From Bacteroidia bacterium (GTDB lineage Bacteria; Bacteroidota; Bacteroidia; Bacteroidales; Prolixibacteraceae), in NCBI GenBank assembly GCA_026391655.1, contig JAPLDR010000098.1, positions 1 to 48,414 on the forward strand: DNA of 48,414 bases, in the 5' to 3' direction. The notes under the pieces were generated by a model, which saw only the letters and a program-made list of their open reading frames with translations, did not search any database and was not told the DNA's origin. Below are positions 1 through 48,414 of this stretch, piece by piece (position 1 is the stretch's first letter; every line of letters starts with the position of its first letter). The position numbers and the translations under genes are program-made.

Positions 1-139
1 AAACAGTCAGGATACATCTTCTTGACGGATTATTTTCGGAAAGTTAATGGCGTAAATTAAGGAACCGCCGTGTACCGAACGGTACGCACGGTGGTGTGGA
101 AGGACGAAACGGGAATTAATCCCGTTTCTCCTATCCGAT
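1..139 (+). mobile_element. 3' end of a group II intron (domains V and VI)
   Basis: A 32-nt hairpin with domain V architecture lies at 64-95. A 9-bp lower stem (64-72 with 87-95) is followed by a two-base CG bulge at 85-86, then a 4-bp upper stem (73-76 with 81-84) closed by a GAAC loop. Next comes a domain VI-like hairpin, with 106-113 pairing with 121-128. A candidate branch-point A at 133 sits before TCCGAT, which puts the 3' splice site after 139. The intron-encoded protein, if present, lies upstream of the window. These features match group II ribozymes well, but mobility cannot be judged from this fragment. Confidence 0.82.
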
Positions 140-397
140 TTGTGAAATAAAACCAAAATTCAATCCGGCATTTTTCACAAATAGGGGGTGCGTATTGTAA
201 AAAATACTAAATAAATTTGTAAGCCCCATAAAAAATACTGTTAATGTTAAAATATAGTATAGTTTTAATAAATATGTCTTATTAATATATGGGTATTAAT
301 GTTTTTTATAATATTTTTGTGGAATTAAAAAATTAATGTTTCAATCAACTTTCAGGAACTACTCATTCCTGTTTTTATTAACTCAAATTTCATTGTT
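140..397. promoter_or_regulatory. AT-rich leader region upstream of the PII/Amt genes
   Basis: There is no coding sequence here. A 10-bp inverted repeat (138-147 with 173-182, 25-nt loop) starts at the intron/exon junction. TATTTTTG at 312-319 and TAAATTTG at 212-219 both fit the Bacteroidota -7 consensus TAnnTTTG. Neither has a TTTG -33 box at the usual 19-21 nt, so the promoter assignment is weak. Transcription of glnK-amt most likely starts in this stretch. Confidence 0.35.
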
Positions 398-751
398 ATG
401 AAAAAAATTGAAGCCATCGTACGGAAATCCAAGTTTGAGGAGGTACGGGCAGCATTACATGAAGCGGATATCGACTTCCTCTCGTGGTGGGAAGTAAAAG
501 GACAGGGCACTGCCAGACAAGGACTCATTTTCAGAGGCATTGCCTACGACGTGAATTCTGTTGCCCGTATGTTCATCTCATTTGTTGTCCGCGACATTAA
601 TGCTGAAAAATCAATCAATGCCATTCTTGAATCAGCTTTTACGGGTGAAAGTGGCGACGGGCGAATTTTTGTAACTCAAATTGAACAGTCAATCCGGGTC
701 AGAACTGGCGATCGCGGTGATGAATCACTCTACGATAAGGATGAAAAGTAA
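398..751 (+). CDS. glnK: PII nitrogen regulatory protein, copy 1
   Basis: This is a 117-aa PII signal transducer, the trimeric sensor of 2-oxoglutarate and ATP/ADP that plugs ammonium channels. The N-terminal strand starts MKKIEAIVRK. The T-loop runs from about G35 to F56 and keeps a Tyr (Y50) at the position uridylylated in proteobacterial GlnB/GlnK. The B-loop reads GESGDGRIFV and the C-loop RTGDRGDES. The T-loop is one residue shorter than in E. coli GlnK, and the segment after the Tyr (NSVARMFISF) lacks the usual PKVKIE-like motif. The gene lies 21 nt upstream of amt, so an operon is very likely. A close paralogue lies on the other side of amt. Whether Y50 is modified is unknown. Confidence 0.95.
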   Translation: MKKIEAIVRKSKFEEVRAALHEADIDFLSWWEVKGQGTARQGLIFRGIAYDVNSVARMFISFVVRDINAEKSINAILESAFTGESGDGRIFVTQIEQSIRVRTGDRGDESLYDKDEK

Positions 752-772
752 TTTATTAAATAAAGTATTACT

Positions 773-2161
773 ATGGAAAAGAAATATTTCAAATATATAA
801 GTCTCCCCATTGGATTGTCAATGGTTTTACCAGTCCTTTCTTATGCACAGGATGCTGCTGTTGCAGTGGCAGTTCCGGCAGTAGCAGCTACACCGGTACC
901 ATTCATAAGTGCCGGAAATACCGCATGGATGATTGTCGCAACTGCGTTTGTGATGTTGATGACCATCCCTGGTTTAGCCCTTTTCTACGGTGGATTGGTT
1001 CGTAGTAAGAACATTCTAAATATTCTTATGCAGTGTTTTATCATCACCGCAGTAATAAGTCTTGAATGGGTGGCATTTGGTTACAGCAATGCATTTGGTT
1101 CAACCACAGGAGCTTTGGCACCCTATATTGGCGGCTTTGATTGGGCTTTTCTGAAAGGAATTGGAATCAATGATGTGAGTCCTTACTATATCTCTCAAGC
1201 CACTGAACGTATTCCACATATCATTTTCGTATTGTTTCAGTGTATGTTTGCTGTAATTACTCCGGCCCTTATTATCGGAGCTTTTGCAGAGCGTATTAAA
1301 TTCCGTGGGTTCCTGATATTCACTGTCCTGTGGGCAATATTTGTTTACAACCCTGTTGCTCACTGGGTATGGTCAGCTGACGGTTGGTTGTTTAAATTAG
1401 GTGCTCTTGACTTTGCCGGAGGAACAGTCGTTCATATCAATGCTGGTATTGCCGCACTGGTTATGGCTGTTATGCTTGGAAAACGTAAATTACCAAATGG
1501 TCAGCACATTACACCTCCTCATAATATACCTTTCGTAGTAATTGGAGCAGCTTTGTTGTGGTTTGGCTGGTTCGGCTTTAATGCAGGAAGCGGACTGGCA
1601 GCTGATGGTCTTGCCGCAAGTGCATTTCTTGTAACTCACATTGCAGCCGCTTCTGCCGCTGTTTCATGGGCGCTGCTCGACTGGTTTATCAACAAAAAAC
1701 CAACTGTAGTCGGAATTGCTACAGGTACTGTTGCCGGTCTTGTGGCCATCACACCTGCAGCCGGGTTTGTTGATGTGAGCGGAGCAATTATTATCGGATT
1801 GCTGGTCTCGGTTTTCTGTTTCTTCATGGTCAGCGTTTTCAAAGGAAAACTTGGATACGATGATTCACTCGATGCCTTTGGAGTTCATGGTATAGGTGGA
1901 ATTTGGGGAGCCATTGCAACAGGACTTTTTGCAACTCCTGTAATTCAGTCTGCTTATAGCGGTGCCTTTGCCGGAAATCCAAAACAGTTGGGAATTCAGT
2001 TGATTGCTATTGCTGCAACAATCGTCTATTCGGGAGTCCTCACTGCAATTCTATTCAAAGTAGTTGAGAAAACTTTGGGTATCCGTGCTACTGAAGAAGA
2101 AGAGATCTCAGGTCTCGATATCACTCAGCACGACGAAATTGCCTATAACGAAGCCGATTAA
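773..2161 (+). CDS. amt: Ammonium transporter, Amt family
   Basis: This 462-aa inner-membrane channel conducts ammonia/ammonium. It begins with a signal-like segment ending near SYAQ, then about 11 hydrophobic helices typical of AmtB. Family landmarks visible are LDFAGGTVVHINAG (about 212-225, with the structural Asp213 and pore His221) and FGVHGIGGIWG (second pore His372). The acidic C-tail reads GLDITQHDEIAY, the form that contacts PII in other Amt proteins. It lies 21 nt after the first PII gene and is followed by a strong terminator and then the second PII gene. PII-dependent gating is expected from the family and from the arrangement, but is not shown by sequence. Confidence 0.97.
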   Translation: MEKKYFKYISLPIGLSMVLPVLSYAQDAAVAVAVPAVAATPVPFISAGNTAWMIVATAFVMLMTIPGLALFYGGLVRSKNILNILMQCFIITAVISLEWVAFGYSNAFGSTTGALAPYIGGFDWAFLKGIGINDVSPYYISQATERIPHIIFVLFQCMFAVITPALIIGAFAERIKFRGFLIFTVLWAIFVYNPVAHWVWSADGWLFKLGALDFAGGTVVHINAGIAALVMAVMLGKRKLPNGQHITPPHNIPFVVIGAALLWFGWFGFNAGSGLAADGLAASAFLVTHIAAASAAVSWALLDWFINKKPTVVGIATGTVAGLVAITPAAGFVDVSGAIIIGLLVSVFCFFMVSVFKGKLGYDDSLDAFGVHGIGGIWGAIATGLFATPVIQSAYSGAFAGNPKQLGIQLIAIAATIVYSGVLTAILFKVVEKTLGIRATEEEEISGLDITQHDEIAYNEAD

Positions 2162-2186
2162 TTCAAATCAACTTTGTTCTTCATTT

Positions 2187-2214
2187 AAAAGCCGGGTTAG
2201 TCCCCGGCTTTTTT
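2187..2214 (+). terminator. Rho-independent terminator after amt
   Basis: A GCCGGG/CCCGGC stem (2191-2196 with 2203-2208, 6-nt loop) is flanked by AAAA upstream and a run of T downstream. It lies 26 nt after the amt stop codon, so the second PII gene probably has its own promoter or relies on readthrough. Confidence 0.85.
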
Positions 2215-2357
2215 CGTTGCAGTTATTTTCTGAAGAAAAAACCTGGACTGACATGGCAGATAAGGATTAAATAGCAATATTTGCATTCATAAAATGAGGA
2301 ACACATTGTCCCTGTACCTGAATTCACTATATAATTCATTTATAAATTCTTTTAGTC

Positions 2358-2711
2358 ATGAAAAAAATTGAAGCAATTATTCGCAAGACAAAATTCGAAA
2401 TCGTTAGAAAAGCATTGCATGAAGCCGATATCGATTTCCTCTCCTGGTGGGAAGTAAAGGGTCAGGGTACTGCAAAACAGGGATTGATATTCCGTGGCGT
2501 TGCCTACGATGTCAATACGATTGACCGTATATTCATCTCATTTGTTGTCCGCGACATTAATGCTGAAAAATCAATTGATGCCATTCTTAAATCAGCCTAT
2601 TCAGGCGAAAGCGGTGACGGACGAATTTTTGTGTCTCAAATTGAACAGTCCATCCGGATCAGAACCGGTGATCGAGGTGATGAATCGCTCTATGATAAGG
2701 AAACAAAGTAA
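2358..2711 (+). CDS. glnB: PII nitrogen regulatory protein, copy 2
   Basis: This is a second 117-aa PII protein, colinear with copy 1 and differing at a limited number of positions (for example IDRIF versus VARMF in the T-loop, and ETK versus DEK at the C-terminus). It keeps the T-loop Tyr, the B-loop GESGDGRIFV and the C-loop RTGDRGDES. A 44-nt block is identical at the DNA level to copy 1 (2532-2575 versus 572-615), pointing to duplication or gene conversion. It lies downstream of the amt terminator, so its expression may be separated from copy 1. The GlnB versus GlnK naming is arbitrary. Confidence 0.93.
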   Translation: MKKIEAIIRKTKFEIVRKALHEADIDFLSWWEVKGQGTAKQGLIFRGVAYDVNTIDRIFISFVVRDINAEKSIDAILKSAYSGESGDGRIFVSQIEQSIRIRTGDRGDESLYDKETK

Positions 2712-2785
2712 TTTAATTGATTTCTTTTCAGTTGATGCGATTGTTGTAACAATAGTCCATTAAGATATTCTTATCGCAATTCTAT

Positions 2786-4435
2786 TCAATTAAAAACTAT
2801 TCGCCTCCCTTTTATCTTAAACAATTTTGGAAACGGACTTTGGTACCCGTTATCGTTGACTGAAACAATTCCGAAGAGTACTTTAGCCGGGTTCAGATCC
2901 GATTTCCGGGGGATAAATACTTGTTTGATCTTGGTTGTTTCATATACTTTATTCAGGTAGCCGCCACCTTTTACGGGTTCGAAAACCAGCACCGAATACT
3001 TTAAACCATTATCATGAACTGAGGGAATAATTTTCCATGAAATTTCCCATCCTTTTCGTGATTTAGTCACACTAAACTGCTCCGGAGTAGGCAGTTCGAT
3101 GTTGATTAATGAATTATAAGTTGAGTTAACGGCCTCTGCAATTGTTTTTTTATCCGCAATTAAGACCTTTTCCGGAACCGACACAGGCGGTTGTGGAGGT
3201 AAAACTTTTTGAGCAATAACTACAGATCTGTTATTGTGTGGAGTATCCACTTTTGTGCGTAACAAATTGCTATTAAATTCGGTAAGTACAACTCCTGATA
3301 ATTTGGCGAGATGAGAAGCACTATAAAGGGCAAAACCACTTACGTTTTCGAAATTTCGTAAAATGCTGATCTGTTCACTGATCTCTTTGGGATTTGCAAA
3401 AACTTTAGCTTTACCTGTTGATTTATACAAAGCCTGTCCAAGGTAGAGCGGCTTCCCGAAACTATGGTCATTCCACCATTTTGCCAATACAGTGAAATCG
3501 CCGAATCTATTCCCTTGTTCCCAGTATAATTGGGGGATGATATAATCAATCCAGTCGTTGGCAAGCCATTTATAAACATCGGCATACAAATCGTCATAAG
3601 AGGTGGTGGCCTTAATCCCAGGCGAACCGTTCGGGTCGTCACTTTTGTTGCGCCATACCCCGAAAGGGCTGACTCCTAGTAAAACAGACGGTTTTACAGC
3701 TTTGATACTATCGTGAAGCGCTGTGATAAACTTGTTGATATTGTCGCGTCTCCAATCGCTTAATCTGTTGGGATAAAAGCTTTTCCCATATTTATTAAAG
3801 GTCTTTGAATCGGGAAATTTAGTTCCTTTGATCGGATACGGGTAAAAATAGTCATCAAAATGGATGGCATCGATGTCGTATTTACGAACCACTTCCATGA
3901 TCACTTTAACAATATGATTCCTCACCTGTGGAATGCCGGGATCAAAGAAAAGTTTATCGTCAAACGAACAGGTGTATTGCGGGTTTCTGGCGGCAAAACA
4001 ATGTGGATCAAGTTTATAATGCCCGTTATTTCGCACCCTGAATGGATTAAACCAGGCATGTAATTCCATACCTTTTGAATGACAAAGCTCAATAGCATAT
4101 GCAAGCGGATCGAAGAAAGGGGTAGGAGCCAAACCTTGCTTCCCGGTCAGAAAGTGAGACCATGGTTCGGTTTGCGAAGGGTAAAATGCGTCGGCGGCAG
4201 GTCGAACCTGAAAAATCACCACGTTCAGGTTAAGCTTTTCGATGCGCTCAATTAATTCTCTCAACTCCTTTTTCTGCACAGCAACAGGGAGTCCGGGTGC
4301 TGAGGGCCAGTCGATATTGTTGATGGTAGCAATCCAAACCCCCCGGAACTCTTTCGCAGGAGGATTACCGGCAAAACTATAGGTGGCTATACTTATTGTG
4401 AGTAAAAGGAAAAATTTGGAGAGAAGACCCTTCAT
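2786..4435 (-). CDS. Exported GHL10-family (DigH/YddW-like) glycoside hydrolase
   Basis: This 549-aa protein has an N-terminal signal peptide (hydrophobic residues 7-21, cleavage near SFAG). The GHL10 (former DUF187) barrel follows, starting at EFRGVWIATINNIDWPS. Other landmarks are VIFQVRPAADAFYPS, ELHAWFNPFRVRN and DAIHFDDYFYPYP, all hallmarks of this family. The C-terminal 150 or so residues form a proline-rich linker and a fibronectin-III-like domain. The E. coli relative DigH cleaves denuded peptidoglycan glycan strands, so a cell-wall role is plausible, but the substrate is not evident here. It is transcribed toward the PII genes with a 74-nt gap. Upstream, a repeat element separates it from nagB. 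Confidence 0.85.
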   Translation of the reverse strand: MKGLLSKFFLLLTISIATYSFAGNPPAKEFRGVWIATINNIDWPSAPGLPVAVQKKELRELIERIEKLNLNVVIFQVRPAADAFYPSQTEPWSHFLTGKQGLAPTPFFDPLAYAIELCHSKGMELHAWFNPFRVRNNGHYKLDPHCFAARNPQYTCSFDDKLFFDPGIPQVRNHIVKVIMEVVRKYDIDAIHFDDYFYPYPIKGTKFPDSKTFNKYGKSFYPNRLSDWRRDNINKFITALHDSIKAVKPSVLLGVSPFGVWRNKSDDPNGSPGIKATTSYDDLYADVYKWLANDWIDYIIPQLYWEQGNRFGDFTVLAKWWNDHSFGKPLYLGQALYKSTGKAKVFANPKEISEQISILRNFENVSGFALYSASHLAKLSGVVLTEFNSNLLRTKVDTPHNNRSVVIAQKVLPPQPPVSVPEKVLIADKKTIAEAVNSTYNSLINIELPTPEQFSVTKSRKGWEISWKIIPSVHDNGLKYSVLVFEPVKGGGYLNKVYETTKIKQVFIPRKSDLNPAKVLFGIVSVNDNGYQSPFPKLFKIKGRRIVFN

Positions 4436-4472
4436 TATAATTCGATGTTGCTGCGTTACTTAAAAAAAAATA

Positions 4473-4569
4473 GAACGCGGATGGCGCAGATGTAAACAAC
4501 GCTGATATTCACGGATTTATATCTAGATCCGTCTTGATCTGCGTTTGAAAATCAGCGTTATCCGCGTTC
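4473..4569. repeat. Palindromic intergenic repeat element
   Basis: Four short complementary pairs are packed in 97 nt. GAACGCGGAT (4473-4482) pairs with 4560-4569, AACGCTGAT (4498-4506) with 4551-4559, CGCAGAT (4485-4491) with 4537-4543, and ACGGAT (4511-4516) with 4527-4532. The outer pair is a perfect 10-bp inverted repeat. Elements built from this CGCGGAT/CGCAGAT vocabulary look like dispersed non-coding repeats seen between Bacteroidota genes. It may also act as a terminator for the minus-strand nagB gene. Confidence 0.6.
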
Positions 4570-4586
4570 AAACATTGAGGCTGTAG

Positions 4587-6572
4587 TCATGGATAATATT
4601 TTACGAAAGCTTCCATTGCTTCGTACTCGGCCATCCCTAATTCATCGTATAGTTTGGCTGTGCTACGATTACGTTGCTCGGCGCGTTCCCAGAATTCACG
4701 TTCATCTTCACCCATAAACATGGCGCCTTCCTTTTGCGATTGATGTCGAAGGATTGCTTCCCGTTTTCTGGAAAGCTCGATCGGACTAATTGGAACAGCC
4801 ATCTCGATCTCGTCGGCTTCCCATTCAGCCCATGCTCCGCGATATAACCAAACCCAACAGTTTTTCATCCACTCTTCCTCTTTCAGCTGCTCAAGAGCGA
4901 TCAGAATAGCATCGAGACAAACACGGTGAGTTCCGTGCGGATCTGACAGGTCGCCTGCAGCAAATAACTGATGTGGTTTTACTTTTTCGAGAAGATTCAG
5001 GATAATATTGACATCCTTCTCACTGACAGGAGATTTTAAACGCATTCCAGTTTCATAGAAAGGAAGGTCGAGAAAATGGATATTCTCGTCGGAGATACCG
5101 AAATAACGTAAAGCTGACCGCGCTTCCATTCTTCGGATTAGACTCTTAACTTTATTAAGATCAGGAATATCAATCATATTCTCTTTTTTATTTTTGATAA
5201 AAGATAGCACCTTTTGCTGCTGTTCTTCCGCTTTTTCGTTGTTGTAATCGTAGTATCCGATATATTCGTGGTGAAAATCGAGAAACCGTGTTACATACTC
5301 GTCTGAAACTGCAAAATTTCCTGATACCTGATAGGCAACGTGCACTTCATGACCTTGTTCAACCAAACGGAGCAAAGTACCACCCATCGAGATTACATCA
5401 TCGTCGGGATGCGGACTGAAAATGACGATCCGTTTTTGTGCCGGCTCAGCACGCTCTGGTCTGAAGGTGTCTTCAACACCGGGTTTACCACCGGGCCATC
5501 CGGTTATTGTGTGTTGTAAGTCGTTGAATACTTTAATGTTGATTTTATATTGTGCACCTACTATGGCTAAAAGGTCACTTAATCCATGATCGTTGTAATC
5601 TTTTCCTGTAAGTTTTAAAATCGGTTTTTTTGTCTGTCCGCATAACCAAAGTACCGCTTTCCGCACCAATCGGCCATCTGTCCAGTCGAGGCTATCGAGC
5701 AACCATGGCGTTTTAATCCTGATCAGTTGTGCGGATGCACTGCTGTCGAGGATAAACTTGGCATTATTATGCAATTGGATGAACGACGCCGGGATATGAC
5801 TGTCAGGATCTTCTTCAACCGCTTTTTGAATCACTTTGGCTTTGTATTCACCAAATGCAGTTAAAATGATTTTTCTGGCGCTTAAAATAGTATCAATTCC
5901 CATGGTGATTGCCCTGCGGGGAACATTTACAAATCCCTGAAACTGATTGGCTTCTTCCTGGCGTGTCAGCGGATCAAGGGTGATTATCCTGGTTCGGGTA
6001 TTCCGGCCGGAACCTGGTTCATTAAACCCGATATGCCCAGTCCGGCCGATGCCGAGCAACATTATATCAATACCGCCGGCGTCAATAATTTTTTTCTCAT
6101 ATTCCCGGCAATAGTCATGAACCGTTTCAAGAATGATTGTTCCGTCAGGCATATTGATATTCCGGGGAAGGATATCAATATGATTAAACAGATGGGTTCT
6201 CATATACTGATGGTAGCTTTGCAGCGAATGAGAGGAAATTGGGTAGTATTCGTCGAGATTAAACGTAATTACATTTTTAAAACTCAAACCCTCCTCTTTA
6301 TGAAGCCGCACTAATTCCGCATAAACCCCTATCTGCGTTGAACCGGTGGGAAGCCCTAGTACACAATTCTCCCCTTTTTTTTGCTTTTCCAAAATCACTT
6401 CTGCAATTTCGGCAGCTACGGCAACAGACGCCTCTGAACTTTTGGAATATATATAGGTGGAAATTTTTTCATATTTCGTCAACATATCCCGATGGGTGAG
6501 ATTTGTAGGGAGGCATGACAAATAGTTGTCGAAAATCGGATTATTACTTTGTAACTTGACTGAAAGATCCAT
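4587..6572 (-). CDS. nagB: Glucosamine-6-phosphate deaminase fused to LmbE-type deacetylase domain
   Basis: This 661-aa cytoplasmic fusion is characteristic of Bacteroidota. The NagB domain converts glucosamine-6-P to fructose-6-P plus ammonia. It shows the phosphate loop GLPTGST (73-79), NLDEY with Asp107, and GIGRTGHIGFNEPGS (174-188) with His180 and Glu185. From about residue 375 a PIG-L/LmbE domain follows. Its HPDDD motif is at 388-392 and SDPHGTHR at 543-550, giving the His/Asp/His zinc ligands of N-acetylglucosaminyl deacetylases. A two-step deacetylation/deamination of amino sugars is therefore possible, but the LmbE substrate is not proven. Met1 gives an N-terminus like that of related fusions; Met30 is an alternative start. 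Confidence 0.92.
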   Translation of the reverse strand: MDLSVKLQSNNPIFDNYLSCLPTNLTHRDMLTKYEKISTYIYSKSSEASVAVAAEIAEVILEKQKKGENCVLGLPTGSTQIGVYAELVRLHKEEGLSFKNVITFNLDEYYPISSHSLQSYHQYMRTHLFNHIDILPRNINMPDGTIILETVHDYCREYEKKIIDAGGIDIMLLGIGRTGHIGFNEPGSGRNTRTRIITLDPLTRQEEANQFQGFVNVPRRAITMGIDTILSARKIILTAFGEYKAKVIQKAVEEDPDSHIPASFIQLHNNAKFILDSSASAQLIRIKTPWLLDSLDWTDGRLVRKAVLWLCGQTKKPILKLTGKDYNDHGLSDLLAIVGAQYKINIKVFNDLQHTITGWPGGKPGVEDTFRPERAEPAQKRIVIFSPHPDDDVISMGGTLLRLVEQGHEVHVAYQVSGNFAVSDEYVTRFLDFHHEYIGYYDYNNEKAEEQQQKVLSFIKNKKENMIDIPDLNKVKSLIRRMEARSALRYFGISDENIHFLDLPFYETGMRLKSPVSEKDVNIILNLLEKVKPHQLFAAGDLSDPHGTHRVCLDAILIALEQLKEEEWMKNCWVWLYRGAWAEWEADEIEMAVPISPIELSRKREAILRHQSQKEGAMFMGEDEREFWERAEQRNRSTAKLYDELGMAEYEAMEAFVKYYP

Positions 6573-6644
6573 AATAGCCTGATTTATTAAAAATCTAAAG
6601 ATTGCAAATAGATTTATTTGCTATGCGAAACTAATGAAATATTT

Positions 6645-7274
6645 TCAATTAAACTCTCCTGCCTTGTACCTTCGGATAATATGTTCGATCATTGCATCGG
6701 CTTCAGGATCGTAACCCGAATTCAGATTAGCTCCAAACATAAAAGCGGCTGATTGCCAAAATATTGCGTTTAATCCGCCTCGATACAATTTGATCAGTTC
6801 GTAAGGTGATTTTCCCGTCTCGCGGTGAATGAGTTTGAGAAGTAAACGACCTTGCTGCAGATTCAGCTTTTTGAGTGAATCCATATAGGTTTTATAGACG
6901 TAATTCTGATACCATTTGATATAGGTCTTTCTTTTTGATTTATCGGTATAGACACTATCGAGCTCCGAATTAACAAGTTTCACTTCGCTGCCAACAAGCA
7001 GTGCAAGCGGGTAAGTTTTCACTACATCTATCTCAAGTTGATTATACTTTTTTTCCTGTCTTTTGTTTTTAAACTTATAAGGCGAGATAATCTCTATTTC
7101 ACGCATATTAAAATGAAAAATACTGTCGCGTGAGGGAAACATAAAACCTTTGAAAAGGGTGTCTTTCCCGGCCGCTTCCCTTTGTCTTTGAAGATGAGAC
7201 CGATTGTTCTGGGCACAAAGTGAAAACTGCGTGATGAATATTAAAACGAAAACTACGCCTGTAATTTTGATCAT
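6645..7274 (-). CDS. DUF4294 family exported protein
   Basis: This 209-aa protein has a signal peptide (hydrophobic residues 5-20, cleavage near CAQN). The body is basic and Tyr-rich, with RQEKKYNQLEIDVVKTYPLA and KLIHRETGKSPYELIKLYRG. These are typical of DUF4294, a family largely restricted to Bacteroidota and without known function. It lies 72 nt upstream of nagB on the same strand, so the two may be co-transcribed. No catalytic motif is evident. Confidence 0.85.
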   Translation of the reverse strand: MIKITGVVFVLIFITQFSLCAQNNRSHLQRQREAAGKDTLFKGFMFPSRDSIFHFNMREIEIISPYKFKNKRQEKKYNQLEIDVVKTYPLALLVGSEVKLVNSELDSVYTDKSKRKTYIKWYQNYVYKTYMDSLKKLNLQQGRLLLKLIHRETGKSPYELIKLYRGGLNAIFWQSAAFMFGANLNSGYDPEADAMIEHIIRRYKAGEFN

Positions 7275-7482
7275 TTTTTACTCGTTTGTCTGGCAAAGTT
7301 AATATAATCCCGATTCTGAGGATCGTTAAATGGAGAATTTGGCAATTCTCTAATTCGATAATTTGTCCGCTAACTGACGGATGACAATTAGAACATGAGA
7401 AAATGGGAAGGTGAGAAAATGAATTTGGACTTTTAAATTTTGTATCGCAAGAATGCTTTTCAGATCAGGTGCAATCTGCCAT
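7275..7482. other. Non-coding spacer
   Basis: No gene is seen. A small hairpin (GAGAATT 7333-7339 with AATTCTC 7344-7350) and a purine-rich stretch (about 7391-7424, made of GAGAAAATG-like units) are the only structures noticed. Confidence 0.4.
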
Positions 7483-7592
7483 ACTCTCATTTATTTTGAC
7501 CCTAAACTTACTATATTCGCATTAATTTGGACACTAAAGTTGCCGAATTCGCATTAATTTGGCAAGTTAACTTGCCAAATTCGCATTTATTC
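7483..7592. repeat. 32-bp-period tandem repeat with a 26-bp perfect palindrome
   Basis: Degenerate units start at 7483, 7515, 7547 and 7579, exactly 32 nt apart. Units 2 and 3 share ATTCGCATTAATTTGG (7515-7530 and 7547-7562), and unit 4 keeps ATTCGCATT. Across units 3 and 4 lies a perfect palindrome centred on GTTAAC (7556-7581, AATTTGGCAAG and its complement flanking TTAA). The array ends 44 nt before the start codon of the DUF4143 ATPase. A regular array of half-sites and a palindrome beside a promoter suggests an operator, perhaps autoregulatory. That role is inference. Confidence 0.75.
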
Positions 7593-7604
7593 AAAATATA
7601 TTAA

Positions 7605-7612
7605 TATCTTTG
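7605..7612 (+). promoter_or_regulatory. Candidate -7 box for the DUF4143 gene
   Basis: TATCTTTG matches the Bacteroidota TAnnTTTG -7 element and lies 24 nt before the ATG. No clear -33 TTTG is present at standard spacing. The palindrome at 7556-7581 occupies the upstream region instead. Confidence 0.4.
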
Positions 7613-7635
7613 TCTTAATAATTGATACAGATAAG

Positions 7636-8775
7636 ATGTCAGATCGATGGTATACACGTTTTTATGAAGCAATGACCGGTTCACTGCTCCAACCTGGAAA
7701 GGTATTGGTTCTTTACGGACCAAGAAGGGTTGGGAAAACTGAATTAATACGGGCCATGATTTCCACTTTTAAAGGTAAAATTTATAGTGGAACGGGAGAT
7801 AATCAGGAATTGCGTTCTCTGCTGGAATCTCAGCAACTCACAAAAATATCCGCCTTGTTGGGTGGTTACGACCTGATTTTTATTGATGAAGCCCAAAGGA
7901 TACCTCAAATTGGATATGGACTAAAGCTTCTTGTTGATTCTCACCCAAATATCTCAATAATTGTTACCGGCTCATCATCATTAGATCTGTCAAATAAATT
8001 GGGAGAGCCGCTTACCGGACGAAATAAGGTGCGGATTTTATACCCCATTTCTGTGATGGAACTTAATCAACAATTTGGTGGAATGGCAGTTACTCAAATG
8101 TTGGAGCAACTGTTATTATTTGGTTCCTATCCCGATGTTCTGAATGCCAAATCAAAAGAGGATAAAGTTGAGTATCTTTTGTCAATCCGGGATTCCTATC
8201 TGCTTAAGGATCTACTGGAAATAGAAAATATCCGAAATCCCTCAAAACTCTCGGAATTGCTAAAATTACTGGCTTTCCAAATCGGCCATGAAGTATCTCT
8301 GAATGAGTTGAGTAGCAATTTGGGTATTGCCAAACAAAGTGTGGAGCGTTACCTTGATTTGTTGGAGAAAACCTTTATTATCAAAAGGGTGGGTGGTTTT
8401 TCGCGAAACCTTCGGAGTGAAATCACAAAAACAGCGCGTTACTATTTCTACGACAATGGAATACGTAATGCATTGATTAACAACTTCAACCTTATTGATC
8501 AACGGGATGATATTGGCATGTTGTGGGAAAACTTTCTTTTTATCGAGCGGATAAAAAAGCAGGAATACAAACGGTTATTTTCCAATAATTACTTTTGGCG
8601 CACCTACAACAGACAAGAGATTGATCTGGTGGAAGAACGTGACGGTAAATTATACGGATATGAGTTTAAATGGAAACAACGCAAAATAACTGCACCGAAA
8701 ATCTGGAAAGAAACTTATAAAGATTCTGATTTTGAAGTGATTTCCAAAGATAATTTTTTAGAATTTTTAATTTAA
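7636..8775 (+). CDS. AAA_14/DUF4143 ATPase with C-terminal PD-(D/E)XK-like domain
   Basis: This 379-aa ATPase has Walker A GPRRVGKTE (28-36), Walker B LIFIDEAQ (80-87) and the sensor-like segment VTGSSSLDL. The middle is a winged-helix-like DUF4143 region (NELSSNLGIAKQSVERYLDLLEK is the recognisable part). The C-terminus carries E328-x-D330 and later E343-x-K345, the arrangement of restriction-endonuclease-fold proteins, although activity is unproven. The family is widespread in archaea and Bacteroidota, often in many copies and as solitary accessory genes, and its role is poorly known. It stands alone here behind a repeat/palindrome array. The start is supported by an A-rich leader and a nearby -7 box. 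Confidence 0.88.
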   Translation: MSDRWYTRFYEAMTGSLLQPGKVLVLYGPRRVGKTELIRAMISTFKGKIYSGTGDNQELRSLLESQQLTKISALLGGYDLIFIDEAQRIPQIGYGLKLLVDSHPNISIIVTGSSSLDLSNKLGEPLTGRNKVRILYPISVMELNQQFGGMAVTQMLEQLLLFGSYPDVLNAKSKEDKVEYLLSIRDSYLLKDLLEIENIRNPSKLSELLKLLAFQIGHEVSLNELSSNLGIAKQSVERYLDLLEKTFIIKRVGGFSRNLRSEITKTARYYFYDNGIRNALINNFNLIDQRDDIGMLWENFLFIERIKKQEYKRLFSNNYFWRTYNRQEIDLVEERDGKLYGYEFKWKQRKITAPKIWKETYKDSDFEVISKDNFLEFLI

Positions 8776-8899
8776 AGACAATGAACAACTATGTAATAAT
8801 TTACATGCCAGCAGCTAATTTAGATGAATTAAAAAACATTAGATCTGGATTCAGAATTGAATAATTCGTTATTTTTAGCCGTTTTTAATATTTCAACTT

Positions 8900-10210
8900 A
8901 TGACAACACGAAGAGAGTTTTTGAAAAGCAGTGGAACTACTGCTGCAGGTATTAGTCTTGTTTCTTCATTTTCGGGTACAATGGCTGCCTGTTCTGCCAG
9001 TGACAAGGTGAATGTAGGTCTTGTCGGCTGCAATGGAATGGGGTTTGCTGATTTAAAAGCTTTTCTTGAAAATCCTCAGGTTGAGTGTATTGCATTATGT
9101 GATATTGATGAAGAAGTACTTAACAGACGTGCTGCCGATGTTGAAAAAATACGCGGCAAAAAGCCTGCCAATTTGTACAAGGACTGGCGTAAACTAATTG
9201 AAAACAAGGATATTGATGTCGTGATCGTCGGGACTCCCGATCATTGGCATTGTCTGATAATGGTTGCTGCCTGCGAAGCCGGGAAAGATGTTTATTGCGA
9301 GAAACCGCTGGGCAACAGTATTGCCGAGTGCAACCTGATGGTGAAGGCTGCTCAGAAATATAAAAGAGTGGTTCAGGTAGGTCAGTGGCAAAGGAGCGAT
9401 CCTCACTGGTTAAGCGCAGTCGATTTTATACGCTCAGGTAAACTGGGAAAAATCAGGTTAGTGCGGGTATTCTCATACCAGGGTTGGTGTCCTTCAATTC
9501 CCGTTTTAGCTGACGAGCCGGTACCGGCAGGAGTCGATTACGATATGTGGTTAGGGCCTGCTACCAAACGTCCGTTTAACCGGAACCGATTCCATTTTAC
9601 CTTCCGGTGGTTCTGGGATTATGCTGGTGGCTTAATGACCGACTGGGGTGTTCACCTGCTCGATTATGCATTATACGGAATGGATGTCACTACACCAAAA
9701 TCAATTATGGCGATGGGTGGGAAATATGGCTATCCGACTGATGCCTGCGAAACGCCCGATAGTTTACAGACAATTTATGAATTCGAAGGTTTTAATGTGA
9801 TGTGGGATCATGCTATTGGTATTAACGATGGTGCTTATGGTCGTAATCATGGATTAGGTTTTGTTGGCGAAAACGGAACCCTTGTTGTTGACCGCGGAGG
9901 ATGGGAAGTAATCCCCGAAGTGGTTAACGGTAAAAAGAGGATGGAAGCAGTACCGCTTGTTAAGGGTACCAACGAAGGTTTGAAAAATCATGTTAAGAAT
10001 TTCCTTGACTGTGTAAAGAGCCGCAATCCGAACACGAATGCCAGTGTTGAAATCGGTGCCCATATTGCCAAATTCTCTCATTTGGGAAATATCGCTTATC
10101 GATCGGGTAAAAAATTGGTTTGGGACGGAACAAAATTCACGAATGATGAGGACGCTAACAGATATTTGCTGCCAGGTTATCGTGAACCCTGGAAGCTGCC
10201 AACAATCTAA
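8900..10210 (+). CDS. Tat-exported Gfo/Idh/MocA family oxidoreductase
   Basis: This 436-aa protein has a twin-arginine signal (TRREFLK, residues 3-9) followed by a hydrophobic stretch and Ala-Ala-Cys at 29-31. That could be an imperfect lipobox. The Rossmann fold starts NVGLVGCNGMG (38-48). The EKPLG motif (Lys expected to act in hydride transfer) and the DWGVHLLDYALYGMD segment are typical of the family. Members with Tat signals oxidise sugars or act as NAD-dependent glycosidases (GH109-like) in the periplasm, with cofactor carried across in the fold. The substrate is not deducible. The gene is monocistronic, ending at a strong palindromic terminator. Confidence 0.9.
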   Translation: MTTRREFLKSSGTTAAGISLVSSFSGTMAACSASDKVNVGLVGCNGMGFADLKAFLENPQVECIALCDIDEEVLNRRAADVEKIRGKKPANLYKDWRKLIENKDIDVVIVGTPDHWHCLIMVAACEAGKDVYCEKPLGNSIAECNLMVKAAQKYKRVVQVGQWQRSDPHWLSAVDFIRSGKLGKIRLVRVFSYQGWCPSIPVLADEPVPAGVDYDMWLGPATKRPFNRNRFHFTFRWFWDYAGGLMTDWGVHLLDYALYGMDVTTPKSIMAMGGKYGYPTDACETPDSLQTIYEFEGFNVMWDHAIGINDGAYGRNHGLGFVGENGTLVVDRGGWEVIPEVVNGKKRMEAVPLVKGTNEGLKNHVKNFLDCVKSRNPNTNASVEIGAHIAKFSHLGNIAYRSGKKLVWDGTKFTNDEDANRYLLPGYREPWKLPTI

Positions 10211-10220
10211 TTTGTAATTA

Positions 10221-10270
10221 CATAATAATAGTAAAAGAGAGGCAATTGCCTCTCTTTTACTATTATTATG
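10221..10270. terminator. 50-bp perfect palindrome, probable terminator
   Basis: Positions 10221-10245 are the exact reverse complement of 10246-10270, with no mismatch. The core is AGAGAGGCAATTGCCTCTCT, flanked by AAAA/TTTT and AT-rich arms. It begins 11 nt after the oxidoreductase stop codon. The T-run on the descending arm fits an intrinsic terminator that could work in both directions. The absence of a loop is unusual. Confidence 0.85.
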
Positions 10271-10560
10271 CGAATCAGAAAATGAATGAATCCTTGCATT
10301 TCAACCTAATTTCAACCCATATCAAATTCCTCCCGGGATAATAAAATTAATTTTAAACAGTCTCTATTAAAAATGAGAATAAAATAAAAATATTTCTATT
10401 TTTGTGGATGAAAATATTACAAAATGCAAGTATAAATCAATATTTACTGACATTTAGTAATTAGATTTCAAAACAATAAGCGATTACACGAAAAACAGAA
10501 AAAAGATTTAACCAATTATGAATTTCACTTTGCAACTTTTTAAATGACGACTAATCCAAA
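10271..10560. promoter_or_regulatory. Leader/promoter region of the hdr-met-glt cluster
   Basis: This is AT-rich and non-coding. TATTTTTG at 10397-10404 matches the -7 consensus, but a -33 box at the usual spacing was not found. No SAM, THF or glutamine riboswitch pattern was recognised. A promoter here would have to drive the whole downstream gene run, since gaps inside it are short. Confidence 0.35.
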
Positions 10561-10974
10561 ATGAATAACCAACTAATCAACATCTCACTCTTTTATTGTT
10601 CAAATTCATTGTCAACGGAAGATATTCAAAAATGTGCTTCCGGGGTAGAAGATGTCCAAATCAATGCAATCTGTTTACCATGCTCCGGAAGGGTTAATTT
10701 ATTGTATCTGCTTAAGGCCATTGAGACGGGCGCCGACGGTGTGCTGTTATTGACTTGCCCGATAGGCGAGTGTACCTATATTCAGGGAAACCTTCGGGCA
10801 CAAAAACGAATTGAGGCGGTAGATGATTTATTGGTTGAAGCTGGCCTGGAAAGGGGATGTATTAAATGTGTACCCCTTCAGGAAGGGAATAAAATGGAAG
10901 CGTTGGTCAACGAGATCAACAACTTGAGTTTGCATCTGAAATCTGAACCACAATTGATTAAGGAACGAGTATAA
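10561..10974 (+). CDS. mvhD: MvhD-like [2Fe-2S] electron-transfer subunit, copy 1
   Basis: This 137-aa protein belongs to the MvhD/FrhD/VhuD 'hydrogenase iron-sulfur subunit' family, which passes electrons to HdrA. Family landmarks are YCSN (Cys13), LPCSGRVNLLYLLKAIETGADG (Cys41) and CPIGECTYIQGN (Cys66, Cys71). These four Cys are the expected cluster ligands. No hydrogenase large subunit is present, so in this setting it would link HdrA to another donor. It opens the gene run and lies 20 nt before metF. A more canonical paralogue is the ninth gene of the run. Copy 1 lacks the CCHFC cluster of cysteines seen in copy 2. Confidence 0.88.
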   Translation: MNNQLINISLFYCSNSLSTEDIQKCASGVEDVQINAICLPCSGRVNLLYLLKAIETGADGVLLLTCPIGECTYIQGNLRAQKRIEAVDDLLVEAGLERGCIKCVPLQEGNKMEALVNEINNLSLHLKSEPQLIKERV

Positions 10975-10994
10975 GTTATTTAATGGATAAATAA

Positions 10995-11885
10995 ATGGAT
11001 AGTTTATTAGCGAAAAAAATTGAAGCTGGTGATTTTATTATTACAGCTGAATACCTGCCGGATATGAACATTGAGGCAACTCCCAGTGATAAATTAAAGA
11101 GTTGCGGTGCGATAGCTATAAATGTTTCTGATAACCCGTATGGCCCGGTAATTTCAAGTTTAGCAACTGCAATAAAATTAAAACAGGCCGGCATTGAGCC
11201 AATATATCAATTAGTTACACGAGACCGAAACCGAATTGCACTTCAGTCGGATATTTTGGGAGCTGCTTCAATGGGGATTAAAAACATTTTATGCTTGTCA
11301 GGATATCATCAGACATTAACCGATATGCCTGAATCCGCAAATGTTTATGATTTCGATTCTATTCAATTGATTGAGGTTGTAAATAAGATGAATAAGGAAA
11401 GGATATTGTTAAATGGCGCCAAAATTAAAGGTGATTTTTCAATGTATGTGGGTGCAGTTGTTAATCCATATTTAAGGCCCTTAGAACTAAATATTATGCG
11501 GCTTAAGAAGAAAGTAAAAGCTGGTGCCAAATTCATTCAAACGCAAGCAGTTTTCAATACTACTGATTTTCAGGAGTGGTTGGATGCCGCTTACCAGAAA
11601 GGAATCACAGAAAAGGCAGCCATTATAGCCGGTATTTATCCACTTGAAAGTTACGATGAAGCAATAAACCTGTTGAAGAAACATACCGATTTTTATATTC
11701 CCGACTCACATGTAAAGAGAATGAAAGAAGCCGGCGATTCTGAAGCTCAAAAAAAAATGGGGATTGCTATATGCGTCGAAACGATTGGGAAAATTAAAGG
11801 GATGAAAGGTTTGAGCGGTATCCATATCATAGCGGGAGGGAGAGAAAACATCATTAGCGAAATTATTGCGGATTCAGGCTTGTAA
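10995..11885 (+). CDS. metF: Methylenetetrahydrofolate reductase, catalytic subunit
   Basis: This 296-aa TIM-barrel protein interconverts 5,10-methylene-THF and 5-methyl-THF. The N-terminal FIITAEYLPD supplies the catalytic Glu (E19). Typical MetF segments are PIYQLVTRDRNRIALQSDILGA and GIKNILCLSGYH, together with GAVVNPYLRPLELNIMRLKK and GAKFIQTQAVFN. The length suits stand-alone FAD-containing MetF. It lies between an mvhD and the glutamate-synthase-like genes, and a matching metV ends the same run. That fits the acetogen-type MetFV pair, which exchanges electrons through a partner rather than directly with NADH. The physiological direction is unknown. Confidence 0.9.
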   Translation: MDSLLAKKIEAGDFIITAEYLPDMNIEATPSDKLKSCGAIAINVSDNPYGPVISSLATAIKLKQAGIEPIYQLVTRDRNRIALQSDILGAASMGIKNILCLSGYHQTLTDMPESANVYDFDSIQLIEVVNKMNKERILLNGAKIKGDFSMYVGAVVNPYLRPLELNIMRLKKKVKAGAKFIQTQAVFNTTDFQEWLDAAYQKGITEKAAIIAGIYPLESYDEAINLLKKHTDFYIPDSHVKRMKEAGDSEAQKKMGIAICVETIGKIKGMKGLSGIHIIAGGRENIISEIIADSGL

Positions 11886-11896
11886 AAATCAACATT

Positions 11897-13297
11897 ATGC
11901 CGGAAAAATATCATATTAAAACTTCTCATGTTCAGCCACGACTTCCCCGTATTGGTAAATTCGGTGTTGTTGACTGGCGTGAAGATTGTGCACGATGTCA
12001 TAATTGTGTGAAAAAAGCCTGTATTTATGACAAGTATCGGGAGGAAAATACATTCATCAGAGATCTTGATGAGGTTCACACATTATATTATGAATGTATG
12101 GGTTGTTTCTCCTGTATTCAAAATTGCACGAAGAACCTGCTGACCATGTCCATCAATTCTGAATACAAAAAATTAGGCAATGCCTATTGGACTCCTCAAA
12201 TTTTTGGAACTACATGGCTGGAGGCAGAAACCGGGAAGGTACCGGTATCCGGGGCGGGTTATAGGGGAAAATTTTCCGGATATGGCTTTGATTCTATGTG
12301 GACTGATATGTCAGAAATTGTGAGACCTACCCGCGATGGTATCCACGGAAGGGAATATATCAGCACTTCAGTTGACATAGGCAGAAAGCCATCCTATCTT
12401 AATTTTGAAAATGATAAGCTTTCTACCGTATTACCTCCAATTATCTCTTTGCCTTTTCCGGTCATTTTCGATATGACCCCGGAAGAACACTCCCTTCCTG
12501 TTTTGGAATCATGTATCTTGGTAACTGCCAAACAAACAGGACTTATAGCAATTATTGATTCAGAGAAATGGAAGGATATTAAACTTGAAAACAAAGAAGA
12601 TTACCTGGAATATATTGCTTTCTATTTACACCCCAATGGGCATGAAATAACAAACGATATTCTTAGCAAGACGAAGCTAGTTGAAATACCCGATAGCAAC
12701 GGAGTCAGGCAACAAATTGATTCAATAAAAAAAAATCATCCGGGAATAATTGTAGCCGTAAGAGTTCCACTAAATGCAAATGCTTCAAAGCGGGTTGATG
12801 AGCTTTCGAAAGTCAGGCCTGAAGTCATTCATTTGGTTGCAGATAGTAATGGAAGCGAAATAGGGGTTGAGAATCCGAGATTTATAAAGGACGTCATGCG
12901 CGAGATTCATGGCAACCTCATTAAAAATGAAGGACGCGATGAAATTACTCTGATTGCCGGTGGTGGCGTGGGTTTATCAGAACATGTTGCCAAGGCTCTT
13001 ATTTGTGGAGCCGATTTGGTGTCCATTGATATACCTCTTTTAATCGCAATAGAATGTCGTTTATGCGAAAGTTGTAAACCGGGCGATTATTGTCCTGCCA
13101 AATTAGATAAACCGATTGATTTAAAATATGGAGCAGGGCGAATGACAAATCTGATGGGCGCCTGGCATTGGCAAATGGTTGAGTTGATGGGTGCAATGGG
13201 TATGCGGGAAGCGCGAAGGTTACGCGGAGATGTAGGTCGCGCTATGTTTAAGGACGAACTTGAAGAAGAAATTTATGGACCAATCTTTAGAAAATAA
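11897..13297 (+). CDS. Ferredoxin-domain glutamate-synthase-related protein (degenerate FMN domain)
   Basis: This 466-aa protein carries N-terminal 4Fe-4S motifs C31-C34-C37-C42 and C67-C70-C73-C77. A glutamate-synthase-like region follows (WLEAETGKVP, then RPTRDGIHGREYISTSVDIG) with a diverged alpha/beta barrel. A CxxCxxC-type 3Fe-4S segment, CRLCESCKPGDYC (387-399), and a C-terminal tail parallel those of the next gene. The FMN/substrate loop present in the next gene (GGYGGTGAAP) is replaced by ADSNGSEIGVENP, so a normal amination reaction looks unlikely. It may be an electron-transfer or structural paralogue forming a heteromer. It overlaps the next gene by 23 nt, which implies translational coupling. 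Confidence 0.82.
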   Translation: MPEKYHIKTSHVQPRLPRIGKFGVVDWREDCARCHNCVKKACIYDKYREENTFIRDLDEVHTLYYECMGCFSCIQNCTKNLLTMSINSEYKKLGNAYWTPQIFGTTWLEAETGKVPVSGAGYRGKFSGYGFDSMWTDMSEIVRPTRDGIHGREYISTSVDIGRKPSYLNFENDKLSTVLPPIISLPFPVIFDMTPEEHSLPVLESCILVTAKQTGLIAIIDSEKWKDIKLENKEDYLEYIAFYLHPNGHEITNDILSKTKLVEIPDSNGVRQQIDSIKKNHPGIIVAVRVPLNANASKRVDELSKVRPEVIHLVADSNGSEIGVENPRFIKDVMREIHGNLIKNEGRDEITLIAGGGVGLSEHVAKALICGADLVSIDIPLLIAIECRLCESCKPGDYCPAKLDKPIDLKYGAGRMTNLMGAWHWQMVELMGAMGMREARRLRGDVGRAMFKDELEEEIYGPIFRK

Positions 13298-14840
13298 CTT
13301 TAATCTTGAGGAGATTTTGCCAGCTAATACGTTCAAGACTCGTGTTACGCAGACAAAGGTTGAACGAATAGTTAAATCAGCTCCTACCAGATATCGCAAT
13401 GAAATTGCAAAATACATCATCTTTCGCAATGAGGAAAAATGCAAATTGTGTGGTAAATGTGTTGCTACCTGCACAAAAGGTGTTCATATCTTAAAGCAGG
13501 GTTATAAACTCTTTGCGTCTCCTCTTAGCTACAAATGCAATGGTTTTGTATGTGAAAAAACGGATCATTTTTGTGTCTCCAACTGTCCGGAAGGCGCCCT
13601 TAGATTAGTGAAAAGTCCAATGATGGAGGCGCTTGGGGATTATCGATGGCCGGCAGATATGATGCTTGCCACCTGGCATATGGCTGAAACCGGCAATCCT
13701 ATTCCCGAAGATTGTGATTTTGAATATGAAACCGGCGATTCAGATGGAGGGTTCGATCGTATCCGTATCGCATTTCCTGATAATCCGGTCACCGTTTCAG
13801 AAGATGAAATCGATATTAGCCTCGACCTCAATAAAAGAAATGATGGCCGGCCTAACATTAAAATTGATGTACCCTGGTATGGCGGAGGTATGTCATTTGG
13901 TTCGATAAGCAATGTGACCCAATTGTCAAAAGCAAGGGCAGCAACAGCCTGGAATACATTTTCCTGTTCAGGTGAAGGCGGATATATGGAACGGTTAAGG
14001 CCGTATGATGACCACATGATCACTCAGGTTGCAACAGGGCTTTTTGGGGTGAGGGAAGAGACCATCCAACGTGTTCGGATCATAGAATTCAAATATGCCC
14101 AGGGCGCTAAACCCGGTCTGGGAGGACACCTGCTTGGTACAAAAAACACACCTGCTGTTGCAAAAATGCGTGAAGCTGTTCAGGGAATCCCTTTGTTTTC
14201 ACCGTTCCCGTTTCATAGTGTATACTCTATCGAAGATCACATGAAGCACATTGATTGGATGAAGCATATCAATACAAGAGCGCTCATTTCAACAAAAGTA
14301 TCAACTCCTACCGATGTTGATATGGTTGCAGTTGGCAGCTATTATGCCGGTACGCATATTATCCATATTGATGGTGGTTATGGCGGAACTGGTGCAGCCC
14401 CCGATATTGCTAAAAAGAACATAGCTATGCCGATAGATTATGCCATTCCGAAAGTTCACAATTTTTTAGTTTCAGAAGGCGCACGCGACACCGTTGTTTT
14501 AATGGCCAGCGGAGGCATACGTAACTATTTTGATATTGTTAAAGCAATCATGCTCGGAGCTGATGGGGTAATTGTAGGTACTGCCGAATTAATAGCGCTT
14601 AGTTGCTTACGATGCAGCAGATGTTCAAGCGGTCGGGGCTGTCCCAGAGGAATTGCTACAACCGACCCGGGGCTTATTACTCAGGTAGAACTTGATTGGG
14701 GAACACAACGAATTATCAATTTATACAATGCCTGGACGATAGGGATTAAAGATATTTTGAAACGTCTGGGCTTGAAAAGTATTAAAGAATTGCGTGGACG
14801 CACCGACTTATTAAGACATTTAGACATATCGAATAATTAG
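13275..14840 (+). CDS. Glutamate synthase FMN/3Fe-4S domain protein with N-terminal ferredoxin
   Basis: This 521-aa protein corresponds to the central synthase domain of GltB, which uses ammonia, 2-oxoglutarate and two electrons to make glutamate. The N-terminal ferredoxin motif is C56-C59-C62-C66, with more Cys in CNGFVCEKTDHFCVSNCPEG. The synthase part has GGGMSFGSIS and KPGLGGHLLG. Then follow the Lys-containing STKVSTP, the FMN/substrate loop GGYGGTGAAP (367-376) and the 3Fe-4S ligands C444, C450 and C456, ending in CPRGIATTDPGL. Key motifs are intact, unlike in the preceding paralogue. I chose ATG 13275 over an upstream in-frame TTG (13260) because it follows a purine-rich GAAGAAG. The GATase partner starts 6 nt after its stop. 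Confidence 0.9.
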   Translation: MDQSLENNFNLEEILPANTFKTRVTQTKVERIVKSAPTRYRNEIAKYIIFRNEEKCKLCGKCVATCTKGVHILKQGYKLFASPLSYKCNGFVCEKTDHFCVSNCPEGALRLVKSPMMEALGDYRWPADMMLATWHMAETGNPIPEDCDFEYETGDSDGGFDRIRIAFPDNPVTVSEDEIDISLDLNKRNDGRPNIKIDVPWYGGGMSFGSISNVTQLSKARAATAWNTFSCSGEGGYMERLRPYDDHMITQVATGLFGVREETIQRVRIIEFKYAQGAKPGLGGHLLGTKNTPAVAKMREAVQGIPLFSPFPFHSVYSIEDHMKHIDWMKHINTRALISTKVSTPTDVDMVAVGSYYAGTHIIHIDGGYGGTGAAPDIAKKNIAMPIDYAIPKVHNFLVSEGARDTVVLMASGGIRNYFDIVKAIMLGADGVIVGTAELIALSCLRCSRCSSGRGCPRGIATTDPGLITQVELDWGTQRIINLYNAWTIGIKDILKRLGLKSIKELRGRTDLLRHLDISNN

Positions 14841-14846
14841 CAGAAT

Positions 14847-17492
14847 ATGTATAACAACAGCATTGATAATATCCTAAAGTCGAAAAGACGATTAATTGAA
14901 CATTTGGTAAACCAGGATAAACCGGAAGCTATGGAAGCAGAAGGTGGATGTGGAGTTATTGGGTTTTGTTGTACTGAACCTGTTCCGGGAAAACACATTC
15001 ACGAACCTTCGCGGCTAATGCATAATCGCGGAAATGGTAAAGGTGGTGGTATTGCTGCCGTTGGGTTTATTCCTGAACAATTGGGCGTTACACGAGAGGT
15101 ATTGGATGATTGTTACATGTTGCACATTGCTTATCTTGATTCAGGTTGCCGGAGTGATGTGGAGAAAAGATATGTAGATTCTGTTTTTGATATTCAAAAA
15201 ACAGCAAAACTCGATACTGTTGATGACTGGAAAAGTGTGCCGGGCCTGGCCGTGAAACCACCTGATGTTTACCGCTATTTTGTTCGTGTAAAGGATGATG
15301 TTTTAAGTAAGTTCATTGCTGATAATCAGTTTGAAAAACTTGAAAGAAGAGACGCAGAGGATGAATTGGTGAACCAAAACAGTTTTAAATTGAACCAGGA
15401 GTTTTACGTGGCTGCAAAAAAACAAATGGCCTTCGTAATGTCTCATGGACGCAATATCATGATTCTTAAAGTAGTTGGATTCGCGGAAGCAGTTACTCAA
15501 TATTATAAAATTGATGATTTGTGTGCTCATGCATGGATAGCACACCAACGATATCCCACCAGAGGCCGCGTTTGGCATCCCGGAGGGGCGCATCCCTTTA
15601 CTGCCATGAATATGGCGCTTGTACATAATGGTGACTTTGCCAATTACCATTCAGTAACAGAATATCTGAAACAACGGAATATTTATCCTCAATTCATTAC
15701 CGATACCGAGGTGTCTGCATTAATGTTTGACTTGCTATCACGCACCTATAAATATCCTATTGAATACATCATTGAAGCATTGGCTCCCACTACAGAGTTG
15801 GACTTTGACCGATTGCCTGTTGAAAAACAAAAAATATACAGGGCTATTCAGGCAACCCACATGCATGGTTCACCCGATGGGCCATGGTTCTTTATCATTG
15901 CCCGTAACCTGATTCAAAACCGTAGTTTTCAATTGATGGGGATCACCGACACGGCCATGTTGAGGCCACAGGTATTTGCATTTGTTGATGGAGAAGTACA
16001 AGTAGGTTTAATAGGTTCAGAGAAACAAGCCATTGATGCAACCCTGACAAGTTTGGCAAAAGACGATAAACGGATATGCCCTGTTGCCGACAAATACTGG
16101 AATGCCCGTGGCGGTAGCTATTCCGATGGTGGAACTTTCATGTTTGATATTGTTCCCAATGAAAAAGGGATTTACAGGTTAGAATGTAAAGATAAATTTG
16201 GCAACGCAGTCCATATCACCGATAAAACGGAAAGTTGTGATTTTGTTACCGAAACAGGGTCATCGCATATTAAAGATCAAATCATCAAAGCTGTTACAAA
16301 CTACGTTGAAGAAGATAAATCACTTGTTGATTATTTCAAATCAAATATACCAGTATGGTCGTTCGCTGATATTTGGTTAACCTGTAAAACATTAAGGGAA
16401 CTCGCAAAAAATAATGCATATACCTCTTATGTAATCAGTACCCTTAGCTTATTGAACGATCAAAACTTTCCTACAGGGAACAAAAGGCGTTCGCACATTC
16501 TTCATATAGTTCGCACTGAACTTGACTTGTTGTTAAAAAGTTTTCCAAAATTGATGTCTAAATTAGAAGACGGGAATACCTACAGGCTTCTTGATTTTGG
16601 AACAAGAGATGATCTTCGGAAACCCAAAGATGATGAGAAAACACTGGTAATTGATGCTAAACTTTTCCCTCCCGAAGGCAATGAATGTGATGCCATGTAC
16701 CTGGTCAATGCTTTTAAAATGGGTTGGAGAAACTTCATTGTTTTCAATTGTGCCGGCCAGCGCTATATTGGTTGTGGGTTAGGACCCGAAACACATGATG
16801 TTTCTATTGAAGTGTATGGAAGTTGTGGCGACTACCTTGCTTCCGGTATCGACGGGCTGAGTATTACTGTTCATGGTAATGCACAGGATCAGCTGGGACA
16901 AATAATCAAAGATGGAAAATTTGTTATTCATGGCGATGTAGGCCAGACATTTCTATATGGTGCCAAGGGTGGCTCAGTTTTCGTGAAGGGCAATGCCGCA
17001 GGACGCCCAATGATTAATTCAGTTGGTCGTCCAAAGGTCATTATAAATGGAACAAGCCTCGATTTTCTCGGAGAATCCTTTATGGCCGGCGATCCACATA
17101 ACAAAGGGGGATTCGTTGTTGTGAATGGCATCAAATTCGATGAAGAAGGTCAAGTCGTTCCTTTACCTGAACCATATCCGGGCAGTAATCTGTTTTCCCT
17201 GGCTTCAGGAGGGGCTGCCTTTATCAGGGATCCACACCGACAATTAGTCAGCCAGCAATTGAACGGTTGTATTTTTACTCCGTTTACCGAAAAGGATTGG
17301 GAATTAATTCTTCCTTATCTGAAGAAAAAAAAAAAACTATTTGGGTTAACTGTAGACGGGAAACGACTCAAACCTTCACGGGTTTACAGAAAAGTTGCAC
17401 CCAGTATTGAAGGCGTTCCTTCAACACCTGAAAAAGATGTGTATGGTGAAGAAGAAGAGGTAGATGAACTTGTTGAAGAAGAAGCAAAATAA
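14847..17492 (+). CDS. Glutamate synthase GATase (class II) + GXGXG domain protein
   Basis: This 881-aa protein has the two outer domains of GltB without the central synthase. The class II amidotransferase starts at GGCGVIGF (nucleophile candidate Cys35), preceded by a 34-residue leader that would have to be removed, as in GltB propeptides. AWIAHQRYPTRG (229-240), VHNGDFANY (259-267) and TDTEVSALMFDLL complete the active site. The C-terminal third is the GXGXG beta-helix (GCGLGPETHDVSIEVYG, then GDVGQTFLYGAKGG), ending in an acidic tail. Together with the FMN protein just upstream it could reconstitute a glutamine-dependent glutamate synthase. It lies 10 nt before hdrC, which ties it to the Hdr genes. 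Confidence 0.9.
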   Translation: MYNNSIDNILKSKRRLIEHLVNQDKPEAMEAEGGCGVIGFCCTEPVPGKHIHEPSRLMHNRGNGKGGGIAAVGFIPEQLGVTREVLDDCYMLHIAYLDSGCRSDVEKRYVDSVFDIQKTAKLDTVDDWKSVPGLAVKPPDVYRYFVRVKDDVLSKFIADNQFEKLERRDAEDELVNQNSFKLNQEFYVAAKKQMAFVMSHGRNIMILKVVGFAEAVTQYYKIDDLCAHAWIAHQRYPTRGRVWHPGGAHPFTAMNMALVHNGDFANYHSVTEYLKQRNIYPQFITDTEVSALMFDLLSRTYKYPIEYIIEALAPTTELDFDRLPVEKQKIYRAIQATHMHGSPDGPWFFIIARNLIQNRSFQLMGITDTAMLRPQVFAFVDGEVQVGLIGSEKQAIDATLTSLAKDDKRICPVADKYWNARGGSYSDGGTFMFDIVPNEKGIYRLECKDKFGNAVHITDKTESCDFVTETGSSHIKDQIIKAVTNYVEEDKSLVDYFKSNIPVWSFADIWLTCKTLRELAKNNAYTSYVISTLSLLNDQNFPTGNKRRSHILHIVRTELDLLLKSFPKLMSKLEDGNTYRLLDFGTRDDLRKPKDDEKTLVIDAKLFPPEGNECDAMYLVNAFKMGWRNFIVFNCAGQRYIGCGLGPETHDVSIEVYGSCGDYLASGIDGLSITVHGNAQDQLGQIIKDGKFVIHGDVGQTFLYGAKGGSVFVKGNAAGRPMINSVGRPKVIINGTSLDFLGESFMAGDPHNKGGFVVVNGIKFDEEGQVVPLPEPYPGSNLFSLASGGAAFIRDPHRQLVSQQLNGCIFTPFTEKDWELILPYLKKKKKLFGLTVDGKRLKPSRVYRKVAPSIEGVPSTPEKDVYGEEEEVDELVEEEAK

Positions 17493-17502
17493 AAATTAAT
17501 AT

Positions 17503-18066
17503 ATGTCCATCGTCATAAGTAAAGAAAAACAGGCAGGCGATTTAATCAACGATGTGCAGAAACTTTCGGGCATCGACATCAGAAGCTGCCTTCAATGCAA
17601 GAAATGTTCCAATGGTTGTCCCGTTACTGGTTTAACGAACGTTCATCCATCCGATATCATTCGGGCAATGCAATTAAATGTGGGGGATAAGATTTTCAAC
17701 AGCGACCTGATATGGATGTGTGCTTCATGTGAAACATGTTATGCACGCTGCCCGATGAAGATCAATATGGCTGAAGTGATGGATGCCTTAAGGGTATTAT
17801 CTGTCCAAAAAAATGGGCCTAAACAGAAGGGTAATGTACCTCTGTTCAATAAATCGTTTCTGAGAACTGTGAAAATGTTTGGCCGTACTTATGATATTGG
17901 AATGATTGCTGCCTACAAATTGGGATCTGCCAGCTTACTTCAGGACACTGACAAATTTCCTATGATGCTCTTAAAAGGGAAAATCGCGCTGATACCTTCC
18001 TTTCAGGCAGATAAAAAATATACCAGGCGAATATTTGGCAGAAAACTGGGCAATACTCAAAGCTAA
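17503..18066 (+). CDS. hdrC: HdrC-like iron-sulfur subunit
   Basis: This 187-aa protein has two 4Fe-4S motifs, C29-C32-C35-C39 (CLQCKKCSNGCPV) and C73-C76-C79-C83 (CASCETCYARCPM). It is the small electron-wiring subunit that connects HdrA to HdrB in heterodisulfide-reductase-type complexes. The C-terminal 90 residues are a basic alpha-helical tail without cysteine. It is followed by hdrB after 10 nt. In Bacteroidota no coenzyme M/B chemistry is expected, so the partner disulfide or acceptor must differ from that of methanogens. Confidence 0.92.
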   Translation: MSIVISKEKQAGDLINDVQKLSGIDIRSCLQCKKCSNGCPVTGLTNVHPSDIIRAMQLNVGDKIFNSDLIWMCASCETCYARCPMKINMAEVMDALRVLSVQKNGPKQKGNVPLFNKSFLRTVKMFGRTYDIGMIAAYKLGSASLLQDTDKFPMMLLKGKIALIPSFQADKKYTRRIFGRKLGNTQS

Positions 18067-18076
18067 AAATCTTAAA

Positions 18077-18949
18077 ATGAGATACTCATATTATCCGGGA
18101 TGTTCGGCAGAATCTACAGCACGCGACCAATACATGTCAGTGAATGAAGTGGCAATAGCGTTGAACATTGAATTAATTGAAATCAAAGGCTGGACTTGCT
18201 GCGGGTCAACTCCTGCCCATCATACTGATAAAATTCTATCCATTGCACTTCCTGTTGCAAACCTGTTAATGGCTCAAAAAACCGGGCTCGAGATGGTTGT
18301 ATTCTGTGCAGCATGTTATAACCGGATGAAAGTTGCCAATCATGAAATACAGACAAACCCCGAAATAAGAAAAGAGATCGCAGCCACTCTGGGTGAAGAC
18401 TATGACGGCAGTGTTAAAGTTCATCATTTTATTGAAGTTCTGATAAAAGAGATAGGAGTTAAAAAATTAAAAGAGGCTTTTACCCATTCACTCTATGGTT
18501 TAAAAGTTGCCAGTTATTATGGGTGTTTACTGGTGAGGCCAAAGGATGTAACCCAATTTGATGATCCTGAAAACCCAACCATCATGGATAAACTTATTAA
18601 ACTGATGGGTGGAGAAATGATTGACTGGCCCCACAAAGTTGAATGTTGTGGCGGTGGTTTTGCACTTTCACGGACCGATATCGTTGTTGAACTTTCGAAT
18701 TCAATATTGGGAATGGCTGAAGCATCAGGTGCCCAATGTATGGCTGTTGCTTGCCCGATGTGCCAGATAAATTTGGACATGAGGCAAAGTGATATCCATA
18801 AAATAAAAGGCAGGGACTATAATTTGCCCGTCGTTTATATTACTCAACTTTTGGGTTTATGCCTGGGTATCTCTCCCAAAAAACTAGGGATGGATAAATG
18901 TGTTGTATCCCCAAAACCCATTATTGAATTAGTTAAAGTGGCAGAATAA
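18077..18949 (+). CDS. hdrB: HdrB-like subunit (two CCG domains)
   Basis: This 290-aa protein contains two cysteine-rich CCG domains. The first has Cys9, Cys41-Cys42, Cys77 and Cys80; the second has Cys150, Cys190-Cys191, Cys226 and Cys229. This CX(31-39)CCX(34-35)CXXC pattern coordinates the non-cubane 4Fe-4S clusters that reduce heterodisulfides in methanogen HdrB. All ligands are present in both copies, so a redox-active site is likely. The true acceptor is unknown. The start at 18077 (MRYSYYPGCS) matches family N-termini; an in-frame upstream ATG at 18035 would overlap hdrC by 32 nt and is less likely. Confidence 0.92.
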   Translation: MRYSYYPGCSAESTARDQYMSVNEVAIALNIELIEIKGWTCCGSTPAHHTDKILSIALPVANLLMAQKTGLEMVVFCAACYNRMKVANHEIQTNPEIRKEIAATLGEDYDGSVKVHHFIEVLIKEIGVKKLKEAFTHSLYGLKVASYYGCLLVRPKDVTQFDDPENPTIMDKLIKLMGGEMIDWPHKVECCGGGFALSRTDIVVELSNSILGMAEASGAQCMAVACPMCQINLDMRQSDIHKIKGRDYNLPVVYITQLLGLCLGISPKKLGMDKCVVSPKPIIELVKVAE

Positions 18950-18969
18950 AAATTAGGCAGAATAGCATT

Positions 18970-21900
18970 ATGAGCACGAACAAGAAAAAAATGGTAGGGG
19001 CTGTATTGGTTGAAGGCGGTGGGATTGCCGGGGTACAGGCATCTCTCGATTTGGCCAATTCCGGATATAAGGTATATCTTGTTAGCCGTACAGCTACAAT
19101 TGGTGGCATGATGTCGCACCTCGATAAAACTTTTCCTACCGGCGATTGTGCAACCTGTATAGTCTCTCCCAAATTGGTTGAATGTGCCAGAAACCTCAAT
19201 ATCGAAATACTTACCCTCTCCGAACTTGAAAAGATTGAAGGGGAACCTGGAAATTTCAAAGCATTGATTAAAAAATCACCCCGGTATATAAATGAAAAGA
19301 TTTGTAACGATTGTGGCGAATGTACTACTGCCTGCCCTGTTCAGTTAGACGACAAATTTAACCGTGATTTAGGCAAACGGAAAGCAATTCAAAAATACTA
19401 TGCACAGGCCATTCCCAATATGCCAAATATGCTCAAGTTGGGACATGCGCCGTGTAAAATGAAATGTCCGGCAAATATCAATATACAGGGTTATATTCAG
19501 CTCATTAAGAAAAAAGAATACGTCAAAGCGGTAAACCTGATAAGGGAACGTAACCCGTTGGCTGCCATCTGCGGACGTGTTTGCCCGGCACCTTGCGAAA
19601 CGGCTTGTACCCGTGCAAATGTGGGGGGGGCATTGGCAATCCGGCAACTAAAAAGGTTTGCATCCGATGAAGAGATGAAGTTGTTCAAAGCGGGTGAATT
19701 AGCTTTGCCAGCAGAAAAAGCACCTTCAGCAGAAGCCAAAAAAATTGCCATTATTGGTGCTGGCCCATCGGGGTTGACAGCCGCCGGTGATTTGGCTGAC
19801 AAAGGGTTTGCCGTTACCATTTATGAAGAAAAAGATCAGGCGGGCGGTATGCTTTATTGGGGTAGCCCTCAATACAGACTTCCGAAGGAAATACTTGATT
19901 ACGAAATAGAACTGATCAGGCGAAAAGGGGTAAACATTGTTTTAAACTGCCGAATTGGTAAGGATAAAACCATCCAGGAGTTGCAAAAGGAATTTGATGC
20001 AGTTTACGTTAGTGCCGGTGCACATGTCAGCAGGAAGCTGGGAATTCAGGGTGAGGATAAAAAAGGGGTAAACTTTGGTGTAGAATTCTTACGGGAAGTT
20101 GGAAATTCCATTGATAGACCCAATGTAAAAGAAAACGTTGTTGTGATTGGTGGGGGTAATGTAGCGGTTGATGTTGCACGAACGGCACTCCGTTTGGGCG
20201 CAAAAAGTGTAGAACTTATTTCCCTTGAAAAGAGGAATGAAATGCCCGCTTACGATGATGAAATTGAAGCTGTTTTAGAAGAAGGAATCATCATCCGTAA
20301 TGGCTGGGGACCAAAACAAATAATTGGAAACGGATCTGTTACAGGCATTGAATTGAAAGAATGCGTCAGTGTGTTTGACAAAAACGGCAAGTTCAGCCCT
20401 TCGTACAACGAAAATAAAATTACAACCACTAATGCCGACCAGATCATTGTGGCAATAGGCCAGATGGTCGACAGTGAATTTTCAAAACACATTGGTGTTA
20501 ATATTGAACGTGGTTGTTTCAAAGCTGATCCTGTCACGTTTGAAACTTCTGTAAAAGGTGTTTTTGCTGGTGGCGATAATGCTTCGGGACCTGCAAGTGT
20601 GATTGATGCTGTCGCAGCCGGAAAGCATGCTGCTGAATCAATCGGACGCTTTCTGAACCACGAGGATATGGTTTCAAACCGTTTCGAACATTCTTTAAAA
20701 CCCGTTCCTGAAGAGCTTTTACCGGTCACAAAAAATATTGAAAAGAAAAAACGTGCAAGCGCGATAGAACTTCCTGTCCGGAACCGTTTCCAAAATTTCA
20801 ATGAAATTGAAGCGGCATTCTCTGTCGAAGAAGCAATTGCCGAAGCTGAACGCTGCCTGAATTGCGCCCAATGTTCCGAATGTATGGAATGTGTCAGCGC
20901 ATGCGAAAAGAAAGCAGTAGAACACAATCAAAAGGATCAATTTATTGAACTGGAAGTTGGGTCAGTAATCCTCACTCCCGGTTTTGACGAATATGACGCT
21001 GAAACAAAGGGTGAATACGGCTTTAACCGATATAAAAATGTAATGACCAGCGTTCAGTTTGAACGTATGCTTTCAGCTGCCGGTCCTTTTGGCGGACATG
21101 TTCAGCGCCGTGATAACGGGAAAGAGGCCAAACGGATTGCCTGGATCCAATGTGTCGGATCGCGCGATTCAAAAAGCGGGAATGAGTATTGCTCATCCAT
21201 CTGCTGTATGGCAACGACCAAACAGGCCATGATCGCCTCAGAACACCTGAATGGATTGGAGGGCACCATTTTTAACATGGACATCAGGGCACACGGTAAA
21301 GATTTTGACCAGTATTACGAACGTGCCAGGGCAATGGATAATTTGGAATACATCAAAAGCATTCCATCACGAATTGTCCAAATGCCACAAACCAACGATT
21401 TGCGTTTGCAATACCTCGATCCGCAGAAAGGTTTGATAGAAAAAGATTTCGACATCGTTGTACTGGCAGTTGGTTTAGACCCAAAAGCCACTGTTACCGG
21501 TAGTATCCGAAAACTTGGGATAGAGATCAATCCTTTTGGATTTTGCGAAACCGACCGGTTGTCTCCTTTGATCACTTCGAAACCAGGGGTTTATGTTGGC
21601 GGATCATTTCAGGAGCCGAAAGATATTCCTGAAACCGTGATCCAGGCCAGTGCCGCAGCATCCATGTCGATGGAACTGTTGTCTTCTGCAAAAAACACAC
21701 TGATCAAGTCAAGGGAATATCCTCAGGAACACGATGTAAGTGACGAGCAGGCCCGGATTGGGGTTTTTGTTTGTCATTGCGGGATGAATATTGCCGCAAC
21801 GGTAGATGTTGAGAAGGTGACCGAAGCCATTAAAAACCAACCGGGTGTCGTTTATGCAGCTCATACCATGTACACCTGTTCCGAAGCCAGTTTGACGAAT

Positions 21901-23436
21901 ATTAAAGAACAGATTTCAATCAATAAATTAAACAGGGTCGTTGTAGCATCTTGTACCCCTAGAACTCACGAACCTATTTTCCGCGAAACGTTGCGGGAAG
22001 CTGCGTTGAACCCCTATTTGTTTGAATTGGCCAACATCAGGGACCAGTGTTCATGGGTACATTCAAAGGAACCTGAAAAAGCAACCGAAAAGGCCATTGA
22101 GTTGGTGAAAATGTCAATTTCACGTGCTCACATCCTTGCTCCATTGGAAGGGGAACGGATACCAATCCTTCAGAATGCCGTTATAATTGGTGGCGGTATC
22201 AGTGGAATGACATCTGCTCTTTCGCTTGCAAAACAGGGTTATGATGTCGACATTATTGAGAAATCCGCTCAATTGGGCGGAAACCTTAAGCTGATCAATA
22301 GTACGTTGGAAAATGAAAATCTTGATAAGTACAAATCTGAACTGTTAGAAGCAACAAATTCACATAGGAATATTGATAGTCATCTAAATTCGGAAATTTC
22401 AGGAATAACCGGGCATATTGGACACTTCACGGTGAAACTGTTAAAAGACAATAAGCCAAAAGAGATATCGTGCGGTGCAATCATTGTTGCTACCGGAGCC
22501 AGTCCGGCTGATACTCAAGAATATCAGTATGGTAAAATTAAAAATATCATCACCCAGGTTGAACTTGAGAATTCATTAATCAAAAATAAAATTCAAAAAA
22601 GCGGGCAGACTTATGTGATGATCCAATGCGTTGGTTCGCGCAACAGTGAGAAACCCTATTGCAGCAGGATGTGCTGTTCGATGGCCATTAAAAACGCTTT
22701 GAAAATTAAGAAAGAGGACCCGGAAGCAAAAATATTCATTCTTTACAGGGATATCAGGACTTACGGATTCAGGGAAACGTATTACAAAAAGGCCCGTGAA
22801 GCTGGTATTGTTTTTATTCGATATGATGAGAAAAATTTACCAGAGGTATCTGATGTCAACGGGATTCTAAGCTCTGTAAAAGTTGACAGTCCAGATTATA
22901 AGGAATCGATTATTATCGAAGCCGATAAACTTATTTTGAGTACCGGCATTGATGCAAACAAGGACAATGCTATCATCTCAAATATGCTTAAGGTCCCTCT
23001 GAATGCAAATGGATTTTATGTTGAAGCCCACATGAAATTAAGGCCAGTCGATTTTGCTACCGAAGGGTTGTTCTTATGTGGTTTAGCTCATTCTCCAAAG
23101 ATGATCGATGAGAACATCTCACAAGCTAAAGCGGCGGCGGCAAGGGCTGCAACCATACTTTCCAAAACACATTTGGAAGTTGGGACGCAGGTTTCAGTTG
23201 TCGATCAGAACAAGTGTATTTCGTGTATGACCTGCGTGAAAGCTTGTCCGTATGGAGCTCCAAACAGTAATTACGACCACAAGGCAGAAATTGAAAGCGC
23301 AAAATGTATGGGATGTGGAATTTGTGTTGCAGAGTGTCCGGCAAGGGCAATCCAACTCAACCACTTCAAATCGGATCATTTTAAAATAATGATTGACCAA
23401 TTATTCAATGTTCCTGAACCTGAAATAGTAAATTAA
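18970..23436 (+). CDS. hdrA: Giant HdrA: HdrA + inserted GltD-like NAD(P)H module + second HdrA
   Basis: This 1488-aa flavo-iron-sulfur protein is built in parts. (1) Residues 1-125 are an HdrA N-terminus with GDCATCIVSPKLVEC (58-72) and a 4Fe-4S motif C112-C115-C118-C122. (2) Residues about 155-570 are a GltD/DPYD-type module. It has Cys162, 166, 201, 205, 209 and 213, an FAD loop IIGAGPSG (261-268), an NAD(P) loop VIGGGNVAVD (392-401) and GVFAGGDNASGP. (3) HdrA resumes with Cys-rich RCLNCAQCSECMECVSAC (628-645). (4) A second HdrA half (about 925-1395) starts GVFVCHCGMNIA, with its FAD loop at 1072-1079. (5) The C-terminus has two 4Fe-4S motifs (C1416-C1426 and C1446-C1456). HdrA proteins hold the bifurcating FAD; the GltD module supplies an NAD(P)H site. 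Confidence 0.93.
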   Translation: MSTNKKKMVGAVLVEGGGIAGVQASLDLANSGYKVYLVSRTATIGGMMSHLDKTFPTGDCATCIVSPKLVECARNLNIEILTLSELEKIEGEPGNFKALIKKSPRYINEKICNDCGECTTACPVQLDDKFNRDLGKRKAIQKYYAQAIPNMPNMLKLGHAPCKMKCPANINIQGYIQLIKKKEYVKAVNLIRERNPLAAICGRVCPAPCETACTRANVGGALAIRQLKRFASDEEMKLFKAGELALPAEKAPSAEAKKIAIIGAGPSGLTAAGDLADKGFAVTIYEEKDQAGGMLYWGSPQYRLPKEILDYEIELIRRKGVNIVLNCRIGKDKTIQELQKEFDAVYVSAGAHVSRKLGIQGEDKKGVNFGVEFLREVGNSIDRPNVKENVVVIGGGNVAVDVARTALRLGAKSVELISLEKRNEMPAYDDEIEAVLEEGIIIRNGWGPKQIIGNGSVTGIELKECVSVFDKNGKFSPSYNENKITTTNADQIIVAIGQMVDSEFSKHIGVNIERGCFKADPVTFETSVKGVFAGGDNASGPASVIDAVAAGKHAAESIGRFLNHEDMVSNRFEHSLKPVPEELLPVTKNIEKKKRASAIELPVRNRFQNFNEIEAAFSVEEAIAEAERCLNCAQCSECMECVSACEKKAVEHNQKDQFIELEVGSVILTPGFDEYDAETKGEYGFNRYKNVMTSVQFERMLSAAGPFGGHVQRRDNGKEAKRIAWIQCVGSRDSKSGNEYCSSICCMATTKQAMIASEHLNGLEGTIFNMDIRAHGKDFDQYYERARAMDNLEYIKSIPSRIVQMPQTNDLRLQYLDPQKGLIEKDFDIVVLAVGLDPKATVTGSIRKLGIEINPFGFCETDRLSPLITSKPGVYVGGSFQEPKDIPETVIQASAAASMSMELLSSAKNTLIKSREYPQEHDVSDEQARIGVFVCHCGMNIAATVDVEKVTEAIKNQPGVVYAAHTMYTCSEASLTNIKEQISINKLNRVVVASCTPRTHEPIFRETLREAALNPYLFELANIRDQCSWVHSKEPEKATEKAIELVKMSISRAHILAPLEGERIPILQNAVIIGGGISGMTSALSLAKQGYDVDIIEKSAQLGGNLKLINSTLENENLDKYKSELLEATNSHRNIDSHLNSEISGITGHIGHFTVKLLKDNKPKEISCGAIIVATGASPADTQEYQYGKIKNIITQVELENSLIKNKIQKSGQTYVMIQCVGSRNSEKPYCSRMCCSMAIKNALKIKKEDPEAKIFILYRDIRTYGFRETYYKKAREAGIVFIRYDEKNLPEVSDVNGILSSVKVDSPDYKESIIIEADKLILSTGIDANKDNAIISNMLKVPLNANGFYVEAHMKLRPVDFATEGLFLCGLAHSPKMIDENISQAKAAAARAATILSKTHLEVGTQVSVVDQNKCISCMTCVKACPYGAPNSNYDHKAEIESAKCMGCGICVAECPARAIQLNHFKSDHFKIMIDQLFNVPEPEIVN

Positions 23437-23437
23437 C

Positions 23438-23887
23438 ATGACTGAACATACATTTGAACCGAAGATTCTTGCATTCTGCTGCCACTTTTGTGCCTATGCA
23501 TCGGCTGATCTGGCCGGTTCCATGCGCCTGCAATACCCTCCGGGGGTAAGGATCATCCGCACCCCTTGTACCGGAAGATTAGAGGTGGAATATTACCTGC
23601 AAGCGATTGAAAACGGAGCAGACGGTGTCTTGATTGCAGGATGCCTTGAGGGAGGATGCCACTTTATTGACGGGAATCTTTTTGCAAGAAAACGTGTCAC
23701 AGCCACCCGTGCCCTTTTGGAAGAATGTGGTATTGACAAAGAACGCTTACGCATGGTCAATATTTCAGCAGCAATGGCTAAAAACCTGGTGGAAGTAATT
23801 TTCGAAATGGTTGATACCGTTAAACAATTAGGGCCAAATCCATTAAAAATAAGTCGTACAATTTTAAAAGAGGAGATACTCAAATGA
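23438..23887 (+). CDS. mvhD: MvhD-like [2Fe-2S] electron-transfer subunit, copy 2
   Basis: This 149-aa protein begins with FCCHFCAY (Cys14, 15, 18), followed by TPCTGRLEVEYYLQAIENGADG (Cys44) and AGCLEGGCHFIDGN (Cys69, Cys74). It is the canonical MvhD form and starts one base after the hdrA stop codon. Its 3' end overlaps metV as ATGA. Adjacent to hdrA, it is the likely electron bridge from HdrA to MetFV, as proposed for the Moorella MetFV-HdrABC-MvhD complex. Confidence 0.92.
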   Translation: MTEHTFEPKILAFCCHFCAYASADLAGSMRLQYPPGVRIIRTPCTGRLEVEYYLQAIENGADGVLIAGCLEGGCHFIDGNLFARKRVTATRALLEECGIDKERLRMVNISAAMAKNLVEVIFEMVDTVKQLGPNPLKISRTILKEEILK

Positions 23888-24552
23888 TAGTTGCTCAACG
23901 AAAAACAATCCCTGAATTACAGAATATTATTAAAGGTCATAAAAACATTCTCGTACTTGGATGTGGAACATGCGTTACGGTATGTTTGGCAGGAGGTGAA
24001 CGGGAGGTATCCATAATTTCTTCGGCATTGCGGATTGCCTCTAAAAAATTGGGTGAACCCATTAAAGTTAATGAATTAACTATTGAACGCCAATGTGATA
24101 ATGTGTTTATTGAAACTGCTGCAGACGAAATTAAGAAATACGATGCGGTTCTTTCTCTAGGTTGTGGCGCCGGAGTTCAGGCCATTGCAGAACGATACCC
24201 CGATAAGCCTGTTTATGCCGGACTTGACACTGCGTTTTTAGGCATACTCGAATCCAGAGGTGTCTGGACCGAAAAATGTGCCCAGTGTGGCGCTTGCGTC
24301 CTGGCCGATTTTGGCGGTATTTGCCCGGTAACCCGCTGTGCAAAACATATGCTAAACGGACCTTGCGGTGGTTCGCGTGTTGAAAGGTGTGAAATCAGCC
24401 CCAATCAGCCTTGTGCCTGGCAACTCATCTACAAAAGGTTAAAAGATATCGGTGAGGTAGATAAACTGAAGAAAATATACCCGGCAAAAAATTGGAGTAA
24501 AAGTCTTGATGGGGGCAGTCGTACAATCATCCGTGAGGATCACAGGATATAA
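23884..24552 (+). CDS. metV: MetV: methylenetetrahydrofolate reductase C-terminal-type zinc/Fe-S protein
   Basis: This 222-aa protein matches the 'MTHFR C-terminal domain' family that partners MetF in acetogens. The N-terminal Cys motif is C27-C30-C34 (LGCGTCVTVC). The C-terminal Cys-rich part reads EKCAQCGACVLADFGGICPVTRC, followed by LNGPCGGSRVERCE. These would bind 4Fe-4S and zinc centres that hand electrons to the MetF flavin. It is the last gene of the run and overlaps mvhD by ATGA. It also converges with, and overlaps by 13 nt, a minus-strand propeller gene. That metF is the second gene and metV the last of a ten-gene run supports a single assembly. Confidence 0.92.
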   Translation: MIVAQRKTIPELQNIIKGHKNILVLGCGTCVTVCLAGGEREVSIISSALRIASKKLGEPIKVNELTIERQCDNVFIETAADEIKKYDAVLSLGCGAGVQAIAERYPDKPVYAGLDTAFLGILESRGVWTEKCAQCGACVLADFGGICPVTRCAKHMLNGPCGGSRVERCEISPNQPCAWQLIYKRLKDIGEVDKLKKIYPAKNWSKSLDGGSRTIIREDHRI

Positions 24553-25889
24553 TTTAGTTTATAGCATACAAGCTGTTGCATATACCGGAGATACAATTTG
24601 CCATTGGCGATTATTGGAACAGTCCATGCAGGATTTTTTACTTCCACCAGGGCCGACATCATCTCGCCAACCTTTTTAAAACCCGAAGGATCAGGCTTTA
24701 TAAGAAACAGGTTCCCTTTTAAATCCTGACAGATAAGGTATCCGTCAGCAAAGGTTGTTGTTCCCTGACCGATCAGATCAGTACTCCACATCTCTTTGCC
24801 TGTTGACAATTCAAGACATTTAAACTGACCAACATTTCGGGCACTTTCGCCCGAATATCCATAAATATAGCCATCGATCAGGATTGGGTCGGAGTGCTGC
24901 GCCTCCATGACATTGTTTTTCCAAAGAACTGAATATCCACTCTTTGTAACTTTAAGTGCTTCACAACCCATTTTGTATCCCGAGGTATGGAATATAATGT
25001 CGTTATAAACGATTGGCGTAGTCGCATTTACTCCATACTCTGTCGGCCATGGAACCGTCCAAAGCACTTTCCCATCTGAAGGATTAAGGCACGAAAGCCC
25101 TTTGGCATGGTAGATAAGGAGCTTAACTTCATTCTCAATATTCATGGTTATTGAAGCAGCGTAACCAACCTCACCTTCCATTGATTTCCAAAGTAATTCA
25201 CCGGTTACCTTATCGTAAGCGATAACCAGTGCATTTCCACCGCCCTGAACAATGACCATGTTTCCAAAAACAAGAGGTGTTGTCGAAAATCCCCATGAAG
25301 GTTCAACACCACCCACATCTTTTACATTGTTTCGCCAAAGGAGTTTTCCATCTTCGAGTTGCCAGCATACCAAATCACCGCTACGACCAAAAGTGTAAAC
25401 CCTATCCTCGTTAATAAATGGTGTTGCCCGGGAACCAGGACCATGTGCGGTTTCTGCCTTAGCCTCATAAGAACCCGACCAGATCAGTTCCCCGTTATCG
25501 GCGTTAAGGCAAAATACCAGATCATTATTTATGTCCCTGCCCGGAACGATTAACCGGTTCCCCTGAACAACAGGTGTTGACCATGATGCTGTGGACTTGT
25601 CCTGACATAAATAGTTAACTTTCCAAAGTTTTTCAAGGCTTTTCGACCAATCTGTCTGAATGCCTTTTGTCGCGCTTTTTCCTTCAAAGTCAGCGCCTCT
25701 CCAATTTGACCAATCTGCAATTCCTTTTGTAATTGGCGGTATAGCTGCGATTTTAGCCGGAATGTTATCCTGTTTCCCGGTTAATGGCTCACTTCCCATT
25801 ATCATGTTATAGATTTGGTATCCAAAATAACCCGCGATTACCAATACAAATGCAACAGTTATAAGAATAATTTTAAATGATTTCTTCAT
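24540..25889 (-). CDS. Membrane-anchored PQQ-like beta-propeller protein
   Basis: This protein of about 449 aa has an N-terminal hydrophobic anchor (FKIILITVAFVLVIAGYFGY). The rest is a PQQ/BamB-like propeller with repeated W-rich blades: IADWSNWRGADFEGK, GELIWSGSYEAKAE, GKLLWRNNVKDVGG, GELLWKSMEGEV and GKVLWTVPWPTEYG. No dehydrogenase cofactor motif was recognised, so it is more likely a scaffold or binding protein outside the cytoplasmic membrane. I start it at ATG 25889; the frame extends to a GTG at 25898. It has the same fold as the gene at 36202. Confidence 0.85.
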   Translation of the reverse strand: MKKSFKIILITVAFVLVIAGYFGYQIYNMIMGSEPLTGKQDNIPAKIAAIPPITKGIADWSNWRGADFEGKSATKGIQTDWSKSLEKLWKVNYLCQDKSTASWSTPVVQGNRLIVPGRDINNDLVFCLNADNGELIWSGSYEAKAETAHGPGSRATPFINEDRVYTFGRSGDLVCWQLEDGKLLWRNNVKDVGGVEPSWGFSTTPLVFGNMVIVQGGGNALVIAYDKVTGELLWKSMEGEVGYAASITMNIENEVKLLIYHAKGLSCLNPSDGKVLWTVPWPTEYGVNATTPIVYNDIIFHTSGYKMGCEALKVTKSGYSVLWKNNVMEAQHSDPILIDGYIYGYSGESARNVGQFKCLELSTGKEMWSTDLIGQGTTTFADGYLICQDLKGNLFLIKPDPSGFKKVGEMMSALVEVKNPAWTVPIIANGKLYLRYMQQLVCYKLNYIL

Positions 25890-26220
25890 ACAGTTCACTT
25901 AAGAAGGTTGATAATATATTTCAATTTGAGTTTTGCTTCAGCCGGATAAAGTGACTGGATTTATTAGATTAGAACGAATGTAAACACTCAGCGAACAGAA
26001 GCAGAACAAAAATAGTAATACCAAATATATTTAAGGCAATGAAAATGGATAAAAAACGATAATATTAAAGAATAGATTTATTAGCCATACAGTTGATTGG
26101 TAAAAAAGGGCTACTTTTAGAGCTGTTTTTAGCGAAAGAGAGATTATCTAAAACCGAACTGAAATCATTTATTCAGACTTTGCTAAGTGAAATATTTTTG
26201 AACCATATAAAATAGTGACC
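25890..26220. promoter_or_regulatory. Divergent intergenic region
   Basis: This AT-rich region lies between the minus-strand propeller gene and the GH27 gene. TATTTTTG at 26193-26200 fits the -7 consensus for the plus-strand gene, 21 nt before its ATG, with only a poor TTTA candidate at the -33 distance. No other structure was seen. Confidence 0.35.
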
Positions 26221-27432
26221 ATGAAAAAGATTATTCTTGTATTTCTTCTCTTCTTCACCCTTTTTGCTTCAGCACAGAAGTTCCAAAATCTGGCAATGAC
26301 CCCACCAATGGGTTGGAACAGCTGGAATAAATTTCAATGTAATGTAAGCGAAAAACTGATCAGGGAAGCTGCTGATGAATTGGTCTCAACTGGTATGCGC
26401 GATGCCGGGTACCAGTTTGTAGTGATTGACGATTGCTGGCAGGTAGGCCGCGACAGTATGGGATTCATCGTTCCCGATCCGATTAGATTTCCTTCAGGAA
26501 TTAAAGCTTTAGCCGATTATATTCACGCTAAAGGACTGAAATTCGGTATTTATTCGTGTGCTGGGACAAAAACCTGTGCGGGCCGTCCGGGTGGACGTGG
26601 TCATGAATTCCAGGATGCTTATATGTACGCCAAATGGGGAGTTGATTACCTGAAATACGATTGGTGCAGCAGCAACGGGCAGGATCAAAAAGAGTCGTAT
26701 AAACTTATGAGCAGTATGCTTAAAGAAGCCGGTCATCCTATTGTTTTCAGCCTTTGCGAGTGGGGGAGCAGTAAACCCTGGGAATGGGCCGGTGAAGTTG
26801 GTCATTTATGGAGGACTACTGGTGATATTTTCGATTGTTTCGACTGTGAAAAAAAATATGATAGCTGGTCAGCCTGGGGCGTAATGAAAATTCTGGATAT
26901 GCAGAAAGATATGCGTCAATATGCAGGACCGGGTCATTGGAATGACCCCGATATGCTTGAAGTTGGAAACGGTGGAATGACCGAAAACGAAGACCGGGCA
27001 CATTTCTCGATGTGGTGTATGCTTGCTGCGCCATTAATGGCCGGAAACGATTTGAAGAGTATGTCGCCACAAACTCAGGCAATCCTGACAAATGCTGATG
27101 TTATCGCGGTTAACCAGGATGTTTTGGGTGTTCAGGGTTTAAAATATAAATCGGAAGACGGACTCGAAACATGGCTGAAACCATTGAAAGGTGGCGATTG
27201 GGCCCTTTGTTTTTTAAACCGTTCATCTGAATCAAAGATGATTGAATTCGACTGGACGAAAAATGTGGTTTCTGATCCCGTATCAAACCGTAAACTGGAT
27301 GCCTCAGCTGAAGTATTTAAAATCAAGGATCTCTGGACTAAAAAGGAACTCGGGAATACCCAAAAAGCATTAAAAGCCGAAGTGAAATCGCATGATGTGC
27401 TGATGGTCAGACTGAGTCTGTCGAAAAAATAG
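26221..27432 (+). CDS. GH27 alpha-galactosidase, exported
   Basis: This 403-aa enzyme has a signal peptide (residues 3-17, cleavage near SAQK). The GH27 core starts MTPPMGWNSWNKFQC and continues with FVVIDDCWQ and GIYSCAGTKTCAGRPG. The nucleophile motif YLKYDWC has Asp147, and the acid/base motif RTTGDI has Asp202. A beta-sandwich C-terminus follows. It removes alpha-1,6-galactose side chains, for example from galactomannan. That fits the mannanases further downstream, although they are 14 kb away. ATG 26221 is preferred over the in-frame GTG at 26215. Confidence 0.95.
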   Translation: MKKIILVFLLFFTLFASAQKFQNLAMTPPMGWNSWNKFQCNVSEKLIREAADELVSTGMRDAGYQFVVIDDCWQVGRDSMGFIVPDPIRFPSGIKALADYIHAKGLKFGIYSCAGTKTCAGRPGGRGHEFQDAYMYAKWGVDYLKYDWCSSNGQDQKESYKLMSSMLKEAGHPIVFSLCEWGSSKPWEWAGEVGHLWRTTGDIFDCFDCEKKYDSWSAWGVMKILDMQKDMRQYAGPGHWNDPDMLEVGNGGMTENEDRAHFSMWCMLAAPLMAGNDLKSMSPQTQAILTNADVIAVNQDVLGVQGLKYKSEDGLETWLKPLKGGDWALCFLNRSSESKMIEFDWTKNVVSDPVSNRKLDASAEVFKIKDLWTKKELGNTQKALKAEVKSHDVLMVRLSLSKK

Positions 27433-27533
27433 AGTGATTTTACTGTTATTCCTTAGGCGAATCAATGAATATGTTTGAAGTTCTGTTTTTTATTCTCAAC
27501 TTTGTAATTGTTGGTATAATTTAAATCATCATT

Positions 27534-27770
27534 ATGGAAAATCAACTCAAAAATAGAATAACTATCAATCCGGAGATTTGTCATGGCAGACCAACCATTC
27601 GGAATACACGTTATACGGTAGATTTAATACTTGATTTACTTTCATCTGGAATGAGTGAGACCGAAATAATTGACGATTATCCGGCTCTTGAAATAAAGGA
27701 TATTAAAGCATGTTTATCCTTTGCTGCGCAATTATCAAAAGTTAAATCAGTTAATCGGATTGTGGCATGA
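27534..27770 (+). CDS. DUF433 antitoxin-like protein
   Basis: This 78-aa protein has the DUF433 signature: ITINPEICHGRPTIRNTRYTV, then ILDLLSSGMSETEIIDDYPAL and DIKACLSFAA. It is a small winged-helix DNA-binding fold. It overlaps the DUF5615 gene by ATGA, which is the standard arrangement for this toxin-antitoxin pair. It probably binds its partner and autoregulates, although no operator was identified upstream. Confidence 0.92.
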   Translation: MENQLKNRITINPEICHGRPTIRNTRYTVDLILDLLSSGMSETEIIDDYPALEIKDIKACLSFAAQLSKVKSVNRIVA

Positions 27771-28123
27771 AATTTCTGGTGGATGCAAATTTGCCTTTCA
27801 AACTTGCTTTAAATTTGAGAGATAGAGGATTTGATGCTCTTCACACAGATGACTTGCCAAATAAAGAAAGGACTACTGATAATGAGATTCGGAAAGTAGC
27901 AACAGATCAGGATAGAATTGTCATAACAAAAGATTCTGATTTTCTGGATTCCCATCTTATTCAAGGGATTCCCAATAAACTTCTATTCATAACCACTGGA
28001 AATATAATCAATAAGGACTTGCTTAATCTGATAGAAAAATATTTTGAAACGATTGTTCAATTATTTGACATCTATGATATTATTGAGATAAATAACGAAG
28101 AGATTATCGGACATGACAAATAA
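27767..28123 (+). CDS. DUF5615 PIN-like toxin
   Basis: This 118-aa protein has the DUF5615 (Mut7-C/PIN-like) pattern. The N-terminal MKFLVDANLPFKLALNLRDRG contributes the first acidic residue. IVITKDSDFLD contains the second acidic pair, and NKLLFITTGNI is the typical core strand. The family is predicted to have metal-dependent RNase activity, but it is little characterised. It is translationally coupled to the antitoxin-like gene. Its last 11 nt overlap the start of the broken propeller gene. Confidence 0.9.
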   Translation: MKFLVDANLPFKLALNLRDRGFDALHTDDLPNKERTTDNEIRKVATDQDRIVITKDSDFLDSHLIQGIPNKLLFITTGNIINKDLLNLIEKYFETIVQLFDIYDIIEINNEEIIGHDK

Positions 28124-28776
28124 ATCCATCCTTTCGCTTATCCTGTTCTTATTTTGCGCGATTGCAGGTGCTCAAACTGTAACCAAAGACTACAAATTTC
28201 CCGGGCAAAGTGCTCATATTTAATACGGCGACCAATACTTTACTAAAAGAGATTGTCATTCCTACTACAGCCACCAGCACGCACGGACAGTTTCGCCATG
28301 TTCGGATGACCAAAAACAAAACGATCATGGTTGGCCTTATGGCAGAAAAGAAAGTCGTCGAATTCGATCTGGACGGCAAGGAAGTCTGGTCGGTTGATGC
28401 GCCTTCAGTATGGTCTGCAATTCGTTTGCACAATAGCAACACGCTTATTTCGGGCGATGGACAAAGTTATACACGAGAAGTAAACCCAAAAGGTGAAACA
28501 GTCTGGGAACTGACACAAAAAGATGTACCATTTAAATTGTACAATAACCAGACAGCCAACCGGCTTGCCAATGGAAACACGGTAATTTGCAATTGGGTCG
28601 CAGGCAATAAGAACATCGAAGAGTGGGCAGCTACAGTTCAGGTTTTCGAAGTTACACCCGATAAAAAAGTAGTCTGGGCATTATCATCATGGGACAAGCC
28701 CGATTTAGGCCCGAGTACTTCTATCCAATTGCTCGACGAACCCGGAAATCCCGATAACGGCGAGCTTCAGCGATAA
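28113..28776 (+). pseudogene. Truncated, frameshifted beta-propeller gene
   Basis: ATG 28113 opens a clean signal peptide (MTNKSILSLILFLFCAIAGA), but this frame stops at about 28223. The propeller continues in the +1 frame from GKVLIFNTATNTL (about 28204) to the stop at 28776. It includes LDGKEVWSV, GNTLISGDGQ, NGNTVICNWVAG and the ending STSIQLLDEPG. The intact relative at 43237-44199 has the same C-terminal layout (SSIQLLDIPG near the end) and about 100 more residues between signal peptide and matching blades. An internal deletion with a frameshift explains this. A short protein from GTG 28210 would lack a signal peptide. Confidence 0.75.
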
Positions 28777-28905
28777 CTTGCGGTTGCTTTATAAATCAAC
28801 GGATTTTCATTTGATAATCTATGAAATAAATGGTACTAAAAATCTTATCTTTACAAATAAATAGGGAATCGGCTAATATTCATCAACATCAATAATAAGA
28901 CGATT

Positions 28906-29499
28906 ATGAAAAATAAAATTTTGTTGTCACTCATTGTGATATTTGCAATATTAATTTTTGATTGTAATTCTGCCTGGTCTCAAAGCATTAAGGAATATAA
29001 GAAAACGCTGGCTTTTCCCAAGCCAATAATTAATGGCGCTGTTTGGGAAAATACAACTAAAGAAAAGATTTATAATAACTGTATAACAGCACTTCATCTT
29101 CAGGGTTACGAACTTGAACCTCTCATGACCAGCAAGGAAAGTGGCCTGATCATAACAAAACCAGTAAATTACTATCCTCCTTTTTGGCGTCATAATTTGC
29201 TTGGCGGAGAGTACTGTTTAAATGTACTTGTCTATGAGACTGACAATAAAAATCTATCGATTAACATTCAAATAAAAGGAACGAAGATATACGACTATAA
29301 AGTAGGATCAAAAGGAGAATCGACAAGAATAGAAGTTCAGAAAGGAGAAAGCAAACATTATGGTGGCTATAAACAATCTGAAGTGTGGAATGGCCTTACA
29401 GTTAAGATGAGTGAAGACATAGAACAGTTTTTAGTCAAACTGGAGTCAATTCAGGGGAAGGCAATTTCTAAAACTACAATAACCCTTAATTGGGAATAA
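28906..29499 (+). CDS. Exported protein of unknown function
   Basis: This 197-aa protein has a clear signal peptide (hydrophobic residues 5-19, then SAWSQS). The mature part starts near IKEYKKTLAFPKPI, then has a helix NNCITALHLQGYEL and several beta strands (GLIITKPVNYYPP, YCLNVLVYETDN, LSINIQIKGTKIYD). No family is recognised. The layout resembles small alpha/beta periplasmic proteins that average over protein stress or surface contacts, but no function can be assigned. It stands alone between a broken propeller gene and a defence-like ATPase. Confidence 0.7.
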   Translation: MKNKILLSLIVIFAILIFDCNSAWSQSIKEYKKTLAFPKPIINGAVWENTTKEKIYNNCITALHLQGYELEPLMTSKESGLIITKPVNYYPPFWRHNLLGGEYCLNVLVYETDNKNLSINIQIKGTKIYDYKVGSKGESTRIEVQKGESKHYGGYKQSEVWNGLTVKMSEDIEQFLVKLESIQGKAISKTTITLNWE

Positions 29500-29853
29500 A
29501 TTATCCGGCGAAACGAAGACAGTATATTTTATTGCCAGGAAAGTATGTAAATGAAACTTTGTAACCAGTGTGGAACATTTTAGTAGCCAAACCCTTTGGA
29601 TTTCACTTTTCCGTTTAGTTTAAATACGCACCAGCAAATCCTGTCAGGGCTTAGCAGATTAAGAAAATATCAAATAAATAAAATCTCCTTTGATGGTTTG
29701 GGAAAGGGAAACATTATCTTTACATGGTAAACTTGATGGTTGTCAGGCTTATCTCTCCAAATTTCATCAATTAGGTCTGATGTTATCAGATGTATATACG
29801 AGTCGTGCGTCATGCTAAAACGACTGAGTAAACAAGCAATAAAATGAATAATA
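29500..29853. promoter_or_regulatory. Intergenic region upstream of the RloC-like gene
   Basis: There is no convincing coding sequence. A possible promoter is TTTG at 29689-29692 with TATCTTTA at 29715-29722 (22-nt spacing), which would give a leader of about 125 nt before the ATPase start. No repeat or hairpin of note was seen. Confidence 0.3.
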
Positions 29854-32409
29854 ATGACATCAACAACAACAAATAAGAAAGCTATTGTCGATTTCCTATG
29901 GGAATGGGCCGAGAGCCATGGCAGTTGGAGCAAACTACTCATAAATAAGATTGTTGGCTCTGAAAGCAATTTGTCTCCAGTTGACAGACAACTTGTATTC
30001 AATTACTTTCTTCAATCATTAAATCTCCAATCAGGTTTGCCTGCATTGACAACAATTAAACCAACTTACACCCCAACAAGCAAGGTAATAGAGTTAGAAT
30101 CACTTTCAGCCATCACTGGCGTTAATCAACTTGCTAAAAATCAGACAGTCAATTTTGAAAAGAATATTACCATTATTTACGGTGAAAACGGAACTGGCAA
30201 GACAGGTTATAGCAGAATTTTAAAAACACTCGGTTTCAGCTATGACCAGCATAACAATATACTATCAAACATTTTTGTTAAAGCAGAACCGCAAACTGCA
30301 ACTATAAAGTTTAAAGCAAATAACACTGCCAAAACTTTTACCTGGAATGGAGCTAATACAGACCCTGAACTTGAAAACATTTCTGTCTTTAATAGTAATT
30401 GTGTTCAGATTTCACTTTCAGATAGACAGCTAATTGTTTCTCCAATAGGGTTTCACTTATTCAATCTTGTAAGTTCAGAACTAAACGAGCTTACAACCTT
30501 ATTGAATGCTAAAATTTCTTCTCACCCAACAATTCTTCCATGTAAAGAAAACTTAACAGTAGGGACGCCGCAGCAAGCTTTTATTTCGGCACTTACAGGA
30601 TCTTCCTCAGAAATAAAACTTGGTGAAATTTCAACATTCACTCCTGAACATGAAAATGAACTAACTTCAAATCAAGGAGAGTTGGCAAATTTGAACAAGA
30701 TCCTTTTTCAGACTGAAATTCAGAACATGAGGACTGCTATCTCAGAAATTGAAACTTTAATTGGCAAAATTCAGATAGCACAAACGCAATTCTCAGCTGC
30801 AAATTGGCAGACACTGATTGATTTAAATAACAAAATAGCAGAATTAGAGAGTAAAACCCAAACTGGCATTAATGAGTTAGCTGAACAAAACGGAATTGAT
30901 TTTTACAAGACCGAAGAATTTAAATCATTTATTCATGCAGCAGAGAACTATATAAAAATTATTGATAAACAGGAATATCCTAGCACTGAGGATATTTGCG
31001 TTTACTGCTTACAACCTTTGGACAGTTCAGCAAGAGAATTACTCAAAAGTTACCGAATATTGCTCAATGATAAGACTCAAGAGAATCTTAATGAATTGAG
31101 AAAACAAAAATCAATATTAATCAGACAAATTTCCCAGATTGAAACTAATCTAACTTTTCATCAACCAACTTTTGGAGTAGACGAAACTGAAAACCCAATA
31201 CAGCCTTTGGAAATAAAGGAATATAATAAAAATTTAGGGCAGTTAAAAAATACTTTCACTTCTGATACCGTTGCAAAGGATTCTACTTTTAGTTTTGATT
31301 ATCAAAAACATATCAAATTTCTAGCTGACAAGAGAGATTTAATAAATTCTATTCTTTCTCGAAAAAATGATGCTTTAGCTAATCTTGCCAATAAAGAAGC
31401 TGAACTGAAGAAGAAAATAGCTGAGTTGAAGGAACGTAAATTTCTATCTTCAAAAGTTGCCGAAGTAAAAATTGCAGTTGCAAACCATAAAGTAGTTACA
31501 AAACTTACAGAAAATTCAAACAGTTTCAATACAAGTTCTATAAGTCGGAAAACAACGGCCGCTAGAGATGAATTGGTTCAACAGGATTTCAAAGATATTT
31601 TCCAAAAGGAGCTAAAAGCTTTGCGCAAGTCTAATTTGGCAATTGATTTGAACTTTGGAACGGACAGAGGTAATTCAAAGGTGTTCCAAACAATAAGCAG
31701 GCATGCTCTGACAGAAATTCTAAGTGAAGGAGAACAGAAAGCTATTGCAATAGCAGAGTTCTTGACAGAGTTACAGCTTGACAATATCAAAGCTCCTGTA
31801 ATATTTGACGACCCTGTAAACTCACTTGACCATAGGATAATTGATGAGGTTGTAAAAAGACTTATCGAGCTTTCAAAGCAGCGGCAAGTTATTATCTTTA
31901 CTCATAGCATTTTGCTTTTACACAGTTTCATTCAGCAATCCGAGTTAGAGCATAACAAGCAGGCAGGCATTCAATTTATGTTTCATCGAGTTAAGGTAAA
32001 TTTTGGAGTTACTGGTATTTTGGATGAAGTTGAAGAGATAAATTCCTTCTCGTACTATACAAAAAAATTAAACCTTGTTTTACAGACAAAACCTGAAGGT
32101 CAAGATGAAGCTAAAATAGCAGCAGAAGGATATGGTCATCTTCGTTCTGCAATTGAAATTTCTGTTGAAGATGATTTGTTTAAAAGAACAATCAAGCGAT
32201 ACAAAAAAGGAGTTGCATTTCCTTCATTGCTTCGTGTTGATGGTGAAAAGATTGATGCACACAAAGGAAGGTTAAATGACATTTACGAAAAATGTTGTGT
32301 TTATATCATCGGTCACAGTAGTCCTGAGGAATTGGCAACAACTCCGACAATTGCAGAACTGAAAATTGACTTTGAAGAATTTAAAACCATAAGATCGAAT
32401 TTTACATAG
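29854..32409 (+). CDS. RloC-like AAA_13 ATPase with zinc hook (candidate anticodon nuclease)
   Basis: This 851-aa Rad50/SMC-like ATPase has Walker A YGENGTGKTGYSR (G110-K116-T117). Long coiled coils flank a CxxC (CVYC, 382-385), which is the position and form of a zinc hook. The ABC signature is LSEGEQKA (623-630) and Walker B is VIFDDPVNSLD (649-659). The C-terminal part contains LRSAIE (R764 and E768, four apart) with His803 and His821 downstream. In PrrC/RloC an Arg-x3-Glu plus a later His forms the tRNA anticodon nuclease site, so a suicidal anti-phage tRNase is a reasonable inference. It is a solitary gene without restriction-modification partners. A non-nuclease AAA_13 protein is the alternative. 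Confidence 0.75.
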   Translation: MTSTTTNKKAIVDFLWEWAESHGSWSKLLINKIVGSESNLSPVDRQLVFNYFLQSLNLQSGLPALTTIKPTYTPTSKVIELESLSAITGVNQLAKNQTVNFEKNITIIYGENGTGKTGYSRILKTLGFSYDQHNNILSNIFVKAEPQTATIKFKANNTAKTFTWNGANTDPELENISVFNSNCVQISLSDRQLIVSPIGFHLFNLVSSELNELTTLLNAKISSHPTILPCKENLTVGTPQQAFISALTGSSSEIKLGEISTFTPEHENELTSNQGELANLNKILFQTEIQNMRTAISEIETLIGKIQIAQTQFSAANWQTLIDLNNKIAELESKTQTGINELAEQNGIDFYKTEEFKSFIHAAENYIKIIDKQEYPSTEDICVYCLQPLDSSARELLKSYRILLNDKTQENLNELRKQKSILIRQISQIETNLTFHQPTFGVDETENPIQPLEIKEYNKNLGQLKNTFTSDTVAKDSTFSFDYQKHIKFLADKRDLINSILSRKNDALANLANKEAELKKKIAELKERKFLSSKVAEVKIAVANHKVVTKLTENSNSFNTSSISRKTTAARDELVQQDFKDIFQKELKALRKSNLAIDLNFGTDRGNSKVFQTISRHALTEILSEGEQKAIAIAEFLTELQLDNIKAPVIFDDPVNSLDHRIIDEVVKRLIELSKQRQVIIFTHSILLLHSFIQQSELEHNKQAGIQFMFHRVKVNFGVTGILDEVEEINSFSYYTKKLNLVLQTKPEGQDEAKIAAEGYGHLRSAIEISVEDDLFKRTIKRYKKGVAFPSLLRVDGEKIDAHKGRLNDIYEKCCVYIIGHSSPEELATTPTIAELKIDFEEFKTIRSNFT

Positions 32410-32435
32410 TAAATGTGAAAACCATTCAAAAAAAA

Positions 32436-32574
32436 GCACGAACGCACAACAAAGGCTATAACAAATGGCGGGTTTTGGAGTATATTTGAAGCTTTGTCGC
32501 CCGCACAATCATTCGTGCTGGTTGACAGCTAAGTGCCACGCAATCCGCTACTTGTCATGGCCTCAACCGTTATA
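32436..32574. repeat. Structured intergenic element (attC-like in form, unproven)
   Basis: Several complementary pairs lie in 139 nt. TATAAC (32457-32462) pairs with GTTATA (32569-32574), GGTTGA (32520-32525) with TCAACC (32563-32568), and TGACA (32523-32527) with TGTCA (32553-32557). GCGGG (32468-32472) pairs with CCCGC (32500-32504), and GCACGAA (32436-32442) with TTCGTGC (32512-32518). The outer pair brackets the inner ones. Similar structured spacers seem to separate unrelated single genes in Bacteroidota. Integron core sites (RYYYAAC/GTTRRRY) are not matched exactly. Confidence 0.45.
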
Positions 32575-32609
32575 TAACAGCACCCGGACATTAAAAACAG
32601 ACGATAAAA

Positions 32610-33101
32610 ATGAAAAAACTATTATTTGCACTTGTCCTTCTGACAACTTTTATTCTTGGTTCGTGTAATCAAAAATCAAAAGTGGACACGACTAATAAGT
32701 CGGACATTACTGCCATTAAAGCGTTAATAAAAAAATATGCCGAATCCATTGACAACGCTGATTCTGTTTTAGGTTCAAAACTATTTGCACATACAAACGA
32801 GGTTTCTTTTATACACCCGGGAGGACACGAAAAAGGCTGGCAGGAAGTCAGCAATCATATTTATAAACTTTTCGGAGACACTTTTTCTAAACGAAAACTT
32901 AATTTTTTTAATGAAAATATTACCGTGTACAATGGTGTAGCCTGGGCAGAGTTTTATTGGGTTTTTGATGGAACATTTAAAAAAGACAACAGTCCATTTC
33001 AAAGTAGAGGACGAGAAACTCAAATTTGGAAAAAAAATGATAACGAATGGCATTTGGTTCATGTACATTACTCTGATATGCCATTAACAGGAGAACAATA
33101 A
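32610..33101 (+). CDS. SnoaL/DUF4440-like lipoprotein
   Basis: This 163-aa protein has a lipobox (TFILGSC, Cys19) after a hydrophobic signal. The mature part fits a SnoaL/NTF2-like fold: DITAIKALIKKYAESIDNAD as the first helix, LFAHTNEVSFIHPGGHEKGW, then strands FFNENITVYNGVAWAEFYWV and WHLVHVHYSDMPL. Proteins of this type bind small ligands or act as isomerase-like enzymes, but no function can be assigned. It follows the structured element at 32436-32574 as an isolated gene. Confidence 0.8.
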   Translation: MKKLLFALVLLTTFILGSCNQKSKVDTTNKSDITAIKALIKKYAESIDNADSVLGSKLFAHTNEVSFIHPGGHEKGWQEVSNHIYKLFGDTFSKRKLNFFNENITVYNGVAWAEFYWVFDGTFKKDNSPFQSRGRETQIWKKNDNEWHLVHVHYSDMPLTGEQ

Positions 33102-33189
33102 GGGTTTTAAATTATAGATCAGTAGTTTATTTGCAGCTTATCTTTGTTTATCATACTTTTGGAGAAACATCAAGTAACATACCACAACT

Positions 33190-34941
33190 GTGAAAAACAA
33201 ATTAGTAATTAGTCTGATTACCTTATTGTTTCTAAGTAATCACGTAAGTATAGCGCAATCAGTTAATGCCTATCCCACAAGCCTTCCGGCTTATGCTGTA
33301 AAGTATAACAATACCATGTTTGGCGAAAATGTTTTCATTTTCGACCCAATCATGGATATGAAAGAGATTCAGACTTTAATTGACACGCTATATAACCAGC
33401 AGCATCCAAGGATTAGTGAATTCGGTTTAAAACGATATGCCCTGCTATTTAAACCCGGAACATATCAATTAGATCTGAAAATTGGTTATTACATGCATAT
33501 TCTTGGTTTAGGTGAATCGCCCGACGATGTGGTTATTAACGGAGTATTAGTTTCAAAAGGGGAGAGAAACGGAAATGTAACCTGTAATTTCTGGCGATCG
33601 GTCGAGAATCTTACCATTGTACCCCCTAAAGGCGCTGCAAATATTTGGGGAGTTTCACAAGCAGCACCTATGCGCAGGGTTCATATCAAAGGTGATATCC
33701 TATTACACGACAATGGCTGGGCAAGCGGCGGTTTCCTTGCCGATTCAAAGATCGACGGAACAGTATTTGCGGGTGGCCAGCAACAATGGTTTTCGCGAAA
33801 TGTAGATTTGGGAAAATGGGAAGGAGGTCAATGGAATATGATGTTTGTCGGAGTTCCAAATGCACCTGCTGAAAACTGGCCTGGTCCTTATACCGTAATT
33901 AAGGAAATGCCGATAATTCGCGAAAAACCTTATTTGATTCTGAATGAATCGGGTTATATGATTAAAATCCCAAAACTAAAGAAAAACAGCGCGGGTGTAA
34001 GCTGGATTAACAGGGATAAAAATGAGGCTGTTTTATCTCTTCGTGATTTTTACATGGTTCGGCCAAACACCGATAATTCTGAATCAATAAATGCAGCTCT
34101 AAGCAAAGGCAAAAACTTATTTTTTGAACCTGGAGTCTACCGGCTTGATAAAAGCCTGAAAGTTACGCGCCCGGGAACGCTGATGATAGGAGTCGGAATG
34201 CCGACACTCATATCGGATAATGGAAATCCGGTTATTGAAGTTTCGGATATTGACGGAGTTACAATTTGTGGATTAACCATCGATGCCGGGAAAATTCCAT
34301 CCGAAACACTTTTCATGGTAGGAGAACCCAATTCGACGAAAAGCCACGCAAAGAATCCGACCTTTTTATTCGATATTTTTTTCAGGGTTGGAGGTTCCGG
34401 TGAAGGTAAGACTTCAAGTTGCATGATTATCAATAGTAAAAATGTAATTGTCGATCACACCTGGCTGTGGCGTGCCGATCATGGGAAAAATGTAGGATGG
34501 GATAAAAACACGAGTAAAAACGGCTTGATTGTTAATGGTGACAAGGTTACTGTTTACGGTTTGTTTTGCGAACATTTCCAGGAATATCAAACCCTTTGGA
34601 ATGGCAATGATGGAAAAGTTTATTTTTATCAAAGTGAGATGCCTTATGACCCACCAACTGTAGATGCCTGGAAGCATGACTCAGTAGGTGGCTATGCTTC
34701 CTATAAAGTATCAGATGGAGTAACGAAGCACGAGGCATGGGGATTAGGAATATATTGCGTGTTTTATAAAGCTCCTGTTATTGTTGACAACACCATTGAA
34801 ACACCTGTCACCTTGGGAAAAGACATTCACCATAAAATCATTTTCTGGTTAAATGGAAATAAGGAAAGCGTAATGAAAAGCATAATTAATGGTAAAGGCG
34901 GACAGGTTGATTTTTCGAAAAGAAAAGCGACTATGGATTAA
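33190..34941 (+). CDS. Exported tandem beta-helix protein ('coagulation factor 5/8 type'-like family)
   Basis: This 583-aa protein has a signal peptide (MKNKLVISLITLLFLSNHVS, then IAQS). The mature protein has two pectate-lyase-like beta-helix halves. The first has FGENVFIFDPIM, RYALLFKPGTYQLDLKIGYY and NFWRSVENLTIVPPKGA. The second has FYMVRPNTDNSESINAAL, FFEPGVYRLDKSLKV, CGLTIDAGKIPSET, VDHTWLWRADHGKNVGW and VYFYQSEMPYDPP. I recognise this pattern from proteins labelled coagulation factor 5/8 type in actinobacteria and fungi. The two-helix layout recalls GH55 laminarinases, but the enzyme activity is unknown. The start is GTG, forced by an in-frame stop 15 nt upstream. Confidence 0.78.
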   Translation: MKNKLVISLITLLFLSNHVSIAQSVNAYPTSLPAYAVKYNNTMFGENVFIFDPIMDMKEIQTLIDTLYNQQHPRISEFGLKRYALLFKPGTYQLDLKIGYYMHILGLGESPDDVVINGVLVSKGERNGNVTCNFWRSVENLTIVPPKGAANIWGVSQAAPMRRVHIKGDILLHDNGWASGGFLADSKIDGTVFAGGQQQWFSRNVDLGKWEGGQWNMMFVGVPNAPAENWPGPYTVIKEMPIIREKPYLILNESGYMIKIPKLKKNSAGVSWINRDKNEAVLSLRDFYMVRPNTDNSESINAALSKGKNLFFEPGVYRLDKSLKVTRPGTLMIGVGMPTLISDNGNPVIEVSDIDGVTICGLTIDAGKIPSETLFMVGEPNSTKSHAKNPTFLFDIFFRVGGSGEGKTSSCMIINSKNVIVDHTWLWRADHGKNVGWDKNTSKNGLIVNGDKVTVYGLFCEHFQEYQTLWNGNDGKVYFYQSEMPYDPPTVDAWKHDSVGGYASYKVSDGVTKHEAWGLGIYCVFYKAPVIVDNTIETPVTLGKDIHHKIIFWLNGNKESVMKSIINGKGGQVDFSKRKATMD

Positions 34942-35024
34942 TTGTTTGGACAAAATACAATTTAACGAGGGGGATACAAATGCTTAACTTCAATAATTGT
35001 GCAGAACTTTGGCCGCCAATTTAA

Positions 35025-36074
35025 ATGACAACCGCCATGAATAAACTTATAGTGCTTTTAATGATTTTTAATTCTTATTTTGTTTTCGGGCAAAATGTGT
35101 TGGAAACCAAAAAGATAGAATTATCGAATGAATTTAATGAGACTGTTAAGAAAGCAATCCAATATAAGGATTCAAGTATTTACCAAAAAATAGAAATTTT
35201 GGAAAACGGTTTGATTAATGTAAAATCCAGGTATGAAAAATACCGTATAATTTTTAATTCTTTGGGCCCGGTTTATACTTCGGCAAGACAATATGATAAA
35301 GCAATTGATTTATGGATTGCGGCTAATAAAGAAGGTATTTTCTTCCCGTTTGACCCTAAAAACAAAGAGTATCTTTCTTATTTGCAGGAATACACTAATA
35401 ATAAAAGGTTTTTAGATTTCATTTCGTATAACAATGAGCTAAAAAATAAGGCATCAGACAGCGCAAGTGCAGAATACTATGTGTGTTTGCCCTCCGATTT
35501 TCATCCTGACAGAAAATATCCATTAATTATAATTCTGCATGGTGGGATTGGTGATAATAATGCCACTTACATAAATTGGGACTCTGAATTAATAAGGCGC
35601 GGTTTTATTTCAGTTTATCCCCGTGGAAGAGTGGTTGTGGGTTCTTTTGCACGTAGATATGGATCATCAGGCGTAGCCGATATAAAAGAGGTCTACGATC
35701 AGGTTGTATTGAAATATCCTGTTGATACCTCGAAAGTAATACTTGCCGGACAATCGGCTGGCGGAGAATTATCCATAAGGTTAGCTTACACTGACATTCG
35801 TGCATGTGGTTTATTACTGGCATTTCCGGTAAAACCCGGGGATTTTGATGATAAAAAGGCCATTGAATTTAAAAACAGAAGTGTCAGGATCGTAATGATT
35901 TGTGGCGAAAAAGATGAAAGTTTCTTTCCCGGACAGCAAGAAATGTCAGTTATTTTAAATGACTCTAAAGTTGAAAACAGATTTATAAAATATTCGAAGT
36001 TGGGGCATGGCTTTCCTGATGATTTTTCAGATCAAATTGATAAAGGATTACTATATTTAACGAAAAAGGAATGA
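35025..36074 (+). CDS. Exported alpha/beta hydrolase (esterase-like)
   Basis: This 349-aa protein has a signal peptide (MNKLIVLLMIFNSYFVFGQ, after a short extension from the first Met). An N-terminal helical region of about 110 residues is followed by an alpha/beta hydrolase. It has the oxyanion strand PLIIILHGGIGDN, the nucleophile elbow AGQSAGG (Ser244), MICGEKDESFFPG with a candidate Asp, and LGHGFP with the His. This resembles PHB-depolymerase/feruloyl-esterase type proteins and suits side-chain deacylation of plant or algal glycans. The start could be ATG 35025 or 35037; the second puts the signal peptide at the N-terminus. Confidence 0.85.
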   Translation: MTTAMNKLIVLLMIFNSYFVFGQNVLETKKIELSNEFNETVKKAIQYKDSSIYQKIEILENGLINVKSRYEKYRIIFNSLGPVYTSARQYDKAIDLWIAANKEGIFFPFDPKNKEYLSYLQEYTNNKRFLDFISYNNELKNKASDSASAEYYVCLPSDFHPDRKYPLIIILHGGIGDNNATYINWDSELIRRGFISVYPRGRVVVGSFARRYGSSGVADIKEVYDQVVLKYPVDTSKVILAGQSAGGELSIRLAYTDIRACGLLLAFPVKPGDFDDKKAIEFKNRSVRIVMICGEKDESFFPGQQEMSVILNDSKVENRFIKYSKLGHGFPDDFSDQIDKGLLYLTKKE

Positions 36075-36201
36075 TAAACTGGCTACAACATCGCGTTGAA
36101 AATTTAATTGGGGCGTAAGTGTCAATTTTAAAGGGTTTTACTACTCAATAATTAAAAATAAGAAAACTCCATTCAGCCATTAAAAAACAAATTATTATCA
36201 A

Positions 36202-37929
36202 ATGAATACAAACAAAAAGATCACTGGATCGGTTCAGCAGAAGCCGCTTCGTTTATGGCCAGGTGTGGTCATCGTAATAATACAGTGGCTGTTAAGATTT
36301 GTTATCCCTGTTTTTGCACCCGATGCTCTTGCTATCGGGATTTTTGGCGGACTCCTTTGCGGGATAGCTATCGTCGTCTGGTGGGCCTTCTTTAGCAGGG
36401 CGCCATACTTCGAACGCTGGTCCGTTATTGCGCTGATGATTTTAGGTCTGGCCGTGACATCGCAAATCATCCACAAATCAATTGGAACAGCGATGATGGG
36501 TACGATGTTCGCAATATATTCTATCCCGGTACTAAGCCTTGCTTTTGTTGTATGGGCAGTTGCCAGCCGTCACCTGTCCGAAGGTCCCCGGCGTGCAACG
36601 ATGGTCGCTACCATCATACTCGCATCCGGATTCTGGGTGTTCCTTCGCACAGATGGAATGGATGGCGAAGCCCGTCAGGATTTTGCATGGCGGTGGGCAA
36701 AGACAGCTGAGGAACGCTTACTGGCAAAAGCTAACGATGCTCAAAAAACAGTGCCATTGGATTCACCGGCAATGAAAACAGAAGCCGAATGGCCCGGCTT
36801 TCGGGGACGTAATCGGGATGGCGTCATCCACGGTGTGCAGATCAAAACCGATTGGTCTAAATCACCACCCGTTGAGATGTGGCGGCGATCTGTTGGACCG
36901 GGTTGCTCCTCCTTTGCAATCCATGGAGCTTTACTTTATACCCAGGAACAGCGCGGTGAAGATGAAATGGTTACCTGCTATAACCTGAATACTGGTGAAC
37001 CTGTGTGGAGTCATCGCGATAAGACCCGTTTCTGGGACGCACATGCAGGCGCTGGTCCCCGTTCGACACCAACCCTCAGCAATGGTCGTGTATATACATT
37101 AGGTGCGACAGGAATCCTGGACGTGCTTGATGAACGTGATGGTACTGTTGTATGGTCGCGCAATGCGGCGCAAGACACTGATGTAAAGATACCAGGATGG
37201 GGATACACGAGTTCGCCTTTGGTGATTGACAGCACCATAATAGTTGCTATAGCAGGCAAACTTGTTGCTTATGACCTTGTTACTGGCAATCAGCGCTGGT
37301 CCGGCCCTGATGGTGGAGAAAGCTATAGCTCTCCTCATTTATTGGTATCCAATGGTATCAGCCAGATCTTATTTATGAGTAAGACAGGAACAACCAGCTT
37401 CGCCCCTTCCGATGGTAAGGTGCTATGGAATCTCCCGTGGATGGGCGGACCCATTGTTCAACCAGCCCTGATTACGGGGAGCGATATTTTAATTAGCGAA
37501 GGTAATATGAAAGGATTGCGACGTATCTCGATCAAAAATGGAGCAGGTAAGTGGACTATCGAAGAACACTGGACATCCAACATGTTAAAACCCTACTTTA
37601 ACGACATTGTCGTTCACAAAGGTCATGTTTACGGCTTTGATGGTCCCGGTCTCACGTGCATTGATACTGAGAAAGGTGATCGTAAGTGGAAAGGGGGACA
37701 CTATGCCGGTGAACTACTATTGTTAGCCGATCAGGATTTGTTGCTGGTTCTGTCGGAAAAAGGAGAACTGGCGTTGGTTAAGGCGACCCCTGAACAATTC
37801 AAAGAACTTGCCCGGTTTCCCGCAATTAAGGGCAAAACCTGGAATCACCCGGTGTTGGTTGGCGACGTCCTCGTAGTTCGCAACAGTCAGGAAATGGCCG
37901 CATTCCGGTTGTCTCTGGCGGGCGGCTGA
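36202..37929 (+). CDS. Five-TM membrane protein with PQQ-like beta-propeller
   Basis: In this 575-aa protein, residues 18-150 hold about five hydrophobic segments (for example [17 protein letters not shown] and [16 protein letters not shown]). A PQQ-like propeller of the PQQ_2 type follows: [53 protein letters not shown] and [12 protein letters not shown]. The layout is like a quinoprotein-dehydrogenase membrane anchor, but quinone-site or PQQ ligands were not identified. Its third-position GC looks higher than that of neighbouring genes, so transfer is possible. The propeller blade start resembles that of the gene at 24540. Confidence 0.83.
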
Positions 37930-38049
37930 AGCGAATGGCGTTTGCAGCATTAAACCAGGTGATATATTTTGTAGCTTTGGCAACAATAACTTTGAGGCAG
38001 ATCATCAAGGAAGATAAATTGCAAACCAATCATTATACGAATTTTGGAA

Positions 38050-40029
38050 ATGAAAACTAAACTTGTCGGATTTATCATGGTTCTCCTCTTGAGTTCCACA
38101 ATAGTTAACGCTCAGAAAAGCAAAAGCTTTGAGATTAAGTCACCAGACAACAAAATCGCTTTAAAGCTTGAAGCAGGGACAAAAATGCTCTGGTCTGTTC
38201 AGCACGATGGGCAACAGATTATTGTTCCTTCAGCAATTTCATTGCAATTGGAAGGTGGCGAAGTCCTTGGCGAAAATGTAAAAATCAGTTCCTCGAAAAC
38301 GGAGAAAATTGATCAGGTGATTGCTGCAATTAATTATAAGAAAGCGAGCATTCCCAATCAGTATAATCAGCTTACACTTAATTGTAAAGGTGATTATGGT
38401 GTGATTTTCAGGGTGTTTAATGACGGTGTTGCGTATCGGTTTGTCACGAGGAGGAAAGGGGAGATAATGGTGAAAAATGAAGAAGCTAACTTCAATTTTA
38501 CCGCTGACCACAAGGCGTTTATCCCCTATATGTGGGATTACAGGGATGGTAAAATATTCAACACGTCATTTGAAGCCCTGTACAAAGAGATCAATATTTC
38601 GAAATTTGCCCCTGATTCTCTGGCGTTTCTTCCATTGTTGGTTGATGTTGGTAATAACAAGAAAGTAGTAATCCTCGAAGCCGATCTGGAAGATTATCCG
38701 GGTATGTTCCTGAATATTAATCAAACCCGCAAAGGTTTTATGGGAGTATATGCGCCATATCCTTTGGAAGCTGCACAGGTGCAACGAAATCTTATCCCAA
38801 CAAAAAGAGCCGGATACATCGCCAGGACCATTGGTACACGTAATTTTCCATGGCGTGCTATTGTAATTAGTCAGCATGACAAAGAGTTACTGAACAATGA
38901 CATGGTTCAAAAGTTAGCTTCTCCTTCAAGATTGGCTGATGTTTCATGGATTCAGCCTGGAGCAGTTTCCTGGGATTGGTGGAACAACTGGAATATTAGC
39001 CATGTGGACTTTAAAGCAGGTATCAACACCCAGACTTATAAATATTACATTGATTTTGCTGCAGCCAATAAAATCAAATATATCGTTATGGACGAAGGAT
39101 GGTCGGGCAAAAATGACCTGATGACAATTGTCCCCAACATCAATCTTCAGGAAATTGTCGGTTATGGCAGGCAGAAAGGGGTTGATGTAATTCTTTGGGC
39201 AACATGGTATAACATTACGCGGCAGATGGATCAGGTTTTTCAGCTCTATTCAAAAATGGGTATAAAAGGCTTTAAGATTGATTTCATCGATCGCGATGAT
39301 CAGCTGGCAATTGCCTCAACTTACGAAATAGCAAAAAAGGCCGCAGAATATCATCTGCTTATTGATTATCACGGGATTTCGAAACCCACGGGTTTACAAA
39401 GGACCTATCCTAATGTTCTCGGATATGAAGGCGTTAAAGGATTAGAGAACTATAAATGGGCAATCGAAGACCAACCCCGTTATGCTGTTAGTATTCCTTT
39501 TATACGGATGATGGCAGGACCGATGGATTATACGCCAGGTGCCATGCGAAATGCCACCAGGGAAAACTACCGGCCTTTAAATGCGGCACCTATGAGTCAG
39601 GGTACGCGTTGCCACCAATTGGCCATGTATGTTGTGTATGAAGCTCCTCTTCAAATTCTGGCGGATAATCCTACAATTTATATGAAAGAACAGGAATGTA
39701 CCGATTTTATTACCAAAGTACCGGCTACGTTTGACGAAACCGTGGCGCTTGATGGGAAAGTAGGAGAGTACGCTGCGATTGCCCGAATGAAAGGCGAAAC
39801 CTGGTTTGTAGGAGCGATGAGTAACTGGACTCCACGCGAATTAACGCTCGACTTTTCATTTCTGGGTGCTGGTAATTACCAGGCAGTTGTTTTCAAAGAT
39901 GGAATGAATGCCGACCGCGAAGCAACGGATTACAAACGGGAAGTAATAAAAATATCCACAGCAGATAAACTGAATATCCAGATTGCACCCGGTGGCGGAT
40001 GGGTTGCCCGGATAGAAAAACTGAAATAA
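38050..40029 (+). CDS. GH97 glycoside hydrolase, probable retaining alpha-galactosidase
   Basis: This 659-aa protein has a signal peptide (cleavage near VNAQ). A beta-super-sandwich (residues about 22-290) precedes the TIM barrel of GH97. Landmarks are WDWWNNWNISHVDFKAG, YIVMDEGWSG, FKIDFIDRDDQ with Asp411, and NVLGYEGVKGLENYKW with Glu460 and Glu466. Retaining GH97 alpha-galactosidases use an Asp nucleophile in the KxDF motif, whereas inverting SusB-like alpha-glucosidases use Glu residues. Asp411/Glu466 keep the spacing I recall for the retaining type. Calcium is likely bound through conserved Glu residues. ATG 38050 is chosen over an upstream TTG. The neighbouring mannanases support galactomannan debranching. 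Confidence 0.92.
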   Translation: MKTKLVGFIMVLLLSSTIVNAQKSKSFEIKSPDNKIALKLEAGTKMLWSVQHDGQQIIVPSAISLQLEGGEVLGENVKISSSKTEKIDQVIAAINYKKASIPNQYNQLTLNCKGDYGVIFRVFNDGVAYRFVTRRKGEIMVKNEEANFNFTADHKAFIPYMWDYRDGKIFNTSFEALYKEINISKFAPDSLAFLPLLVDVGNNKKVVILEADLEDYPGMFLNINQTRKGFMGVYAPYPLEAAQVQRNLIPTKRAGYIARTIGTRNFPWRAIVISQHDKELLNNDMVQKLASPSRLADVSWIQPGAVSWDWWNNWNISHVDFKAGINTQTYKYYIDFAAANKIKYIVMDEGWSGKNDLMTIVPNINLQEIVGYGRQKGVDVILWATWYNITRQMDQVFQLYSKMGIKGFKIDFIDRDDQLAIASTYEIAKKAAEYHLLIDYHGISKPTGLQRTYPNVLGYEGVKGLENYKWAIEDQPRYAVSIPFIRMMAGPMDYTPGAMRNATRENYRPLNAAPMSQGTRCHQLAMYVVYEAPLQILADNPTIYMKEQECTDFITKVPATFDETVALDGKVGEYAAIARMKGETWFVGAMSNWTPRELTLDFSFLGAGNYQAVVFKDGMNADREATDYKREVIKISTADKLNIQIAPGGGWVARIEKLK

Positions 40030-40075
40030 TCAACGAATTTTTCTGTATCATTACAAATAAAATATTCAACACGTT

Positions 40076-41164
40076 ATGAAGAATATACTCTTAATTTTTG
40101 TCTGTTTCCTGTTACTTTTCACGCAGGTATTTGCGCAAAAGCCGGCAGATATAAATGCCACGAAAGCTACTGTTGATCTTTCCAAAAAGTTAGTATCAAC
40201 CACTGAAAAGGGTATTATGATTGGTCATCAGGACGATCTGGTTTACGGACATTCGTGGAATGTCGACGGTGTTTCGGATGTAAAACAAACTGCCGGTGAT
40301 TTTCCTGCTGTATATGGTTGGGAACTTGGCGATCTGGAACTCGGACGTCCGGCAAGCCTTGATGGTGTTGATTTTGCCAACATCAAAAATAAAATTAAGT
40401 GGGTAAATGCCCAGGGTGGAATAAATGTCATCAGCTGGCATTGTAACAACCCTCTGACCGGCAAGAATGCCTGGGATGTTTCGTCAAAACTGGTGGTGAA
40501 AAGTGTGCTTCCCGGTGGAGAAAAAAATGAGCTATTTGTAAAAATGCTCGATCGCCTTGCCGACTTTTTTCTTTCGCTCAAGGATGAAAAGGGAGAACTA
40601 ATCCCGGTTGTTTTCAGACCATGGCATGAACATACAGGCAGTTGGTTCTGGTGGGGAAAGAATCTTTGCTCAAAAGATGAGTATGTTGCTTTGTGGAAAT
40701 ATACAGTGACGCAGTTGCAGGCAAAGGGTGTTCACAATATTCTGTATGCCTATTCAGCTGCAGGCGGATTTAATAATTCCTCAGAGTACATGGACCGTTT
40801 TCCCGGAGTCGGTATTGTTGATCTGTTGGGCTTCGATGAATATCAGGGCGGAATTAGCGGAAAGGATAACTATATGAAATCGATTGCCAAAGGCATGAGC
40901 ATTTTGCTTCCGATCGCGAAAGTAAACAATAAGATTGCGATTCTGTCAGAGACCGGATGTGAGTCTCTTCCCGATCCAAAGTGGTGGACAGAAACGCTTT
41001 GGCCTGCTATAAAGGACTATCCTATCGCGTATGTTTTGTTCTGGCGAAATGCTCACGATAAACCGACCCATTACTATATGCCGTTTCCCGGTGAAGCCAG
41101 TGCTGCGAATTTTAGAGATTTTGAAAAAATAGACAGAACGCTGTTTCTTAGAGATGTACGGTAA
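40076..41164 (+). CDS. GH26 endo-beta-mannanase, copy 1
   Basis: This 362-aa enzyme has a signal peptide (cleavage near VFAQ). The GH26 barrel has GIMIGHQDDLVYGHSW and FRPWHEHTGSWFWW, whose acid/base is Glu185, and AILSETGCE with nucleophile Glu292. SWHCNNPLTGKNAWD forms part of the substrate cleft. It hydrolyses beta-1,4-mannan or galactomannan backbones. The same family appears again at 46511. It starts 46 nt after the GH97 gene, so the two are likely one transcript. No C-terminal carbohydrate-binding module is seen. Confidence 0.95.
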   Translation: MKNILLIFVCFLLLFTQVFAQKPADINATKATVDLSKKLVSTTEKGIMIGHQDDLVYGHSWNVDGVSDVKQTAGDFPAVYGWELGDLELGRPASLDGVDFANIKNKIKWVNAQGGINVISWHCNNPLTGKNAWDVSSKLVVKSVLPGGEKNELFVKMLDRLADFFLSLKDEKGELIPVVFRPWHEHTGSWFWWGKNLCSKDEYVALWKYTVTQLQAKGVHNILYAYSAAGGFNNSSEYMDRFPGVGIVDLLGFDEYQGGISGKDNYMKSIAKGMSILLPIAKVNNKIAILSETGCESLPDPKWWTETLWPAIKDYPIAYVLFWRNAHDKPTHYYMPFPGEASAANFRDFEKIDRTLFLRDVR

Positions 41165-41216
41165 ATTGCAAAATATTGAACATGCTACATGAATAAAAGT
41201 TATAATTTATAGAAAG

Positions 41217-41900
41217 ATGATTAGAAAAACGGTTTCAGTCTTAATCCTGATTTTTTGCGTAAGCAGTCTATTGATCGCAAAAGACAAATCAAAAACAATT
41301 TCTGCCGGAAAGTTTAAACAAACCGATATTGGGAATCCGGCCATTGCGGGCAAGGTCAACTTAACGGATAGTGGATTTGACATTACTGCCGGTGGTTCCG
41401 ACATTTGGGGAAAACGTGATGAGTTCCATTTCAGCTATACAACATTAAAGGGTGATTTCGATGTTAGTGTTCAGGTTGTAAGCTTAAGTAAAGCAAATCA
41501 ATACACTAAAGCGGGAATTATGGCCCGAACCGATCTGAGCGACAATAGCCGGCACATTTATTTTCAGATTTTTCCTGACAATAGTCCGCGAAATAAAAAC
41601 AATGGCGGATGTGAGTTTCAATACCGACCGGAAAAGGCAGGTGAAATGAAGGCCATCTATCCTGACCCTAAAACGGCAGGCAATCAGTTCGATGTGGCTT
41701 TTCCAAATACATGGATTCGTTTGAAACGTAGTGGCGATGTTTTTGAATCATTTATCAGTAATGATAACAAAACCTGGAGGTAATATTCTACATTTTCGCT
41801 GAAGATGCCGGGCGAATTGTTTGTTGGTTTGGCAGTAACCTCACATAATACAACTGGTTCTGCAACTGCCAGATTTGGATTGGTTCAATTAAATAAGTAG
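41217..41900 (+). pseudogene. Concanavalin-like (DUF1349-type) exported protein interrupted by a nonsense codon
   Basis: The frame from 41217 encodes a signal peptide and a DUF1349/LamG-like sandwich (HFSYTTLKGDFDVSVQVV, then YTKAGIMARTDLSDNSRHIY and RLKRSGDVFESFISND). It meets TAA at 41781-41783 after NDNKTWR. Reading on in the same frame gives YSTFSLKMPGELFVGLAVTS and ends at TAG 41898-41900 with GLVQLNK. That tail is the expected last part of the fold (SNDGKTW..Y...., then FVGLAVTSH). A single change, most simply CAA to TAA, explains the stop. The upstream 188-aa product would lack the last two strands, so the gene is probably inactive. Confidence 0.82.
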
Positions 41901-41957
41901 AAATAATCATTGTCTTTTTGCTGGCAAATATCTTCATGAATCTTAGTGACTTAGAGT

Positions 41958-41984
41958 CTTAGTGGCAAGAAAAACGCCACTAAG
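41958..41984. repeat. Hairpin in a dispersed-type intergenic repeat
   Basis: CTTAGTGGC (41958-41966) is a perfect inverted repeat of GCCACTAAG (41976-41984) around a 9-nt A-rich loop. It sits in a low-complexity context (CTTAGTGAC, then CTTAG, then the AAACACAAAG and CTCACAAAG pair). This vocabulary looks like a common non-coding repeat of Bacteroidota. It may also serve as a weak terminator after the broken gene. Confidence 0.55.
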
Positions 41985-42023
41985 GTACAAAAACACAAAG
42001 TCTCACAAAGTATTCAATTAAAA

Positions 42024-43226
42024 ATGTCAGCTAAATGGAGTGGATATACAAAATATAAGTATATGGTTTTAAAAGGATTGAAAATTTCGTTATTAATTGG
42101 TTTATTGGTAGTTGGTTTTAATTCTGAAGCCCAAACAAAAAGCAATTATTCCGAAAAGGTTGCAAAAGATTTTATCCGCAGGTATCCTAATCCCGATACG
42201 ATTCATTGGGTTGGACAATCCAACCATTTCAGCTGGCAGGCAGGATACATCATGTTCGCGATGGAAAAAATGTGGCGTGCTACGGGCGATTCTGTTTATT
42301 TCAAATACGTTAAACGATATGTCGATCAGCAGGTTGATGAATCAGGAAATGTTCCCGATTTTAAAAATAATGCGCTCGATAATTTTCTTCCGGGTTACGC
42401 CATTTTGTTTATGTACGAACAAACCAGGCTCGGAAAGTATAAGATAGCTGCAACCCAAATTCGCAATGGCTTCAATGGTTATCCGCGAGCAACCAACGGC
42501 CTTTTTTGGCATGCTTCGAGTGAATGGGCGCGAAATCAGGTTTGGGTCGATGGCGTTTTTATGGGACAAATTTTTCTGGCCCGTTACGGCAAAGCAATTG
42601 GCGACAACGAATATGCTTTTGGCGAAGTGGTTAAACAGATGACGCAAATCATCAATAAATGTCAGAAACAGAACGGATTATTGCTTCATGGATGGAATGA
42701 AAGTAAAACTGCAAAATGGGCAGATAAAACTACAGGACTTGCTCCTGAAGTCTGGAGCGAAGGGCTTGGCTGGTTTGCGGTTCTTATTGCCGATGTTTTT
42801 GATTACCTTCCTGAAAATCAATCAGGCCGGAAGGAACTTATGGTGGCATTGCAAAAGTTGTGTGACGGACTGAAAAATGTTCAGGATCCAAAAACCGGAA
42901 TGTGGTGCCAGGTAGTCGATAAGTGCAACAAACCTGGAAACTGGAACGAAACTTCGGGTACAGGCATGTTTATTTACCTGCTGCAAAAGTCAATGGATAA
43001 AGACTACATTTCGAAAGCTGAATTCAAACCGGTGGTTGAAAAAGCATATAATGGAATTTTAAAAAAGGCGGTAGTAAATAAACAAGGTTATATCGATTTG
43101 ATCGAATGCAGCAGTATTGGGATTCAAAACAGTTATGCCGATTATATTGCAAAACCCAAAGAGGTGAGTCCATTTGCTGCTTTTGGTTCATTTATTATAG
43201 GAACTGGCATTGTCGAAAAAAGATAA
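42024..43226 (+). CDS. GH105/GH88-like unsaturated uronyl hydrolase, exported
   Basis: This 400-aa (alpha/alpha)6-barrel enzyme has an N-terminal hydrophobic signal (LKISLLIGLLVVGFNSEAQ). Family features are DTIHWVGQSNHFSWQAGYIM, NAWA-like WARNQVWVDGVFMGQIFLARY, LHGWNESK, VWSEGLGWFAVL and NWNETSGTGMFIYLLQ. GH105 enzymes remove unsaturated galacturonic or glucuronic residues left by polysaccharide lyases. No lyase is encoded in this window, so the natural substrate is uncertain. The start could be ATG 42063, which puts the signal peptide at the very N-terminus. It overlaps an in-frame TTG extension of the next gene. Confidence 0.88.
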   Translation: MSAKWSGYTKYKYMVLKGLKISLLIGLLVVGFNSEAQTKSNYSEKVAKDFIRRYPNPDTIHWVGQSNHFSWQAGYIMFAMEKMWRATGDSVYFKYVKRYVDQQVDESGNVPDFKNNALDNFLPGYAILFMYEQTRLGKYKIAATQIRNGFNGYPRATNGLFWHASSEWARNQVWVDGVFMGQIFLARYGKAIGDNEYAFGEVVKQMTQIINKCQKQNGLLLHGWNESKTAKWADKTTGLAPEVWSEGLGWFAVLIADVFDYLPENQSGRKELMVALQKLCDGLKNVQDPKTGMWCQVVDKCNKPGNWNETSGTGMFIYLLQKSMDKDYISKAEFKPVVEKAYNGILKKAVVNKQGYIDLIECSSIGIQNSYADYIAKPKEVSPFAAFGSFIIGTGIVEKR

Positions 43227-43236
43227 AGCATTAGAA

Positions 43237-44199
43237 ATGTTCAATTTACAGCAAATAATTAAGAGCCACAAAAATCAATTATTGCAATTCCTGTTTTATA
43301 GATTCTGGCTTCTTCCAACGTTTTTCCTGGCATTTTCCGGTTTTTCCCAAACCAATAAAACGAAGGGACATCCGTTTGTTTGTACCGACTATACCCAGGG
43401 AAAAGCCTTTATTGTTTCAGCCGAAGGCAAAGCCGAATGGGAATATCCGGCTGAAAATTGCAACGATATTTGGGTGCTGCCCAATGGCAACTTGCTATTC
43501 AATACGGGCCACGGCGTTAAGGAGGTTACCCGCAAAAAGGAAGTTGTTTTTTCATACGAATCGAAAAGCGAAATCTATGCCTGTCAGCGGCTTTCGAACG
43601 GAAATACTTTTATCGGCGAATGCAATTCGGGCCGTTTGCTCGAAGTAAATCCTGAAGGGAAAATAGTGAAAACCATTAAGTTGCTCCCCGATGGTGTTGA
43701 CGGTGGACACGCTTTTATGCGCAATGCCCGTAAGCTCAAAAATGGCAATTTCCTTGTAGCACATTATGGTCTCGATAAAGTTTGCGAATACGATTCAGCT
43801 GGCAACCTGGTGCTTGAAATTCCTGTTAAAGGTGGGCCGCATTCAGTAATTCGTCTGCCCCGGGGAAATACATTAATTGCTTGTTCCGACCATAACGGTG
43901 ATCCGCAAGTTATTGAAGTGGATAAAAACCGGAATATCGTATGGCAATTAACAAAAAATGAACTACCCGGTATTGAACTCAAATTTATGACCGGTATGCA
44001 ATGTTTACCCAATGGAAATCTGCTTTTAACCAATTGGCTGGGGCATAATCAATTTGGGAAAGCTCCTCATGCATTCGAAATTACGCGTGATAAAAAAGTC
44101 GTTTGGGTATTTAGTGATAGTTCATTCCTGAAAACCATGTCGAGTATTCAGCTTTTGGATATTCCTGGCGACGCTATAAAAGGTGAGATATTGCACTAA
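43237..44199 (+). CDS. Exported beta-propeller protein (PQQ/arylsulfotransferase-like blades)
   Basis: This 320-aa protein has a long basic leader and a hydrophobic signal (FWLLPTFFLAFSGFSQ). It then has blades of the form NGNLLFNTGHGVKEV, LSNGNTFIGECNSG, LKNGNFLVAHYG, RGNTLIACSDHNG and LPNGNLLLTNWLG. The N-G-N-x-L pattern is that of NHL/ASST-type propellers. It is the intact counterpart of the broken gene at 28113. No catalytic residues are identifiable. It starts 10 nt after the GH105 stop, so it is likely co-transcribed. Confidence 0.83.
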   Translation: MFNLQQIIKSHKNQLLQFLFYRFWLLPTFFLAFSGFSQTNKTKGHPFVCTDYTQGKAFIVSAEGKAEWEYPAENCNDIWVLPNGNLLFNTGHGVKEVTRKKEVVFSYESKSEIYACQRLSNGNTFIGECNSGRLLEVNPEGKIVKTIKLLPDGVDGGHAFMRNARKLKNGNFLVAHYGLDKVCEYDSAGNLVLEIPVKGGPHSVIRLPRGNTLIACSDHNGDPQVIEVDKNRNIVWQLTKNELPGIELKFMTGMQCLPNGNLLLTNWLGHNQFGKAPHAFEITRDKKVVWVFSDSSFLKTMSSIQLLDIPGDAIKGEILH

Positions 44200-44330
44200 A
44201 AATACGACAAGTAAACAACATAGAATATTTGGACTGGCAATTAAATTTATTGATTATCTGATAATTCCTTTTTATATTTTTAGGGCTAATTGCAAAATTA
44301 GCATCGTACCAACCATAACAATTAACTGCC

Positions 44331-45026
44331 ATGAGAGAAAAAAGAAACACCTGGTTTCGCCTGTTATTTATAATAGGTTGCTTTATTGTCCTTGTGGGTA
44401 GCTGCAATAAGGATCAAGACGATCCGAACATCGTAAAAGACATTGATGGCAATATTTACCATACTGTAACCATTGGTAATCAGGTATGGATGGTCGAAAA
44501 CCTTAAAACTACAAAATACAGAAATGGTGATTTAATACCCAATGTGATGGATAGTGTTCAATGGCGCAGCTTAACTACCGGTGCTTATTGCAATTATAAA
44601 AACAATGTTAGCTATGTAACTACTTATGGGCACTTATACAATTGGTATGCTGTAAGCGACCCCCGAAACCTTGCCCCCAAAGGATGGCATGTTGCTTCAG
44701 TTGCCGAATGGGATGTATTATATAGCTTTGTTAACGGTGAATGTGGAAAATTAAAAGAAGCAGGCACAACACATTGGTACAGTCCCAACAAGTATGCGAC
44801 CAACGAAACCGGGTTTACTGCCCTTCCTGGTGGCGCGCGTTCCTATGATGGCTCATTCTCAGGCATCAGTTACTTAGGGACATGGTGGACCTCTACTCAG
44901 TATCCCAGCGGTGGGTCTGGGGTTTACGGCTATTACGACGGCTTAGGTTATTCCAACGGCGGGATGCAGGAAGGTGGTACAGATTGTCTCATTGGGTATT
45001 CTGTGCGTTGCTTGCGGGATAATTGA
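44331..45026 (+). CDS. FISUMP (TIGR02145-like) lipoprotein
   Basis: This 231-aa protein has a lipobox LVGSC (Cys24) after a hydrophobic signal. The mature part carries the 'Fibrobacter succinogenes major paralogous domain': DIDGNIYHTVTIGNQVWMVE, then LKTTKYRNGDLIPNV, GHLYNWYAV, LAPKGWHVASVAEWDVL, and near the C-terminus TEWWTSTQ-like WTSTQYPSGGSG and GYSVRCLRDN. It is a surface lipoprotein of unknown role, frequent in Bacteroidota. Its position between the propeller and the GH5 gene suggests contact with polysaccharide or enzymes, but that is inference. Confidence 0.88.
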   Translation: MREKRNTWFRLLFIIGCFIVLVGSCNKDQDDPNIVKDIDGNIYHTVTIGNQVWMVENLKTTKYRNGDLIPNVMDSVQWRSLTTGAYCNYKNNVSYVTTYGHLYNWYAVSDPRNLAPKGWHVASVAEWDVLYSFVNGECGKLKEAGTTHWYSPNKYATNETGFTALPGGARSYDGSFSGISYLGTWWTSTQYPSGGSGVYGYYDGLGYSNGGMQEGGTDCLIGYSVRCLRDN

Positions 45027-45117
45027 TTATTTTAGGCTTTATCTATTAAAATTAATAAGCAATTTATATATTCAAAATATTTAAATTTCGGAAAATTTAA
45101 AAACAAATTATAAACAG

Positions 45118-46434
45118 ATGAAGAAATTATTAATCGTTATGGGCATAATACTACTGGCATTAGCCTCGTTCAAATCAAGCGGCTCCTTGAATAACAAATT
45201 TATCAAAGTTGAAAACGGGCATTTTATCCGCGACGGAAAGCCTTATTACTACATAGGTACCAATTATTGGTATGGTGCCATTCTGGGTTCAAAAGGGAAA
45301 GTCGGCAATCGCCAGCGCCTGATCGAAGAATTAGATCTGATGAAAGCCAATGGCATTGACAACCTGCGCGTATTGGCCGGAGCAGAGGGTCCCGATGGCG
45401 AACCACGAAGGGTAAGTCCTGCATTGCAGCTTTCGCCAGGTGTTTACAACAAAGAATTGCTCGATGGTTTGGATTTTCTGCTCGCCGAAATGGCCAAAAG
45501 AAAAATGGTTGCCATCCTCTTTTTGAACAACGCCTGGGAATGGTCGGGTGGTTTTTCGCAATACCTGGCCTGGAACGGTAAAGGGCCAATTCCGTATCCC
45601 GAAACTGCAGGCCACACGTGGAGTGAATTTATGACCTTTTCGGGAACTTTTCACAATTGTTCCGAATGTAAAGAGCAGTTCAAAAAACACATCAAATATA
45701 TGCTGGGACGCACGAACCAGATTACCGGTATTCCTTATTCCGAAGACCCGACCATTATGACCTGGGAACTCGCGAACGAACCCCGCGCCTTTTCGAATGC
45801 GAACAAAGTGCCTTTTCTGAATTGGGTAAACGAAACATCAGCCTATATTAAATCGCTCGATGCAAATCACCTTGTTACCACGGGAACTGAAGGGAGCTGG
45901 GGCTGCGAAAATGACATCGATCTGTTTGAGAAAATCCATAGTTCCAAAAATGTCGACTACCTGACGATGCATATCTGGCCTTTAAACTGGAGCTGGCTAA
46001 AACCTCAGGACATGGCTGGCACAATGGACAAGGCAATTGCCAATGCCGGAAAATACATGGACGAGCACCTTCAAGTTGCACGCAAACTGAATAAACCGCT
46101 TGTATTTGAGGAATTTGGATTGCCCCGGGATGGTTTTGTATTTGCACCAGGTTCGCCCGTAACTAGCCGCGACCGGTATTTCGATTTTTCTTTTAAACGC
46201 GTACTCGAAAGCGCAAACAAAATGGATATGCTGGCCGGAGCCAATTTCTGGTCATTCAGTGGAACAGGAAAACCTAACCCGGAAAGAGTGAATCATATGT
46301 GGCAAGCCGGAGATGACTATCTGGGTGATCCGCCACAGGAAGCACAGGGGCTTAACTCTGTTTTCATAGATGACCCGACAATGGTAATCGTAAAAAAGTA
46401 TAACGAACAGATTATTAAGGTTGAGCAAAAGTAA
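45118..46434 (+). CDS. GH5 (subfamily 7-like) endo-beta-mannanase
   Basis: This 438-aa enzyme has an N-terminal hydrophobic signal (LLIVMGIILLALASF). The barrel includes YYYIGTNYWYGAILG, NGIDNLRVLAGAEGPDGEP, NNAWEWSGGFSQYLAW and TWELANEPRA with acid/base Glu221. HIWPLNWSW follows, then VFEEFGLPRDG with nucleophile Glu332. The NYWYG and GPDGEP segments fit beta-mannanases of GH5_7 better than cellulases. It acts on the mannan backbone and complements the two GH26 enzymes and the alpha-galactosidases here. The next GH26 gene begins 76 nt downstream. Confidence 0.92.
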   Translation: MKKLLIVMGIILLALASFKSSGSLNNKFIKVENGHFIRDGKPYYYIGTNYWYGAILGSKGKVGNRQRLIEELDLMKANGIDNLRVLAGAEGPDGEPRRVSPALQLSPGVYNKELLDGLDFLLAEMAKRKMVAILFLNNAWEWSGGFSQYLAWNGKGPIPYPETAGHTWSEFMTFSGTFHNCSECKEQFKKHIKYMLGRTNQITGIPYSEDPTIMTWELANEPRAFSNANKVPFLNWVNETSAYIKSLDANHLVTTGTEGSWGCENDIDLFEKIHSSKNVDYLTMHIWPLNWSWLKPQDMAGTMDKAIANAGKYMDEHLQVARKLNKPLVFEEFGLPRDGFVFAPGSPVTSRDRYFDFSFKRVLESANKMDMLAGANFWSFSGTGKPNPERVNHMWQAGDDYLGDPPQEAQGLNSVFIDDPTMVIVKKYNEQIIKVEQK

Positions 46435-46510
46435 GCACGATTTAAGATTCCAATATTGTTCAGAGCTAATAATCGCTATATCAATGAAAACAAGACTTTA
46501 AAACAAAACC

Positions 46511-47641
46511 ATGAAGAAATTATTTCTTTTTTTCGCTTTAGCAATACTTTGTTTGCCTGGTTTTAGCAAAAAGCTGCCTGTTCCGGCAGATAAAAAAGCA
46601 ACCAGTGAAACTGTTGCACTTTTTCAGTCGATGTTGAAGCTTCAGCAAAAAGGAATTATGTACGGGCACCAGGATGATTTGATGTATGGCCGTACATGGT
46701 GGTACGAAAAAGATCGTTCGGACACAAAAGATTTCACGGGCGATTATCCTGCCATTGCCGGTTTTGAACTGGGAGGTATTGAATTAGGCAATGAGCGCAG
46801 CCTCGATTCAGTTAGTTTTGCTCAAATTGCAGAACAAGTAAAAGCACATTATAAAAGAGGTGGCGTTATAACAATCAGCTGGCATGCCAACAATCCGTTA
46901 ACCATGCAGATCCCGGATATAAAATCACGCCGTCAGGGTGGAACAGCCTGGGATGTGAGTTCAAAAGAAGTTGTAGCGTCAATCCTTCCCAGTGGAGCTA
47001 ATAATGTCTTGTTTAATACGTGGCTGGAACACCTTTCTGCCTTCTTCATTGGCTTGAAAGATGAAAAAGGAACACCTATTCCTTTTATTTTCAGACCATT
47101 TCACGAACATTCCGGCAGTTTTTTTTGGTGGGGTAACAAAATTTGTACCGATGAGCAATATGCATCACTGTGGCAATATACCGTTAAATTTCTTCGCAAC
47201 AAGGGGATACACAACATTCTGTATGCATATAATACTGACAGAGTTACAAGCCTTGAGCAATATCTGAAGGGCTATCCGGGAGATGACATCATTGATATGT
47301 TGTCGATCGATATGTATGACCGTGGCGAGCAATTTAACGCTGAACTAGATAATGCTCTTAAATTTGTTACTGAGACTGCTCTTGCAAAAAAGAAACTAAA
47401 CGCACTCAGTGAAACAGGAGAAAGGCGTGGTATGGCGGATTGGTGGTCGAAAGTACTTCTGCCAATTGTGAGTAAATACCCGGTGGGCTATGTGTTAACG
47501 TGGCGTAATACTTACAATATGAAATTTCCAGGTATGTCAAACGATCGCAAACCATTTCCCGACGATTTTAAAAACTTTTATGATAGTCCCAGATCCTTGT
47601 TTTTAAAAGAGATTCAAAACGAAAATATTTACAAGCATTAA
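46511..47641 (+). CDS. GH26 endo-beta-mannanase, copy 2
   Basis: This 376-aa enzyme has a signal peptide (LFLFFALAILCLPGFS). The GH26 core has GIMYGHQDDLMYGRTWW and FRPFHEHSGSFFWWG, whose acid/base is Glu199, and LNALSETGERR with nucleophile Glu301. It is a paralogue of the gene at 40076, with a loop insertion (MQIPDIKSRRQGGTAWD) near the cleft, so substrate length preference may differ. It lies directly downstream of the GH5 mannanase, which supports one mannan-degrading unit. Confidence 0.95.
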   Translation: MKKLFLFFALAILCLPGFSKKLPVPADKKATSETVALFQSMLKLQQKGIMYGHQDDLMYGRTWWYEKDRSDTKDFTGDYPAIAGFELGGIELGNERSLDSVSFAQIAEQVKAHYKRGGVITISWHANNPLTMQIPDIKSRRQGGTAWDVSSKEVVASILPSGANNVLFNTWLEHLSAFFIGLKDEKGTPIPFIFRPFHEHSGSFFWWGNKICTDEQYASLWQYTVKFLRNKGIHNILYAYNTDRVTSLEQYLKGYPGDDIIDMLSIDMYDRGEQFNAELDNALKFVTETALAKKKLNALSETGERRGMADWWSKVLLPIVSKYPVGYVLTWRNTYNMKFPGMSNDRKPFPDDFKNFYDSPRSLFLKEIQNENIYKH

Positions 47642-47664
47642 CAAATCCGGATTTTTGCATCGTA

Positions 47665-47691
47665 ATTCGTAATTGATCATTCGTAATTGAT
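47665..47691. repeat. Short direct repeat
   Basis: ATTCGTAATTGAT occurs at 47665-47677 and again at 47679-47691, with 14-nt spacing. It is typical of low-complexity intergenic repeats in this group; a function is not evident. Confidence 0.5.
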
Positions 47692-47748
47692 TCTTTTGAA
47701 CTACTTTTGAGAAATAATCCCGATTAATACGTCTAAAAAACTACGACA

Positions 47749-48399
47749 GTGAGCCGATTAATTTCACCTTCAATTTTATCTGCCGATTTCAATAATCTTG
47801 GTAAGGACATCCTTATGCTCAATCAGAGTGAAGCCGACTGGATTCATTTTGATGTGATGGATGGTGTATTTGTTCCGAATATCTCATTTGGATTGCCTGT
47901 AATTCAGCATGTTAAAAAAATTGCGACTAAACCCCTCGATGTCCATTTAATGATTATAAATCCCGATCCTTTTATTAAGCCTTTTAAGGATTCGGGAGCT
48001 GATATCCTGACTGTTCATTTCGAGGTTTGCAACCACCTTCACCGAACTGTAGACGCAATTCGTCAGGAGGGGATGAAGGCTGGTGTCTGCCTTAATCCGG
48101 CTACGCCTGTGCATTTTTTGGAAGATATTATTAATGAGGTAGATATGATATTGCTGATGTCGGTAAATCCCGGATTTGGCGGACAGAAGTTTATTCAAAA
48201 TACGATTCAAAAAGTAATCAGACTTCGTCGGTTAATTGAAGAAAAACAGGCCAATGTGCTGATTGAGATTGATGGTGGTGTTAATTTCGAAACCGGGAAG
48301 CGACTCTTTGATGCGGGAGCTGATGTGTTAGTTGCCGGAAGTTTTGTGTTCGGTGCCGAAGACCCTAAACTGACAATTCATCAATTAAAGAACGTTTGA
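47749..48399 (+). CDS. rpe: Ribulose-phosphate 3-epimerase
   Basis: This 216-aa TIM-barrel protein interconverts ribulose-5-P and xylulose-5-P in the pentose phosphate pathway. Motifs are LISPSILSADF, WIHFDVMDGVFVPNISFG (metal-binding His and Asp), DVHLMI, LLMSVNPGFGGQKFI and IEIDGGVNFET. It starts with GTG (MSRLISPS). The full length is present. It is a housekeeping gene and marks the end of the accessory region. Confidence 0.97.
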   Translation: MSRLISPSILSADFNNLGKDILMLNQSEADWIHFDVMDGVFVPNISFGLPVIQHVKKIATKPLDVHLMIINPDPFIKPFKDSGADILTVHFEVCNHLHRTVDAIRQEGMKAGVCLNPATPVHFLEDIINEVDMILLMSVNPGFGGQKFIQNTIQKVIRLRRLIEEKQANVLIEIDGGVNFETGKRLFDAGADVLVAGSFVFGAEDPKLTIHQLKNV

Positions 48400-48414
48400 A
48401 ATAAGCTACGGGCT

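Follow-up and report, generated by a model that had tools for sequence, protein, structure and literature searches.

A ten-gene cluster of predicted Moorella-type MetFV-HdrABC-MvhD and split glutamate synthase-like genes in a Bacteroidota genome and in fen MAGs

Organisation and components of the cluster

The window, the whole stretch of 48,414 nucleotides that was analysed, is one entire contig (JAPLDR010000098.1) of the 149-contig draft genome of a Bacteroidia bacterium. Ten closely packed genes, all present in the ORF list, occupy positions 10561-24552 of its plus strand in the order mvhD1, metF, glsA, glsB, glsC, hdrC, hdrB, hdrA, mvhD2 and metV, with intergenic distances from mvhD1 to metV of 20, 11, -38, 6, 10, -32, 20, 1 and -4 nt, as expected from the preliminary description of ten genes on one strand with gaps of at most 20 nt and several overlaps. 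The -38 and -32 overlaps depend on TTG starts in the ORF list, the alternative later starts being Met6 of glsB and Met15 of hdrB. The gene families named in the preliminary description are backed by Pfam and NCBIfam profiles (PRK12771, on HdrA, being the sole listed NCBIfam match to reach its curated cut-off), except that the first of the glutamate synthase (GltS)-like genes, glsA, is a divergent paralogue whose match to the Glu_synthase profile is confined to the end of that profile.

The first gene, mvhD1 (10561-10974, plus strand as for all genes of the cluster), codes for a diverged MvhD/FlpD-type protein of 137 aa (PF02662, 1.2e-21) that is 42-43% identical to the two complete fen copies described below and has five invariant Cys, and is followed by metF (10995-11885), for a methylenetetrahydrofolate reductase of 296 aa (PF02219, 2e-31) with 76% identity to the fen copies. 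Beyond the gls genes, hdrC (17503-18066; 187 aa) specifies two 4Fe-4S Cys sets, 8/8 Cys being invariant in the alignment with the fen copies, and matches Fer4_17 and, below cut-off, TIGR03290. The product of hdrB (18035-18949; 304 aa from the TTG, 290 aa from Met15) has two CCG motifs, matches PF02754 in two stretches and the structures 9sfi_C, 7bkb_B and 5odc_B, and carries the Cys sets C9/C41-42/C77/C80 and C150/C190-191/C226/C229 (290-aa numbering). A tandem HdrA of 1488 aa, recognised by Pfam and NCBIfam profiles, is encoded by hdrA (18970-23436); its GltD/NfnB-like insert, at about residues 159-565, was absent from the preliminary description. The last two genes are mvhD2 (23438-23887), for an MvhD of 149 aa (PF02662, 1e-46; 7bkb_F, E 2.8e-38), and metV (23884-24552), for a protein of 222 aa (PF12225, 1.8e-36) with 83% identity to the fen copies and 13/13 Cys invariant, for which a PDB search gave a best match no better than E 0.14. 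metV and the gene after it, which lies on the minus strand (24540-25898), overlap at their ends. Upstream of the cluster, TATTTTTG at 10397-10404 fits a Bacteroidota -7 motif; no promoter is claimed, because the pattern occurs at about chance frequency (59 occurrences vs a mean of 53).

GlsB and GlsC together resemble a split glutamate synthase. GlsB (13260-14840; 526 aa from the TTG) has an N-terminal ferredoxin domain and a putative FMN/2-oxoglutarate barrel (PF01645, 5.2e-87) with the Fe-S cysteines C449/452/455/461 and intact glutamate-synthase barrel motifs, and matches the GltS large chain 1ea0/2vdc with E 2.5e-51. It is nearer to the Clostridia split GltS of Monoglobus (34% across 483 aa; 236 bits) than to the host's own GltB fragment (28% across 395 aa; 134 bits) or a Paracoccus protein (29% across 366 aa; 91 bits). 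In GlsC (14847-17492; 881 aa; GATase_6 and GXGXG profiles), a class II glutamine amidotransferase is fused to a GXGXG domain at residues 636-803; C35, R235, N261, G262 and D286, which we take to be the class II glutaminase catalytic residues, are identical in all alignment rows covering them, so the glutaminase motif is intact, and removal of a propeptide ahead of C35 is assumed. GlsA (11897-13297; 466 aa), judged by its profile matches, is a divergent GltS-like paralogue: it matches PF01645 at positions 260-368 of 369 in one profile search and 177-368 in another, its barrel region is poorly conserved, 14 of its Cys are invariant, and it shares 24% identity with the FMN subunit of the Monoglobus split GltS. 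Both GlsA and GlsB retain three Cys sets, of which two are N-terminal and the third, C-terminal in GlsA, lies where the barrel ends. A predicted fold of GlsA (mean pLDDT 34, from a three-row alignment) was discarded. No stand-alone GltD-type ORF was found in the operon by the ORF list, Pfam or NCBIfam, and the GltD-like module lies solely within HdrA.

The reductase module and comparison with known systems

The identification of metF, metV, hdrABC and mvhD as a Moorella-type MetFV-HdrABC-MvhD, or Hdr-type MTHFR, already made in the preliminary description, is supported by the architecture of HdrA and by the presence of metF and metV in one cluster with hdrABC and mvhD, as in Moorella thermoacetica. 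HdrA has two TrxR-like domains and a GltD insert, as does the Moorella protein according to its published description, and each half has a bifurcation-type Glu/Lys pair, E698/K751 in one and E1200/K1241 in the other, both of which align with E356/K409 of 5odc_A. PMC9430772 gives Moorella HdrA as about 1490 aa, with two TrxR-like domains, the GltD insert and both pairs. As the Moorella protein is described with the same insert, the insert in the present HdrA is not to be read as having evolved for GltS. The present operon differs from the Moorella complex, which the published excerpts describe without GltS and with a second acceptor that is still unidentified, in its additional second MvhD and three glutamate synthase-type genes, and in a host in which the tested acetogenesis markers were not found. 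The MetVF-HdrCBA-MvhD of Sporomusa ovata has the same subunit set; its HdrA (101 kDa) has one additional TrxR-like domain, and neither a GltD domain nor GltS genes are mentioned with it in the published excerpts.

Among glutamate synthases, the split GltS on the Monoglobus plasmid NZ_OY725739.1 likewise has an FMN-barrel subunit, in which N-terminal Cys sets were recognised by eye, but its GATase and GXGXG proteins are separate, whereas they are fused in GlsC, and its gene run also holds a 4Fe-4S protein and a stand-alone FAD oxidoreductase; the second divergent barrel protein (GlsA) and the location of the sole GltD-like module inside HdrA distinguish the present cluster. A Paracoccus plasmid locus, which we take to be one for N-methylglutamate synthesis, has the same three domains adjoining a type III glutamine synthetase gene; an assignment of GlsABC to N-methylglutamate synthase (MgsABC) does not follow, as the identity of GlsB is lower to the Paracoccus protein than to the split GltS. 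Plasmid records gave distant GltS-type matches only, and in viral contigs searched with A3, 92 stretches fitted a pattern and none was a relative. In the excerpts of PMC9012536 seen, putative F420-dependent glutamate synthases of ANME (FrhB10 clusters) also combine GltS subunits with an electron-input module other than GltD; there the module is FrhB, and MetFV and HdrABC are not mentioned with it. The type III HdrA, as far as the consulted text of PMC12054007 goes, also has a GltD inserted, the proposed site of NAD(P)H entry, but is archaeal and closest to the single-core type I HdrA, whereas the present HdrA is a tandem protein.

Conservation, distribution and host setting

The ten genes are complete in three genomes, those of the window and of two Ignavibacteriae fen MAGs, and nearly complete in a fourth. 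In each of the two fen MAGs (L010 and L011), a single contig carries all ten genes in an unchanged order, so the grouping is not due to chance, and the synteny search proposed in the preliminary description thus recovered the ten families as a conserved unit. In a third fen MAG (G688), 9/10 genes are spread over three contigs and glsB was not seen. Between L010 and L011, dN is 0.04-0.13 and dS 0.76-1.95 across the ten genes, all of which are under purifying selection. Different Pfam families flank the cluster in different genomes (the 3' flank of L010 is only 1.3 kb), and searches with seven window proteins encoded outside the cluster gave no match at E 1e-8 in L010, L011 or L012. A further match, L013, was dropped (32% over 63 residues).

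The placement of the system in Bacteroidota holds for the window's genome and is otherwise narrower than first described: glsC was found in 1/686 genomes searched from the phylum, and in 3/294 from a sample of the class to which the fen MAGs belong. MetV matches occur in 14/294 genomes of that class, three of the 14 being ten-gene genomes. For ten of the other 11 (G841, below cut-off, was left out) and for the second copies in G686 and G688, the fetched stretches around metV contained no hdr or gls match (E 1e-4), and a metF-like match lay within about 1 kb of metV at every locus except L041, a 4.2-kb contig. Separation of GltS from Hdr/Met genes, named in the preliminary description as evidence against a joint system, was seen in no set of the ten-gene type; diverged gls genes in two genomes speak against a joint system or are unclear. 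In G917, a diverged glsA (38% over its visible portion) stands beside a divergently oriented gene, neither metF nor mvhD1 lies upstream and MetV was not found in the genome, while in G1003 a diverged glsA-glsB-glsC run lies on a 3.3-kb contig that bounds the visible context.

Acetogenic use of the cluster is argued against by four draft genomes, that of the window included: CdhC and RACo, the corrinoid activator family, were found in 0/4 and FTHFS in 1/4, the window's genome having no match. The Wood-Ljungdahl setting, the usual context of an Hdr-type MTHFR though outside its definition, was thus not encountered. The host has a second MetF elsewhere. Positions 157-182 of the profile, within the conserved region, are missing from the host's other GltB frame; as this frame is incomplete, the gls genes might simply be the host's working glutamate synthase.

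Proposed coupling and alternative explanations

The reading we favour, though with somewhat less than even confidence, is that the operon encodes one redox module in which a Moorella-type Hdr methylene-THF reductase is joined by a glutamate synthase as second acceptor, outside acetogenesis. Hydride from NAD(P)H would enter at the GltD-like part of HdrA and electrons would pass through the HdrA Fe-S clusters to the two TrxR-like flavin domains, both with a bifurcation-type residue pair. HdrC/HdrB and the MvhD proteins would carry the high-potential branch to a pair of acceptors rather than a single one, namely MetFV, reducing methylene-THF to methyl-THF, and GlsABC, wired through the ferredoxin-type Cys sets that GlsA and GlsB contain and converting glutamine and 2-oxoglutarate to two glutamates; reduction of ferredoxin or flavodoxin would fall to the low-potential branch. 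We infer the single complex, the donor, the direction, the coupling to GltS, bifurcation and ferredoxin reduction from shared gene content and order, conservation, domain and Cys motifs and the lack of a separate GltD gene. Bifurcation is not thermodynamically required for glutamate formation, which counts against this reading, as do the diverged gls genes of G917 and G1003 without visible met/hdr linkage and the incomplete GltB frame of the host. A stronger version, which we consider rather unlikely, is an electron-bifurcating glutamate synthase, in which exergonic formation of glutamate (and methyl-THF) would pay for ferredoxin reduction via HdrA; an assimilatory step that ordinarily loses energy would then supply low-potential electrons in organisms without acetogenesis, and ammonia assimilation could save energy in some anaerobes. 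The cluster adds a second candidate acceptor enzyme to the Moorella-type complex, in hosts in which acetogenesis markers were not found, and raises from another side the question whether HdrA is a general NADH-splitting hub for plug-in biosynthetic reductions.

The operon may instead hold two enzymes, a MetFV-HdrABC-MvhD making reduced ferredoxin from NADH as it reduces methylene-THF and a separate ferredoxin-dependent GlsABC consuming it, linked by a diffusible carrier and co-regulation. The ferredoxin-type Cys sets, the Moorella complex described without GltS in the excerpts seen and the diverged gls genes without visible metF all suit this arrangement, but the gls genes lie between metF and hdrC, not at the edge, in both complete relatives, and no relative was seen with a ten-gene-type set split apart, so that we regard it as possible but on the unlikely side. 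It is improbable, more so than the stronger version above, that GlsABC is another glutamine- or amine-using FMN enzyme, for example one akin to N-methylglutamate synthase, that adds to or draws on the methylene-THF pool: the extra barrel protein GlsA (the Monoglobus locus has one GltS-related gene), the host's other, albeit incomplete, GltB frame and the Paracoccus locus would fit, whereas GlsB is nearer to the split GltS than to the host fragment or the Paracoccus protein, and no gmaS/mgd-type match occurred among the subset of window ORFs scanned with Pfam. Methylated compounds abound in fens and MetFV-type enzymes of other organisms have been proposed to run both ways, so the cluster might work oxidatively, taking methyl-THF from demethylation or methionine turnover to methylene-THF with electrons going to NAD(P)+ and glutamate formation; RACo in 0/4 genomes and the uphill oxidation of methyl-THF with NAD+, at potentials given in the published excerpts, leave this only a slim chance.

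That the window is a whole contig of a draft might suggest a chance neighbourhood, an assembly chimera or a misbinned contig; this is very improbable, the same gene order occurring in two other, independent assemblies, which together with tetranucleotide composition rule out misbinning or a chimera. The composition was compared over 8/10 own and 7/10 fen stretches, short ones being omitted. The window's joined flanks carry an own-genome signature (correlation 0.81 with the own genome vs 0.54 with fen genomes), which is less strong for the cluster (0.63 vs 0.49, close to the lower limit of the own controls, 0.62-0.82). A calibration by protein identity yielded only three reciprocal pairs (29-52%), too few for use. 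An old transfer may have taken place, since 0/685 other sampled genomes of the phylum have glsC. The correlations give no support to recent transfer between the fen lineage and the window's genome, as each cluster correlates better with its host: the L010 and L011 clusters correlate at 0.57 and 0.66 with fen genomes vs 0.32 and 0.36 with the window's genome.

Domain organisation of the operon

Ten plus-strand genes occupy positions 10561 to 24552 in the list of open reading frames of the window, with successive intergenic distances of 20, 11, -38, 6, 10, -32, 20, 1 and -4 nt. Pfam and NCBIfam assign them, in order, to mvhD1, metF, two glutamate synthase (GltS)-type genes, a GATase-GXGXG fusion, hdrC, hdrB, hdrA, mvhD2 and metV; the three GltS-type genes are named glsA, glsB and glsC here for convenience, and a curated NCBIfam cut-off (PRK12771) was passed by HdrA alone among the matches listed. 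The same-strand run of ten genes claimed in the preliminary description is thus borne out by the reading frames, by their spacing of -38 to 20 nt and by the families. A stretch of 350 nt free of genes lies ahead of mvhD1, and at the 3' boundary the end of an opposite-strand gene (24540-25898) overlaps metV.

HdrA (1488 aa) consists of a first HdrA half split by a GltD/NfnB-like module and followed by a second HdrA half, the insert (approximately residues 159-565) matching Nfn, GltD and DPD chains. Section 5 of PMC9430772 gives the Moorella HdrA a mass of 162.8 kDa and residue numbers reaching 1487, and describes for it a GltD insert, three FAD sites and two TrxR-like domains, each with a bifurcation-type Glu/Lys pair. 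Set beside the description in that section, the window HdrA is alike in length, in its two halves, in the GltD insert and in the Glu/Lys pairs, which are present in both halves as E698/K751 and E1200/K1241 and align with E356/K409 of 5odc_A, the HdrA of a methanogen. In the alignment of the copies, both CCG motifs of HdrB and eight of eight cysteines of HdrC are retained. Preference for NADH is signalled by an acidic residue following the second Rossmann strand, a rule that the SLEKRNEMPA stretch of the HdrA insert would fit. The second Rossmann motif of the insert is GGGNVA, and under the GxGxxG/GxGxxA rule in the excerpt of PMC12054007 NADP would be favoured. Since the two rules point to different cofactors, the donor is given as NAD(P)H.

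GlsB matches the GltS barrel family (Pfam, 5.2e-87) and is alignable with the GltS large chains 1ea0 and 2vdc; the nearest of the sequences compared is the split GltS encoded on a Monoglobus plasmid (34% identity over 483 aa), while a fragment of the host GltB and a Paracoccus protein reach 28% and 29%, respectively. GlsA shares 24% identity with the Monoglobus FMN subunit across almost its full length, and the GltS profile matches it at its end only (positions 260-368, or 177-368 in a second search). GlsA and GlsB both retain three Cys sets, two near the N-terminus and one, of four Cys, where the barrel ends. GlsC contains a GXGXG domain, and its C35, R235, N261-G262 and D286, which we take to be the class II glutaminase residues, are unchanged in all the alignment rows covering them.

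Distribution and conservation

A scan of genome contigs with six exact 8-residue glsC patterns, which distant relatives in other phyla could escape, identified three Ignavibacteriae fen MAGs; a fourth match was dropped as weak. Two of their loci (L010 and L011) carry all ten genes in the order seen in the window, with protein identities of 65-84% and a lower value for mvhD1, 43-47% in the search and 42-43% in the alignment of the copies. Nine of the ten genes, with glsB not seen, are spread over three contigs of the third MAG (G688): C56 (mvhD1, metF and the start of glsA), C27 (glsC to hdrA) and C49 (the end of hdrA, mvhD2 and metV). Seven window proteins outside the cluster had no match in L010, L011 or the further fen locus L012 at E 1e-8, and the operon neighbours in the different genomes belong to different Pfam families, the 3' flank of L010 being only 1.3 kb. 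Between L010 and L011, dN (0.04-0.13) is far under dS (0.76-1.95) across the ten genes, and therefore glsA and mvhD1 are also under purifying selection. In L012 (4060-7423), hdrA is matched in two frames with a switch at about 6227-6306, either a break in the frame or a fault of assembly. An additional short MetV, next to a MetF approximately 40% identical to that of the window, is present in two of the three fen genomes (G686:C29 and G688:C19).

In the samples from the host's lineage, glsC was found in 1/198 genomes of the order (E 1e-20), 1/395 of the phylum and 1/100 of the family (both E 1e-15), the sole carrier each time being the window's own genome. On the proposed check of synteny across genomes, the ten-gene order is kept in L010 and L011, and glsC is present in none of the 685 other genomes of these samples (E 1e-20 to 1e-15). 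In the class sample of the fen MAGs, glsC occurs in 3/294 genomes (E 1e-30), and the glsA profile at E 1e-8 finds 4/294 genomes of this sample and 5/98 of one order. Two additional genomes, G917 and G1003, carry diverged gls versions. In G917 (C331), a glsA fragment lacking the first Cys set (by eye) runs off the contig end, and the gene upstream is oppositely oriented, so that neither metF nor mvhD1 precedes glsA; MetV was not found in this genome, nor was glsC at E 1e-30. The 3.3-kb contig C82 of G1003 has the end of glsA followed by glsB (61% over 407 aa) and glsC (47% over 579 aa), and this glsB is read as devoid of a ferredoxin domain because the short stretch before it has no Cys (by eye). 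The gls genes therefore also occur in diverged form, any hdr/met linkage in these two genomes lying beyond the visible contig stretches, and the additional Fe-S wiring may be peculiar to the ten-gene form. In the other class-sample genomes fetched, MetV has MetF close by except on one short contig, and the stretches fetched around these MetV genes were devoid of hdr or gls matches.

Electron flow and host setting

Among Hdr-type methylene-THF reductase operons, this one represents a new form. Of the earlier interpretation, the assignment to a Moorella-type operon stands on the HdrA layout and the Glu/Lys pairs; a single complex that also takes in GltS is possible, the sequence alone being compatible with two enzymes as well. 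No separate GltD-type gene was found among the ten genes, the sole GltD-like module there being inside HdrA. In the preferred reading, NAD(P)H would enter at this part of HdrA, and MetFV and GlsABC would both draw electrons from the HdrA-centred module. Two enzymes connected by ferredoxin alone constitute the nearest rival and are not far behind the shared module in likelihood. The conversion of glutamine and 2-oxoglutarate to glutamate has a potential of about -0.1 V or higher, well above -200 mV; as the high-potential branch, it would therefore leave more room to drive ferredoxin reduction. According to the excerpt of PMC5861303, E0' is -320 mV (NADH), -420 mV (ferredoxin) and -200 mV (methylene-THF), and the bifurcating reaction proposed for Moorella, whose acceptor is given there as unidentified, would come to near -5 kJ/mol.

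A precedent for a GltS with a different input module comes from ANME, for which the excerpt of PMC9012536 mentions putative F420-dependent glutamate synthases. The operon combination was not found described among the matches listed from the open-licence literature, including the excerpts of PMC5861303, PMC9430772, PMC5736913, PMC7325909, PMC9012536, PMC12054007, PMC8097209 and PMC6085437, and the term 'bifurcating glutamate synthase' retrieved nothing there.

Searches of four draft genomes, the window's own being 96.35% complete, detected CdhC and RACo in none and FTHFS in one, other than that of the window. Within the limits of draft genomes, the module does not serve acetogenesis, and methyl-THF would then probably be channelled to methionine synthesis. 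The host carries a second MetF and a further GltB reading frame (1470 aa), in which two Glu_synthase matches (contig C88, 23459-24466) abut in the DNA, yet positions 157-182 of the profile have no counterpart. The gap may be a loss from the barrel that impairs this GltB, or a fault of the assembly; in view of the possible impairment, the gls genes are not claimed to be redundant.

Other genes of the window

An ammonium transporter (773-2161) lies approximately 8 kb upstream of the operon. Matches to candidate defence models were obtained for an AAA_13 ATPase of 851 aa (29854-32409; PDC-S06, full-length) and an AAA_14/DUF4143 ATPase (7636-8775; PDC-S01), and a DUF5615 PIN-like protein (27767-28123) is a possible toxin of a toxin-antitoxin pair. 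A glucosamine-6-phosphate isomerase domain is fused to a PIG-L deacetylase domain at 4587-6572, and a run of carbohydrate-active genes (38044-47641) comprises GH97, two GH26, GH88 and Fib_succ_major.
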